Assembly: GCA_964059195.1 (NCBI GenBank)
Contig: CAXKWD010000002.1
Location: forward strand, 168,646,559-168,710,558
Direction of reading: 5' to 3'
DNA: 64,000 nucleotides
Source of the DNA: Ectobius pallidus
Lineage: Eukaryota > Arthropoda > Insecta > Blattodea > Ectobiidae
The position numbers and the translations under genes are program-made. Positions within the stretch are counted from its first letter, which is position 1, and each line of letters starts with the position of its first letter. The notes below the pieces were generated by a model that saw only the letters and a list, made by a program, of their open reading frames with translations, was not told the DNA's origin and searched no databases. Shown one piece after another: positions 1 through 64,000 of the stretch.

Positions 1-55
1 TCCTGGGATCGACTCAACCTGGAGTAAATGCGACCGTTGCCTAAGGCTGTTAACC

Positions 56-115
<60 letters not shown>
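1..115 (+). mobile_element. SINE 3' tail with (ATT)n microsatellite
   Basis: Positions 1-50 match, inverted, positions 13186-13235 and resemble the tail of the SINE near 37050-37130 (the phrase GGTCCTGGGATCGACT, then GGAGTAAA and a CCGTTGCC-like block). It is followed by about 58 bases of pure ATT repeat at 57-115. A short conserved tail followed by a simple repeat is typical of tRNA-derived SINEs. The head lies left of the window, so family and full length cannot be read. Confidence 0.6.
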
Positions 116-116
<1 letters not shown>

Positions 117-653
117 CAGACGCAGTTGGAAATGTAGAGAAGCGTTGTTTTATTCCTTCAAGTATTTTTTTATAATTATATTTCACATACAGTTTTTCCG
201 TAAGATGTCTATTTATCTAAAAAATAGCCCTGAGGTCATCTCAGCCTAGGTTTGCCGATTAGCGTTTAATATAATTTTTACTTTGGTCCTATGGTAAAGG
301 CGGCCGGTGCGTAAAACTCATGCTGGGGTCTTTAGAGGGGATATATTATGATAATAATTACAGGATTTTATAATGTCGATACCGAAAGCCAGTGAATGTT
401 TAATCACATGCGTGCAGAGATTTTGCTTAGGTAGCAGTTGTATCATCTCGCCCTCCATGCATGTTATCTCTCTTACTATGCAGCGGTAATATAACGCTGT
501 ACGCTTATCGCTATCTTACAACGTCATTCATTGAGACTTCCTTTTAAATCCCAACTCTAACATATTATAAAGTCGCAGGCCAGTACTTTTAAATTTTAAA
601 TCCTATTCATAGCACATGTCTTATGTATTATTAGTCAACAGTATTTTTATTGC
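116..653. other. Left flank of the palindromic element, repeat-derived
   Basis: No gene is seen. Positions 339-425 are a diverged direct copy of 723-813 inside the left arm (both start GGGATATATTATGATAATAA). Positions 175-207 resemble, inverted, 13249-13281 on the other side of the element. So both flanks contain related repeat pieces, but not in the same order as the arms. Confidence 0.5.
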
Positions 654-1457
654 GGTATATTAAAAACTTATATTGTAATATTCCATCGCTGAGTGGTTCT
701 GAGTTCGATTCAAAGTCAGTAAAGGGATATATTATGATAATAATTACAGGTTTTTTTAATGCCGATACAGAAAGCCAGTGAATGTTTTTAATCACTTGCA
801 TACAGAGATTTGTAACACGTATTTAGAATCTCAACTCGCAACACTAGTTTCGCTGACGTAAGAGTTCACAGTATCTTCACTCGCAACAAGATGCTTCCGT
901 ATACATAATTCTTATCGCTATCGCGCGTGTTAATGCAGTCTTTTTAATTCTTCATTCATAACAGTGATATTTCATTTATCCATTTAAACTTTAAATCCTA
1001 GTTTATTAATCTACCTAGTGCTTTTAGTAATTTATTGCTTTGAAGCGGACTTGGTCATAATAGTCCTCACGGTTGCTCCTGGCGAAAATAGAAAAATGGT
1101 TTTCAATGCAAGGTTTTAGCGAGAGATTTGAAATTCTAATACGTAATTCTTTAGAAAATGGCTTCTAGCGCGTAATTTAAAATTATGAACAAATGACATT
1201 GTGGCAGATTTGTAGTATATTTTTACGAGAGAGTTCATTTCACAATAGGTATCATATTACCAAAGTCAGCATTTTATTTTCTACGTTTTATCACACAATC
1301 CCCTCGGATCATATTAATTCTCTGTTCATACGAACTAAAACATAATGCTACGACAGCATTTTTTTCCAAACGTATCTTCAAACAAAAGTTTAATTTTTTT
1401 ATTCATATACAAGAAATGATATAATGAGATGATGTTGATTCAGCAAATTCCTTATTT

Positions 1458-1467
1458 ATGACGTCAT
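1458..1467. promoter_or_regulatory. CRE-like palindrome upstream of the left gene
   Basis: ATGACGTCAT is a perfect CREB/ATF-type palindrome about 130 bases upstream of the TATA box. The mirror copy lies near 12365-12374. Function is inferred from the consensus only. Confidence 0.4.
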
Positions 1468-1590
1468 CATTACAAACAGGCTCATGCATGCTTCAAGGTC
1501 TTACACGGCACGTGTGCGGAAGTTAAGTAGGTCACACATCTCATATTACAGATCAAGTCTCTACACGTCTCGGCTAGCTCACAGCGTCAG

Positions 1591-1610
1591 TATATAAGGC
1601 GATGACGTCA
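1591..1610 (+). promoter_or_regulatory. TATA box plus CRE of the left polymerase gene
   Basis: TATATAAG at 1591-1598 is a canonical TATA box, followed at 1603-1610 by TGACGTCA. Transcription would be expected to start about 25-30 bases downstream, near 1620. That makes the in-frame ATG at 1602 lie upstream of the start site, so the ATG at 1656 is the better initiation codon. Confidence 0.6.
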
Positions 1611-1655
1611 CCGCATCACATTCACTTCTTAGCAGACCGTCGCCGACTACACATC

Positions 1656-2078
1656 ATGGAGAGCTCGTCCGCCGCCGTCTTCCAATGTGGTGAGTGTACC
1701 TCCGCATTTAAACATAGAAGGAATTTACAAAGACACATCAACCAACATCATAAGAAAAGTGACTACAAGTGTGAAATATGCGGTGTGATATTTACACGAA
1801 GTGATGTGCTAAAAAGACATGCACGAGAAAATCATGCCGTTACTGCCTTCACCTGTAACATTTGTCACTCCAACTTCTCATCGGCACGAAACTTAAGTAG
1901 ACACCAGGAGAGGAGCCACCACCCAGCAACAAGGGACGCTGCCAAACGCATTGGGCTGTATCACCAGGCAGGCCACTTGTACTTTCCTGCTGAAGCCGGG
2001 ACATCATGCAACGGAGGCGAGACCTCGAGGATTCCCGTGCACGGTGGTGGTCAAAGCCAGGAACCCGCCCGATTACAG
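1656..2078 (+). CDS. Exon 1: three C2H2 zinc fingers (left copy)
   Basis: First coding exon of the zinc-finger/polymerase gene. It encodes 141 residues with three classic C2H2 fingers: Cys11/Cys14-His27/His31, Cys39/Cys42-His55/His60 and Cys67/Cys70-His83/His88, each with twelve residues between the second Cys and first His. The rest is a low-complexity Gly/Ser/Pro linker. ATG 1656 is preferred over 1602 because of the TATA box at 1591. The exon ends at CAG before GTACGT (2079), a strong donor, at phase 0. Such fingers usually bind specific DNA; a role in recognising the element's own ends or promoter is an inference. Without splicing the frame runs only to 2120, which argues that splicing is used. 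Confidence 0.8.
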
Positions 2079-2172
2079 GTACGTTTTATTACATTATCAA
2101 ACATGTTTTTCAAAATGTAAATACATACATCATAGTAGCGGTGTAACACATGATTACATTTTATTTTTATAG

Positions 2173-2948
2173 GTCGGAGCGAGGAGCTACAATGCGGACG
2201 ATGCCAGACAAAACAACACCGATCGCTTCCATCTACCAGCACATAGCGGAGACGTAGGAGCAGGCGCATCCCGTCCAACGATGCTGGGAGAGGAGGCCAC
2301 GCCTTCAGGTGTGCGTTTACAGTTATGTGATGATATTATTATTGTACAAGACATACAACTTATTTCTCTCTCATAGTACAACGAATAAAACTCAATATTT
2401 TTTTTTCCTTTTTACTGAATGGATAAAAAACAAGACAGAAAACTTAATTTTGTTTATTTTTTCCACGTTACTGAATGCGAGACTTTATATTTCAATGATT
2501 AAACAAGACCGAAAACTTATTTCTTTTATCATAAAACTCAATATAATTTTTTATATTAGTACAGAACGGTTAAAATAAGACATCAAACTTAATTTCTTTT
2601 TCCATAAATCTTAATATTTTATTTTTCTATTGTTACAGAATACAAGTCCAGTGAGTGGGGATACCATGCGGACATCATCCGTCCAGCCAAGCACCAGCCA
2701 ACCTGGGCCTTCAGGTTTACATTTGCAGGTATGTTATTATTATGATTATTGTGCAAGATATCAAACTTATTTTTTATCACGAAACGTAATATTATTTTTT
2801 ATATTAGTACAGAACGGCTAATAACAAGACATTAAACTTAATTTTTTCTCATAAATCTTATTATTTTATATTTCTATTGTTACAGAATCCAGAGTCCATC
2901 CGTCAGTCGCGACCTAGCGTCACCATGCTTATGCGTGATATTCCACAG
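2173..2948 (+). CDS. Exons 2-4: linker of the zinc-finger/polymerase gene (left copy)
   Basis: Three small open exons join exon 1 to exon 5 in frame: 2173-2322 (50 codons), 2639-2728 (30 codons) and 2886-2948 (21 codons). Each follows a T-rich tract and an AG acceptor (TTTATAG, TGTTACAG, TGTTACAG), and all introns are phase 0. Exons 2 and 3 both end in PSG-x-x-LQ. Introns 2 and 3 and their acceptors are clearly related (2549-2638 versus 2800-2885), so exons 3 and 4 look like products of a local exon-intron duplication. The donor after exon 2 reads CAG/TTATGT in this copy but CAG/GTATGT in the right copy, so normal splicing of exon 2 is probably impaired here. Skipping exon 2 would keep the frame. 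The encoded linker is rich in Ser, Pro and Gly and has no recognisable domain. Confidence 0.7.
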
Positions 2949-3038
2949 GTATATACAGTGAAAAATCTTAGTATTCTATTATTCCATTCGCTTACGAAGG
3001 TCTAGATTGCTAATGTTGATGTTTTTTCGTTATTACAG

Positions 3039-6000
3039 AAACAAGATGGAATGGATCGCGGCGCTGTGACCAACTCACCATCGTCGGAAACATGTGAGTT
3101 TTTACCCATCGAAACAGCGTTCAGGTCACGACTGGCAACATACGCAGCAAACAATTTTCCAGCCGGCGATATGGAATCTGTCCTGTCATCATGCCAATAT
3201 AAAATTGAAAACCTTCTGTCAGAGTCACTGTCAAAATTTGCATCAATTAAATTTAATATTTTCGTAGAGTGTGAATTTAAACATCTAGAGCTAAATTCTT
3301 GTTTGAGAAATTTTAAGACAAAAAATGATTCGTTGCTCAAAACATCAAATATTCACGAAGTAGTATCTAGACACATTTCTAAAATTCAGTCTGAGATGCA
3401 GGACAGTGAATTACGAGGGTCTGGGTGGTTTTACAATAAAATCCACAAAATTGAAATTCGCGTCAACGAATACATGCCATTTGCAGGGCATGGGCATATG
3501 ATCCTCCCTGATAAATTCCAACATCTGAAGTCATTAATTAATATTGATAATGATGATGAATTTTGTTTCAAGTATTGTGTATTATCAAAATTTATTGAGT
3601 CTGATAAGGATTTATGGACCAGTTATCTTACCAGACCAGAGTTGGATATCAAGTACGATTGGAACTGTGTAAAATTCCCCGTTTCGATTCACGACATCGA
3701 AAAGTTTTCAAAAAGAAACAATATTTCGATCAATGTTTTCGGCCTCGAGGAAAAGCGGGATGGGAAAAATATTTCTCATTTCGTGTTTCCTATCAAAATT
3801 GTTGAAAAGGAACTAGCTGATCATAGAGATCTTTTGTTTGTGTGTAACGAGGAAAATTCACATTATATCGTCATTTCAGATTTCGATGCTTTTGTAAGAC
3901 CTTTTGTAACATCACACAAAACTCAAGTCAGAGTGTGCAAACGGTGTTTTACACATTTCCATGCGTACGAAGGTAAGTCTGCCGACGTAAGGTTGAAAGA
4001 GCATTTGGCGTTATGCAACTCGTTCAGCCCAGTCAGGTGCGAAATTCCTAAAAATCCCGAAGTCGTATTCAACAAGCCCGAATATTCGCAAAAGATTAGA
4101 TTTGTCATCTATGCGGATTTCGAGTGTTTGCTGGAACCGATATCAGGATGTTTGGGAGATCCGCAGAAAAGCTGGACTACTCCTTATCAGAAGCATAATC
4201 CTTTTAGTTTTTGTTATTTCATCAAAGATGCTGAGGGCGCATATTCTCAATTGAGACTTTTTAGAGGGGAGGATGCCAGTGGCGAGTTTATGCGCTCGCT
4301 TGTCGCTGATGCTAAAGAAATTGATAAGATCTTGAACAGTGTAAATAAGCCCATGACCCCTCTGACAGAAGATGAAATTAGGGTATACAATAGCGCTACT
4401 ATTTGCCATATTTGTGGCGAGGGTAACTTTACCAATGTGAACTATAAAGTAAGGGACCATTGCCATGTTAGTGGTCGGTTCAGAGGAGCCGCCCACAGGA
4501 ATTGTAATTTGAATTATAGGAACCAGGCATTTGTCCCTATTGTATTGCATAACATGTCCAACTATGATGCTCATTTTATTGTGACAGAACTTGGATTCGA
4601 TCAGAATAGAATCAACGTCATATACAATACACAAGAAAAGTATGTGACATTTTCAAAATTTATTCCCTCCTCTTATTTGAAGAGGGGAGGTATGGAGTTA
4701 AGATTTATAGATTCGTTTCGGTTCATGGCAAGCAGCCTGGAAAAGCTAGCAATCAATCTACCTAAAGATAAATTTATAGAAACAGCAAAAGTATTTGGTG
4801 AAAACGCCGATTTGGTGTGTCGAAAGGGAGTGTTCCCCTACGACTACGTCACCTCTGTTGAAATTTTGAAGGAGAAGAAATTGCCTCCCAAAGATGCATT
4901 TTACAATAGACTCGCGAATGAGAACGTCTCTGACCAAGACTACTCTCACGCGAGAAACGTTTGGAATTCTTTCTCGATCAGCTCATTAGGAGAATATTCA
5001 GACTTATATTTGAAATCTGATGTTTTGATTTTGACCGACGTCTTTGAAAACTTTAGACAGATGTGTTTTGAGACGTACGGAATGGATTGTTTGTACTATA
5101 GTACTGTTCCAGGCTTTGCTTACTCAGCTATGTTGAAGTTCACAAAGGTAAAATTACCGCTTTTGACCGATATGGATATGATTCAAATGTTTGAACGCGG
5201 GATAAGAGGTGGAATTTGTCAGTGTGTAACAAGGCACGCTGTTGCAAACAATAACATGTGTGATGAATATGATGAGTCTACAAAAAAATCTTTTCTTTAT
5301 TATGTCGATGCCAATAACCTTTATGGTTATGCGATGTCGCAGGCATTGCCGTCAGGCGAGTTCCGCTGGCTCGACAAACATGAGATAACATCCTTTGACA
5401 TCATGTCCATACCGGTCAATTCTAAATTAGGATATGTGCTTGAGGTAGACATTGAGTATCCAGACCATCTTCACGATGCTCATTCTGATCTCCCTTTCTG
5501 TGCGGAGATGAAATTTCCTCCAGGCAGCAAAAACAAAAAATTATTAACCACGTTGGAACCAAAAGAAAAATATGTCGTTCATCACACGGTACTTAAGCAA
5601 GCCGTGCAACACGGACTGAGGTTATCCAAGATCCATAGAGTTATCGAATTTCAACAAAGCTGCTGGTTGAAACCCTACATTGACTATAACACGGCCAAGC
5701 GTAGAGCTGCAGCCAACAACTTTGAGAAAGACTTTTTTAAATTGATGAATAACGCCGTTTTTGGCAAGACTATGGAAAATGTGAGGAAACGTATAAATTT
5801 TCGGCTTGTATCAAGTGAGAAGGAAATTCGAAAGCTGGTAGCCAAAAGTAACTTTATGGATAGGACAATTTATAACGAAAACTTGGTTGGTGTCCATCTA
5901 GCAAAAACTAGTTTAGTGTTTGATAAGGCCATCTATGTTGGCATGTCTATTTTGGAAATTTCGAAAACTAGGATGTATGAGTTCCATTATGATACCATGA

Positions 6001-6554
6001 AAAATTTTTATAAAGAAGGATTGAAATTGTGCTACATGGACACGGACAGCTTCGTCTATAGAATTGAAACGGATATCCTCTTCCGTGATATGATGCATTT
6101 CCGAGATGAGCTGGATACTAGCGTCTACCCACCTGAACATCCCTTGTATTCAAACGAAAACAAGGCGGTGGTTGGGAAATTCAAGGACGAAGGAGCTGGT
6201 CACTCCATAAAGGCGTTCGTAGGTCTGCGAGCGAAAATGTACGCCATAAAATTCAATGATATGGTCATCAAAAAATTGAAAGGCGTTAAGAAAAACGTCA
6301 TTGACAAAGATGTCAACTTTGAAGATTATTTTGGTTGTCTACAGAGCGGACAGTCAACATTCTCGTTAAACAGATCCATCAGATCATACAAGCATAGTGT
6401 ATTTTCGATTTCTATGAATAAATTGACTTTATCCGGCAACGACGACAAACGTCATATTATGGAAAATTGTGTGGACACTCTCGCTCACGGACACTACAAA
6501 ATCAGGGAGGAGGAGTATGATGATGAACCTCCTACTAAAAAATGTAAATTGTAA
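3039..6554 (+). CDS. Exon 5: protein-primed family-B DNA polymerase with EndoVII-like domain (left copy)
   Basis: Last exon, 1171 codons, continuing the frame from exon 4; ATG 3051 starts an internal frame of 1167 residues used for numbering. About 155-235 is an N-terminal region conserved in arthropod DNA_pol_B_2 proteins. A Cys/His finger lies at about 296-322. ExoI is Asp356/Glu358 (YADFEC), ExoII Asp506 (NMSNYD) and ExoIII Tyr653/Asp657. Between ExoI and ExoII lies a Cys452/Cys455...DHCH469-472...Cys485 cluster like recombination endonuclease VII. Polymerase motif A is D753-ANNLYG, motif B K897-LMNNAVFG, motif C D997-TD999, and KxY is K1062/Y1064. All catalytic residues are intact, so an active polymerase with proofreading is expected. 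Protein priming is inferred from the family; no terminal-protein region was resolved. Differences from the right copy: Ile1009/Asn, Phe1094/Val and one Lys/Asn near the C terminus. The nearest relatives would be arthropod and cnidarian mobile-element polymerases. Confidence 0.9.
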   Translation, partial: KQDGMDRGAVTNSPSSETCEFLPIETAFRSRLATYAANNFPAGDMESVLSSCQYKIENLLSESLSKFASIKFNIFVECEFKHLELNSCLRNFKTKNDSLLKTSNIHEVVSRHISKIQSEMQDSELRGSGWFYNKIHKIEIRVNEYMPFAGHGHMILPDKFQHLKSLINIDNDDEFCFKYCVLSKFIESDKDLWTSYLTRPELDIKYDWNCVKFPVSIHDIEKFSKRNNISINVFGLEEKRDGKNISHFVFPIKIVEKELADHRDLLFVCNEENSHYIVISDFDAFVRPFVTSHKTQVRVCKRCFTHFHAYEGKSADVRLKEHLALCNSFSPVRCEIPKNPEVVFNKPEYSQKIRFVIYADFECLLEPISGCLGDPQKSWTTPYQKHNPFSFCYFIKDAEGAYSQLRLFRGEDASGEFMRSLVADAKEIDKILNSVNKPMTPLTEDEIRVYNSATICHICGEGNFTNVNYKVRDHCHVSGRFRGAAHRNCNLNYRNQAFVPIVLHNMSNYDAHFIVTELGFDQNRINVIYNTQEKYVTFSKFIPSSYLKRGGMELRFIDSFRFMASSLEKLAINLPKDKFIETAKVFGENADLVCRKGVFPYDYVTSVEILKEKKLPPKDAFYNRLANENVSDQDYSHARNVWNSFSISSLGEYSDLYLKSDVLILTDVFENFRQMCFETYGMDCLYYSTVPGFAYSAMLKFTKVKLPLLTDMDMIQMFERGIRGGICQCVTRHAVANNNMCDEYDESTKKSFLYYVDANNLYGYAMSQALPSGEFRWLDKHEITSFDIMSIPVNSKLGYVLEVDIEYPDHLHDAHSDLPFCAEMKFPPGSKNKKLLTTLEPKEKYVVHHTVLKQAVQHGLRLSKIHRVIEFQQSCWLKPYIDYNTAKRRAAANNFEKDFFKLMNNAVFGKTMENVRKRINFRLVSSEKEIRKLVAKSNFMDRTIYNENLVGVHLAKTSLVFDKAIYVGMSILEISKTRMYEFHYDTMKNFYKEGLKLCYMDTDSFVYRIETDILFRDMMHFRDELDTSVYPPEHPLYSNENKAVVGKFKDEGAGHSIKAFVGLRAKMYAIKFNDMVIKKLKGVKKNVIDKDVNFEDYFGCLQSGQSTFSLNRSIRSYKHSVFSISMNKLTLSGNDDKRHIMENCVDTLAHGHYKIREEEYDDEPPTKKCKL

Positions 6555-6597
6555 AAATGTATATTTGTTTATAGACTTTCATAGACTTTGAAAATTC

Positions 6598-6822
6598 TAA
6601 GTTAGGTTAGGTAGGTTATGTTGGGTTAGGTTATGTTAGGTTAGGTTAGGTTATGTTATGTTAGGTTAGGTTAGCAGGATGATATTTTAAAATTATTTCT
6701 AGAAACATTGATAAAATGTGCCAAGGAACTTAGCCTTTCTATCAATGTAGAAATGATTTTAAAATATCCTGCTAACCTAACCTAAGCTAACCTAACCTAT
6801 CCTATCCTATCCTAACCTAACC
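6598..6822. repeat. Hairpin with TTAGG and CCTAA telomere-type arms
   Basis: Positions 6598-6674 are about fifteen degenerate TTAGG units (with TTATG and TTGGG variants). Positions 6773-6822 are CCTAA and CCTAT units in inverted orientation. Between them 6669-6712 pairs with 6740-6777 (TTAGCAGGAT... and ...ATCCTGCTAA), leaving a loop of about 27 bases. TTAGG is the ancestral insect telomere unit, but non-telomeric TTAGG runs are also common in insects. Confidence 0.8.
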
Positions 6823-7149
6823 AAAGCTGTGATAAAATATGTCTCACACTATAAGTTGAATTATGAATAATGGGTGATGGATAGAATATGAAGAAAAGAT
6901 ACAAACAAATCTTCATGTTTTTTATTTTCCATACGTACGTGTCTTAATCAGATAGAATATTCTTAGTGATGACTTATGAAATTTTAGAGTATGCAAACCT
7001 TAGCCATCTGTTTTATAGTTTCTCGTTATAATATGTATCACATCATTCCAAATCCTTAAGCAGATATGACTATAATGGTGATGTTGTTGTTCTTGTTCTG
7101 GTTCTTGTGGTAAATACATAAGATCAGTTCTTTAAGATTTATACCGAGG

Positions 7150-7265
7150 ATTGGGCCAAAAACGAGAATTATACAGAGAAATAAACCGAGAACGAAATAT
7201 ACAGAGAAATAGACCTGAAACGAGAACTACACGAGAACGAAACGAGACGAGAACTAAACGAGAAC
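7150..7265. repeat. GAGAACGA minisatellite
   Basis: Repeated short units of the type CGAGAACGAAA, ACGAGAACTA and CAGAGAAATA are packed into about 115 bases just before the right arm. No similar array exists next to the left arm, so it is part of the asymmetric spacer. Confidence 0.6.
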
Positions 7266-7278
7266 GAAATATACAATT

Positions 7279-10200
7279 TTACAAGTTACATTTTTTAGTA
7301 GGAGGTTCATCATCATACTCCTCCTCCCTGATTTTGTAGTGTCCGTGAGCGAGAGTGTCCACACAATTTTCCATAATATGACGTTTGTCGTCGTTGCCGG
7401 ATAAAGTCAATTTATTCATAGAAATCGAAAATACACTATGCTTGTATGATCTGATGGATCTGTTTAACGAGAATGTTGACTGTCCGCTCTGTAGACAACC
7501 AACATAATCTTCAAAGTTGACATCTTTGTCAATGACGTTTTTCTTAACGCCTTTCAATTTTTTGATGACCATATCATTGAATTTTATGGCGTACATTTTC
7601 GCTCGCAGACCTACGAACGCCTTTATGGAGTGACCAGCTCCTTCGTCCTTGAATTTCCCGACCACCGCCTTGTTTTCGTTTGAATACAAGGGATGTTCAG
7701 GTGGGTAGACGCTAGTATCCAGCTCATCTCGGAAATGCATCATATCACGGAAGAGGTTATCCGTTTCAATTCTATAGACGAAGCTGTCCGTGTCCATGTA
7801 GCACAATTTCAATCCTTCTTTATAAAAATTTTTCATGGTATCATAATGGAACTCATACATCCTAGTTTTCGAAATTTCCAAAATAGACATGCCAACATAG
7901 ATGGCCTTATCAAACACTAAACTAGTTTTTGCTAGATGGACACCAACCAAGTTTTCGTTATAAATTGTCCTATCCATAAAGTTACTTTTGGCTACCAGCT
8001 TTCGAATTTCCTTCTCACTTGATACAAGCCGAAAATTTATACGTTTCCTCACATTTTCCATAGTCTTGCCAAAAACGGCGTTATTCATCAATTTAAAAAA
8101 GTCTTTCTCAAAGTTGTTGGCTGCAGCTCTACGCTTGGCCGTGTTATAGTCAATGTAGGGTTTCAACCAGCAGCTTTGTTGAAATTCGATAACTCTATGG
8201 ATCTTGGATAACCTCAGTCCGTGTTGCACGGCTTGCTTAAGTACCGTGTGATGAACGACATATTTTTCTTTTGGTTCCAAAGTGGTTAATAATTTTTTGT
8301 TTTTGCTGCCTGGAGGAAATTTCATCTCCGCACAGAAAGGGAGATCAGAATGAGCATCGTGAAGATGGTCTGGATACTCAATGTCTACCTCAAGCACATA
8401 TCCTAATTTAGAATTGACCGGTATGGACATGATGTCAAAGGATGTTATCTCATGTTTGTCGAGCCAGCGGAACTCGCCTGACGGCAATGCCTGCGACATC
8501 GCATAACCATAAAGGTTATTGGCATCGACATAATAAAGAAAAGATTTTTTTGTAGACTCATCATATTCATCACACATGTTATTGTTTGCAACTGCGTGCC
8601 TTGTTACACACTGACAAATTCCACCTCTTATCCCGCGTTCAAACATTTGAATCATATCCATATCGGTCAAAAGCGGTAATTTTACCTTTGTGAACTTCAA
8701 CATAGCTGAGTAAGCAAAGCCTGGAACAGTACTATAGTACAAACAATCCATTCCGTACGTCTCAAAACACATCTGTCTAAAGTTTTCAAAGACGTCGGTC
8801 AAAATCAAAACATCAGATTTCAAATATAAGTCTGAATATTCTCCTAATGAGCTGATCGAGAAAGAATTCCAAACGTTTCTCGCGTGAGAGTAGTCTTGGT
8901 CAGAGACGTTCTCATTCGCGAGTCTATTGTAAAATGCATCTTTGGGAGGCAATTTCTTCTCCTTCAAAATTTCAACAGAGGTGACGTAGTCGTAGGGGAA
9001 CACTCCCTTTCGACACACCAAATCGGCGTTTTCACCAAATACTTTTGCTGTTTCTATAAATTTATCTTTAGGTAGATTGATTGCTAGCTTTTCCAGGCTG
9101 CTTGCCATGAACCGAAACGAATCTATAAATCTTAACTCCATACCTCCCCTCTTCAAATAAGAGGAGGGAATAAATTTTGAAAATGTCACATACTTTTCTT
9201 GTGTATTGTATATGACGTTGATTCTATTCTGATCGAATCCAAGTTCTGTCACAATAAAATGAGCATCATAGTTGGACATGTTATGCAATACAATAGGGAC
9301 AAATGCCTGGTTCCTATAATTCAAATTACAATTCCTGTGGGCGGCTCCTCTGAACCGACCACTAACATGGCAATGATCCCTTACTTTATAGTTCACATTG
9401 GTAAAGTTACCCTCGCCACAAATATGGCAAATAGTAGCGCTATTGTATACCCTAATTTCATCTTCTGTCAGAGGGGTCATGGGCTTATTTACACTGTTCA
9501 AGATCTTATCAATTTCTTTAGCATCAGCGACAAGCGAGCGCATAAACTCGCCACTGGCATCCTCCCCTCTAAAAAGTCTCAATTGAGAATATGCGCCCTC
9601 AGCATCTTTGATGAAATAACAAAAACTAAAAGGATTATGCTTCTGATAAGGAGTAGTCCAGCTTTTCTGCGGATCTCCCAAACATCCTGATATCGGTTCC
9701 AGCAAACACTCGAAATCCGCATAGATGACAAATCTAATCTTTTGCGAATATTCGGGCTTGTTGAATACGACTTCGGGATTTTTAGGAATTTCGCACCTGA
9801 CTGGGCTGAACGAGTTGCATAACGCCAAATGCTCTTTCAACCTTACGTCGGCAGACTTACCTTCGTACGCATGGAAATGTGTAAAACACCGTTTGCACAC
9901 TCTGACTTGAGTTTTGTGTGATGTTACAAAAGGTCTTACAAAAGCATCGAAATCTGAAATGACGATATAATGTGAATTTTCCTCGTTACACACAAACAAA
10001 AGATCTCTATGATCAGCTAGTTCCTTTTCAACAATTTTGATAGGAAACACGAAATGAGAAATATTTTTCCCATCCCGCTTTTCCTCGAGGCCGAAAACAT
10101 TGATCGAAATATTGTTTCTTTTTGAAAACTTTTCGATGTCGTGAATCGAAACGGGGAATTTTACACAGTTCCAATCGTACTTGATATCCAACTCTGGTCT

Positions 10201-10794
10201 GGTAAGATAACTGGTCCATAAATCCTTATCAGACTCAATAAATTTTGATAATACACAATACTTGAAACAAAATTCATCATCATTATCAATATTAATTAAT
10301 GACTTCAGATGTTGGAATTTATCAGGGAGGATCATATGCCCATGCCCTGCAAATGGCATGTATTCGTTGACGCGAATTTCAATTTTGTGGATTTTATTGT
10401 AAAACCACCCAGACCCTCGTAATTCACTGTCCTGCATCTCAGACTGAATTTTAGAAATGTGTCTAGATACTACTTCGTGAATATTTGATGTTTTGAGCAA
10501 CGAATCATTTTTTGTCTTAAAATTTCTCAAACAAGAATTTAGCTCTAGATGTTTAAATTCACACTCTACGAAAATATTAAATTTAATTGATGCAAATTTT
10601 GACAGTGACTCTGAGAGAAGGTTTTCAATTTTATATTGGCATGATGACAGGACAGATTCCATATCGCCGGCTGGAAAATTGTTTGCTGCGTATGTTGCCA
10701 GTCGTGACCTGAACGCTGTTTCGATGGGTAAAAACTCACATGTTTCCGACGATGGTGAGTTGGTCACAGCGCCGCGATCCATTCCATCTTGTTT
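7279..10794 (-). CDS. Exon 5: protein-primed family-B DNA polymerase with EndoVII-like domain (right copy)
   Basis: Mirror copy of 3039-6554, also fully open from its internal ATG (10782) to the stop at 7279. All motifs named for the left copy are conserved: YADFEC, NMSNYD, the DHCH/Cys cluster, ANNLYG, LMNNAVFG, MDTDS and the KMY triplet. I counted three amino-acid differences and five silent ones against the left copy across 3.5 kb. Retention of both reading frames with no stop or frameshift suggests recent duplication, gene conversion between arms, or selection. This copy is preceded by a full set of canonical splice sites, so it is the better candidate for a functional gene. Confidence 0.9.
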   Translation of the reverse strand, partial: KQDGMDRGAVTNSPSSETCEFLPIETAFRSRLATYAANNFPAGDMESVLSSCQYKIENLLSESLSKFASIKFNIFVECEFKHLELNSCLRNFKTKNDSLLKTSNIHEVVSRHISKIQSEMQDSELRGSGWFYNKIHKIEIRVNEYMPFAGHGHMILPDKFQHLKSLINIDNDDEFCFKYCVLSKFIESDKDLWTSYLTRPELDIKYDWNCVKFPVSIHDIEKFSKRNNISINVFGLEEKRDGKNISHFVFPIKIVEKELADHRDLLFVCNEENSHYIVISDFDAFVRPFVTSHKTQVRVCKRCFTHFHAYEGKSADVRLKEHLALCNSFSPVRCEIPKNPEVVFNKPEYSQKIRFVIYADFECLLEPISGCLGDPQKSWTTPYQKHNPFSFCYFIKDAEGAYSQLRLFRGEDASGEFMRSLVADAKEIDKILNSVNKPMTPLTEDEIRVYNSATICHICGEGNFTNVNYKVRDHCHVSGRFRGAAHRNCNLNYRNQAFVPIVLHNMSNYDAHFIVTELGFDQNRINVIYNTQEKYVTFSKFIPSSYLKRGGMELRFIDSFRFMASSLEKLAINLPKDKFIETAKVFGENADLVCRKGVFPYDYVTSVEILKEKKLPPKDAFYNRLANENVSDQDYSHARNVWNSFSISSLGEYSDLYLKSDVLILTDVFENFRQMCFETYGMDCLYYSTVPGFAYSAMLKFTKVKLPLLTDMDMIQMFERGIRGGICQCVTRHAVANNNMCDEYDESTKKSFLYYVDANNLYGYAMSQALPSGEFRWLDKHEITSFDIMSIPVNSKLGYVLEVDIEYPDHLHDAHSDLPFCAEMKFPPGSKNKKLLTTLEPKEKYVVHHTVLKQAVQHGLRLSKIHRVIEFQQSCWLKPYIDYNTAKRRAAANNFEKDFFKLMNNAVFGKTMENVRKRINFRLVSSEKEIRKLVAKSNFMDRTIYNENLVGVHLAKTSLVFDKAIYVGMSILEISKTRMYEFHYDTMKNFYKEGLKLCYMDTDSFVYRIETDNLFRDMMHFRDELDTSVYPPEHPLYSNENKAVVGKFKDEGAGHSIKAFVGLRAKMYAIKFNDMVIKKLKGVKKNVIDKDVNFEDYVGCLQSGQSTFSLNRSIRSYKHSVFSISMNKLTLSGNDDKRHIMENCVDTLAHGHYKIREEEYDDEPPTKKCNL

Positions 10795-10884
10795 CTGTAA
10801 TAACGAAAAAACATCAACATTAGCAATCTAGACCTTCGTAAGCGAATGGAATAATAAAATACTAAGATTTTTCACTGTATATAC

Positions 10885-11659
10885 CTGTGGAATATCACGC
10901 ATAAGCATGGTGACGCTAGGTCGCGACTGACGGATGGACTCTGGATTCTGTAACAATAGAAATATAAAATAATAAGATTTATGAGAAAAAATTAAGTTTA
11001 ATGTCTTGTTATTAGCCGTTCTGTACTAATATAAAAAATAATATTACGTTTCGTGATAAAAAATAAGTTTGATATCTTGCACAATAATCATAATAATAAC
11101 ATACCTGCAAATGTAAACCTGAAGGCCCAGGTTGGCTGGTGCTTGGCTGGACGGATGATGTCCGCATGGTATCCCCACTCACTGGACTTGTATTCTGTAA
11201 CAATAGAAAAATAAAATATTAAGATTTATGGAAAAAGAAATTAAGTTTGATGTCTTATTTTAACCGTTCTGTACTAATATAAAAAATTATATTGAGTTTT
11301 ATGATAAAAGAAATAAGTTTTCGGTCTTGTTTAATCATCGAAATATAAAGTCTCGCATTCAGTAACGTGGAAAAAATAAACAAAATTAAGTTTTCTGTCT
11401 TGTTTTTTATCCATTCAGTAAAAAGGAAAAAAAATATTGAGTTTTATTCGTTGTACTATGAGAGAGAAATAAGTTGTATGTCTTGTACAATAATAATATC
11501 ATCACATACCTGTAAACGCACACCTGAAGGCGTGGCCTCCTCTCCCAGCATCGTTGGACGGGATGCGCCTGCTCCTACGTCTCCGCTATGTGCTGGTAGA
11601 TGGAAGCGATCGGTGTTGTTTTGTCTGGCATCGTCCGCATTGTAGCTCCTCGCTCCGAC
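10885..11659 (-). CDS. Exons 2-4: linker of the zinc-finger/polymerase gene (right copy)
   Basis: Exon 2 is 11510-11659, exon 3 11105-11194 and exon 4 10885-10947, all phase 0 with AG acceptors. The exon 2 donor reads CAG/GTATGT here, the site that is changed in the left copy. Sequence and layout are otherwise as in 2173-2948. No domain is recognisable in the Ser/Pro/Gly-rich linker. The exon 3/4 and intron 2/3 resemblance is present here too, so that duplication predates the palindrome. Confidence 0.7.
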
Positions 11660-11753
11660 CTATAAAAATAAAATGTAATCATGTGTTACACCGCTACTAT
11701 GATGTATGTATTTACATTTTGAAAAACATGTTTGATAATGTAATAAAACGTAC

Positions 11754-12176
11754 CTGTAATCGGGCGGGTTCCTGGCTTTGACCACCACCGTGCACGGGAA
11801 TCCTCGAGGTCTCGCCTCCGTTGCATGATGTCCCGGCTTCAGCAGGAAAGTACAAGTGGCCTGCCTGGTGATACAGCCCAATGCGTTTGGCAGCGTCCCT
11901 TGTTGCTGGGTGGTGGCTCCTCTCCTGGTGTCTACTTAAGTTTCGTGCCGATGAGAAGTTGGAGTGACAAATGTTACAGGTGAAGGCAGTAACGGCATGA
12001 TTTTCTCGTGCATGTCTTTTTAGCACATCACTTCGTGTAAATATCACACCGCATATTTCACACTTGTAGTCACTTTTCTTATGATGTTGGTTGATGTGTC
12101 TTTGTAAATTCCTTCTATGTTTAAATGCGGAGGTACACTCACCACATTGGAAGACGGCGGCGGACGAGCTCTCCAT
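11754..12176 (-). CDS. Exon 1: three C2H2 zinc fingers (right copy)
   Basis: Mirror copy of 1656-2078 with an identical predicted peptide of 141 residues. Start codon at 12176-12174, donor GTACGT directly after 11754. The three C2H2 fingers keep all twelve metal-binding residues. TATA box TATATAAG lies upstream at 12241-12234. With exons 2-5 on this strand it forms a 1413-residue zinc-finger/polymerase fusion whose splice sites are all canonical. Confidence 0.8.
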
Positions 12177-12221
12177 GATGTGTAGTCGGCGACGGTCTGC
12201 TAAGAAGTGAATGTGATGCGG

Positions 12222-12241
12222 TGACGTCATCGCCTTATATA
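12222..12241 (-). promoter_or_regulatory. TATA box plus CRE of the right polymerase gene
   Basis: Mirror of 1591-1610: TATATAAG at 12241-12234 and TGACGTCA at 12229-12222, read on the minus strand. The two genes therefore have the same promoter and are transcribed toward each other. Confidence 0.6.
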
Positions 12242-13185
12242 CTGACGCTGTGAGCTAGCCGAGACGTGTAGAGACTTGATCTGTAATATGAGATGTGTGA
12301 CCTACTTAACTTCCGCACACGTGCCGTGTAAGACCTTGAAGCATGCATGAGCCTGTTTGTAATGATGACGTCATAAATAAAGAATTTGCTGAATCAACAT
12401 CATATCATTATATCATTTCTTGTATATGAATAAAAAAATTAAACTTTTGTTTGAAGATACGTTTGGAAAAAAATGCTGTCGTAGCATTATGTTTTAGTTC
12501 GTATGAACAGAGAATTAATATGATCCGAGGGGATTGTGTGATAAAACGTAGAAAATAAAATGCTGACTTTGGTAATATGATACCTATTGTGAAATGAACT
12601 CTCTCGTAAAAATATACTACAAATCTGCCACAATGTCATTTGTTCATAATTTTAAATTACGCGCTAGAAGCCATTTTCTAAAGAATTACGTATTAGAATT
12701 TCAAATCTCTCGCTAAAACCTTGCATTGAAAACCATTTTTCTATTTTCGCCAGGAGCAACCGTGAGGACTATTATGACCAAGTCCGCTTCAAAGCAATAA
12801 ATTACTAAAAGCACTAGGTAGATTAATAAACTAGGATTTAAAGTTTAAATGGATAAATGAAATATCACTGTTATGAATGAAGAATTAAAAAGACTGCATT
12901 AACACGCGCGATAGCGATAAGAATTATGTATACGGAAGCATCTTGTTGCGAGTGAAGATACTGTGAACTCTTACGTCAGCGAAACTAGTGTTGCGAGTTG
13001 AGATTCTAAATACGTGTTACAAATCTCTGTATGCAAGTGATTAAAAACATTCACTGGCTTTCTGTATCGGCATTAAAAAAACCTGTAATTATTATCATAA
13101 TATATCCCTTTACTGACTTTGAATCGAACTCAGAACCACTCAGCGATGGAATATTACAATATAAGTGTTTAATATACCTTAATAT

Positions 13186-13480
13186 ACAGCCTTAGGCAAC
13201 GGTCGCATTTACTCCAGGTTGAGTCGATCCCAGGACCATAGTGAAATAAACATCTTACGGAAAACTTGTATGGAGAAATATAATGATGACGTTGCATTTA
13301 CGCTTCGTGGGAAAACGGAATGAAATATGAAACCTACTACCGGTCACGTGGTCTAGCGCGCCGCCATCTTGGATGACGTCATTTATGGACTTTGAGCGAT
13401 GTGGACTTTGCCCCTGCTCCACCCAATGTTGCGGGACAGTATCGCGACTCCACCCTAGGAGTCGTCCCCAAAACCACACT
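13186..13480 (-). mobile_element. Repeat (SINE-like) abutting the right arm
   Basis: On the minus strand the stretch runs from about 13480 and ends with the tail GGTCCTGGGATCGACT at 13235-13220. Positions 13186-13235 are an inverted copy of 1-50, and 13249-13281 resembles 175-207 inverted. A CCAAGATGGCGGC-like box and a TGACGTCA lie at about 13365-13382. The open frame at 13255-13479 is probably a chance translation of this repeat. Confidence 0.45.
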
Positions 13481-13567
13481 ACTGATGATATTACAATAAT
13501 TATTTTATTCTTATTTATACTGTGTTATTTATTTATTTTTATTTAAGTGCTTAACTGAGTGTCCCTG

Positions 13568-14497
13568 CATTACGCCAGTCAACACCGTAACGCACGTAGA
13601 AATTAAATTTTCGCCAACTATGGTATAGCGGCATTACCTACGGCCTTAAGTTAATTGGGAAGAACGATGGCAACAATGTGGCAACCACAAAAATATTCCT
13701 TGTGTGATTGTAGGAAGCATAAGAGCAAAAAACCAGATTTTTCAGGAAAGTGCCTTAATTGTATGCCAACATCGTAACGTAGAAAAAAGTGTGATTTTGT
13801 GATTTTTATAAATATTTTTAGTCTAGCAGAGAATTTTTGGCTGTATTTGAAGATAAAGCATGTGATAAATCGTCTTTTTTTTCAGTCTTAACTTCGAAAA
13901 CTTATGAACAAAAAAAATGTCCACCACCGTAACGGTCAACTCCGTCACGAAGAAATTCGTTACGGTGTTGATCACTGTTACAGTGGTGACTTTATTGGCT
14001 TGCATATGTTTAATTTAATTTTAATTTAGTTTATTAATTGTATTTACCACATTATGTGAATACATTATCGAAAACATGTCCACATCTTGAAATGAATGTC
14101 CACACCATAACGCAAGTGTCCACACCGTAACGCAGTCTCCACCCCGTAATAATAAGTAAAATGGCAATAGTTAGCACTAATTTTTAAATGCTTTTTCTTA
14201 ATGAGGAGGCATTTATGCACTGTATCCTTAATAAGCTTAGGATATGAAAATAAATATTTTACATTAAAAAGTCTGACGATAGTAACAAAATTTAGCATTA
14301 AAAATCTCGATTCTGTATTCTGTACTAAAAGTTTTAATCTTTTTGTCCATTATAGTAAATATTTGAGATAAAATTGATTCAAGGTGAATCGCAAGCCAAT
14401 GACCTATAGAAACAATAAATAAAAATGCTTTAATATTTCAAATTGTTAATATTAGGACCGCAAAACGCTGCGTTACGGAGTTGACTGATATTTGCAC
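13568..14497. repeat. Cluster of CCGTAACG motifs with inverted ends, possible DNA transposon
   Basis: About ten copies of a motif close to TCAACACCGTAACGC occur in both orientations, near 13578, 13768, 13920, 13936, 13957, 13971, 14098, 14119, 14138 and 14469. The outer two are inverted: CAGTCAACACCGTAACGC on the left, and the reverse complement of GCGTTACGGAGTTGACTG on the right. Subterminal repeats and inverted ends suggest a non-autonomous DNA transposon, but no target duplication was found. No coding potential is seen; apparent frames are translations of the motif. Confidence 0.5.
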
Positions 14498-15835
14498 CTA
14501 CTGATATTAAAAAATTATATCTAAGTTAGTGAATAACATTGAGCTCGGCCAATTCACTGGGAATAGGTTAACATCATAATAAACGAGATGACATCAGTAA
14601 AAGGCCGAAGGTCATGGGTTCTAATCTTAGTATCAGAGGATTTTTTCTCCTATAATATTCTCATGTACTGTCCAACAAATCCTAATTTGATTCTTGTGTG
14701 AACAGTAATAATTATGATGATGCATATGGTAATAATGATGGAAATGTTGATGGTATAATGATTATAGCAATGTGGGCACGTTTATTCTCCAAGATTTAGA
14801 ATACATTCTTGGAGATGTTCATAAAATTTTGCACAATCTACCCTTCACCGTCAGAAAAGAAATCTGTGTTACATTACGATATAGGCATATAACTTAAAAA
14901 ATATGAATGAATGGTTTCAGGGATACGACCTATTACGGAAATTGAAATACATTGATTTGTCCATTCCTTTGGTTTAAACCCCAAAGCGATAATATGGTGC
15001 AATGGAATGGAAAATCCTAAGTCTTTGAATCATTATGAGAACCTTCGTCAGACAGTTTCTGGTTGGGAGTACATTAATATTAGTATGACACATATTCGTC
15101 TTTTCTCCACCGATTTCAACAACGTAATGTGTTTTGTTTTTCGGTGCCTGATCCTCTACTAGTTTTGAGTGAATCCCGGCAAGAATTTTTCTCCAAGACG
15201 GTCTTTTTTATGTAGATCATGTAAACATTCACCTTTAGTAAACAAGAAAGTTGCGTTGTCGAAGTCTCTCAAAGATAGTGGAGCAAGGCCAGGTAATAAA
15301 AAAAGTAAAAGTATGCACGCCCCTACACTGCTCGGACGTCATTATTTGAGACATAATTCGGGTCGGATCGAGGTAATGAAAATGCAGCATTTTCAATTGC
15401 TCACTGAAGAGGACTGCCCGTTTTACGTTTGATCGAGAAAGTGAAGATCTCTGAGGTTAATGAGCTCCATTTGCACGACTAGCTGTTTGATGACAGCGCT
15501 TGCTGTGTTGCTTCTTGCCAGGTTCTTCTTGTGGTTTGTTTTTTCACAAAATGTAATCACTTGCAGTTTTAGGTTACTGTGTCAGTTTGCACTTTCAAAA
15601 TATTTGACATAAAAGAGAGGCTATTATTCATCAATTGTATGTACGACATAAGATGTATGTACAATAACTGTAATTTGTGAATAAATGACGATCCGATTTT
15701 GCGTGACAAAATAAGATATTAACTGAAACAGTATAAAGTGCTGATTTGTGACCAACATTCAAGATAGGTCTTAATTTAAAATTAATCCAGCAATCGCCTT
15801 TGCGAGTGAGCAAACCTCCCTCCAAGAAGAAACTT
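14498..15835. other. No recognised gene; SINE-like piece near 14580-14660
   Basis: Near 14615 a box-B-like GGGTTCTAATCTTAG occurs, as in SINE heads. An open frame of 87 codons at 15169-15432 is rich in Lys and Ser and matches nothing I know; it has no clear splice or promoter context. The rest is AT-rich unique-looking sequence. Confidence 0.4.
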
Positions 15836-15841
15836 AGAATG

Positions 15842-15907
15842 ACCGGCCACTGGATTCGAACTGGAGTGTGAGTATTAACGATACCGCCACAGCCATCTGA
15901 CTCGGTC
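15842..15907 (-). mobile_element. tRNA-derived SINE head
   Basis: On the minus strand a box-A-like region (GGCTGTGGCGGTA) is followed by a box B GTTCGAATCC. It does not fold into an intact tRNA and has decayed downstream sequence, so it is a SINE head rather than a tRNA gene. Confidence 0.5.
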
Positions 15908-16051
15908 TAGCTGGATTTTTTAAAATTTCTTTCTTTTATAGAAAAATAACAGGTTCAAAATTTAAAATACTGGTAGGTTGTTACTTGTTACATACTCATT
16001 TTATTTCGGTTTTAATTTCCCAAAAGTAGACTGGGCGTGATGAGATATATC

Positions 16052-16876
16052 TAGGGCCCTGATTTATTGGTGAAATAAAATGGCTGATTTCGGTGTTAAC
16101 TTCCTTCTATTTCGGTGGGTATTTCATGAAATAAATTACTTTACACTACATTGAGAACATTGCGCAATGATAGACGTTGGTTCTTTATTTACATAAACTA
16201 ACACCCCCCCCCCCCCCCATTTCTATATTCTTCTGCCCTTATGAACTGAAGTAACTTTCGATTTAGGCATGATTAGAGTTAATGTTCAAATATAATGACG
16301 AGAAATATTATCGTAATTTCTACTAAACACCATCAGATAGCCATTTGCAAACAGAAGTGCCAACCATACCAATGTGGATAAAAGACGAAATCTGTTGAAT
16401 ACAAGTTACAAACATTATACACTCTTCTGCTGTAATCGATCATAGGCATCGCTAACTTGGTAAAGAGATAGCAGGAAAGGAGTGTACTCAACAGTACAAA
16501 CCAGGTGACAGACAATCTTTGCGTAAATTCTGCAATCTTTGTAATCGATCACAAATATCGATATATTGGTAAATCTTCGACAGCCACAGAAACAGCAGAA
16601 AAAAGCATACTGCTAAGAAATAAAAAATACAGTACACCAAAACACAATATTGTGATTTTAAGGCACATTTTCGTGCTCATTTCTCACTTTACGGACAGAA
16701 GGGGCATATTTCGCGCTTATAGGCACATTTCGCGGAATCGAGTAAATTTCGCGATATTTCGTGGATTCAATTTGGTTCATATTGGTATTTTAAGCATATA
16801 AAAGCTGAATATAGCTAAGGGAGATTGTTTTATAAAATTTCGTGCTTATCGTTGTTACCAAAAAATACGGCCCCTA
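16052..16876. mobile_element. hAT-like non-autonomous transposon with 8-bp TSD
   Basis: Inverted ends: TAGGGCCCTGATTTATTGG at the left, TAGGGGCCGTATTTTTTGG reading inward from the right. Both are flanked by GATATATC (16044-16051 and 16877-16884), the 8-bp duplication expected of hAT elements. The interior has a run of about 15 C (16204-16218) and no transposase frame that I recognise. Confidence 0.75.
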
Positions 16877-16884
16877 GATATATC

Positions 16885-18448
16885 CTACGATGACGTCATA
16901 CTGTGCTACTCACGGTGCTACTGTACATATTGATTTTTCTCTTGACAACTGTACAAGTTTGAATACTGGCGGGAACTCACAACTCTACAGATTACCAAGT
17001 GTCCAGAGTTTTTTTCCCCTTTGAATCCATAAACGACTGCAAGGTATGAAAGTGCAAACACAAGTTGCTTCCACATCCCTATAGGTATGCTGTAGAATGG
17101 AATGTATAAAGGCCTGATAGCTAGGGAAGGATTCTGGCAACTGCGTAAGTAACTTAATAATATCAAGTTATACTGGCTACATCATAATATTAATACGATT
17201 AGGAAATAGTATATTGCGATAAAAGTGCCGTAATGCGCTTACGGCACGTGTATTGTATGCTATTTTTTGCACGATGATTATTTATATCAATTTAATTATA
17301 TTAATTGTGATATTACCTGAAAGTATTATGTATATACATTCTTGAAGATAGATGTTTATTCAGAAAGTGATTCGCATGTGTTTGTTGTTATGGGAACCGA
17401 ATATTTGTCCTGGGGGCCTTGGCCATGAAGACTTGTATTATGAAGTGTATCGTAATGAATTATGACGTGGCGCAAGCCCCGTAAGTAATTTAACCGCATC
17501 GCAACGCCCATAGCAACAAGATTGTGTGGGAATGTCAACTTACGATCCACGGCAACAACATTCGTAAGTACCACTATTTAGTTAAGGAGTGCAAAAATTC
17601 AATATAAATTTCCACTATTTGTATCATTTTTTGGAACAATTATGAGGAACACTACAAGATTTTGTTAAGAAAATGTTTAGTGCCATGTCACCGGTACTGT
17701 TATAAGTGACTGGCTTTATAGTCGACTGTACGTGTTTAGAGACTGGCGGAGATCCTAATTCCAATAGACATAACAAGTGCAGGGTTTTCTTGCATATTGT
17801 TTCCAACATCACCTAATAAACACGCATATACACAATCAACATAAGATCATAAAAAAGGGGAAAATATAAAAGTAACAAACGAAACTATAGGCCTGAAGTT
17901 TACGTGAAAATAAAAATAAGAAATAAGGATACGAGAAACGAGTTTAATCCTAAGCATGGATTCTTTTTCGTTTTACATTACGAAAAGGAGTAACTGGCCA
18001 CTTTGTGGAGGTGAGCATTCAATTGTCTCAGGCTTGCGCTAAGTAGTATGACTTGTGAAAGACATGTCAGCTTATAACTACCCTTCATGCAATACAGGCC
18101 TAGAACAAAACGTATATGAGGTTCGTTAGTCCAACATGTAAACAAAATAATAAGAACAGTTTAGTGAAAATCTTGAAAATTAATTTTTACTCATGTTAAG
18201 CGTTGGTAAGAGAAACGGAAAATTAACCACATTCTTCGTGTAAGTCAACATCCCCGGGAGATAACGCAGATATAAAAATAATTTCTATGGATGTTTTGTT
18301 TTTCGAGACTGACAGACAGAAAGATATTGTCTCGATTTTCTTTTACTCAAGTAATTCTGAAAACTCCACATGAGGTTGTAGGGCACTACCTCCAGTAGTA
18401 TGGGTAAAAGTACAGTGTTCCCTACACAGGCCATGGAAGCCCCGAGGG
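16885..18448. other. No recognised gene
   Basis: Open frames at 16918-17166 and 17356-17574 (minus) match nothing I recognise and lack splice or promoter context. A small perfect hairpin, GTGCCGTAA and TTACGGCAC around a 5-base loop, lies at about 17225-17247. The rest looks unique and AT-rich. Confidence 0.4.
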
Positions 18449-18645
18449 TTCCAGTTCGATTTGGACGGAACTCACTATGAAGGGGTTTCCTGGGCCAGGG
18501 AACTCGAATATGGGGTCTTTTTCCCCGGCGGCGCTTTTTAATCGTGGAATGTACTCTAAACCCGGTTTTGTAGCTTTAATTATGTTGCTCTTAATTTTTA
18601 ATTTCTGAATTAACTACCGCGGGCGAAGCTGCGGGCACCTGCTAA
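18449..18645 (+). mobile_element. Helitron 3' end fragment
   Basis: Matches the second half of the Helitron units at 20289-24030 (TCGATTTGGACGGAACTCAC...), ending in the hairpin CGCGGGCGAAGCTGCGGGC and CTAA at 18642-18645, followed by T. The 5' half is missing. Confidence 0.7.
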
Positions 18646-19274
18646 TGAGAGTATAAATTATAACAGAAAAAAATCATAAATATAAGTTACATTTACGAAA
18701 TAATATCTTCTAAAGGAATCTACAAACATCAATGTTCAACAAAAAACACATTTCATTATTATTTTCCAGCAGGCATTATAATAAATTATTCTTAACACAA
18801 ATTATATGTCGCCAGAAGCTTTCCAGACAAGTAGGCCTATAGTGTCGAATAATTAAGAACGGGCCTATGCATTTTCTGAACGTATTAGGTTTACTGAAAA
18901 ACAATAAATTCTGCTTTACTAGTAAAATAATTGGCAGAAGACAAGTGAATGCCATGGACTGGATTTCTGCAGAGATGTTTGGGCGTGGAAGCAGCATGTG
19001 CCTTGTTTTCACGCGGATATCCCATGGGACCCTCTCCTAATGAACTCCGATACCATCCCGATGCTCTAGATTTTAGTATTGCTGTTCCACCACCGGAAGG
19101 TCGTCCACGAGAGAGACGCTACAGATACAACCCATTTATACTCAAGCTGTATACATAACCACACTACAAATGAAGATAAAAATTTGTTAATTTAAAGCTG
19201 CTTAATAAAAAAATTAATAGTCCCACAACAATGATTTACATTATTACAGAGGATACAATATAAATGTCTAAATA
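18646..19274. other. No recognised gene
   Basis: An open frame of 69 codons at 18949-19158 ends with an Arg-rich stretch; nothing known matches it. The base composition around 18950-19140 is richer in GC than its neighbours, so a decayed exon or transposon fragment is possible. Confidence 0.3.
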
Positions 19275-20001
19275 TCTATAACAATAACAGGAAGTGTTTG
19301 TCTGTTTGTCTGTCTATCTGTGCACGATGTTCAGCAAATCTACTACACATAGAGATCTGAAATTTTTAACACAGATAGACTGAGGGTGGCCAAATGCACC
19401 TCGCAGCCGGATTTTTAATTTTCGCTTTCATTCCCGAGTTATGAATGAAAAACTGGCAAAAAAAAAAAACGTGATTTCTTAGCTGTCGTCGAAGCATCAG
19501 TTTTCGGTAATACATTTCAACTGTCAAATCAATTGCAGGTGGCTTTGCCCTTTTTTGTCATAACTCAGAAATATAAGCATCGCGATTTTTTCAATATATC
19601 GCATTGAATTATCGATCGCTTCGATTTTGTGAGCTCACCCTGGTCGATTCGTTTGTTTATAATGTAAAGGCAAGAAGACATCTGAAATTTTCAACATAGA
19701 CGGAAGAAGGATAATGAATGTAGACCTAAATGGGTAAACATTGATCGATTTGGACGGGACTCACTATGCAGGTTTTTTTTTTCTGGGCCAGCGAAATCGA
19801 ATTTGAGGTTGTCTTTCCCAAGCTACGCTTTCTAATCGTGGAATGCACTCCAAAGACGGATTTTTAGCTGTTTCATTAATTATTAATCGTTTAGTTTAGG
19901 CCTATGAGTGTTTCGCGTGTAATATAATGTTTTAATTATTTTGCTCTTAATTTATTATTTTCGAATTAATTATCGTGGGCGAAGCCGCGAGCACCTGCTG
20001 A
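19275..20001 (+). mobile_element. Non-autonomous Helitron
   Basis: Starts with TCTATAACAATAACAGG at 19275 and ends with the hairpin GTGGGCGAAGCCGCGAGC and CTGA (19998-20001). The flanking bases are A (19274) and T (20002), the host AT dinucleotide used by Helitrons. There is no Rep/helicase coding region. It is about 75-80 percent like the array at 20289-24030 by eye. Confidence 0.8.
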
Positions 20002-20040
20002 TAGTGAATAAATCAAACAAATACAAGAGATACGTCCTGG

Positions 20041-20140
20041 TAAAGTTGGTTCAGGCAATGCGTTACAAGACAGCGAGTTCGAACCCAAGACTAAACTTTC
20101 TGATGACACTACGGCCCTGTGGTCGAATTAGCTTCTAACA
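20041..20140 (+). mobile_element. tRNA-derived SINE
   Basis: A box-A-like TGGTTCAGGCAATGCG is followed by box B GAGTTCGAACCC and a tail (ACGGCCCTGTGGTCGA...) like the tail at 37030-37110. The tRNA part is too diverged to be a functional tRNA. Confidence 0.6.
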
Positions 20141-20288
20141 GAAATGAATATAAGGGAATTATCCTGGGCATAAGGCTACTTGTTGACTATTTAAGCCCCG
20201 AATTTTATGTTTTTCATGTGGGAGAATATACTCTGTGCTAAATACAATAATTAGTAGTATACGATATTAGTAGGGCTAACAATAACAA

Positions 20289-23200
20289 TCTATATTAATA
20301 AAAGGAAGTGTCTGTCCTCCGTCTGTCCTTCTGTCTGTCCGCGATGCCCAGCGAAATCTACTGAACGCAGAGATCTGAAATTTTATACATAGGCGGACTA
20401 AAGGGTCGGAATGTGCACCTCGAAGCCGGAATTTTAATTTTCGCTTTAGTTCGTGAGTTATGAGTGAAAAACGGGCAGAAAACGTGTATTTATTCCGTTT
20501 TCGAAGCATGAGTTTTCAGTAATACAAATCAATTACACTAGGCTTTGGCTATTTTTGTCAAACCTTCGACATAAAAGCATCGCGATCTCTTGAATGTTGT
20601 AGCTCACGCTGGTCGATTCATTTGTTTTTAATGTCAAGGCACGCAAACATAATGTGAAATTTTCAACCTACACCGAAGAGGATTATTATTATTATTATTA
20701 TAGGGATAATCAATATTAGCCTAAATATGGTCAAACGTTGTTCGATTTGGACGAAACTCACTATACAGGGGTTTTCTGGGCCAAGGAACTCGAATCTGAG
20801 GTCGCTTTTACCAGGTGACGCTATCTAATCGTGATATGTAGTCCACACGATTTAGGTGTTAATATAATGATTTAACTATTATGCACTTAATTTTTAATTT
20901 TTGGAATAATTATCGCGGGGGAAGCCGCGGGCACATGTTATCTTATAATAATAAAAGGACGTGTTTTCTGTCTGTCCGCGATGCCCAGCGAAATCTACTG
21001 AACGCAGAGATCTGAAATTTTAAACATAGATGGACTGAAAGGTGGGCGAATGCACCTCGAAGCCGGATTTTTAATTTTAGCTTTCGTTCGCGAGTTATGA
21101 GTGAAAAACTGGCAGAAAACGTGATTTTAGCGCTGTCGAAGCATCAGATTTCAGTAATACATTTCAATGTCAAATCAATTGCAGTTGGCTTTGGCTATTT
21201 TTGTCATACTGTGGTAATAAAAGCATCGCGATCGCTAGAATGTTGTAAGCCCACGCTGGTCGATTCATTTGTTTAGAATGTCAAGGCCCGTAGACAAATG
21301 AAATTTTCAACCTACACGGAAGAGGGATAATCAACATAGACCTAAATATGGTTAAACATCGTTCGATTTGGACGAAACTCACTATACAGGGATTTTCTGG
21401 ACAAAGGAACTCGAATCTGAGGTCGCTTTTACCAGGCGGCGCTATCTAATCGTGACATGTAGTCCACGTGATTTAGGTGTTAATAAATATAATGATTTAA
21501 CTATTATGATCTTAATTTTTAATTCTTGAAATAATTATCGCGGGCGATCGCTTGATTTTGTAAGTCCATCCTGGACGATTCATTAGTTTAGAATATCAAG
21601 GCCCGAAGACATGTGAAATTTTCAACCTACACGGAAGAGGGATAATCAATATAGGCCTAAATATGGTCAAACATTGATTCGATTTGGACGAAACTCACTA
21701 TACAGGGGTATTCTGGGCCAAGGAACTCGAATTTGACGTCGCTTTTACCAGGTGACGCTATCTAATCGTGGTATGTAGTCCACGTGATTTAGGTGTTAAT
21801 ATAATGATTTAACTATTATGCACTTAATTTTTAATTTTTGGAATAATTATCGCGGGGGAAGCCGCGGGCACATGTTATCTTATAATAATAAAAGGACGTG
21901 TTTTCTGTCTGTCCGCGATGCCCAGCGAAATCTACTGAACGCAGAGATCTGAAATTTTAAACATAGATGGACTGAAAGGTGGGCGAATGCACCTCGAAGC
22001 CGGATTTTTAATTTTAGCTTTCGTTCGCGAGTTATGAGTGAAAAACTGGCAGAAAACGTGATTTTAGCGCTGTCGAAGCATCAGATTTCAGTAATACATT
22101 TCAATGTCAAATCAATTGCAGTTGGCTTTGGCTATTTTTGTCATACTGTGGTAATAAAAGCATCGCGATCGCTAGAATGTTGTAAGCCCACGCTGGTCGA
22201 TTCATTTGTTTAGAATGTCAAGGCCCGTAGACAAATGAAATTTTCAACCTACACGGAAGAGGGATAATCAACATAGACCTAAATATGGTTAAACATCGTT
22301 CGATTTGGACGAAACTCACTATACAGGGATTTTCTGGACAAAGGAACTCGAATCTGAGGTCGCTTTTACCAGGCGGCGCTATCTAATCGTGACATGTAGT
22401 CCACGTGATTTAGGTGTTAATAAATATAATGATTTAACTATTATGATCTTAATTTTTAATTCTTGAAATAATTATCGCGGGCGATCGCTTGATTTTGTAA
22501 GTCCATCCTGGACGATTCATTAGTTTAGAATATCAAGGCCCGAAGACATGTGAAATTTTCAACCTACACGGAAGAGGGATAATCAATATAGGCCTAAATA
22601 TGGTCAAACATTGATTCGATTTGGACGAAACTCACTATACAGGGGTATTCTGGGCCAAGGAACTCGAATTTGACGTCGCTTTTACCAGGTGACGCTATCT
22701 AATCGTGGTATGTAGTCCACGTGATTTAGGTGTTAATAAATATAATGATTTAACTATTATGCTCTTAATTTTTAATTTTTGAAATAATTATTTCGCCCGC
22801 GGGCACATGCTGTTTGTCTGTCTGTCCGCGATGCCCATCGAAATCTACTGAACGCAGAGATCTGAAATTTTAAAGATAGATGGACTGAAAGGTGGGCGAA
22901 TGCCCCTCGAAGCCGAATTTTTAATTTTAGCTTTCGTTCGCGAGTTATAAGTGAAAAACTGGCAGAAAACGTGATTTTAGCGCTGTCGAAGCATCAGATT
23001 TCAGTAATACATTTCAATGTCAAATCAATTGCAGTTAGCTTTGGCTATTTTTGTCATACCGTGGAAATAAAAGCATCGCGATCGCTTGAATGTTGTCGAT
23101 TCATTTGTTTAGAATGTCAAGGCCCGTAGACATGAAATTTTCAACCTACACGGAAGAGGGATAATCAACATAGACCTAAATATGGTTAAACATCGTTCGA

Positions 23201-24030
23201 TTTGGACGAAACTCACTATACAGGGATTTTCTGGGCCAAGGAACTCGAATCTGAGATCGCCTTTACCAGGTGACGCTATCTAATCGTGATATGTAGTCCA
23301 CGTGATTTAGGTGTTAATAAATATAATGATTTAACTAGGCCCTATTAGGGTTATGCTTTTAATTTTTAATTTTTTAAATAATTATCGCGGGCGAAGCCGC
23401 GGGCACATGCTATCTTAAAATAATAAAAGGACGTATTTGTCTGTCTGTCCACGATGCCCAGCGAAATCTACTGAACGCAGAGATCTGAAATTTTAAACAT
23501 AGATGGTCTGAAAGGTGGGCGAATGCGCATCGAAGCCGGATTTTTAATTTTAGCTTTCGTTCGCAAGTTGTGAGTGAAAAACTGGCAGAAAACGTGATTT
23601 TAGCGCTGTTGAAGCATCAGATTTCAGTAATACATTTCAATGTCAAATCAATTGCAGTTGGCTTTGGCTATTTTTGTCATACCGTGGTAATAAAAGCATC
23701 GCGATCGCTAGATTGTTGTAAGCCCACGCTGGTCGATTCATTTGTTTAGAATGTCAAGGCCCGTAGACATATGAAATTTTCAACCTACACGGAAGAGGGA
23801 TAGGCCTATATATGGTCAAACATTGTTCGATTTGGACGAAACTCACTGTACAGGGGTATTCTGGGCCAAGGAAATCGAATCTGAGGTCGCTTTTACCAGG
23901 CGACGCTATCTAATCGTGGTATGTAGTCCACGTGATTTAGGTGTTAATAAATATAATGATTTAACTATTATGCTCTTAATTTTTAATTTTTGAAATAATT
24001 ATCGCGGGCGAAGCCGCGGGCACATGCTAG
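20289..24030 (+). mobile_element. Tandem array of five non-autonomous Helitron units
   Basis: Units run head to tail: 20289-20940, 20941-21877, 21878-22810, 22811-23412 and 23413-24030. The first starts TCTATATTAATAAAAGG after host A (20288). The last ends with hairpin CGCGGGCGAAGCCGCGGGC and CTAG (24027-24030) before host T. Internal junctions join a TTA, CTA or similar end directly to TCTTATAATAATAAAAGG. One A/T target for the whole array suggests a single insertion of a multimer, as expected from rolling-circle transposition. No Rep/helicase frame is present. Confidence 0.8.
20941..22734 (+). repeat. 937-bp tandem duplication inside the Helitron array
   Basis: Positions 20941-21797 and 21878-22734 are essentially identical by eye, offset by exactly 937. 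The copies diverge at about 22735. Each unit contains an extra, second copy of the Helitron 3' half, joined through GCGATCGC (21545 and 22482). Confidence 0.85.
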
Positions 24031-25084
24031 TATATAAATATAATAACATTAATAATAATGATGATAATCACAATGTTCATTTATCTCATGAGACAATGAC
24101 CAATAAGATGTAAGGTTATGTAAAACTTAAACCAATCACGCTGCCTAACGCCTTATTTTTATCCTTTATTCTTATCGCACTTGCGTTCAATATTGTTTTT
24201 GTATGTCAATGTCGTGGCATGTACTGAAATATTTTTATAGCTTCTCAATACTTTCATTATGTAAGTAGGCTTAAAATGTTCTTCATTTTAAATTTAGGCC
24301 TATGAAATGTTGTTGGGGTGACATGCGGCACACCCTCGTTTTAAACCACGAGCCACTAGCCACTGGCATTAACGCCAATGATTATGATGAAGATGAAATA
24401 TAAATCCAGGTCTGGATTGTCTCGAAATAAAATCGATAAAACCCGGACCTATTAATTTATTACCTATGACTATTTAGCACAAGTCAGATACTAATCCAGT
24501 ATAAGAATATGTGGAATTTCAACCAAACGCAAGTGTCTATCTTCATGAATTTATCGTTTTATTTTTATCACTACCTATAGTACCTATGGTACGGGCAGAG
24601 GAAGTAAAAATATCCTAGTGCATTAATTTGGTAGGCCTAAACTTTAAAAAAACCACAACAACGATAAAAAATGTGGCGTTGCAATTTTTCATGCTTTTAC
24701 AATACGTGTTATCGTAAGTGAGGTGATTAGTCGCCTACAGCTAAAAACACTTAATGCTAGTGGAAGCAATAAATATAGCTGACCTCTAAAACGTCTTTAC
24801 AGATTAATTAGTCAATCAGCAGTCTTGAATTTGAAAATATTACTCTTCCCCAGGCAATGCTTACTGAAATGACCAATTAATGACCGCTGTCTTTAAGCCA
24901 TCTGCTTAATGTGGAATTTAAGCACATAAGCTTACATACTGCATTCCAAAATTCTGTCGATTGTGTGGAATTATGGCCGACGAAAATCCAACATTTCCTC
25001 TATGTAAAACAGAATACTGACATTCACAAAATCTAAGATTTCCGTCGGCACACTATTAACTATAAAAACTTAAAAAATAAAATA
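24031..25084. other. No recognised gene
   Basis: AT-rich sequence without a frame, tRNA-like box or clear repeat end that I can support. TAGGCCTA octamers occur at about 24295 and 24642. Confidence 0.4.
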
Positions 25085-25165
25085 AAAACGGGCGTCCGCA
25101 GAAATTTTGTCAGGGGTGCCGCAAATGAACAAATTGCTGCCACCATTATTATTACTACAACCACT

Positions 25166-25199
<34 letters not shown>

Positions 25200-25399
25200 T
25201 ACTACTACTACTATGCACATCCTTGATTACAATAAAATGTTACCTTCATTACAATAAAATGTTTGACTAGAAGTAGGCCTAATTATTTCAACATGTTCAT
25301 ATGTAAGGTTACAACTCGTTTTTGACCATACATGCTAACTGAATATGGAAACTTAAGCATCTACCCTGCCCCCTCCCCCGCCTTCCGGACGCCCATGCA
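25085..25399. mobile_element. Degenerate hAT-like MITE
   Basis: The left end GGGCGTCCGCAGAA and the right end, read inward, TGGGCGTCCGGAAGG form imperfect inverted termini. The inside contains an ATT/ACT microsatellite at 25168-25213. No convincing target duplication survives. Confidence 0.4.
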
Positions 25400-26169
25400 A
25401 AGAAGGTATTAAAGTACTAAGGGATAGTAGCAGTGAGGTGAGCATTTAAAGATCTATTTACACTTAGCAGTGTAATCCCACTGTCCGTAATCTCACAGTG
25501 ATTTCCATTCACACTGTAACATGACATGACAGACACCAGTGTTTTCTATAGTAATAAATTAAGTTTAACTTTGAAAAGCCAGTGACACGGCCGTGCTCTC
25601 CCCCCCCCCCTCTCGCAGCCGCGCGTGCAGCTTCCTATGTGCGCATGCACACAACAAACACCACGCCACTGAACTGTGAACTGTGAACTGTGATTTTTGT
25701 ATCTTTTTCATAAACTGGGGGATGGCTGCTGAGATTAAGCTTAAGGATTAGGCCTATATATTGTCCAAGTATAAAGAAAGAATTAAAGAGAAAAGGACTT
25801 ATTATATTATATGTTATCGATACTATCAGCATCAAATAGGGGATGCTGCAGTTCTACAATGCCTATACACGAGCCGCCACTGATAGGTTTCTTTGTTGTA
25901 GGTTTACTGTACTGCACAACCGCTACCTATCTCAGATGCCTACAAGGGTTGGCAAAGGCAGTAAACATGGGAAGTGGCGCTTTCAGAATGTGGGCTTCCT
26001 CCACATCAAGAGGCAAATACAGGAAAGGAATATACTTAACCTTGACTATGAAATGGAAAAATGTATAAGGAATGGAAATAAGCCAAATTATGTATCACAA
26101 TCGAAAATTAAATAAAATAAAGAAGCCACTAACATCCTTCGCAAAAAAATACAGTACTTAGATGTAATG
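25400..26169. other. No recognised gene; two overlapping weak frames
   Basis: Overlapping frames at 25811-26068 and 25843-26115 match nothing I know. The phrase GAGCCGCCACTG at 25870-25881 resembles the hAT-type terminus at 39487-39498, so part may be transposon remains. A poly-C tract lies at about 25602-25611. Confidence 0.35.
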
Positions 26170-26475
26170 TTTTACATTAACCTACGAATTGTGCATGACA
26201 TTTTACAAATAACCTGCGAATTTTCACGACATTTTACAGCTACTCGCGAATTTTCCTAACAGTTTTCACCTATCTATGAATTTGCATGTCACTTTAATCT
26301 ACTTGCTAATTTGAATATTTTACATAGACTCACGAACTTGCATGATACTTTACATCGACCTGGAAATTTGCATGATATTTATTATTTACATATATTTGCC
26401 AATTTGCATTATACTCTACACCCACTCCCTAATTATTATTATACGTAACACATATTCGCTAATTTTCATGACTTG
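26170..26475. repeat. Degenerate 31-bp tandem repeat
   Basis: About nine diverged units of roughly 25-36 bases, consensus near GAATTTGCATGACATTTTAC followed by about ten bases ending in CG. No coding frame runs through it. Divergence between units is high, so the array is old. Confidence 0.65.
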
Positions 26476-26664
26476 TTTCGCATTCTGAATTTAATATCTT
26501 ATAACTTAAATTTCATATTTGGACAGCCGTAGTAAATCAAGCTATTCAAATTCTTTTCTCAAAAATTGTAAATACATTCAGCCAAGAAGATACTTTACTG
26601 AGTGCTGTCCACGTCTCTAGCAATGAGTGTGAAGGAAAATGGTAACTACAATATATTATGGCCT

Positions 26665-26795
26665 ACTAGGCCCACGCGCCCACATGCAATTTTTAGTTGT
26701 ACAACTAAACAGTCGGCTGTAGCCATTCTGACCCCATATATGCACCAAACAGTTGCGCAATCGAAATGTGCTCCCACATGCAATTATTAGCAATT
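26665..26795 (+). repeat. Left half of a widely spaced inverted repeat pair
   Basis: CGCCCACATGCAATTTTTAG at about 26677, followed by TTGTACAACT and CAGTCGGC, is the inverted counterpart of 29315-29405. A second, related block (CCCACATGCAATTATTAG) is at about 26772. These look like terminal and subterminal repeats of a DNA transposon of about 2.7 kb. Confidence 0.45.
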
Positions 26796-26984
26796 ACTAT
26801 GTTGGATGAGGTAGCTTGTGTTTGTGCACTTGAACTGAAGAGAAAAAATGTCAACAATGGGTTCCTATAATTTATACAAAAACTTAAGATGTCACCCCAA
26901 AAAACTCCTCAACTATTATCGAATGAGTTTAAATAATTTTGATAGAGTTCTGAGGTACTTTGAGTTCTATTGTCAATGGCAATA
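26796..26984. other. Between inverted repeat and LINE 3' end; no gene
   Basis: No frame or repeat end recognised. Confidence 0.3.
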
Positions 26985-27171
26985 GTCAATTCCTAAGCAA
27001 GCTAAAAAGATATGATCTATTTTATGGAATCTGGAGGTTCATTGCCGTGCTTACCTGAGCCAGCCATTCAACCCTATTCTGGGCTAACTCCATCCAACCA
27101 TCCCTCGCAAATCCGTCTTCCCTTAAATGTAGCCTAATATTGTGGTCTCACCTATGTCTGGATCTTCCAAG

Positions 27172-27418
27172 CATAGGCGTACCGAGGGGGGGGGGGTTTG
27201 AACCCCCCCATTGATTAAAAAAGGGAAAATTGTACTATTTATTTCATTATTGTGATATGTCACCTTTTTAAAAAATCTGCTTATAAAATACTTAATATGA
27301 GTTTAAAGCGTGGGAAGCTTAAAACTCGTTATTGTGCATCTTAATTTTTAAAATTTTCCGGGGGGAGGACCCCGGAACCCCCCCTCTCCAGATGTTATAA
27401 CCCCTGGTTACGCCTATG
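27172..27418. mobile_element. hAT-type MITE with 8-bp TSD, inside the LINE
   Basis: Inverted ends CATAGGCGTACC and, reading inward from the right, CATAGGCGTAACC. The 8-bp duplication CTTCCAAG flanks it (27164-27171 and 27419-27426). The interior carries G-rich and C-rich runs next to both ends. It has no coding capacity. Confidence 0.8.
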
Positions 27419-27732
27419 CTTCCAAGTGGTATTTTGACTATTTTCCATTCGTTTCTCTCAGTCAGTATTTTTTAGTTATGTCTTTCCTCCCCCGTGCGGA
27501 CAACATATCTAGCCCATTTCACCCTCCTTGATATAAAAACCCTTACTATATCGAGTGAAAACTACAGGTTATGAAGCTCGTCGTTATGCAGCTTTCTCCA
27601 GTCACCATTTTCATCTTTCTTAGACCCAAATATTTTCCTAAGCACCCTGTTTTCGAACACACTCAGATTATGTTCTTCCCGAAGAGTAAGCGATCATGTG
27701 TCACACCCATATAATACAAAAAAAGTTATTCC

Positions 27733-27937
27733 TCAGGTTCGCGAGCGACCCCTGGTGATCCCGTAAGGGGATATTCTCAGCGTACTACCTACTTAAACCT
27801 AAGGACACACACACACCCAGTCCTGAACCCGGGAAAGGAATTTTTCACTACTGAAAAATCCCTGACCCCGCCGGGAATCGAACCCGGGCCGCCGGAGTGG
27901 AAGGCAGGCGCGCTACCGACTCACCCACACAACCGGC
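27733..27937 (-). mobile_element. tRNA-derived SINE inside the LINE
   Basis: The minus strand starts GGTTGTGTGGGTGAGTCGGT, has box A and a perfect box B (GGGTTCGATTCCC), then a body with a GTGTGTGTGTCC stretch. It sits between the conserved blocks of the decayed reverse transcriptase. The duplicated target is not clear. Confidence 0.75.
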
Positions 27938-28990
27938 AGGATAAATGTTATAAATTTTTAGTTTTGATTTCTGGACAGAAAACAAGAAGATAACAATATT
28001 TGTAATTATTGCTCCCAGGTATTTGAATTTCTCTACTTGTTCGAACGATTTATCGGCTATTCTAATAATTTACAGCGCATTCTTTTGTCGTTTCATGACC
28101 GTATACTTGGTTGTTTTCTGCATTAATTTCCAATCCGAAATTCCTGCAGGCATCGAAAAGACTTTCTGCATTTCTCTCGATTGTCATCACCCAACAGACA
28201 AACGTCATCTGCATGAGTTAAAATCGGGCGATTGCCATTTAATTCTAGGTCTACCTTGTTTTTTCTTATATAGATTTTCCTACCTTGACTCTGCTATAGG
28301 TTTCATTTAGACACATTTCGATGAGGCTAACTTCTTTGGTATCCCAAACTCAATTAGGTATTGTACAATTTTCTCTCCTACCTGAATCATACGCTTTCTT
28401 AAAATCTATGTATAGCTAGTGAACAAACTTATTATAGTCCCACTTTTTCTCCAAGATTTGGCGGATACAAAATATATGATCAATGGTAGATACATTTCGC
28501 TTAATCCACAGTGGTGATCTCCAATGATTTCGTCTTCATATGGGGTTAATCTTGACGGAAGTATATTAGACAAATTTTTGTATGATGTTATAAGAGAGAG
28601 AAATTCCTTGATAGATATTAGGCCTACATTCGGCCCTCCCTTTTTATGAATCTTTTTTTCTATTCCTTTGGCAATTCTTCCTTTCTCCAAATCATAAGAA
28701 TGAGTTTATGGATTTCTGAGTTTAATCTATCCCCGCCTGCTTTCATTAATTGTGCTGGAATTCGTTCAACGCCTGGTGATTTGTGTGTGTTGTTTTTTTA
28801 TTTATATTATTATTATTATTATTATTTAGTTTATCTATAACTGTTTCTAAGTTACTTCTGTTAGTGTCTGCTCGTCAACCAACGGCTCTGTTGTGAATAT
28901 TTCACTTTCTACACTTTGTACATTTAATAATTGATTAAAGAAATGTTTCCACTTATTCAAAATATTACATGGAGCCGCGAGTAATCAGTG

Positions 28991-29320
28991 CCATCCTTGT
29001 CCTGAATTATGTTTGTTCTAGGCTGAAAACCTTTCTTGAACTCATTTATTCCCTTGTAGAGATACCAACACACCAACATTTTTGTCTTTACTATTTTCTT
29101 CTAATTCATTTACGTTGTCTTAGAGATACTTTCTTTGTTCTAATGGTTCTCGTTTAGCATTGTTGAGATATTCGACAGTAGTTTCATTCGGATTCTGCAT
29201 GTGCATGTCGGTTACGCGTGGCCTTATACACGTATAAATATGTGTATTACATCACTAAAAGAGTTGCATCAAGTTTGTAGCATATCACAAACTTTTTAAT
29301 CGGCCGACTAAATGATTGCA
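28991..29320. other. No recognised gene
   Basis: Only short frames occur (for example 28969-29157), without a recognised motif. It may contain more of the decayed LINE 5' part. Confidence 0.3.
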
Positions 29321-29407
29321 TGTGAGCGCACTCTCATTACATTTCATGGTTCTCACTCATGCAACTTTTCAGTTGCGCAACTAAAAATTGCACGTGGGCG
29401 CATAGCC
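29315..29407 (-). repeat. Right half of the widely spaced inverted repeat pair
   Basis: GTTGCGCAACTAAAAATTGC and the following ACGTGGGCGC pair with 26677-26710. The inner block GATTGCATGTGAGCGC near 29314 pairs with the one near 26772. No terminal target duplication was found. Confidence 0.45.
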
Positions 29408-30737
29408 TTAAAAGCGCCCTATAATGCGTGTTTGTAACCGAATTCCTCCGAGCCCCTATGTCCTAGAGGTCTGAAATTTTCACCATACGTTCTCTGTGAC
29501 CCGGGGAGTGTCTACTAGAAAAGTTTATCCTGATAACACAGTCGGTTCGGTAAAAGTTTAATTTGTTGTGTGATTTTGGTATTGACAGTAGGTTTTGTCA
29601 TTTTTTGTGCCGCAACCATGTATCCATGGTATGGATAGTGTTTTGTCATTATTTTTATTATTTTCTTTCTGTAGTCTTTACATAGTCTCCTGTCACCTGC
29701 GAGGTCATCCGGGCTATGTTTTACAGAGCTCTCCCTTGATTCAACCAATCAGAAGGCACCGTAATAAAGTTACGTCTGATGTTTCGAGCAAACAGCCAAT
29801 TATAAGCGTCTTATGGAGACAACCTCAGTCTTTGCCAAGCATGCGTTCCAAGCGGGCCATGTACATAAGCCATGATGTTAAAAATGCAATTAAGTGTTAC
29901 AATCGGCTCGGTCAAAATTTTAATTTTGGTTATGGTTAAGTTACTAGATGTGCTTTATGCAGTGCTGTGCAGTCATGGTATAGGTTCATACAGTGTACTC
30001 TATCGGCGGTGTTTCTAAATTGTAGCGTTGTGAGCGCATCAATGATTCTTGTTTCGGAACCTCAGTGCTGTATCGGTAAAATTCACTTAATAGTAAAATT
30101 ATTATCTTCCCAGCCCGTGTAATCGGCTTAATCATCTAATGAAGATAGAGGTTTCACTAGTGTAAATCGCGTGTTCATCCTGTCACAAATAATTAATACC
30201 AACTCGCCGCCACTTCCATCACCGTAACTAACTATGCCAACATACAAGCTAGGGTCGCTTGTCAAAGAGCTCTCTTAAAATCGCATTATTCTTATATGCT
30301 GATGTTAAATAGCGAATCTGAAAAGTCAAGAAGAGGACATTGCAGGTCTTGACAGTTCCAACTAAATATGAATAGCATATAGCTGAATGGCTTTCGTGTA
30401 ACATTTGCTCAGGACAAATGAAAATTTGCTATGTTTACCGAGAATCATCTGATGTATCAGCTTGTTTGCTATGCTGCCACTTAAGCAAGTATTAAAACAA
30501 AACGCGGAAGTGTAGGTTGTACGTATTCTGCATTTCAACAAAATCTGTTTACGACAATGGTAAACGCTGGAGCTGACGTCCGTTATATGTACGTTTACAA
30601 AATTAGGTTATAGTATTGCTACAAAAATGTTTTTGCTATTATATTCATTATCATCATGATTATCATCACCATAATCGTGTATTAGGCCTATTTATTTATT
30701 ATTTCTTTCTTTATCGTAGTTTTACCTCTCCCTTTTA
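29408..30737. other. No recognised gene
   Basis: A 114-codon frame at 29595-29939 has a hydrophobic N-terminal third but no recognisable domain, and the stretch around it looks repetitive: CAGTCGGTTCGGTAAAAGTT near 29540 and CAATCGGCTCGGTCAAAATT near 29900 are related. I do not call a gene. Confidence 0.35.
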
Positions 30738-31164
30738 GGATTTAAGCGACCCAAGCCGCCCGGGCCTTACAGGGGCCGCGATCTGTCGGGAGAGGGATTA
30801 TCTTTGGATCACATACATACTTTTTTGACCAGACAAGGACAAGGAGGGCCTCCCCGGATGAGTGAGCACCCCGGTGCCGGGGCCACCTCCGAGACAACAC
30901 GAACACATAGGACGAGACACACCATTCACACACACACACACACACACATTCACTCTGAACAAGGCGAGAATGGGATGAAGATGATAATGACGGCCAGATG
31001 ATATGCGGGGACCACAAGGGCCTAAAGTTACCCAAAATTTGTCTCACAGGTGAGGAAAAGCCCCAGAAAAAACCTCACCTAGGTAACTTGTCCCAACCAG
31101 GAATCGAACCCGGTCCCGCTGCATGAGACTAGCGAATGCATCCCCTACGCCACAGCGGTGGACC
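30738..31164 (-). mobile_element. tRNA-derived SINE, long body
   Basis: Minus-strand head with box A (GTGGCGTAGGGG), box B (GGGTTCGATTCC) and a body containing an (AC)n tract (about 30927-30948). The body is GC-rich compared with its surroundings. The apparent frames on both strands (30742-31047 and 30804-31001) are translations of the SINE. Confidence 0.7.
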
Positions 31165-31369
31165 TATTTATTTATTTATTTACTACAATAATTATCTAAT
31201 ATAATATTTTTGAGCTTGTGTTTCCGTGTACATTCAACAAGACAGTGTTCAATTGTGATGTTAATTGAAGGTGGCCTTGCTTGGTTTGCTATAATAGCCT
31301 AGAAAAATCGTTGAAATAGATTTTTTGCAATATTCATTTAATTCGTTTGTTCAGATCTGATTTTCTATA
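31165..31369. other. No recognised gene
   Basis: TTTA simple repeat, then AT-rich sequence. Confidence 0.3.
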
Positions 31370-31734
31370 GGTGGACAGGAAGGGATCATAAATTCATGCC
31401 TAAATGGAAAAATATTGAATGATTTGAACGAAACTACTATGCGAGTTCCCCCCCCCCCGCTAGGAATCTCAAATCTGATGTAGTTTTTGTTTATGCATGA
31501 TTTGGGTAACGTTCGTGAATCTGTGGTGCGTTTCAGTCTGTATATATAGTATACACACTATATTATTTAACGTTATAATTAAAAACAAAATTACGTAATA
31601 AATGCAATCTATGTAAAGCTATGTCAGATTAATAATTGTAATGTTTTAATTATTTTTATGTTAAATAAATTATTTAAATAAAACATCTAGCAATTGAGTA
31701 AATAATCACGGGCGAAGCCCTTGACATCTGCTAG
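31370..31734 (+). mobile_element. Truncated, diverged Helitron
   Basis: Contains decayed versions of the Helitron body (GATTTGAACGAAACTACTATG) and ends with hairpin-like ACGGGCGAAGCCCT and CTAG at 31731-31734 before T. The 5' part is missing or too diverged to recognise. Confidence 0.6.
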
Positions 31735-32340
31735 TATTATAACATTGCATTATTGTTTCTTTTTATTTTAATACACTTCCCTGAAGAGGAGGTTCCCAAA
31801 GAACAAAGTATACAAAACACATAATTTACAGAATAAACATTAACTTTATCTTATTATGTTGCTCACACCTGGGATATTTGTAATGAACATTTCAGGCTCT
31901 CGAGGCTCATAGTTTAAGTTTTTAAAAAATTAACATGAATGTTGGTATGATACTGCTTTCCTCGTAAGCAGAGGTGAATAACCGACGCTTTGTGTAGGTT
32001 TTCTCAAGTACAATTTCTTCTGGCTAATCAATTCTACCTTAAGCTCTTGTGTCAAGGTGGAACGTTGTCCTTCTTACCCAAGATCAGTAAACTATACAGG
32101 TTGCGTATTCCGGGATAGACCAATCGCAGCACTTGAGTGTGTGACGTCACAAGATTCCAGATCTCGCAATTTTCAGATTTTACTCAGTCTAGAAAATCTT
32201 ACACCGCGTGATTAAACTCGTAACCTTTAATTAACCCGTGATCGGATTCCTGTGAAATTTATACAGAAATAATCTACACACATCAGCCCTACTGATGGTT
32301 AAAACAGAGCCTTAAAAAAGCGGATACAAATGTTTTTATT
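31735..32340. other. No recognised gene
   Basis: AT-rich, no open frame or repeat end that I can support. Confidence 0.35.
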
Positions 32341-32712
32341 TCATTTTATAAACATCACCCGTTACACAAAATTCATGGAGGGAGAAGCAAATTTCACTAT
32401 GCGACAATTTTTTGTATTTTTGTGTCCCGAAAAAACTTCAAGCGAGAAAGTTTTAGTGAAATAATTGAATTTTAATACAAATGAAGTTCCAGCCCCATAT
32501 CTCGAATGGTTTACGAGTAATTAAGTGGTAATTATTCCATGCGCTTCAGTGTCAGAGTGATTTGTGACGACCGTGAAATGTTCAGGAAGAAGCATATTTG
32601 ACTATGCGACAATTTTTTTATTTCTGTGACCAGAAAATGATTCAAGCATGTGAGCTTATTTTATTTCTGTGACCAGAAAATGATTCAAGCATGTGAGCTT
32701 TAGGGAAATATT
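32341..32712. repeat. Degenerate direct repeats with a 40-bp tandem duplication
   Basis: The block TTTCTGTGACCAGAAAATGA occurs twice in tandem with a period of about 41 bases (32620-32700). Two longer diverged copies (around 32390 and 32600) share CTATGCGACAATTTTTT. These may be 3' repeats or decayed coding sequence of the LINE that follows. Confidence 0.5.
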
Positions 32713-33033
32713 TTGCCGTTTGAGACCTTAGTTAAAGTAAATGCCATTACATATATGCACAGAGTAGTACATGGTAACATCCACAGTAATTTTCCAATAG
32801 AATATAACAAAGACATTCATAACTATGAAACAAGGCAAAAACAGAACATATACCTCACACATTCTTCAACTGTAACTTATGGGACAAAGGGATTAAAATA
32901 TTATTTGATCAAAACATATAATGAATTACCACAAGAACAAAATTTTATAAAATTATTTCAAGCTTTTAATTTTACAGACTCCGAGCTTCCAAAAATTTCC
33001 CCAGTCTTAAAACGTAGACTATATTCGAAATAA
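32713..33033 (+). pseudogene. C-terminal piece of a CR1-like LINE reverse transcriptase
   Basis: An open frame of 106 codons whose pattern (VNAITYMHRVVHGNIHSNF, ETRQKQNI, YNELPQE, then a basic C terminus) follows the end of CR1/jockey-type reverse transcriptases, where a HNTR-like motif and a YN-x-LP motif precede a Lys-rich tail. The polymerase core is absent, so this is a 5'-truncated remnant. The reading frame has survived, which suggests moderate age. The start codon at 32713 is just the first ATG in the remnant. Confidence 0.5.
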
Positions 33034-33089
33034 ATCGTGGAATACATTCAAAATAAGACAGAGATATCAATCATACAATGATACGATTA

Positions 33090-33626
33090 TCTCTATATAT
33101 ATAAAAGGCTTTGTCCTGACTGACTAACTGAATGAATGACTGACTGAATGACAGGAATCAACGTAGAGCCTAAACTATAATAGGTAGAGACTTGGAATTT
33201 TGACAGTACCTTCGTTTCATAATGTAGGTGCTCACTAAGAAAGGATTTTGAATTTTTTTATTTTAAATGCCAAAAATAAAATGTTTTTGAGAATACTTAA
33301 TCCCTTTTTATACAGAATTATCAAATCCAAATCACAACAGTGTATTGTTGCCACTGGTCTCAGATGAGTTTGGAAATAAATGAAACGTGAAGTGTACTGT
33401 ACAAGCGATGGGATGCAAAATTCTACATCCTCTATGAGCCATAAAAAGCTATATAAATAATCAAGCGTTTTCTGAGGGAATAGTTTGAGTGTGATAAGTC
33501 GTTCTTAGTATTTCAAATTATAAATACCTATATTAGGACCTAGAATTTAAAAATCTAAAGTCCTTCATAAGTTAATTTCCAATTACAAAATAAAAAACCC
33601 GGGCGATGCCGTGCCTTTTAAGCTAG
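33090..33626 (+). mobile_element. Non-autonomous Helitron of a second family
   Basis: Starts TCTCTATATATATAAAAGGC after host A (33089). It ends with the short hairpin CGGGCGATGCCGTG, then CTTTTAAG and CTAG (33623-33626) before T. The body (ACTGACTAACTGAATGAATG near the start) differs from the 20-24 kb family, so the 3' terminal design is shared but the interior is not. Confidence 0.7.
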
Positions 33627-33803
33627 TTATTTATAAATTAATTCATTAAGTTTAGGCCTAGTATGATTACTCGTTTAACACATTAGAAGACTATTCTTAC
33701 TATCCAATTTTAAAGGGTGATTCATACAAAATATCAATTTTGGTAACCATGATTACTGAACCTTTTTTCTTGTTTTGAGGAACACTTCCACATATGAGAA
33801 TAG

Positions 33804-33840
<37 letters not shown>

Positions 33841-34709
33841 CTACATATACGACCAAATTAAACGTCAGAGCTTGTTTAAAAATGTGATGTGATACACTAA
33901 CATAACTTTATCTACCCTAAGCATGGACAATACAACAATTTCGCTTCCAATTCGTACATAGGGAGTGTATATTAAGTTGTTTCAGTCTCACGCAATGGAC
34001 AGTTTGTTATTTATTCACAAACATTTCAGAGTTATAAAAAGATTACATAATTCTTAAAGCTAACATTTTTATACTGACAATATTCATCACGCAAGACAAT
34101 CCTGAGATAAGGTAAACGAAAAACTGTCAAATAATAGTTTCAGTCCTTAGTATAAGCACCCATGTTCAGAATGCAAACAACATTTTCGAGAAACTAGGAT
34201 TTTTTTCATGTAAAGTGAGAGAAAGTCGTCGCGGATCTTGTGTCATATCCTTCGCATATATCTGACCCAAGTATAACATTTTGTTCTTACAGGATTTATC
34301 GTTCTCAGGCCAGAGAAAGTAAAAATCATTCTTAGAAAAACGTAAGCGAAAAATGAAATAAAATACAAGTTTAAAATACAATATATAGAAAAAAACTATT
34401 ATATAGTGTCGGATAAAAGGAAATATTTCATTACTCAATAATGCAAACTGCATACGTCTACAAATCACACAATTTTTATGAAGCAGAGCAAAATTCAATT
34501 CATTTTTTGAACTCAGTCTTGTATTCCTTTATCTCTTCATGGCACTAGACTAATAACAATTATGTAATTTCCAGAAGGCACTTTGTAAATTATAAAACTA
34601 TTAACAAACTGACTGAGTTATCCTATGTGTCTGAATTCGTGAAAAAATTAACCGAAACTTCAAAATATGTAAAACATATTCCTCTTTGATAGACCACAGA
34701 AATCTGTAC
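33627..34709. other. No recognised gene; poly-T tract
   Basis: A run of about 28 T lies at 33807-33834. A 110-codon minus-strand frame at 34166-34498 has a hydrophobic middle but no recognised family and sits in AT-rich sequence, so I leave it uncalled. Confidence 0.35.
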
Positions 34710-34880
34710 ACCGAACGAGTTGGCCGAGGTGATAACGTTGCAAATTCATAGGTTCGAGTCTGATGATAGGTCGACCTGAGTGAATATTTCGGGGTTCCCC
34801 CCACTCAAAGGCAAATGCCGGTTTGGAATTGACTCACCACCTACCCCGAATGTTCTTGTGCGTTGCCCATGCTTTTTTGC
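34710..34880 (+). mobile_element. tRNA-derived SINE
   Basis: Head ACGAGTTGGCCGAGGTGATA (box A) with box B AGGTTCGAGTC, then a body containing GGCAAATGCCGG, which also occurs in the SINE at 57920-58080. Confidence 0.65.
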
Positions 34881-35094
34881 GTTGCCTTAGGAGGAGGCTA
34901 TGCGACGTGCTGAATCTCATATAATAGAACTTCCCCACGTAATGTCTAAATATATCCTTACATTTGATTCCTTCACTACGATCACTGGAAGGGGGAGGGG
35001 TAATAGTTAAAGAAAGAAGTCTGTAAAGTCAAGAATTAAGAATAGATGCAGTATATAATACGTGTGTATCAATATAATTTTTAAGTTATTTTGA

Positions 35095-35680
35095 ATCCCA
35101 TTGACTAACAGGAAGGGGGAGAAAAGACATATTTCAAAAGTATTGACTGGGAGCCGCGAAGGAAAAAGACCACTTGGAAGACCTCGACGTAGGTGGAAAG
35201 ACACTATTACGATAGATTTAAGGGAAGTAGGATTTGCGAGGGACCGCCGGCGTGGTCTTGTAGTTAGCGTCGTTGAGTACAGATCCGTCGGCCCGGGTTC
35301 GATCCCCGGTACCTCCTGAGGTAGGGAGGTCTGGCAGGGGTGCACTCAGCCTCGAGATTCAAATTGAGGAGCTACTTGATAGAGAAGTAGCGACTCAGGT
35401 CATAGAAAACCACCAATAACGGCCGTGGGTGTCCATGCCCCCCAATCCTGCCATCTGCCTGTGGTAGTTGACGCAGCGGTCGGACGGTAGGCCGAATTCC
35501 TCCAAGGATGTAGCGCCACGGAGTTTAGTTTGATTTAGTTTAGGATTTGCGAGGGATGGTTGGATCAAGTTACTACAGAATAGGGTTGAATGGCGGGTTC
35601 AGGTAAGCGCGGCAATGAACCTTTGGGTTCCATAAAATAGATCATATCCCTTTAGCTTGCTGAGGAATTCCAAGTATTGT
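35095..35680 (+). pseudogene. 3' end of an RTE-like LINE, split by a SINE
   Basis: The frame TGSREGKRPLGRPRRRWKD is the Arg-rich C-terminal region of RTE-like LINEs. After the SINE the frame resumes (GWIKLLQNRVEWR...) and ends near 35615. The following 3' UTR (CCATAAAATAGATCATATCC) matches the minus-strand LINE end near 27020. Only the last part of the element is present. Confidence 0.7.
35244..35541 (+). mobile_element. Complete tRNA-derived SINE with 15-bp TSD
   Basis: Box A region GTCTTGTAGTTAGCG, box B GGGTTCGATCCCC, body, and a TTTAGTTTGATTTAGTTT tail. The 15-bp duplication AGGATTTGCGAGGGA lies at 35229-35243 and 35542-35556, a hallmark of LINE-driven insertion. It interrupts the LINE C-terminal frame cleanly. 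Confidence 0.9.
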
Positions 35681-36944
35681 TTAATAGAACTCTCTCCGTC
35701 TATACCAAGTTTCATTTTACGGGCCAAGCCCGTTATGGTAAAAATTTAGGTGCTAGCACGTTATAGAGATTAGGCTATACAGGATATCATCAGTTGTCAC
35801 TGTCGTTGACTTCCATTTCGTTCTAATTAATAATTATCATTTTCCTTCATTTTATCCACTACAAATACTACTACTATTCCTACTACTACTATTATTGTGT
35901 AGGCTACTTATTAATTTTTTAGAATACTCAAAATAATATAAATAACTATTCAGCAATAAAAATTTGATCCATAACATAGATACCGGCAGTTATGTTTTTC
36001 ACAAAGCACAATCGTAAGTCAAACGATATTTAGTTTCCCTTAAAACATTACTTACGAAATTGATTTCTCCCCACTCATTCAAAGTCTGCAACTCCTTATC
36101 ATGGCGAAGAATTTTTAAATATTAGTTTATTTTTGTCTTTCATATTTTAAACTTCAAGAGAGACATAAAATATGTCTTTATTAAAGAGATCACAATTCAA
36201 TACACGGATATGCTTCTGTTAGTGGTATGTCATTTGTGAGTCGTTTGTTTTGAAACAAATTGTTGCCAACCAAAAGAACCTGAATTCAGTTACATACGAA
36301 ATTACCAAAAAGTTTTTTTGCACAAACTGAAATTATTTTCCTCTTAAAATTTACGGTGCAAAATAACATAAAACCTTGTACTGTACAGTGATCGACCGCT
36401 ATAACTTATAAGAACGCTCACATGAATTTCGTGCTTGCCTGTTCAGTTCTACATAACGGTCTTATATCGTAAATAACTATTACAAGTGTTCATTTGTTAT
36501 AGTTAATCTTTTTCGTAATATAAGGTAATTAACAATAATTTCTACATATCTTTCAAATAACTATTCACTGAAATGGGAGCATGAGACATCGTCTCTATGA
36601 AGAAGAAGAAGAAGAAGAAGAAGAAGAAGAAGAAGAAAAAAAAACCTCTTCGGGCGTCATCTCTGCTGAAAACACATCACATAATGGGGAAAACCTTAAT
36701 GTAATATTGCCTCTTGTGAAAAAAATATAGCCTATGCGTAGGATAACAAGATATTACACAATAGACTTCCAAACAAATTCAGAACAATTAGTGACGCGTA
36801 CAACGTAGTAATTATCGACGAGAGATTAATGGCTGAAACGATAATAACGATATGGCTGGGTATTTACCAAACTTTTCTTAAATAATTTTCTCAAGGTTTA
36901 TATTATTTTATTTTAGAGATGCTGTATTTCCGATGTAGCCTACG
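35681..36944. other. No recognised gene; GAA microsatellite
   Basis: A (GAA)n run lies at 36599-36637. No frame or repeat end is recognised otherwise. Confidence 0.35.
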
Positions 36945-37150
36945 CCGTATTGCAATTGGCCGGGTACATGCTACAAAAAGAACCAAAGCGGGTTCGATCA
37001 CCGATGATTTTTCAGTTGGCCTTTTGGTAGCACTATGGTCCTAGGGATCGACTTAGCCTCTAACAAAAAGCAACGCTTGGAGTAAAGTCCGGCCGATGCG
37101 GAAGGCTGGCAATCTTATATCCTCGTACGGGTGGCAAAGTAAAAATCTAA
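36945..37150 (+). mobile_element. tRNA-derived SINE with the shared tail
   Basis: Box A (GCAATTGGCCGGGTACATG), box B (GGGTTCGATCACC), then the tail GGTCCTAGGGATCGACTTAG and GGAGTAAAGTCCGGCCGATG. The tail is a relative of the repeats flanking the palindromic element (1-50 and 13186-13235). Confidence 0.65.
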
Positions 37151-37539
37151 TCTTCCTCGCTCCGGCATAAAAGCAGGGATGAAGAAAGTACATCGAAAAA
37201 AATCGGCGTATGTTTTGGCAATAATTTAAAAAAATAAATAACTATTATTAGGGTCATGATCTCCTGCTCTTGTCGCGACAGTTGCCTTGCCTGCGCGGTT
37301 GGCATAGATTCAATGCGTACGTGACGAAGTTGGTTGCATTGGTTGTTGTTACTGCAATGTAATTTCTATGTGATTAATTAAAAAAAAAAGGTAAGTTGAC
37401 TATAAAGTTTGGTATCCCTGGAAAAAAATTTCAGCATTGCATATTAAATATTACACTATTGTTTTCATAAGAGCAAACTGTGACATTAGACCTAAAATGT
37501 GAAACGCCATTAAGGCTTTTTTTGGGGGGGGGGGAACAA

Positions 37540-38202
37540 ACAATTTTTTTTTTCATTTTCCCTTCGGTTACAGGCTAAAAGCTATATAAGTTTGCCAAAT
37601 GTCAAATTTTTAGCTCATCTGGAGATGGATAAACATTAGTGGCAGCCACTGAAAACACTTAATTTTTATCAGGGACTATTCCATTCATATGCCGCATGTT
37701 TGATATTGGTCAATAATGTTTAGCAATTCCTCGGATACAGACCAATCATGATCGTTTACTATATAAACTGCTTGCTATTAACATGAGGATGCGATTTTAT
37801 CTGATAAAACGTCAGCTCGTTACTGGGAATGTATGTATCAATGTGCAGTGACTAATGCGTCACATGTTGCCTGTGAACACAATAAAACACATTAATTTCT
37901 ATAGCATAACTTGTTTGGAAATTGAAATAATATAAATGTACATTGATTAAAACATAATTTCAATTCGATGCAAGCCAGTTCGTGTGCTTTTATTCTGTTC
38001 TGCTGTTAGCTTACCTAAATTAGGTTAACTATGTCTCATATGCACTACTGGTAACATTGGTTACAACATGGTAACTCGAATCGATTCATGGATGGTTGAG
38101 CCATAGTATGCCGTGACCTCGCAGCTGTTAGTTTTTTTTTTATATATAATAAAGTAAGAAAGTAATTATTATTTGTGTAATCCGTCACAGTTTTATTCAT
38201 GG
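37540..38202 (+). repeat. Dispersed repeat R1, copy 1 left part
   Basis: Collinear with the reverse complement of 63381-64000 (shared blocks such as GTTTAGCAATTCCTCGGATA and CATAACTTGTTTGG). It stops at the hAT-type insertion at 38203 and continues at 39507. No coding frame. The region 37151-37539 before it holds nothing I recognise. Confidence 0.7.
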
Positions 38203-39498
38203 CAGTGGCGGCTCGTGTCCGGAAAATTAGGCGAAGAGAAAAAATGCCACATGCTTATGTTAATAACTGAATTCTTGTATACGAAAACAATCCTTCTCAC
38301 CTATGTCTTGTATAGCAAATCAATCATTCGATAGTCCTTTAAGGCTGCAAACTTGTCGGTGATATCATCATAGAATGGCTGCTTTTCTTCTAGCTGCAGT
38401 AGAGGTTCTTTCTGAATTGAAATATTCGCTAAACAGGATACTTGTCTGGCAACATTTTTGATCCTTCAGGCCTACGTCGTGATCTGACAGCTGGCACAAT
38501 GATGATTTGATTTTAAACAATGCGGGTAAGAATGCAATTATTATTTATAAAATTTGATACATTTTATTCATGGAATACTCTTAATAAATCCCACTCGGGA
38601 TTATGAGTTTCATGAGATAAATTCGATCCTGCTTCTCCGCCGCGAATCTATCGATGTTTATCGTAATTATTATTCTCCTAATCATATTATTCAGAATATT
38701 CCATTCATGCGATGCGGACTTGATTTTGACTAATAATCTTTACTAATCGACCAATGATTGTTTATCTTATAAGTTAATATGCTTACGAGGGTCGGAAAGA
38801 TGCAATTTTATCTGATAAACTTTAGCTCGTTACTGGATACTTCAAGCAGTGATTAATACGTCCCATGTCGTATGATTACCTTTGAAAAAATATGCATTGC
38901 AGGAATGAAACGTCATGATCCACGTTCTCTTCGGAGTATAAATTGGCAAATGGATTGGGATTAGAAGAACAATTAGTCAACTACAGTGTAATCATATTTG
39001 TAGTGTTCAACGCATTAACATCAAGGCTGTGATGGATAATATATGTGCATTATGAACCCTGTATTCAAGTGCAAACGTGCCCACCTCTTTCTCCGAGCTG
39101 CCAGTGTGAGGTGCTGGCGCGGCGAAGAAAATGCCTGCACAAGGGGGACTGCTTCGTGGGTAGTCTGTTCTCGCCACCTAGCGGACGTGGGATAAGCGAG
39201 AAAACTGCTGCTTGCCATCCTAATATTTTAGTGGAACAGACTACCCATGCAACGGAGGGAATAGTATCCAGTTCACCTTCACACGGCCGACTTGAAGCGA
39301 GCGCAGCGCTTGCAGGATCTCAGTGTCTCCTAGCTTTGATACCAGGTGGTGGTGTGGCGGGCAATTCAAAATTACAGAAATAAATTATAACTTAAAAACC
39401 AACATTCGTGACTTGGAAAATAAACTTTAAAAATACGTATTGTACAGGAAAAATACTGAAGTGCTACGTCACCTACTTCCCCTGAATAGCCGCCACTG
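38203..39498. mobile_element. hAT-type element with 8-bp TSD, inserted in R1
   Basis: Inverted ends CAGTGGCGGCTCGTG and, reading inward from the right, CAGTGGCGGCTATTC. The duplicated target is ATTCATGG (38195-38202 and 39499-39506). The interior contains another R1 fragment at about 38550-38880 with its parts in the order B-A rather than A-B. The 112-codon frame at 39045-39383 has no transposase signature. Confidence 0.75.
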
Positions 39499-39506
39499 AT
39501 TCATGG

Positions 39507-40100
39507 AACAGTCTTAATAAATCCAACTCGAGTTTACGAGTTTCATCATATAAATTCGCTCCTGCTGCGCAGTCGCGAATCTATCGATTAACTTGTAAAC
39601 TCTCATGGGATTACCTATGATAAAAATAATGAAACATTTGAATTGTTTGGAATTTTCCCGTCGGCTAAGGGCTAAAAATGAGTTCGGCAATTTCTAGTTT
39701 CTAGTTAATCTTGAAGTGGGTAAACATTAATGCCAGAGAGTGACTGAAAACCTTTCAAAGTTTTTTCGGTTTAAAAATTCCGGGCAATTAGTGAGTGAGT
39801 TAGGCATGCGGCTTTATAGAATAGTGATTCTATGAATTACTGTAAGTAGTGTATTGATACTTAGTAAAATAATTATTTTAGCTATTAAAATCCTTTATTC
39901 TGGATAACATTATGTCTTGTAACACCAAACAACAAAGTAATGAGTATGAGTATGCAATTTAACTTTATCCTAGATAACTCATGTAAAATACTCCATATTT
40001 CGAATGACAACAATATAATAGTCTTGTCTCACAAAAGAATAATACATTAAATCAGTTCGGCATCATCTGCAGACTCGACTTAACCTCTAAAAAGAGTTTC
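39507..40100 (+). repeat. Dispersed repeat R1, copy 1 right part
   Basis: Continuation of 37540-38202 after the transposon. Closely matches 44205-44720 as a direct repeat (for example GAGTGAGTTAGGCATGCGGC and ATCATCTGCAGACTCGACTT). Confidence 0.75.
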
Positions 40101-41680
40101 AAGTACTAAAATTTTTAAAACAGAACAGAACAACATCTGGGAGGATTTTACCTAACTGAAGCCATGACGACACACTCCTGGAAAACTCTAATCAAGAACT
40201 GAGACATGTCATAACCAGATTGGCGGTGCATGGATTTTACAGCAAAGTGTGTAAGAAAGGGAAATTCCATGATCCTAACAATGAATGCGTGCGTAATGAA
40301 TAGTGCGAGCTTTATCATCTAGGCCCACTAGTGTGTGCCAAAAGGAGAAAATCGTTGGTGAATTATGCTAACAAATGAACAATGCACATTTGTGCGCACC
40401 TTTTATATTATTATTATAACAGCAGAGTTATTAACTATTATACTTGGGGTTGACATCTTAGAATACGAGATACTAGATGCCTATAATTAGATACTTTTTT
40501 AAACTAGCTGTTTTCATTCGCTCCTTATGAATGAGGGGTTGCCGCTCATTGTCGCCATGTCATACCCGCAGCCAATGACCGCTCAGAGTGACTACTGGCC
40601 ACTTTAGTATTTTAAGAACCTTGAGTATAAAAAAGAATATCTCGAAACTTTCAAGGAAACTGTGCTGCCAAATTCGGGGGAGAATGTCAGTACTAAGGAG
40701 TAGAGGTAGTTTTTAGCACACACATGGCTTTATAAATATTTACAGTATTTAGATGGTCAGGCTTTCGTTCCCATCCGACGGACGAATCACTGTCCAACAG
40801 TGTCACATGCCTCCACACTGCGGGGAGGTTTGGCATTTATTAATCCGGGTATATTTGGCGCTCAGACTAGTGATTGGAAGCTGTATACCACCACTTTCCT
40901 AAATATAGCCCTCGAGTTCAGATTACAAAATCCGCCCCTACCGGAATCGTACCCGAAATTTTTCATAACTTACGAGTGCGAAAGAAAGGAATACATAAGT
41001 TACGGATAATGAAGTGACCTGGGGAAATGTCGTCAATGACTTTTTAAAAATATACTGGGTAATGATGTCAATGACCGGTCATTAACGACAATGTCCTAGA
41101 TAGTTGGGCGATATTGATAATAACAACATTGTCCGGGCAATTTCGTCACTTCCAAAGCCTCAATGGCCAATGTCGTAACGAATGATATTCCTTCAGGCAT
41201 ATTAGAGCAAAAATATACCAGATCAGAAATAAATCCCTGTATTGAACATTTCGTGGATGCGGGAGGAAGCCTGGGTTCGGCATAAGCTAAAGAAATTTCT
41301 CAGACAAGTGATTTCAACCAATGGTTTCAGAGAAGCGGTTTCAATCAACAGTAGATGGGTCATTCTAAAAAAAATGCCGTTTTGGTGTTACAGACCTGAA
41401 AAAGACACTTCTAGTTGAGATATCAAGCAATTTGCTTTTTCAGATTTCACCCCAAACCCATGCGAGTTTCTGCGCCACCCTAAATAATTTCTATGTATAC
41501 ATCGTGGAACGTAACGTTTATGTTTATGTCAAAAAATGTGGAAAAAAGTAATGAGTGTGAATGTCACAACCCATTTTCTGCATCCAACATTTTGACTTCT
41601 TGACATGAAAAGGCCCAAAATGAATCGTCATTCGCGGATGAAAGTTAGCTCAACATCCAAATGAAACTGTCTAGTATAGA
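40101..41680. other. No recognised gene
   Basis: A 69-codon frame at 40800-41009 is unsupported. Around 41020-41190 the words AATGTCGTCAATGAC, GGTCATTAACGACAATGTC and similar recur, suggesting a decayed repeat. Confidence 0.35.
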
Positions 41681-41937
41681 GGGTGTTACAGCATTTAAAA
41701 GAAGAATCCGAGCCAGGAAATTAATTTGAATCTTTGTCTCAGGAAACCGTGATAAGGAGTGTTATTCGGTCTAGTGCTCCCCAAAGAAAAATTAAGGGGT
41801 GGGGAGGAGGGTGAAGTAGAGGGGATGAAGTATTGCGTCATCTTCTCCCTACGACCAATTTCCGACCAGACATCGAGGGAGAACAGCAAGAAAAGTGAAA
41901 ATAAGATTGGGGAAAACTGTTTTGGGTAACACCCCTT
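41681..41937. mobile_element. Possible MITE
   Basis: Short imperfect inverted ends AGGGTGTTAC and, reading inward from the right, AGGGGTGTTACCC bound about 257 bases. No clear target duplication, so support is weak. Confidence 0.3.
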
Positions 41938-42786
41938 ACGTAAATTGCTGTTTCATGTCTTTTGTAAGCTATTTTAATTCGTCTCCAGCATTTCAAGATA
42001 AAGGTATTACTACCTTACAACAGCTCAGTCCATTTCTATTTTTAAAAAACCTGAGAACATGTTGAAATAGGACATGGACAATGGTAACTCTCATTACAAA
42101 TTCAATACGATCCACCAACTTCAAAAACTCATATACAATCAGAAAACGAGAAAACTCACGACTCTTATGTTGATTCGTAAACTACAATAGTGGTATGATG
42201 CCATGGAAAACCAGTTGTTCAGAATAACCTAAGTTGAATGTTGAATCTGGGGATCCTGTCGAGGTGGCAAAACGGCAATTTGTTTGAGAACGATCCACGT
42301 CGGCAGCACAGAGTTATCAGAGGTATCACTGTAAAAATAAATGTAGAAGCAGAAAGTGTAAGTGTCGTGCGCTCAACAATTTGCAATTCTAAGTGTCATG
42401 GAATTTGTGTTGCCAAAACAAGTAGGCCTACTAAAATAAGACCTGAGGCTTTCTCGGCGCTGATTACACTCCTCAACAAATTTGAACGTTTTTCCCATAA
42501 CATGCACAAAGTAGGCTGATCTTTACTAATTTGCATGTGCTGAATACGAAAATGCTATTGAAAAGTTTGTAACACGTCACATTTTTGTGTTATAGATATT
42601 TACTTGATACAATGAAAAATCGGGATTTTTTTAAATCTATTAAAGCTTACTTTGTTCTCATTTTTTGTATGAAATTGTTGTAAGGGCAGCTCATCTATGA
42701 TAAAACTGATAAAGTAATACCTTACCAACTATTACAACATATTAAAACCACTCTTCATGCAATACAATGGAGAAAGATAACTAAAT
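41938..42786. other. No recognised gene
   Basis: A 93-codon plus-strand frame at 42238-42519 has no recognised motif. It lies just beyond the decayed transposon-type gene on the other strand and may be chance. Confidence 0.3.
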
Positions 42787-43690
42787 ACCTCTTTATTCTC
42801 TTATAACTGGAGCCTTCCCTATGAAAATACCAGCAATAACTGCCCATCAACGCTGTATCCCATCTTTCTTGATAACACTGCCCTATTGTAGCAAAATCTT
42901 GGTGAAATCACTGTCTCTGCTCATCAGTTTACAGCCCCCAAGTTCTCAGGAAGAAGGTCCAAATGTGTATGTAAGAAGGGGATCTTCACTGACATACGGC
43001 AACCCGTTGATTTGTGGTTTCTTACTAATGTATATTAATTGACGATAATTCTCTACTTTATGATTCCCTAAAAACCCTTTGACAACAAATACAATAGTTC
43101 AATAGTTTTCTAACTTGTAAACATATGAGTACGCATTCTTTTAATTTAGCATAACTGAGTTTAGTGAACAGAGTCTTTAATCATTGAAAGGTTTCTCCAC
43201 TCTTATCCAGAGCTTTCACAAAATGTTCCATTAGCTCTAGTTTTAACTTATATTCAATGGTGGAAGAAGTACTTTTTCATGTTATACTAGCGGAGGATAT
43301 TTAATGTTATGCTCAACACAAATATAACCTTGTCTGATAAGCCAGTTCTTCACCACATAATGTTGTGCTGTTGCTCGATTATCCCACAAATATAAAAGAA
43401 CAACAGAACTTAGTAAATCCTTCTTGTAATCCAAGCAACAAGGATATTACTTTCAAATGCCCACAAATTTCCCGGTGATGTTCACTATAATTTACTGCAT
43501 TCAATAGGCCTATTAGTGACATGTTTTCATAATTTTCTTCCATAGCGACTGAATGAGCCATTAGAATAGACGGTTTTGTATTACCATGGTGCAATAAAAC
43601 TGCTTTTAAACTCAGTTTTGATGGATTCATTGACCAGTATCCATGCTTCTGGATTATGGCTGAGGCGAGATAGGACACACGATTTTATAT
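42787..43690 (-). pseudogene. Decayed copy of a widespread arthropod transposon-type gene of unknown function
   Basis: On the minus strand, from 43690 down, the blocks HGYWSMNPSKLSLKAVLLHH, HREICGHLKVISLLLGLQEG and FTKFCC appear. After frameshifts come pieces resembling LPPLNIKLKLELMEHFVKAL, FLGNHKVENYRQL, HLDLLPENLGAV and FHQDF. I recognise this order from a large family of uncharacterised repeat-associated arthropod proteins (phrases such as LLGLQ-x-GYTK and FFPENLG). Function is not known to me; copy number suggests a transposon origin. The longest intact piece is 43379-43678. Several frameshifts and stops make this copy non-functional. Confidence 0.6.
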
Positions 43691-43969
43691 TTTAGTTTTC
43701 CTTGAAAAGCCCTCTGTTTTGGTAATGCAGAAGTAATAAAATCTCTCCTACTGACTGGTAGATGTCACCAAATCATAGGAACCGAACAGCAAAAGACAAG
43801 TTATTTTCTCCCCGCAACCACTTTGTTAACTTCACGTTACACAACACGTGTATGGTGCCCAATTTTGATCTTGTCCACCCACTTTACAGCCAAAATACAA
43901 GTAATATGTATTTTTTTACATCCAATGTAATTGATCAATGTTATGATTTCAAAGTTAATTCCCCACAAA
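43691..43969. other. No recognised gene
   Basis: May contain the upstream part of the decayed gene on the minus strand, but I cannot follow it. Confidence 0.3.
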
Positions 43970-44175
43970 CATAGCAAAAACAGTGGAATGATAATTCTTT
44001 CACACTGGCCGTGTGTAGGCTAAGATGGAAAGGTGAAGTCAGAATGAAAAATTCAATGTTATAGCCGGGATTTGAACCAGGATCTTCGGATCTCCGTACC
44101 AACTGAGCTACCATGGCAACGTGCCGGTACAACATTAAATTAAATTCTCCAACTGACTCACAATCCCAGTATACC
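43970..44175 (-). mobile_element. tRNA-derived SINE with a well-preserved tRNA-like head
   Basis: The minus-strand sequence at 44120-44061 reads like a tRNA: GCCATGGTAGCTCAGTTGGT (box A), then GGTTCAAATCCCGG (box B). The anticodon arm is shortened and no acceptor pairing is evident, so I call it a SINE head rather than a tRNA gene. Confidence 0.6.
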
Positions 44176-44204
44176 ACCAGGCGTTCTCAATATTATTTGT
44201 GTAA

Positions 44205-44720
44205 TCCGTCATATTTTTATTTATGCAACAGTCTTAATAAATCCAACTCAAGTTTACGAGTTTCATCAAATAGTTTCTAGTTTATCTTGAAGTGGGTAAA
44301 CATTAATGCCAGTGAGTGATTGAAAGCCTTTCAAAGTTTTTTCTGGTTAAAAATTCGAAGTTTCTGGCCTATCTTGAAGTGGGCAATTAGTGAGTGAGTT
44401 AGGCATGCGGCTTAAAAGAATAGTGATTCTATGAATTACTGGAAGTAGTGTATTGATACTTAGTAAAATAATTATTTTAGCTATTAAAATCCTTTATTCT
44501 GGATAACATTATGCATTGTCTTGACACACCAAACAACAAAGTAATGAGTATGGTTAGTAATATAATTATTTAAATGCAATTTACTTTATCGTAGATAAGT
44601 CATGTAAAATTTTGTAAAATAGGCCTACATTTCGAATGACAACAATAGAATAGTCTTGTCTCATTAAAGTATAATATATTAAATCAGCTCGGCATCATCT
44701 GCAGACTCGACTTAACCTCT
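44205..44720 (+). repeat. Dispersed repeat R1, copy 2
   Basis: Direct repeat of 39507-40090, with small indels and one internal duplication of TATCTTGAAGTGGG. The upstream (A) part present at 37540-38202 is missing here except for its last 40 bases. Confidence 0.75.
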
Positions 44721-45469
44721 AGAGTGCCAACTCTGCTGATGATGCAGGAACACCCCCTGCGAAACGGCCGTCCAGAAGTTTACTAAGGTAAAATAAAGTG
44801 CGTTAAAGAAAGTGTTTTTATTCAACTATTTGTTACACAACGCTAAAGTCGGACACAAGAATGAAAAACTTATCACTAAATTGTTCATTTCTTGTCTCAC
44901 AATACAACAGCAACGATATTTCCTTTCCCTAGTCAATTAGAGTCGGACGTGACCTACCCCTTGTGCAGCCGCATAATAGGGTAATTCGCTAACTAAAAAA
45001 TGCAACTTTCTAAAAAAAAAAAATTGTGACGTGCAGGAGCTTTTTCAATGCCATATTCGTAATCAGCACATACAAATACATAAAAACAGTTGTTCTTGTC
45101 CATGTTATAAGTAGTGTTATTAATAATAGTCATTCCTCATTTCCGTGAGGAAAGCCGCAGAGATGTCAGCTATCGAAAGCTTGGATAGGATGTATATCCC
45201 TTTACTCGGCTTATAGCCCACGAAACCATTATTAACTACAAAAATGTTCTGTTTAACACGAAAGGAAATAAATAGTATATTTTGAGACGATGATGTGCTT
45301 GTTTTCTATATTTATCAACACTGCCCGATTACAACTGGACATTCATATCATCGTCTGGACAATGTGTTTATTTCATATGAAATATACAAGGACGCCCTAA
45401 GCTCTATGGTCAGTTACGTAAATTGCCGGTCATTGATGTTATTAGCTAAAAATAAACAGTAGTAAAGGG
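44721..45469. other. No recognised gene
   Basis: No frame, box or repeat end that I can support. Confidence 0.35.
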
Positions 45470-45655
45470 CAGTGGCGGACGCAGAATTTTTTTCGGGGGG
45501 GATCGGAATAGGTAGAAAGAATACTAAAAAAAATTAACTAACTTACATATATAATTAGTTTATAAAACTGGCCACTTAGAGTGCATATATAGCCTTTTTT
45601 TTCAAATTGGGGGGGGGGGTTATAAGCACCTATCCCCCCTCTGCGTCCGCCACTG
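45470..45655. mobile_element. Short hAT-type MITE
   Basis: Inverted ends CAGTGGCGGACGCAGA match at both sides. Flanking octamers GTAAAGGG (45462-45469) and GTAATGGG (45656-45663) agree at seven of eight positions. The ends share CAGTGGCGG with the element at 38203-39498. Confidence 0.75.
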
Positions 45656-45663
45656 GTAATGGG

Positions 45664-45770
45664 AAATTATTTATTTTTATTTATTTAACCTGGCGGACTT
45701 AAGGCCATAAGGCCTTCTCTACCACTCAGCCAGGGCAAAAACATGAATAATAATAATAATAATTAATAAT
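45664..45770. repeat. Repeat fragment with GGCCATAAGGCC palindrome and AAT microsatellite
   Basis: TTAACCTGGCGGACTTAAGG and AAGGCCATAAGGCCTT followed by (AAT)n. It looks like the remains of an interspersed repeat. Confidence 0.35.
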
Positions 45771-46180
45771 CAGGGTGTCCACCAAGTAATGCTGAAGAAA
45801 TTCCCGGCTTATTCCCTGATTTTCATTGATCATTTCAGAAATTCCCGACCAAAATATGAAGCACTTTCTAATAATTGTGTAAGAAAAATTATAGGATTAT
45901 ACATACTTTAAATAAGAAAAACTTTTAATAACAAAAGTAATTGCAAACAATAATTACTTAGGCTATAACAGATACAAAAAATAGGAACAATAAAATTAAT
46001 TAAATATACTTTCATATAGGCCTATTATTGTCTAGAAGTATTTTTGATCCCACTTTGCAATTTTTCGAATTTTCCCGGATATTTTAATAAATTCATTGAC
46101 TTTTCCCGGATTTTCCCGACCATACGAAATTCCCGGCCTTTTCCCGGATTCCCGGATTTTCCCGACCAGTGGACACCCTG
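45771..46180. mobile_element. MITE with CAGGGTGTCCAC ends
   Basis: Perfect 12-base inverted ends (CAGGGTGTCCAC... and ...GTGGACACCCTG). The interior is rich in TTCCCGG words. The flanks are low-complexity (AAT), so the target duplication cannot be read safely. The overlapping frames at 46032-46287 are translations of this element. Confidence 0.65.
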
Positions 46181-46699
46181 ATAATAAATTTAAAAAGAAC
46201 TGATATACCTGAATACAAGAAACGTACATTAAATACAAAGAAAAAATTCGAACATAAGTACTTGAATAATATTAATATATAATACAAATGACTAAAATAA
46301 AGAAATTATGTAAATGCCCGTGCAGTAACGTTATTTCCTAATTTAGTTCACTGTCCGTAACACACAGACCATTTTAGAAAATAACGATTTTGAAAATAAA
46401 TTTTTCATAATTTACTAACAAAAATTATTTTAAAAATACTTACAGAATAAAATAACTTGAATGTGTTTTATTGCTACTTATAGAAAGGAGTTTATGAATT
46501 CACTCGGTGTGAAAAGCAATACCGTTGATAAGTGAGAACTGAGACCATCACCTGCAGGGTAATTTGCGCAACAGATCAGTGAACCCAGCAAACACTCACT
46601 TCCACTTCATCTCAACGCATCACACCACATGGTCGCCGCCGCGCCGCTGCTGACCGTGATTTTATGAATCAGTTTGTGACCGAGTTCAGCATTCACTTC
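46181..46699. other. Upstream region of the signal-peptide gene
   Basis: From about 46540 the composition becomes richer in GC and CpG (GGTCGCCGCCGCGCCGCTGC), as expected of a promoter-proximal region. No other gene is seen. Confidence 0.4.
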
Positions 46700-46732
46700 A
46701 GTTGCCGTTGTAACTCGGTGCGGTGTGGACGT
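46697..46732 (+). promoter_or_regulatory. Initiator plus DPE core promoter
   Basis: TTCAGTT with A at 46700 fits the arthropod initiator (TCAGT). GGACGT begins at 46727, exactly +28 from that A, the required DPE position (consensus RGWYV at +28 to +32). There is no TATA box at -30. Exact spacing makes chance less likely. Confidence 0.6.
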
Positions 46733-46863
46733 CGCTAGTGTGAGCGTGCTTTACTTGTCCGAGTGCTCCACGTGATGAGTAGATATTATGGTGAACATCA
46801 ATGTCAATAAATAATTAGGCCTATTTAATTATTAATTACTGTTACGGTTACATCAAGTGCAAA

Positions 46864-46927
46864 ATGACGTCTATAAAATTAGACTGTGCTCCCGTCATTT
46901 TACTTGCAACTTTAATACTTCAGTTAG
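46864..46927 (+). CDS. First coding exon with signal peptide, partial host gene
   Basis: ATG at 46864 opens 21 codons plus one base, ending at a strong donor (TTAG/GTATGT at 46928), phase 1. The peptide starts MTSIKLD, followed by the hydrophobic run APVILLATLILQL, a typical secretory signal sequence; the product would be secreted or membrane-bound. The 5' UTR (46700-46863) has two short overlapping upstream frames at 46775-46810 and 46788-46814, which could lower translation. The remaining exons are not recognisable in this window, so the first intron would exceed 17 kb, or the next exons are small and unseen. Which gene this is cannot be told from so short a peptide. Confidence rests on the combined promoter, signal peptide and donor. 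Confidence 0.5.
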
Positions 46928-48029
46928 GTATGTATCAAACAAACAAATAACTAAATTAAATTTTCTAAACCATACTGCGATCACTATCAAGGTAATTTAA
47001 TTATTACAAATGTTATCATAGGCATAATACGAAAAATAAGCATGATATGGACATCAGGAAAAAGTTATCGGGCTGTTTTCCCAATTCTTTTAACAGTACA
47101 AAGCATTACAGTGAGTACATAAGTACGTCTACTTTCTTTCATAAGATGCAGAATGTTCTCCAAATTCCACGATTTTAATAACCATGCCTCATATTTTATG
47201 TAGCGTTGCATATATAATAATATCCTAAATCACTCAGAATTCTGCTTGTTTATATTAAACGGTTTAGTATGTGTTATGACTTGAAAAAGTTTAATAGGTC
47301 TCGCTCTTTCCAAATGCTGTGTATCTTGATAACTGGGAATGATAATAAAACCATTACTAGTAATAACTGCGCATATCCATCGAATACGAACACCACTGCT
47401 GGTAATGGAGTTAGAATTTCACATAAGCACATACCTAATCAAGATAACAATTCTACAAGGACGTGCTCCAACAGTTAATGACCCAACGTAATATTCAACA
47501 ATATTTCATAAAACTTAAATAACTTTACTATCTGTTGAGGCAGTGAGATAATATTATCATGGTAATCATAAAATTAACAGGACTGAACTAACTGTTAACT
47601 TTTCAGAAGTTAACAGAATGACAGTAAGGACAATTATTTATCATCCATAATATATTATCGTAAGATTTCGCAAGCTATCTGTTTTACACATTTGAATTAT
47701 ATAAGTTCTTATTTTACTATTTCCCCCAACTCACAGTAAATCAAGGCAAACATAAATAACTTAACATATCCAATTTTTCAGAAAACTGAAGATTGGTGCA
47801 CTCAGGCATTAGTGAGAAAGGACTGAAGCCTACCAGTCGATAAGCCCTTGTGTTATGACATTCAAGGTAATCTGCTTCGTACTTGAGCTACAATGTGCTA
47901 CTTATTTTGATCACGATACAATGGACGAATTGCGCGTTGGATGATACCATGCGTCAGAAGGAACGAAAACATGTGTTCACAAATCAATTTTCAAAACCTA
48001 AGAACCATCCTTCCAATTAAAATCATTAA
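46928..48029. other. Probable intron, no recognised gene
   Basis: A 69-codon frame at 47269-47478 is Asn/Thr-rich and unsupported. No repeat ends seen. Confidence 0.3.
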
Positions 48030-49610
48030 ATGCCAGAATGGTACTTTCTGAGATTGTATGGTAGACGGGAAAATGTCTGTCTATCCATGTGGCTGTACAC
48101 GCGGTAACTCGATTACGTTTTATCCGATTTTCATGAAACTTGGCATACGCACTTATAACTTCCAAGAGACGAAGCCTATTGATTTTGGACCAAATCGGTT
48201 AACCAGTACCAGAGTAACGACTAATGAACGGTCAGATGCTTATTAAATGGTATATCATCACTAGGGCCCGGATTTTTATATGCTAAAAAACTTAAAAATA
48301 TTTATTTTTTATGTGCTAAAAATGTTTAAAATATGTGCTAAAATTTTAAAAATATGTGCTAAAACTAAAAATATATATTTTTCTGAAAAATAAACAAAAA
48401 CACCGGAATGTGTACTGAAAGTCACCAATTGCAGCTAAACATCAGATGTAAAATGCTGACTGGAGTTGCAGTGCGCAACAAATGTCACCTCCAGATTATG
48501 GATCACAGATCTTTGCCTATTATCCGAGAATGCCTTACATTGAGAAAAGGAACGTTCTACATCACACAATGTTAACCTTGCATATTTGAAGAGGTGTACT
48601 GTATATCACTAACACACACACGATCAAGTTCACTTATGTTTTGACCTTCCAAAACTTGAGCGACTTTGCAGAGGGTTTGGTAGCCACCAATTTTTCTCAA
48701 ACATACCTTTAAATTTTGTTCTTAGAACTTCTATTTTTGAACCTGAGATAGTGTTAAGTTGCCTTTCAACATATTGTATTTCTTTAACTGAACTACGCAA
48801 TGTTGAGATTGGGTTCTGTTCTTCCCCGATAAGCAAGTGCAAGTGAATCACTCTCACCTCATTGCAAGTGAAGCACTTGTGTTGAATTCATTCGAGATAC
48901 AAATTTTTGTTGTAAAATATTAAAAGAGAATGAGGAAAAGTACTAAAATATTTATTTATGGAGAATATATCGAAAATATTTATTCATATAACTTTTTTTT
49001 GTAAAACATGTATTTTTATGTAAAATAAAATTTAGAATTTGCTGTTTTCGGACCTTGATATGAGCATCAGGAAAAAAAAAATTACGTAAAAATCCGGAAA
49101 AGTACTAAAATATGTATTTATGGAGAAAATATCGAAAATATTTATTCACATCTTTTTTTGTAAAATATGTGTTTTTATGTGAAATAAAATTTAGAATTTG
49201 CGTTTGCCGGACCTCGATTTGGATATAAAACTTTGTTTTAGGAATGTACGCATCAGGAAAAAAAATAATATTTTTTTACATACAAATCCGTGCCCTAATC
49301 ATCACTATACTACAAAGCCGCGATGAACTGCCTTCATTTGCTAACCATAACCACGGTCTCCCACCTCCATTACGTCATAATAGGCCTATACACATCATCT
49401 GTAGTAGGCTAGCGAAATCCCCGAGTCAGCCATTAAATACGTTATGCTAGATGCAAACTGTAATGTTATGCAGAAATAGGGAAAATGCCTAAGGAGTTTT
49501 GTGTTTCTGGCTTTACTATAGTAGTAATGCCAACGGAGAGTCTGTCCAAGTGTCTAAATTTCCCAATAATGAATCCAGAGGACTTACATGGATATCTGCA
49601 ATACAGAAAT
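48030..49610 (+). pseudogene. P-element-like fragment with THAP remnant, split by a hAT element
   Basis: 48036-48261 and 49297-49610 together match 53884-54345. Near the right end, ATG 49485 begins a decayed THAP zinc finger: MPKEFCVSGF, where the second Cys of the usual C-x4-C is Phe, then after a frameshift NNESRGLTWISAIQK, the typical R-x-x-W-x-x-AI block. THAP domains at the N terminus mark P-element-type transposases. Only the 5' region and first exon seem present. The hAT element at 48262-49296 splits the copy. Confidence 0.5.
48262..49296 (-). mobile_element. hAT element with decayed CGBP1-like transposase C terminus
   Basis: Inverted ends TAGGGCCCGGATTT and, reading inward from the right, TAGGGCACGGATTT. 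The target is ATCATCAC (48254-48261 and 49297-49304). On the minus strand, pieces between 48857 and 48470 include STLRSSVKEIQYVERQLN, TKFKGMFEKN and, in another frame, LTLCDVERSFSQCKAFSDNR. The last is the hAT C-terminal dimerisation signature as found in CGBP1-like proteins. At least one frameshift separates the pieces. About 150 bases are tandemly duplicated at 48950-49200. Confidence 0.75.
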
Positions 49611-52600
49611 AAATTTTAATACCTTCAGATATCTCACGGTAAGTAAACACACGCTAATAATAAATATTTGTCAGAATTTTGTTATTAAACCAGAAGCCAG
49701 GAGATGAATTTCGGTTATCGGTACCTTTTTTCATCCATTTGTAAAGTGGTCAACCACCTCGGTCCTTTGCTTTCTGTTATTTATTCATTACACTCAGTAT
49801 CTGTCTTGATGCATACAGGAAACTCTTATACTGTGTCTCAAACAGCAATCAGCAGTGCTACTATTTTGTTCCTTATTCATTCATTCATTTATTCATTCAT
49901 TACAAATTCGTGTTTAATTACCATAATTCCAATCCTTTTCAACTAACTAAAAACTCCGAATAAGATTTCTTTATTATATTCCTTCGGTTACGGGAGCCTC
50001 AGATTACTAGCAGAAATAAGAGATGAAAGGACTTATTTCTGTTAATGAACATTTATAGGAACTTGGATTTCAAATTATATCTGTTGGTCTACAATCACAG
50101 TTCATTCTCTGCACAGCGGTCACACAGCTAACCGCATCATTCTCAAAGATATACAGAAATCAAAAAGATCTTGACATACAAAATAATGTATGGATTACTC
50201 TATTGAATGTTATTTTATACAGTATTTTATATCTGTTTAAACTAGTGCAAGCATGCTTAATAAAATATTAATTTTAAACTCAATGCACAAGGGCTTGCCT
50301 TCTTCAGACTACTAATTGTGAGCTTAAGTCCTAATCCTTTTAGACAAATTTGTTATTCTTTTTTAATCCGATGTGAAGTACTCACATGACTGCCTCTTTC
50401 CTTCATACTCCAACACAGAGTAAAAGAATGAATTGCGAAGGTGGGCATTTAGTTATCCAAATCGGCTATCATTCAAAGCCGCATTATTTGCGAGGCAAGA
50501 GTTTGTGGAAGAGATTACTAGCTTATAACTACCTGCCAGAAAATTTATTGAAATAATGATTTAAATAAAAGTTCTACTACCCTTTAGTGCATGCAGTTTT
50601 TACACAAAATGTAAAGGTAAGAGGAAGACGTCGCTATGCCTTATGCCACACCCCGGAAGAACGAAGCTGAATATAAATGTCGTTTTTATATGATTTTTCG
50701 TTTTGAGCTATGCTGTTCATTTTCAAAGAACACGCGTACAAACACACGTTTCTGAAAACTGATTTTTATTTCAGGGGACCTCAAAACATGTCGAACACAA
50801 TACACCATGGTGTGATACGGGCACAAAAAGTAAAGGGTTTCTTGCTTTCTTTTAAACAAGACTAAAAATATATACAAAAATAAAACTTTTTCTCTTTAGA
50901 AAAATTCCTACTTGGTCAAGAACAGGTCCTTTCTGTTTTCCGTTCAGTCGCGCCACTGCTCGGCTTTACCCAGGGACTATATAAGGCGTCAAATCTTTCT
51001 CTTGATCTCCTAATGAATGCACCAGGAACGGTATAACTGGTAGGCATATTCCTGCTAACAAATAAGTATCGTAGTTAAATGCTGCCTCCCTGGGATATTT
51101 TCTGAACACAGCTCAGTAGAACTGCAGGGAAAGCAGAACGACCTGGTTTTGAATGTAATTAACTAATTATATCTCGGCCCAGAAAAAAATTGTTATTAAG
51201 ATTATATTGTAAACCTCTACGAAGATAACCTGAAATTGATCCATAACCTATAAACATGCTTTAAATTTACTCCTACGGTATCGCACGACAAAGCCATTTT
51301 TTAACATTATCTTCTGACCCTATTTAGCCATCTGAAATTACTTTTATTTATTTCATATTCTCAAGGCTGATAAGGAGTGCCATCAGACGGTTAAGTTGCC
51401 GCTACGTGGCCACTTGAAAACAAAGTAGACTACATTAATGGTGCAAGAAATACGACAAATTTTCCTCATAAGTTCTATCAGTCTCTGGAAAATCCCGTTA
51501 TATAGCTGCGCTAATGTTCTTCATATCAGGCGGTTGTATATTTTCAAGGGGTCAGATTTCATTATTGGCTGGCTTCATAGGCGCGACTTCGGGGTGCTTT
51601 GCACTTTCACACCCAATAATAATTACATACATAAGCCTACCTTGGAAAGAAGTTTTTCTTCGTGACATACTACCAGAACATATTAAGTTCATGAGACTAC
51701 TTCTTATAATACCTCTCCTGCTGAGCGATCCTTCTCCTCTCTCCGTAGATTTAACTCCTAAACAAGGGATCAACACAAGGTCACAGCGAAGCTATTCATT
51801 TAGATTTGGATGAAATAGCAAATGAGTTCATTACTAGAAATGAAGTTGTTTGCAATGCAAATATAATTCGCAAAAAGACCACCTTTCTGTCGCACAACAT
51901 GTTAAAAAATGTATTATTCCTCAAGGAAACTGGTAGAGTTGTTAATAACGAAATAATGTCTTAATAAACATATTAAGCTTATGCACAGAGTATTTAATAA
52001 TGTAATTCGCTATAATCAAGAAGGTATTTCCACATAAATTATATTAAACTTAAATGTGACTTTCCTTTTCCAGTAAATTCAGAAGTGAGTGCCTATGGCT
52101 GGCTTAATCCATTTTCAAATATTACTAAGGCATATTTGCAATAATAAATTCTGAACTGGAGGGTCTTATGCTAAAGTGAACTAACAAAGAAATGTGAGAT
52201 TTGTTGCTATCTGCTGAAACACATTGTGGAAGGCGACATCTATTATAGTGTGTGAACTAAATCGTCAGCTGAAAGCACCGAAGAGAAATCCTACGTTTGC
52301 ATTCTTGAAAATGAGGTTCTTGGATTTTTTCTGTTGGCAAAGCGAAGCCTGAATAAAAATGACTTCCTTGTCTGACATGTATAATTTTGTATGTAAACAG
52401 ATACAGATTTTGATGGAGGTTCTAGTGATGAATACGTTCCAGTAAGTAATGAATCAAGTAGTGGACATATTATGTATTTCACTCTATGTTCATACAATGT
52501 GACAGAACAAGCCAAAACGTGGAGAGAATGAAGTGGATGACATGTATGCCAGAATGAACTAACGACATTTGCTGGACATGTGATGAACTCACTTGAATTA

Positions 52601-53179
52601 ACACTGAATTGTTACAGTTTTTGGTTTCCTAACCATTGCTCATCCACTCAGACCTTGACCAATAAGCACTATTTTGACTTATAAAAGAAAATTGCTATCT
52701 CTGTTCTCAGAGAATTTGAGTAGATGTGCAGATTACCTTTTTTAAAAGATTTCAATTGTATTTTATTGATTTTTCTGGGTTTGTGATGTTTATGTCACTT
52801 AGAATGTAGGACTATAGTTTATCTTACATGATACTGATTTTTAAGTTATGTTTACCATAGTGAACCTAATCCAGAATATCATTCATTATTAATAGGTATA
52901 CTGTAACAATATGGTGCTCCAATATTAAAAATGACATAAATGCAATAAGAATACTCTATAGATGATACACAAATAAAAGCATAATATATTTCTGCGATTA
53001 TTTTCATTTTTACAATTAAACTTTAAAGCTCATTTCCTGAAAACATAATTTTCCTAGATAAATCACTCTGTCATCAGGCCCTTATCGGTAATGTTTATTA
53101 TGTGTTCAAAATTGAACTCCCCTCATTAAATGGTTTCCGAAATAGTGTAGTTTGAAATCCCATATATTAGCATTTTATA
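49611..53179. other. Long stretch without a recognised gene
   Basis: Frames at 49704-49946, 51438-51665 and 51514-51813 are short, overlap each other in AT-rich sequence and have no known motif. Near 52405 a short acidic frame (DFDGGSSDEYVP) resembles the acidic N-terminal part of some transposases or nuclear proteins, but nothing follows it. No repeat ends were recognised. Confidence 0.35.
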
Positions 53180-53620
53180 GTAGTAGTAGCGAACGATCTC
53201 TGGAGATACCCTAGGATATGCACAGCAGTTTAGGGTGCCAGGCCTAACATCGCCTCTTGTTATGCATTTCGTAACCTGTTGAACAGCATCTCTCCATTCA
53301 GATCTAGATTCTGCAAGCCTAATGATCTATGCCCATTCCATCTTAAGGGTGTCCTTAATCCCGTCTATCCATCTAATTCTGCGTCTGCCTTGTGTGAATG
53401 GCTATCATTAGGTCTTTTTCCAAAGAATCATTTCTTCTAAGCAGATGGCCGAAATATGTCAGTTTGTTTTTAATAGCAATTGCAGTTAGGGAATTTCCAG
53501 GATTGGCTTCTTCCAAAATTGATGCATTTGTTCTTTTGTCTTTCCAGGATACACGCAGCACTTTCCTCCATGCCCATGTCCATAGGATATTCTTATGTAG
53601 TGTCCAACAGAGGCAATAAT
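53180..53620 (-). pseudogene. C-terminal fragment of a LINE reverse transcriptase
   Basis: The minus strand reads MLRVSWKDKRTNASILEEAN, KNKLTYFGHLLRRNDSLEKD and then an RRR-x-x-WIDGIKDTLK-like block in another frame. Here W-KDK-TN, YFGH-LRR and R-x-x-W-x-D-I-K are hallmarks of the region after the polymerase domain in many arthropod LINEs. The polymerase core is not found; stops break the frame. Confidence 0.6.
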
Positions 53621-53883
53621 CATGAATCTATGAATATATCTGTCTCACATATAACACTGCCCACACATTCCTTCACATATGCTTATCAAACTTTAGACCT
53701 TTGTTTTCCGTAAGCCCTGCTTAATGAATCGTTCTGGAGCTTAACTTGGAGATCGTTTACAAAAATAACTTCTTTTCTGCATATCATAATTGCGTCTATC
53801 ACTAAATAAACAAAAGCTATAAAATACAAGTTTTCGGATATTGGCACTTTGTTACAGTTTACCTGATTTTATTAACTGCCACA
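53621..53883. other. No recognised gene
   Basis: Nothing supported. Confidence 0.3.
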
Positions 53884-54345
53884 ATGGTATTTTCTAAGAT
53901 TGTATGGTGGATGGGAAAATGTCTGTCCGTGTGTCTGTCTGTGTGTCTGTACACATGGTAACTCGAATAAACTTTATCAGACTTTATATGTACTTATAAC
54001 GTCCACGGGACGAAGCCTGTTGATTTTGGACTATATCGGTTGACCGGTACCGGAGTAACGCTTAATTAACGGTTTAAAATTGCAAATACAGTAATCAGTA
54101 ACCACTATACTACAAAACTGCATGGCCAACCGTAACCAACGGGATAGCAAGAGCTCTCAGCTCAATTAAGACGTCACATACACGTCATGCAGGCCGGGTT
54201 TGCTATATCTAACAAAAATGGATGAGTCAGCCACTACATTATGCTGGATGAAAATGTCGTTTTATACAGAAATAATAGAGAAAATGCTTAATAAGTGTTT
54301 TGTTCCTGGCTGTACCAGTATTTATGCTAACGGGAGTGAGGTTAA
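53884..54345 (+). pseudogene. P-element-like fragment with THAP start
   Basis: Second copy of the repeat at 48030-49610, uninterrupted. ATG 54284 starts MLNKCFVPGCTSIYANGSEV, in which C-x4-C and the following block are the start of a THAP zinc finger. The frame ends soon after, so only a fragment is present. Shared upstream blocks include ATTGTATGGT near 53904. Confidence 0.5.
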
Positions 54346-54769
54346 TTTTAATTATAACTGATTATTATTATAACTGATATGAAAGTAATAAGCAAATATG
54401 TTATTGATCCACCAATTTAAATCGTGAACATCATCTTCTGCATGGGTTTAACAAAATTATAATTATCACTGATTTAAAAGAAGCTTTCTAGCACTTTGTT
54501 ATATCAGTTTACCTTTTTTTTATTATTATTTCGAAAACCAGGTAATAAGCAACTAAATACTAATACATTAAGTAGTTAATTCTCAATCTGTAACATAATA
54601 CAGGCATTTTGACTAACAATCGGTATCTAGGTGGTTAAAATGGCGACAACTAGATCAAACTCCTTTTTTTATAACTTGCATTATTTAAAATATTGTCTGA
54701 AATAAATTCTTGATCTATAATAATGATGCGAAATACGTGAACCCGTAACTAGCATGTTCAGTATTAGCA

Positions 54770-54841
<72 letters not shown>

Positions 54842-55550
54842 TTTCTCACCTAACAGGCAATCTTTACCGTACCGCTTTTCTTCTCTCCCATGACGTCTTT
54901 CAACATCAAAAGCGTAAAAGCTGATTAAGACGAACAAGTATCCTCGAATTAACTGTACGTTAAGAACATAATATTTTATTGTATACACATCTACGTCAGT
55001 CCTAGATACAATGGGATTTTTTTAAAAGAAATCATCATTAGCGTTTAAAGCGCAGTAGCAGCATAGAAAAGTCCACACGACTTTCCCTACCCAAGCTATT
55101 TTCTTGGTTCAGACTTCCTCCAAAGAGCAAGCGGCCATCTAGCAAGAGTGTGTCTAATCAGTGCAGAGCTGGTCACAAGCTGTAGTTTGTCTGTGAATGT
55201 TATGATCGAGATGGGTAAACTCATTTTTATGAAAACTGTCTAAAATAATAATGTATTAATACATACATTTCACATAGGGATATATAATCGTTACATCTAC
55301 CTCATAGTTATTTCCTTAAATGTAAAGAGTAATAAGAGTAAGAGAATAGCTTCCTCAGAGGTTTCCTAACTAGCAAATAAAATTTCGTTTTGATAGGTGT
55401 TTCATTTTCAAACTATGCGGTCCCTATACTAATACTCTTACAGCAAAAAAAATTATCTGAAAATAAATTGTGGTTACAGGTTCAGGGGCAAGAAAAAAAA
55501 AAGCATTTCTATTGTTAACTATGGTAGGCCTACGCCTGTGGTGTGATGAG
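54346..55550. other. No recognised gene; AAT microsatellite
   Basis: About 72 bases of AAT repeat at 54769-54840. The Ile-rich frame at 54764-54988 is a translation of it. The rest is AT-rich. Confidence 0.4.
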
Positions 55551-56182
55551 TAGGGTTCGGATGTTTATGGCATGTCACATTTTTATCCTGACCTCCATTC
55601 TCGCCGCAAACACAAATTAAACACGAATTGATCATTTGTTATCGTAATCGGACCGATTTTGCATATAAAGTCATATTTTGGTCTTTTTTGTGGTTTTTGT
55701 CATATTTCGGTCTTATATGTAATTTAACGTCATATTTCAGTTATAAGTTCGGTAAAAGGATACAATTGTGCAGTATGTGCAATAAATTATCGACTTAGAT
55801 TATTTCCCCCCCCCCCCAAAAAAAAAAATCACTAATATTTTGGTTTTACTGTAACTGAAATGTGAGGGACAATGACAAGTAATAGCAGAATCACCTCTCC
55901 TCCTTGTTGTTAACAACTTCCAATAGACATGTTTTAAAAATATTTTCAGTTTACATTTGCAGTGGAAACATTAACAGATACAAGTTTTTTTACATGTGAA
56001 ACTGTAAATCACCTGTGATTATCTGATTGAATTAATGTAATGTAATAATTTAGTGTCATTAAACGTTTTAAATTGGAGCATTTATTTTTAGAAAGCACGT
56101 TCTTGGGTCATATTTAGTAATTTTAAGGTAATATTTGCAGTCATATGTTCAACTTCTTTTGGTCATAAACATCCGAACCATA
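55551..56182. mobile_element. hAT-type non-autonomous element with 8-bp TSD
   Basis: Inverted ends TAGGGTTCGGATGTTTATG and, reading inward from the right, TATGGTTCGGATGTTTATG. The target is GTGATGAG (55543-55550 and 56183-56190). No transposase frame. A poly-C/poly-A tract lies at about 55807-55828. Confidence 0.8.
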
Positions 56183-56190
56183 GTGATGAG

Positions 56191-57919
56191 ACAACAAAAA
56201 TAAGCATATTCTGAACAGTCACCTAATTAAAACATGCTTGGTATTGTTGAACGAGTTCCTAAAATAAGTACGATAATTAAACATCATGACAATTTCAAAG
56301 GTAATATTTTCGGGTCACCCTTGCGAATTTTTATCAACCACAACAGCCTGACTTGTCCCCATATACTGCAAATGTTATATGTCATGCAGATAATTTAAAA
56401 TAATGTATGCAGTATGTTCAGTTTTTTATTCATAATACTCTTTTCAGCATGACATGTATTAAAACGCAAGCACGTGATAAGTGCATATTATAGCAATGTG
56501 GAATAAACTAGATCTCTGGGATATATGTTAAGAAAACTGTAAGGTTTACTACTTTCAGAGTCAAGTGCAAAAAAAACACTGCCACGTGATAAAACGAAAA
56601 ATACCACAGTACCGTAAACAGGAAATGCCTTCCCAAGACAGTCTTACAAAGCAGGAAGCCACTCTCAATTTTTATTTATTAACTTTGAAACAATCTTTCT
56701 AATACTTGGGTAAGCAGGCTAATGGCACGAGTGAATGACGGCGAAATTAATAAACATGAAAGAACTGAGAAGTAAAAGCAAAATGAAGGCTGACACTGAA
56801 TGTGTGTCTGTATAGCTGGCCGGGTAGCCTACTTTCCACGAAAGATCTGCGAGCGAATAGCTGATGCTGAACTAGGTCATCGCCAACTCTCTCAGCTAAT
56901 GTACATCTTCACGGTTAGGTCAAGCATTCATATCATTCCCATGGTATGGGCACACCCTACTCAACAAATTGACTTGTATGACTAATTTTTTTTTTATATT
57001 GCCTTTTAAAAGTGACGACATGGAAATAACATGATTATTTATTCATGAGGAAGATTATTCTTCTGGAAACAGATTTAGTGAAATGTGCCCGTTCGTGACC
57101 TATAAAATTTATTTTCTTGTACCAACAATATTATGATTATGGTGGCTGGTAGTAAATATAAATCCAACGGTGTAGTACACGACCTTGATTTGACCGGCTA
57201 CTGTAAAAGTATCCTAGTCCCATATAATAGGATGGGGTAATCCCCTTGCTATTTGTGAGACATTACTATTTTCTTACCACTATTCGAGAACCAAAACTCC
57301 GATCAGAAAACTCAACGCAAGACAAATGTACAGAGATCGCCTGGAATCTGAAAGCTTGGCGACCGTTAAAATTCGAACCTGCCGTTGGCAGTGCGCATGC
57401 GTGGAGTGCTAAAGTCCACAGTGAAAATATAGTCCACGGCTCCATGCGCTTTGGTTAACCAAGTGGATACTAGCGTGATACCGTCAATGTTATCAACTCA
57501 GCACGTTTCGCTTGAATCCGAATTCCCGCCGCCTCTGTCTGTGACGCGGTCCATGCTTTCAGTTTGAGGGCGAGCTCTGTAATTAATCATTCAGACCAGA
57601 TGCAGGATTACAATGCTGGGTCACACATGAAAAACACAACATATACCGGTACGAAAACACTAAACGAACAAATACACTACAGATCACACAAGTCTACATT
57701 GTACGAACAAATTGTGAAAGAAAGTCTTCTAATTACAATGTTGGCAATACAATCCCTGTTAAATTTACAGTGCATGTTATCACAACATGCATTATTCCTG
57801 ACCGTTTTCACCATACTCTTTCGGTTGTAAGCGAGTCGGTTAGTTTGCAGTATAAAATGTTGAACCAAAGAACCTTATTTAAGCACACAATTAAATCAAC
57901 AATACGAGATGATAACGTC
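56191..57919. other. No recognised gene
   Basis: Frames at 56800-56985, 57246-57458 and 57564-57830 have no known motif. Around 57350-57540 the sequence is richer in GC and CpG than its surroundings. Confidence 0.3.
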
Positions 57920-58080
57920 TTAGGATCCCATTCGGGAGGTCCCAGGTTCAAATCCCGGGGCTGGCCAATTTGACATAGGTTTTCTCATGGTTTCCCCAGT
58001 CGTACAGGCAAATGCCGAATTAGATATTTACATACCATGAATCATCCTCACCATTTCATCCTGTATCATTTTCATTTAAA
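57920..58080 (+). mobile_element. tRNA-derived SINE
   Basis: Box B GGTTCAAATCCCGG at 57946-57959 and a body with GGCAAATGCCGAATTAGA, which is shared with the SINE at 34710-34880. Confidence 0.6.
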
Positions 58081-60240
58081 TTAATATCAGTTGAAATTTA
58101 CTTCAATAAATACACAGACAATAGAAACAATTGACAAGCAATACTTCCATGGCCTCACTACTGTACAGACACAGATCCCGAACTCCTGATATAGCCTCGA
58201 AGCTAAAAAGAGTATAAACATAGCTGAAATTAAAAAAATAAATAAACATACTAATCACAGAACATATATGAATTTCGAAGATTACGTATTAGTAATAAAA
58301 TTTAGGGGGAAAAAAACATATTTTTCTTAACTATCATAACCAACAAAACTAATATAATATAATTATACATAATCAAGTTTACAGATTCGCAATTGTAACA
58401 GTTTTTGTTTTGTTTAGAATAGCTGTAGCTTCTTTGGTTTAATTGTAGTTCACTTATACCATTCTCAAAATGTTTATATAAAGATAAACGGATCATAAAA
58501 AGTAAGAAAAATAGAAAAATTAATATTGCAATGTATTATAGCCTGGAAAATAATCATTTCCGTAACTTCGAAACAACTGTGTATTCAAGTTAGGTGGAAC
58601 TTATAAATTTGTTTTGACAATAATGGCAATGAGATTTTACACTAACTTAAGATGCTACTTACTTGAAAAGGCATTACGGAGAATATCGCTTGTAAGACAA
58701 GTGTATTGGATCGATATACATTGTTGGCTTCAAGCTAACTGTTGGCCATTCTCAGCTATGAATACAATCAGACGAAAACAATCAGTTGGGTATTATATAA
58801 CTACTGGGAAGGAAAAATGCAAGTACATAAAGCAAAAGGAGGAAATCCAATCTCATCCAGTAAGAATGCCTGAAACTCTATTATAAGGCGAATCTACTAA
58901 GGCAGGAAAGTCTTGAGCAATATTATTGTGGCAAACTAATCTCCTAGGAAATATGGCAAAAAAGAATTAGTTATATTTTCCATTTTTTCTATTTTTCTTC
59001 CTTTATTTCCCATCAATCACTATAATTATAACTTACTGTTATTCCCTATTCCCTATTACACTTTTTATTATAACAAATTCGGATATGCAAATGTTGCGAC
59101 GAATTTCCAAGACAATGATATTTATATATGCAGATAATGGGTCCTTTCATAACTGCATTGTAGGAAATCCTGCTTTTCCAACTCTCGAACTCGGATACCG
59201 TAAGAATATTCCATCCCTTTCCCTAAGCACGATTATATCCAACAAGAACGAACACATCTGTTAATGTAGAATACTTAAGCTAATTAGGTTTATTCACTTG
59301 AGAGAGATTCTTCCAGCCCTGACCACAACAAATCAAATAGTTAACACAACTTATTTTCAGTTGTGACGTTGCATGACGTAATGAAAGTTTTTGTGTTTCA
59401 CATAGCAGAGTTAATAGAATGAATGCAGCACTGATGAATTAAGCATGCTTAAGCAGTCTACGTCGAGTTTGAAACATCCAGTGAATGACTACATGCAGGA
59501 AGGGATGAGCTTTACAGAAGAAAACGCTTGTACTTAAGGCACAACTAAAGCACGGCTATGACTCTATGAGATAGGGAACGCTACATTCACTCCTCCCTTA
59601 AAGAGTGAAAGGACGCTTTTTATACTCTATTAATGAAGCTACAATACTCTGATAAATCACTAAACAATGACTTTTAAGCAGCGGAGGAAAGATGAGAATA
59701 TTAATTCCTGACAAACTCGCGAAGGATACGGCCGAATGGTATGATTGCAAATGACTCAGTGATCGAGCGTGCGAGAGAAAGACAGAGAATGAAATAATAT
59801 TAATAAGAGTCTGATATAATGTGTATTTACAATGTTTTAGGTGAAATCAGAATCAACATATTAAGACAAAACTGGAAAAATAAACCACAAAGAAGAAGAT
59901 CTATGGAATTAGCGATCTTTAAGTTTCCTAATTAGAGATCTTCACTGTAAGCGGATTTGAAGTTCAACTGACGCATCTTCCGACAAGTATTCCTGTTCAT
60001 GCACTTGACCTCCAGAATCTGTCAACTCCTTATAAATACGTCATAACTTGCCCAAGATGCTAATTTCATTAAGTATCATTATAATGAGATCTTATTATGC
60101 TCGGCGTCCGCATTGCACAGTTTGACCACTTCCTTTTCCGTTGAATCAAAAGACACGCAACAGCCAAATAATTAATGCAGTAAATTTGACGAAAATTTTG
60201 TTTCACCGACAAGAGTTAGTTCTAACACAAAGTTATGCAC
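58081..60240. other. No recognised gene
   Basis: A 90-codon frame at 58614-58886 is unsupported. No repeat ends recognised. Confidence 0.3.
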
Positions 60241-60432
60241 GGGGTTCAGTTAACCCCTACTTTCCATTGGTTTAAAAACCTAACTCGGGGTTAAAATGAC
60301 TGCTGTAAATTGAGCATTTGATGTAGAATTGCTGTATTTCCCTATCGTCCCGGAAATAAATAATAAGTTTAGTAATAATTAATAATTAATATTTTATCAA
60401 TAATAATATTACAAATATTAGTAATAATAATG

Positions 60433-60473
<41 letters not shown>

Positions 60474-62165
60474 CTAAACCAATGCAGAGCAGCAGGCTAT
60501 CTGCTATTTTCATCGGATGCCGGGAGCTCCTTTTCTCGGCAGATCATGCAATGATTCTGGGTAATGGTCACCCGTATGCTCGGCAAGGAATTTACGCCTA
60601 CACGGACACATTCCTCTTGCGTGAATTCTGCAAAATTCGATTCTGATGCTGTTCTAATATCTCCTCTTCCATCATTCTTCTCAGAAAATATGCCTGAATG
60701 TTGTCTTGGTTATTTATTTAACACTTAACTTATTTCTTTAAAATTAATTACAAGTATACATACAGTGCTTCTGCCCGGTATACTGTACTGCTTTTTTTGC
60801 GAAATTAATCAACCCCTTTTCTTTGTACTGCCAATTACATGTAAGCCAACACAAGCTTACTATTTAAAAAGTTAATACGTGGGCCTACAAACATTCTGTT
60901 TCTATTAATTGTCACACTAACTTAATTTCCTCCTATAACAGCGTATCTTTTCACGAGCAGCGATTAAGATTTTTAGTATCCTGTTTCATTTTTGTTAATT
61001 TATTTCATATGCATATTTCTTTCCAACGAGTTTCATGGAAAGTTGCTCTATGTTGAGGAAATTATCACGGCTGACCTACCTTAAGGAAACAGAAATCACA
61101 ACAACAAAAATGATTTTCCTGCTAGAAACAGTTCAGTGACCTTCGAAGCTGACAATATAAAACTTGGTATCTGTAGTCTGCAAGTGCAAATATGCATTTA
61201 AAGCACTATCCACAATGTGCAGTCGGCCGCTTGGGAGCAGCACTCTAGCCGTCCACAATATGCTGTCGACATTGAGGTTAGGGAAACATTTTAGAGTATA
61301 AAAATGTGGAGGAATCGCTTTATAATTGCATAATATATGTAATAAACGCATCTTGCTTTCTCGTAGTAGGCCTATGCTAATATGTTTATTTGCACTAGTA
61401 AATCATTTTCAATCTCGTAATGTGTTACTTGCAGTCGTGCAGTCGTAGTCGAAATGAATTTCTCGACTGCTGACTACCGACTACCAACTGCCGATTGCCT
61501 GCTGTCGACTGCAACTGCACATTGTGAATGGCGTCCATTACTCACCACACGTTATACTTCGACTACCGACTACCAACTACCGAATGCCGACTGCACACTG
61601 TGGATGGAGCTTCCGATTATATAAATGACAAATGAAAGAAGACACAATTAAGAAGAATGTGTGAAAACAGGTTAATGCTGTGATTTATTATATACTGTAA
61701 TTATTACAAATAGAATTAATGAACTAAAGAAAACGTTATAATCACAGACAGTATCATGTCATTTTCTCCCATGCATCAACCTTTTATGTTTAATACATTT
61801 ATTTCTTTGCACTCTATCATTGACTTGTACTTGGAATTAGTAGAGACGTATTCAAATATTGTTAAGTTTGTCCATCGATTTCTCTTTTCAATGTTTTCCA
61901 TTTTCGTGGTTGACGCCATTAGCCAATAAAGAAAACAAAAGAACCGCGTAATGAAATGCATTTATAAAAACAAACTTTTAACCACTGCACTGCTTTCTAG
62001 TTTTCAACTGTTCCTATTTCCTGTGAGTGCTAAAATGGTGTTAGTTAACCCTCTGTCGTAAAAGCATGGTGAAACGCGTGAGTCACAAGGACGAGTTAAA
62101 ATTTTAGCTCGAAGTTAACAAACCCGGGGTTAGTGTATATTTAACCCCTGTCGATGAGATCGGGC
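60241..62165. repeat. Region bounded by inverted GGGGTTAA-type blocks
   Basis: ACGGGGTTCAGTTAACCCCT at 60239-60258 and the blocks at 62125-62158 (CCCGGGGTTAGTG, TTTAACCCCTGTC) are inverted relatives, beginning TTATGCACGG on one side and ending CGGGCATAA on the other. It could be a decayed DNA transposon of about 1.9 kb, or chance sharing of a short repeat. Inside are an AAT microsatellite (60421-60473) and the smaller inverted-end repeat at 61203-61612. Confidence 0.3.
61203..61612. mobile_element. MITE with GACTACCAACT minisatellite inside
   Basis: Left end AGCACTATCCACAATGTGCA and right end, read inward, AGCTCCATCCACAGTGTGCA, each followed by GTCGG. The inside carries repeated ACTACCGACTACCAACT words at 61470-61500 and 61560-61595. 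No clear target duplication. Confidence 0.45.
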
Positions 62166-62330
62166 ATAAATGTGAAAAGTATCCTCCTATTGTTCTAGAA
62201 CTCAAACAAGAAAACCTTAACTCCGCAAAATGTTCTCCCAGTTGACAGGTTTTTTCATAACAGATTTAGGAATATGAAGAGCACTACGAGGAGATAGCAG
62301 CTTATATCATTACTGATTATCATAAATGAA
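62166..62330. other. No recognised gene
   Basis: Short AT-rich interval between repeats. Confidence 0.3.
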
Positions 62331-62383
62331 CAATAGCAAAATCATCATAGGCAACCCCACGAGAGTTGAATTTATTAAGTCTA
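62331..62383 (-). repeat. Dispersed repeat R1, copy 3 part beyond the Helitron
   Basis: On the minus strand AGACTTAATAAATTCAACTC corresponds to the R1 block near 39510. It continues R1 copy 3 on the far side of the Helitron at 62384-63380. Confidence 0.5.
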
Positions 62384-63380
62384 CTAGCATGTGCCCGCGG
62401 CTTCGCCCGCGATAATTATTTTAAAAATTAAAAATGAAGAGCATACTAGTTAAAACATTATATTTATTAACACCTAAATCACGTGGACTACATACCACGA
62501 TTAGATAGCATCGCCTGGTAAAAGCGACCTCAGATTCGAGTTCCCTGGCCCAGAAAACCCCTGCATAGCGAGTTTCGTCCAAGTCGAACAATGTTTGGCC
62601 ATATTTAGGCCTATAATGAATATCCCTCTTCCGTGTAAGTTGAAAATTGCATACGTCTGCGGGCCTTGATATTCTAAACAAATGAATCGTCCAGGATGGA
62701 CTTACAAAATCAAGCGATCGCCCGCGATAATTATTTAAAAAATTAAAAATTAAGAGCATAATAGTTAAATCATTATATCTATTAGCACCTAAATCACGTG
62801 AATTACATACCACGATTAGATAGAGTCGCCTGGTAAAAGCGACCTCAGATTCGAGGTCCTTGGCCCAGAAAACCCCTGTATAGTGAGTTTCGTCCAAATC
62901 GAACAACGTTTGACCATATTTAGGCCTATTTTGATTATCCCTCTTATAATAATAACAATAATAAAAATAATATAATAATAATAATCTTCTTTGGTGTACG
63001 TTGAAAATTTCATATGTCTGCGTGCCTTGACATTATAAACAAATGAATCGACCAGCGTGAGCTACAACATTCAAGCGATCGCAAAAGTTTTATTTGCAAG
63101 GTATGACAAAAATAGCCAAAGCCAACTGTAATTGATTTGACATTGAAATGTATAACTGAAAACCGATGCTTCGAAAACGCAAAAAATGCACGTTTTTTGC
63201 CCGTTTTTTCACTCATAACTTATGAACGAAAGCGAAAATTAAAATTCCAGCTTCGAGGTGCATTTTCCGACCCTTCAGTCCACCTATGTTTAAAATTTCA
63301 GATCTCTGCGTTGAGTAGATTTCGCTGGGCATCGCAGACAGAAGGAAGACAGATACTGTACTTCCTTTTATTAATATAGA
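62384..63380 (-). mobile_element. Non-autonomous Helitron in R1, with rearranged 3' half
   Basis: Minus strand: starts TCTATATTAATAAAAGG at 63380 after host A, ends with the CGCGGGCGAAGCCGCGGGC hairpin and CTAG at 62384 before T. The 3' half is present twice, joined through GCGATCGC at 62714-62721, the same junction as at 21545 and 22482. A frame of 161 codons at 62421-62906 is just the two translated half-copies, so it is not called a gene. Confidence 0.8.
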
Positions 63381-64000
63381 TTTCATGAATAAAAATGTAA
63401 CGGATTATTCAAATAATAATTACTTTCATGCTTTGTTGCATAAAAACAAAACTAACAGCTGCGAGATCACGGCCTACCATGAATCAACTATCCATGAATC
63501 GATTCGAGTTACCATATTGTAACCAGGTCTACCAATGGTGCATATGAGACATAGTTAACTTCATTCAGGTAAGCTAACAGCAGAACAGAATAAAAGCACA
63601 CGAACTGGCTTGCACCGAATCGAAATTGTGTTTTTAATCAATGTACATTTCTATTATTTCAATTTCCAAACAAGTTATGTTATATAAAACAATCTGTTTT
63701 CGTGCTGTTAATGGCAACATGTGACATATTAATCAATGCACACTGATGCTTTCGTGTCCAGTAACGAGCAGACCAGTTAACCCGTTAAAATGTCATCCTC
63801 GCGATTCCTACAAGATTATTGTAATATAAACGGCCGTGATTGGTCTATATCCGAGGAATTGCTAAACGTCATTGGTCATTATCAAACACGGGGCGTATGA
63901 GTGGAATAGTCAATACTATATTAGCCAACTAAATTATATTACAGTACTATAACTCCCTACTGAACATAGTAAAAAATCTTTACTTACTCGGTTCTGAAAG
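63381..64000 (-). repeat. Dispersed repeat R1, copy 3, running off the window
   Basis: Reverse complement of about 37550-38200, with substitutions and small indels throughout. The Helitron to its left separates it from its continuation at 62331-62383. It runs past the right end of the window. Confidence 0.75.

Follow-up and report, generated by a model that had tools for sequence, protein, structure and literature searches.

A palindrome enclosing a zinc-finger/DNA polymerase gene of the Polinton/adintovirus lineage in Ectobius pallidus

Near one edge of a 64-kb stretch of the Ectobius pallidus genome (the window, meaning the whole stretch analysed) lies a large palindrome with a zinc-finger/DNA polymerase gene in each arm (Table 1). 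The locus raises the question of how an inverted repeat came to enclose a polymerase gene, and whether the palindrome is an element in its own right or a rearranged piece of one. The arrangement is real and unusual, and is built on a known polymerase lineage.

The two arms and their genes

The arms, 5913 bp on the left and 5912 bp on the right, differ by 15 substitutions (0.25%, a count that leaves out two mismatches at 652-653, outside the repeat) and by one 1-base indel in a T run. Their identity is far beyond chance and, with the 700-bp spacer between them, bears out the earlier description of two near-identical inverted arms of 5.9 kb. Each arm contains five predicted phase-0 exons without internal stops, namely a C2H2 exon, three small exons and a 3.5-kb exon for the family B DNA polymerase (PolB), which is uninterrupted in each arm and encodes 1171 residues; the splice model is predicted from the genomic sequence rather than from transcripts. 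The inner end of the arm lies 12 bp past the PolB stop codon. The zinc fingers in exon 1 of the left arm match Pfam PF00096 (E 8.5e-14, three stretches), and the translation of the right-arm zinc-finger ORF is identical. Upstream of the PolB exon, the stretch made up of intron 3 and the first part of exon 4 repeats in tandem the last part of intron 2 together with the first part of exon 3 (score 205 vs at most 51 in 50 shuffles), and these duplicated stretches span 2485-2926 in the left arm. An intact spliced gene had been claimed for each arm; this is in keeping with the right arm, in which all four predicted introns have canonical donors and acceptors, but not for the left arm, in which the exon 2 donor is lost.

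Eight codons of the PolB exon differ between the arms, five synonymously and three nonsynonymously, a synonymous skew with a binomial P of 0.010 against an expectation of 80% nonsynonymous changes (all changes weighted alike; n = 8, single test). As far as such small numbers go, the skew would fit better with two functional copies that replicated separately than with a single recent duplication evolving neutrally. The three replaced residues were judged against the 21 relatives in an alignment of 22 members (window included). At residue 1013, D is found in 19 relatives and N in two, the right arm having N and the left arm neither; at residue 1098, the V of the right arm occurs in 11 of the 21 and the F of the left arm in one; at residue 1170, where 14 relatives are gapped, the K of the left arm occurs in four of the other seven and the N of the right arm in none. 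Thus, at two of the three sites it is the left copy that seems to have changed, and at one the right. Because of these two sites and the lost donor, the left arm looks like the decaying copy, and the right arm appears to be free of such damage.

Table 1. Features of the palindrome and its surroundings (window coordinates)
Feature	Position	Strand	Basis or remark
Outer continuation of left arm, ~600 bp away from arm	1..50	+	100% reverse complement of 13186-13235
Diverged second copy of element's outer end, left flank	118..653	+	Collinear alignment; 118-171 aligns weakly
Left arm, uninterrupted part	654..6566	+	15 substitutions and one 1-base indel vs right arm
TATA-like sequence, left arm	1591..1598	+	65 bp upstream of start codon; putative function
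Exon 1, left arm, C2H2 zinc fingers	1656..2078	+	Pfam and splice model
Exon 2, left arm, splice donor after it lost	2173..2322	+	Splice-site comparison
Exon 3, left arm	2639..2728	+	Splice model
Exon 4, left arm	2886..2948	+	Splice model
Exon 5, left arm, predicted protein-primed family B DNA polymerase	3039..6554	+	Homology and predicted fold
Unique 700-bp centre (loop in fold-back model)	6567..7266	+	Between arms
MITE-like hairpin with TTAGG-like ends, within centre	6621..6825	+	205 bp, 79.8% self-complementary
Minisatellite adjoining right arm	7160..7263	+	Repeat detection
9-bp inner junction sequence common to arm and spacer	7267..7275	+	Recurs at 7187-7203 with 8 more array bases on left
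Right arm, uninterrupted part	7267..13178	-	Arm-vs-arm alignment
Exon 5, right arm, DNA polymerase	7279..10794	-	ORF and splice model
Exon 4, right arm	10885..10947	-	Splice model
Exon 3, right arm	11105..11194	-	Splice model
Exon 2, right arm, canonical donor	11510..11659	-	Splice-site comparison
Exon 1, right arm, C2H2 zinc fingers	11754..12176	-	ORF and splice model
Outer continuation of right arm	13186..13287	-	Match to left flank and 1-50

Lineage of the polymerase and gene content of the window

The polymerase is, by homology and predicted fold, a protein-primed family B enzyme of the Polinton/adintovirus lineage, as the earlier note had proposed for its type. It is 45% identical over 97% of the query to PolBs of adintoviruses (e.g., Ladona dragonfly, Drosophila-associated); its predicted fold is of the protein-primed family B type, with near whole-length structural matches in BFVD to PolBs of adintoviruses, a family whose PolB has an N-terminal OTU-like domain, and with a bidensovirus PolB at rank 8. 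Strings fitting what we take to be motifs ExoI-III and A-C were located in it. Pfam returns Endonuclease_7 at 21.8 bits (under the 23.6 cut-off), a weak FYVE match and nothing else; DNA_pol_B_2, which matches one of the 22 alignment members (window included), is absent among the matches up to E 1. NCBIfam gives no match, PHROGs gives three endonuclease VII families and, weakly, two families without a name, and a PDB sequence search gives three weak matches (best E 0.0012); kinship to phi29 is visible in the predicted fold only. No close kin were found in IMG/VR with the window PolB or the Ladona PolB as query, and a search with the PolB alignment gave two distant contigs (L001 and L002, polinton-like virus), the L001 PolB as query returning its own contig. 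L001 (17.4 kb; L001:6788-14170) carries a 38%-identical PolB, a Pox_A32-type ATPase and a convergent rve integrase that overlaps the PolB 3′ end by 15 bases.

The proteins of these two contigs, seven from L001 and four from L002 (two of the eleven PolB), were used as tblastn queries (E up to 1), and in the 64-kb window only the PolBs gave matches, the nine others none. The Ladona PolB-integrase fusion P0140 gave PolB matches and one 24-residue match of E 7.6. This supports, within the window and for these ten queries, the earlier statement that no integrase, capsid or packaging gene is seen. The L001 integrase and ATPase queries do match Pfam; the label 'capsid' on four queries is a guess from gene order and size, three of them having been scanned with no Pfam match, and single-sequence tblastn would overlook distant capsid genes. 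The check for adintovirus hexon and chromodomain-integrase, which gave no match in the window, likewise used the more distant virus contigs, with putative capsids, and the one Ladona fusion. To the right of the palindrome are nine ORFs of at least 110 aa. The window also contains a satellite-like array at 18454-24043 (TRF period 316 at 21228-22791; related units spaced 316-937 and more), with inverted copies at 62382-63351 whose complementarity is 85-94% in the 25 longest listed pairs, and two direct copies, at 39695-40089 and 44271-44721, with blocks of 86-139 bp at 93-96% and ~4.6 kb apart. Rfam gives 0 matches at gathering score, including at 27863-27934, where ARAGORN predicts a tRNA-Gly (tcc) that is possibly a tRNA-derived repeat.

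Insects are described as belonging to 'group II' Polintons/Mavericks (PMC10328495). For intact vertebrate Mavericks, the reported length is 12.7-24.6 kb, the ORFs lack introns, the repeats measure 46-1,447 bp and the target-site duplications 6 bp (PMC8097293). The locus shares with Polintons/Mavericks a protein-primed PolB (here predicted) and the presence of inverted repeats, which in those elements lie at the ends. However, its inverted repeat is at least 5.9 kb long and encloses the gene, four predicted phase-0 introns precede the PolB exon, and rve integrase, capsid proteins and packaging ATPase were not found in the window with single-sequence queries, the capsid ones putative. Polintons have AG...CT-tipped terminal inverted repeats; an inverted repeat is present here, but its outer ends are not within 654-13178. 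With adintoviruses, the locus has in common the similarity of PolB in sequence and predicted structure and, as reported for some of them (PMC11071296), zinc fingers. It differs from them, including a Drosophila-associated one whose complete 14.6-kb sequence has genes for PolB, integrase, capsid, protease and FtsK (PMC8363768), in that the window contains no relative of the tested integrases, ATPases and putative capsid proteins. Bidnaviruses have a Polinton-derived PolB without Polinton capsid genes, and no palindromic PolB duplication is mentioned in the consulted passages of PMC4061559. A palindromic PolB-only element was not described among the literature matches listed, as titles and abstract openings, which does not establish novelty in print.

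Outer borders and centre of the palindrome

The view of 654-13178 as a complete element is not borne out. Because inverted identity resumes at 1-50 (50 of 50 bases), up to the window edge, 654/13178 mark an interruption of ~600 bp on the left side rather than ends, and the left continuation runs outside the window. With the left side cut there, the arms may or may not belong to a larger Polinton. Within the interruption, 118-653 is collinear with 13354-12794 (79.7% of ungapped columns, 369/463; 171 of 634 columns gapped; score 336.5 vs at most 198 in 50 shuffles), and the firm part of this diverged copy starts at 172/13287 (score 72 vs at most 34 in 30 shuffles). Since the copy aligns past 13178 to at least 13287, the end of the element family lies beyond 13178; the two observations together rule out 654/13178 as element ends. 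There is no target-site duplication at these borders, which are not element ends (six outside bases, TATTGC vs TTAATA), and the element-end pattern had 0 matches in IMG/VR. No inverted resemblance links the outermost 200 bases of the arm to the innermost 200 (score 25, reached in 73 of 200 shuffles), and therefore a single arm is unlike a complete element with terminal repeats of its own.

At the inner right junction, a 17-bp sequence of the spacer array (7187-7203) is found again at 7259-7275, and the match extends exactly to the last of the nine bases found at the end of the left arm as well. We read this recurrence as a probable fold-back junction, with the spacer as the loop. Alternatively, the arm end could have seeded the spacer array, the nine shared bases being a consequence and not a cause. 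The centre also contains a strong hairpin: as DNA, 6590-6835 folds at -59.1 kcal/mol (z -12.2), a value that none of 200 shuffles reached. Its TTAGG-like repeats are arranged head-to-head, as in a telomere fusion, but the stretch between them is also largely self-complementary, which makes a MITE-like hairpin likelier. No other stretch of the 16-base GTTAGG-type motif (at most 2 mismatches) occurs in the 64-kb window.

Origin of the palindrome and its meaning

We give about an even chance to the explanation that the locus is a chromosomally integrated piece of the Polinton/adintovirus lineage, consisting of an outer end and the zinc-finger/PolB gene, which was made palindromic by fold-back copying. 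In this model, a 3′ end under extension within the spacer minisatellite would have finished in the 9-base sequence that is also present just past the PolB stop codon, annealed to the complement of that sequence there, and been extended along the arm as far as the outer end; the 700-bp spacer, hairpin included, would have remained as the loop. Afterwards, the left copy would have lost its splice donor, and its arm would have been parted from the outer continuation by a ~600-bp fragment that terminates in a diverged copy of the end of the element. What we infer is the copying step, with its direction and setting, and the setting may have been either a free protein-primed linear molecule in strand-displacement replication or the chromosome. 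Protein-primed replication, as in adenovirus and phi29, displaces single strands, and such strands could snap back and be copied, giving one palindrome with a loop, as here. Symmetric adenovirus recombinants (SYREC), which are episomal cell-culture variants, are likewise palindromic molecules from a protein-primed linear genome, with the same viral end at both ends; in contrast, the palindrome here is integrated and has a polymerase gene inside each arm. The tail-to-tail shape put forward in the earlier note is supported, with a junction that suits the copying round a hairpin also put forward there; the idea of a replicon that accompanied them is not supported. No target-site duplication is present at 654/13178, and inverted identity resumes to the window edge.

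Template switching in chromosomal repair yields the same junction, and the two mechanisms differ in the position of the outer end; because the outer limits of the duplication are beyond view, a chromosomal inverted duplication keeps a share of the probability. We consider it rather unlikely that the palindrome arose by a chromosomal event unrelated to element replication, be it repair with template switching or a pair of inverted insertions close together, with gene conversion keeping the arms alike. A short shared junction sequence is also typical of template switching in repair, and the second, diverged end copy suggests that the family landed here more than once. However, two independent insertions would require the inner border to be an element end, whereas the arm simply stops there, 12 bp past the stop codon, and the inverted resemblance is missing; this counts against two insertions and not against repair template switching. 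An assembly or chimeric-read artefact, for which long near-identical inverted repeats are a known hazard, is very improbable, given that 15 substitutions against one indel, with five of eight coding codon changes synonymous, are unlike the read noise of one folded molecule and that the two flanks do not simply mirror each other.

A symmetric PolB-only linear replicon, protein-primed, with giant terminal inverted repeats that each carry a polymerase gene and with an integrase borrowed from full-length relatives, is improbable. It would accord with the predicted polymerase fold, the undamaged appearance of the right-arm gene, the synonymous bias of the arm differences and the 64-kb window having no relative of the tested non-PolB proteins beyond the 24-residue match, and bidnaviruses are a precedent for a Polinton PolB without Polinton capsid genes (PMC4061559). 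Nevertheless, a single copy is seen in the window and its ends are not located there, no target-site duplication flanks 654/13178, and the left gene is broken at a splice site. That terminal inverted repeats grew around a whole replication gene, so that each end of such a replicon encodes its own copying enzyme, is slightly more doubtful still.

For Polinton relatives, the proposed mode of replication is protein priming via a single-stranded intermediate (PMC4061559). If the fold-back explanation is true, the junction that can be read where the protein-primed polymerase gene ends would record such copying in a genome, and the palindrome would illustrate how inverted repeats can come to engulf a gene; if copies of it are mobile, it would be a minimal one-gene replicon.
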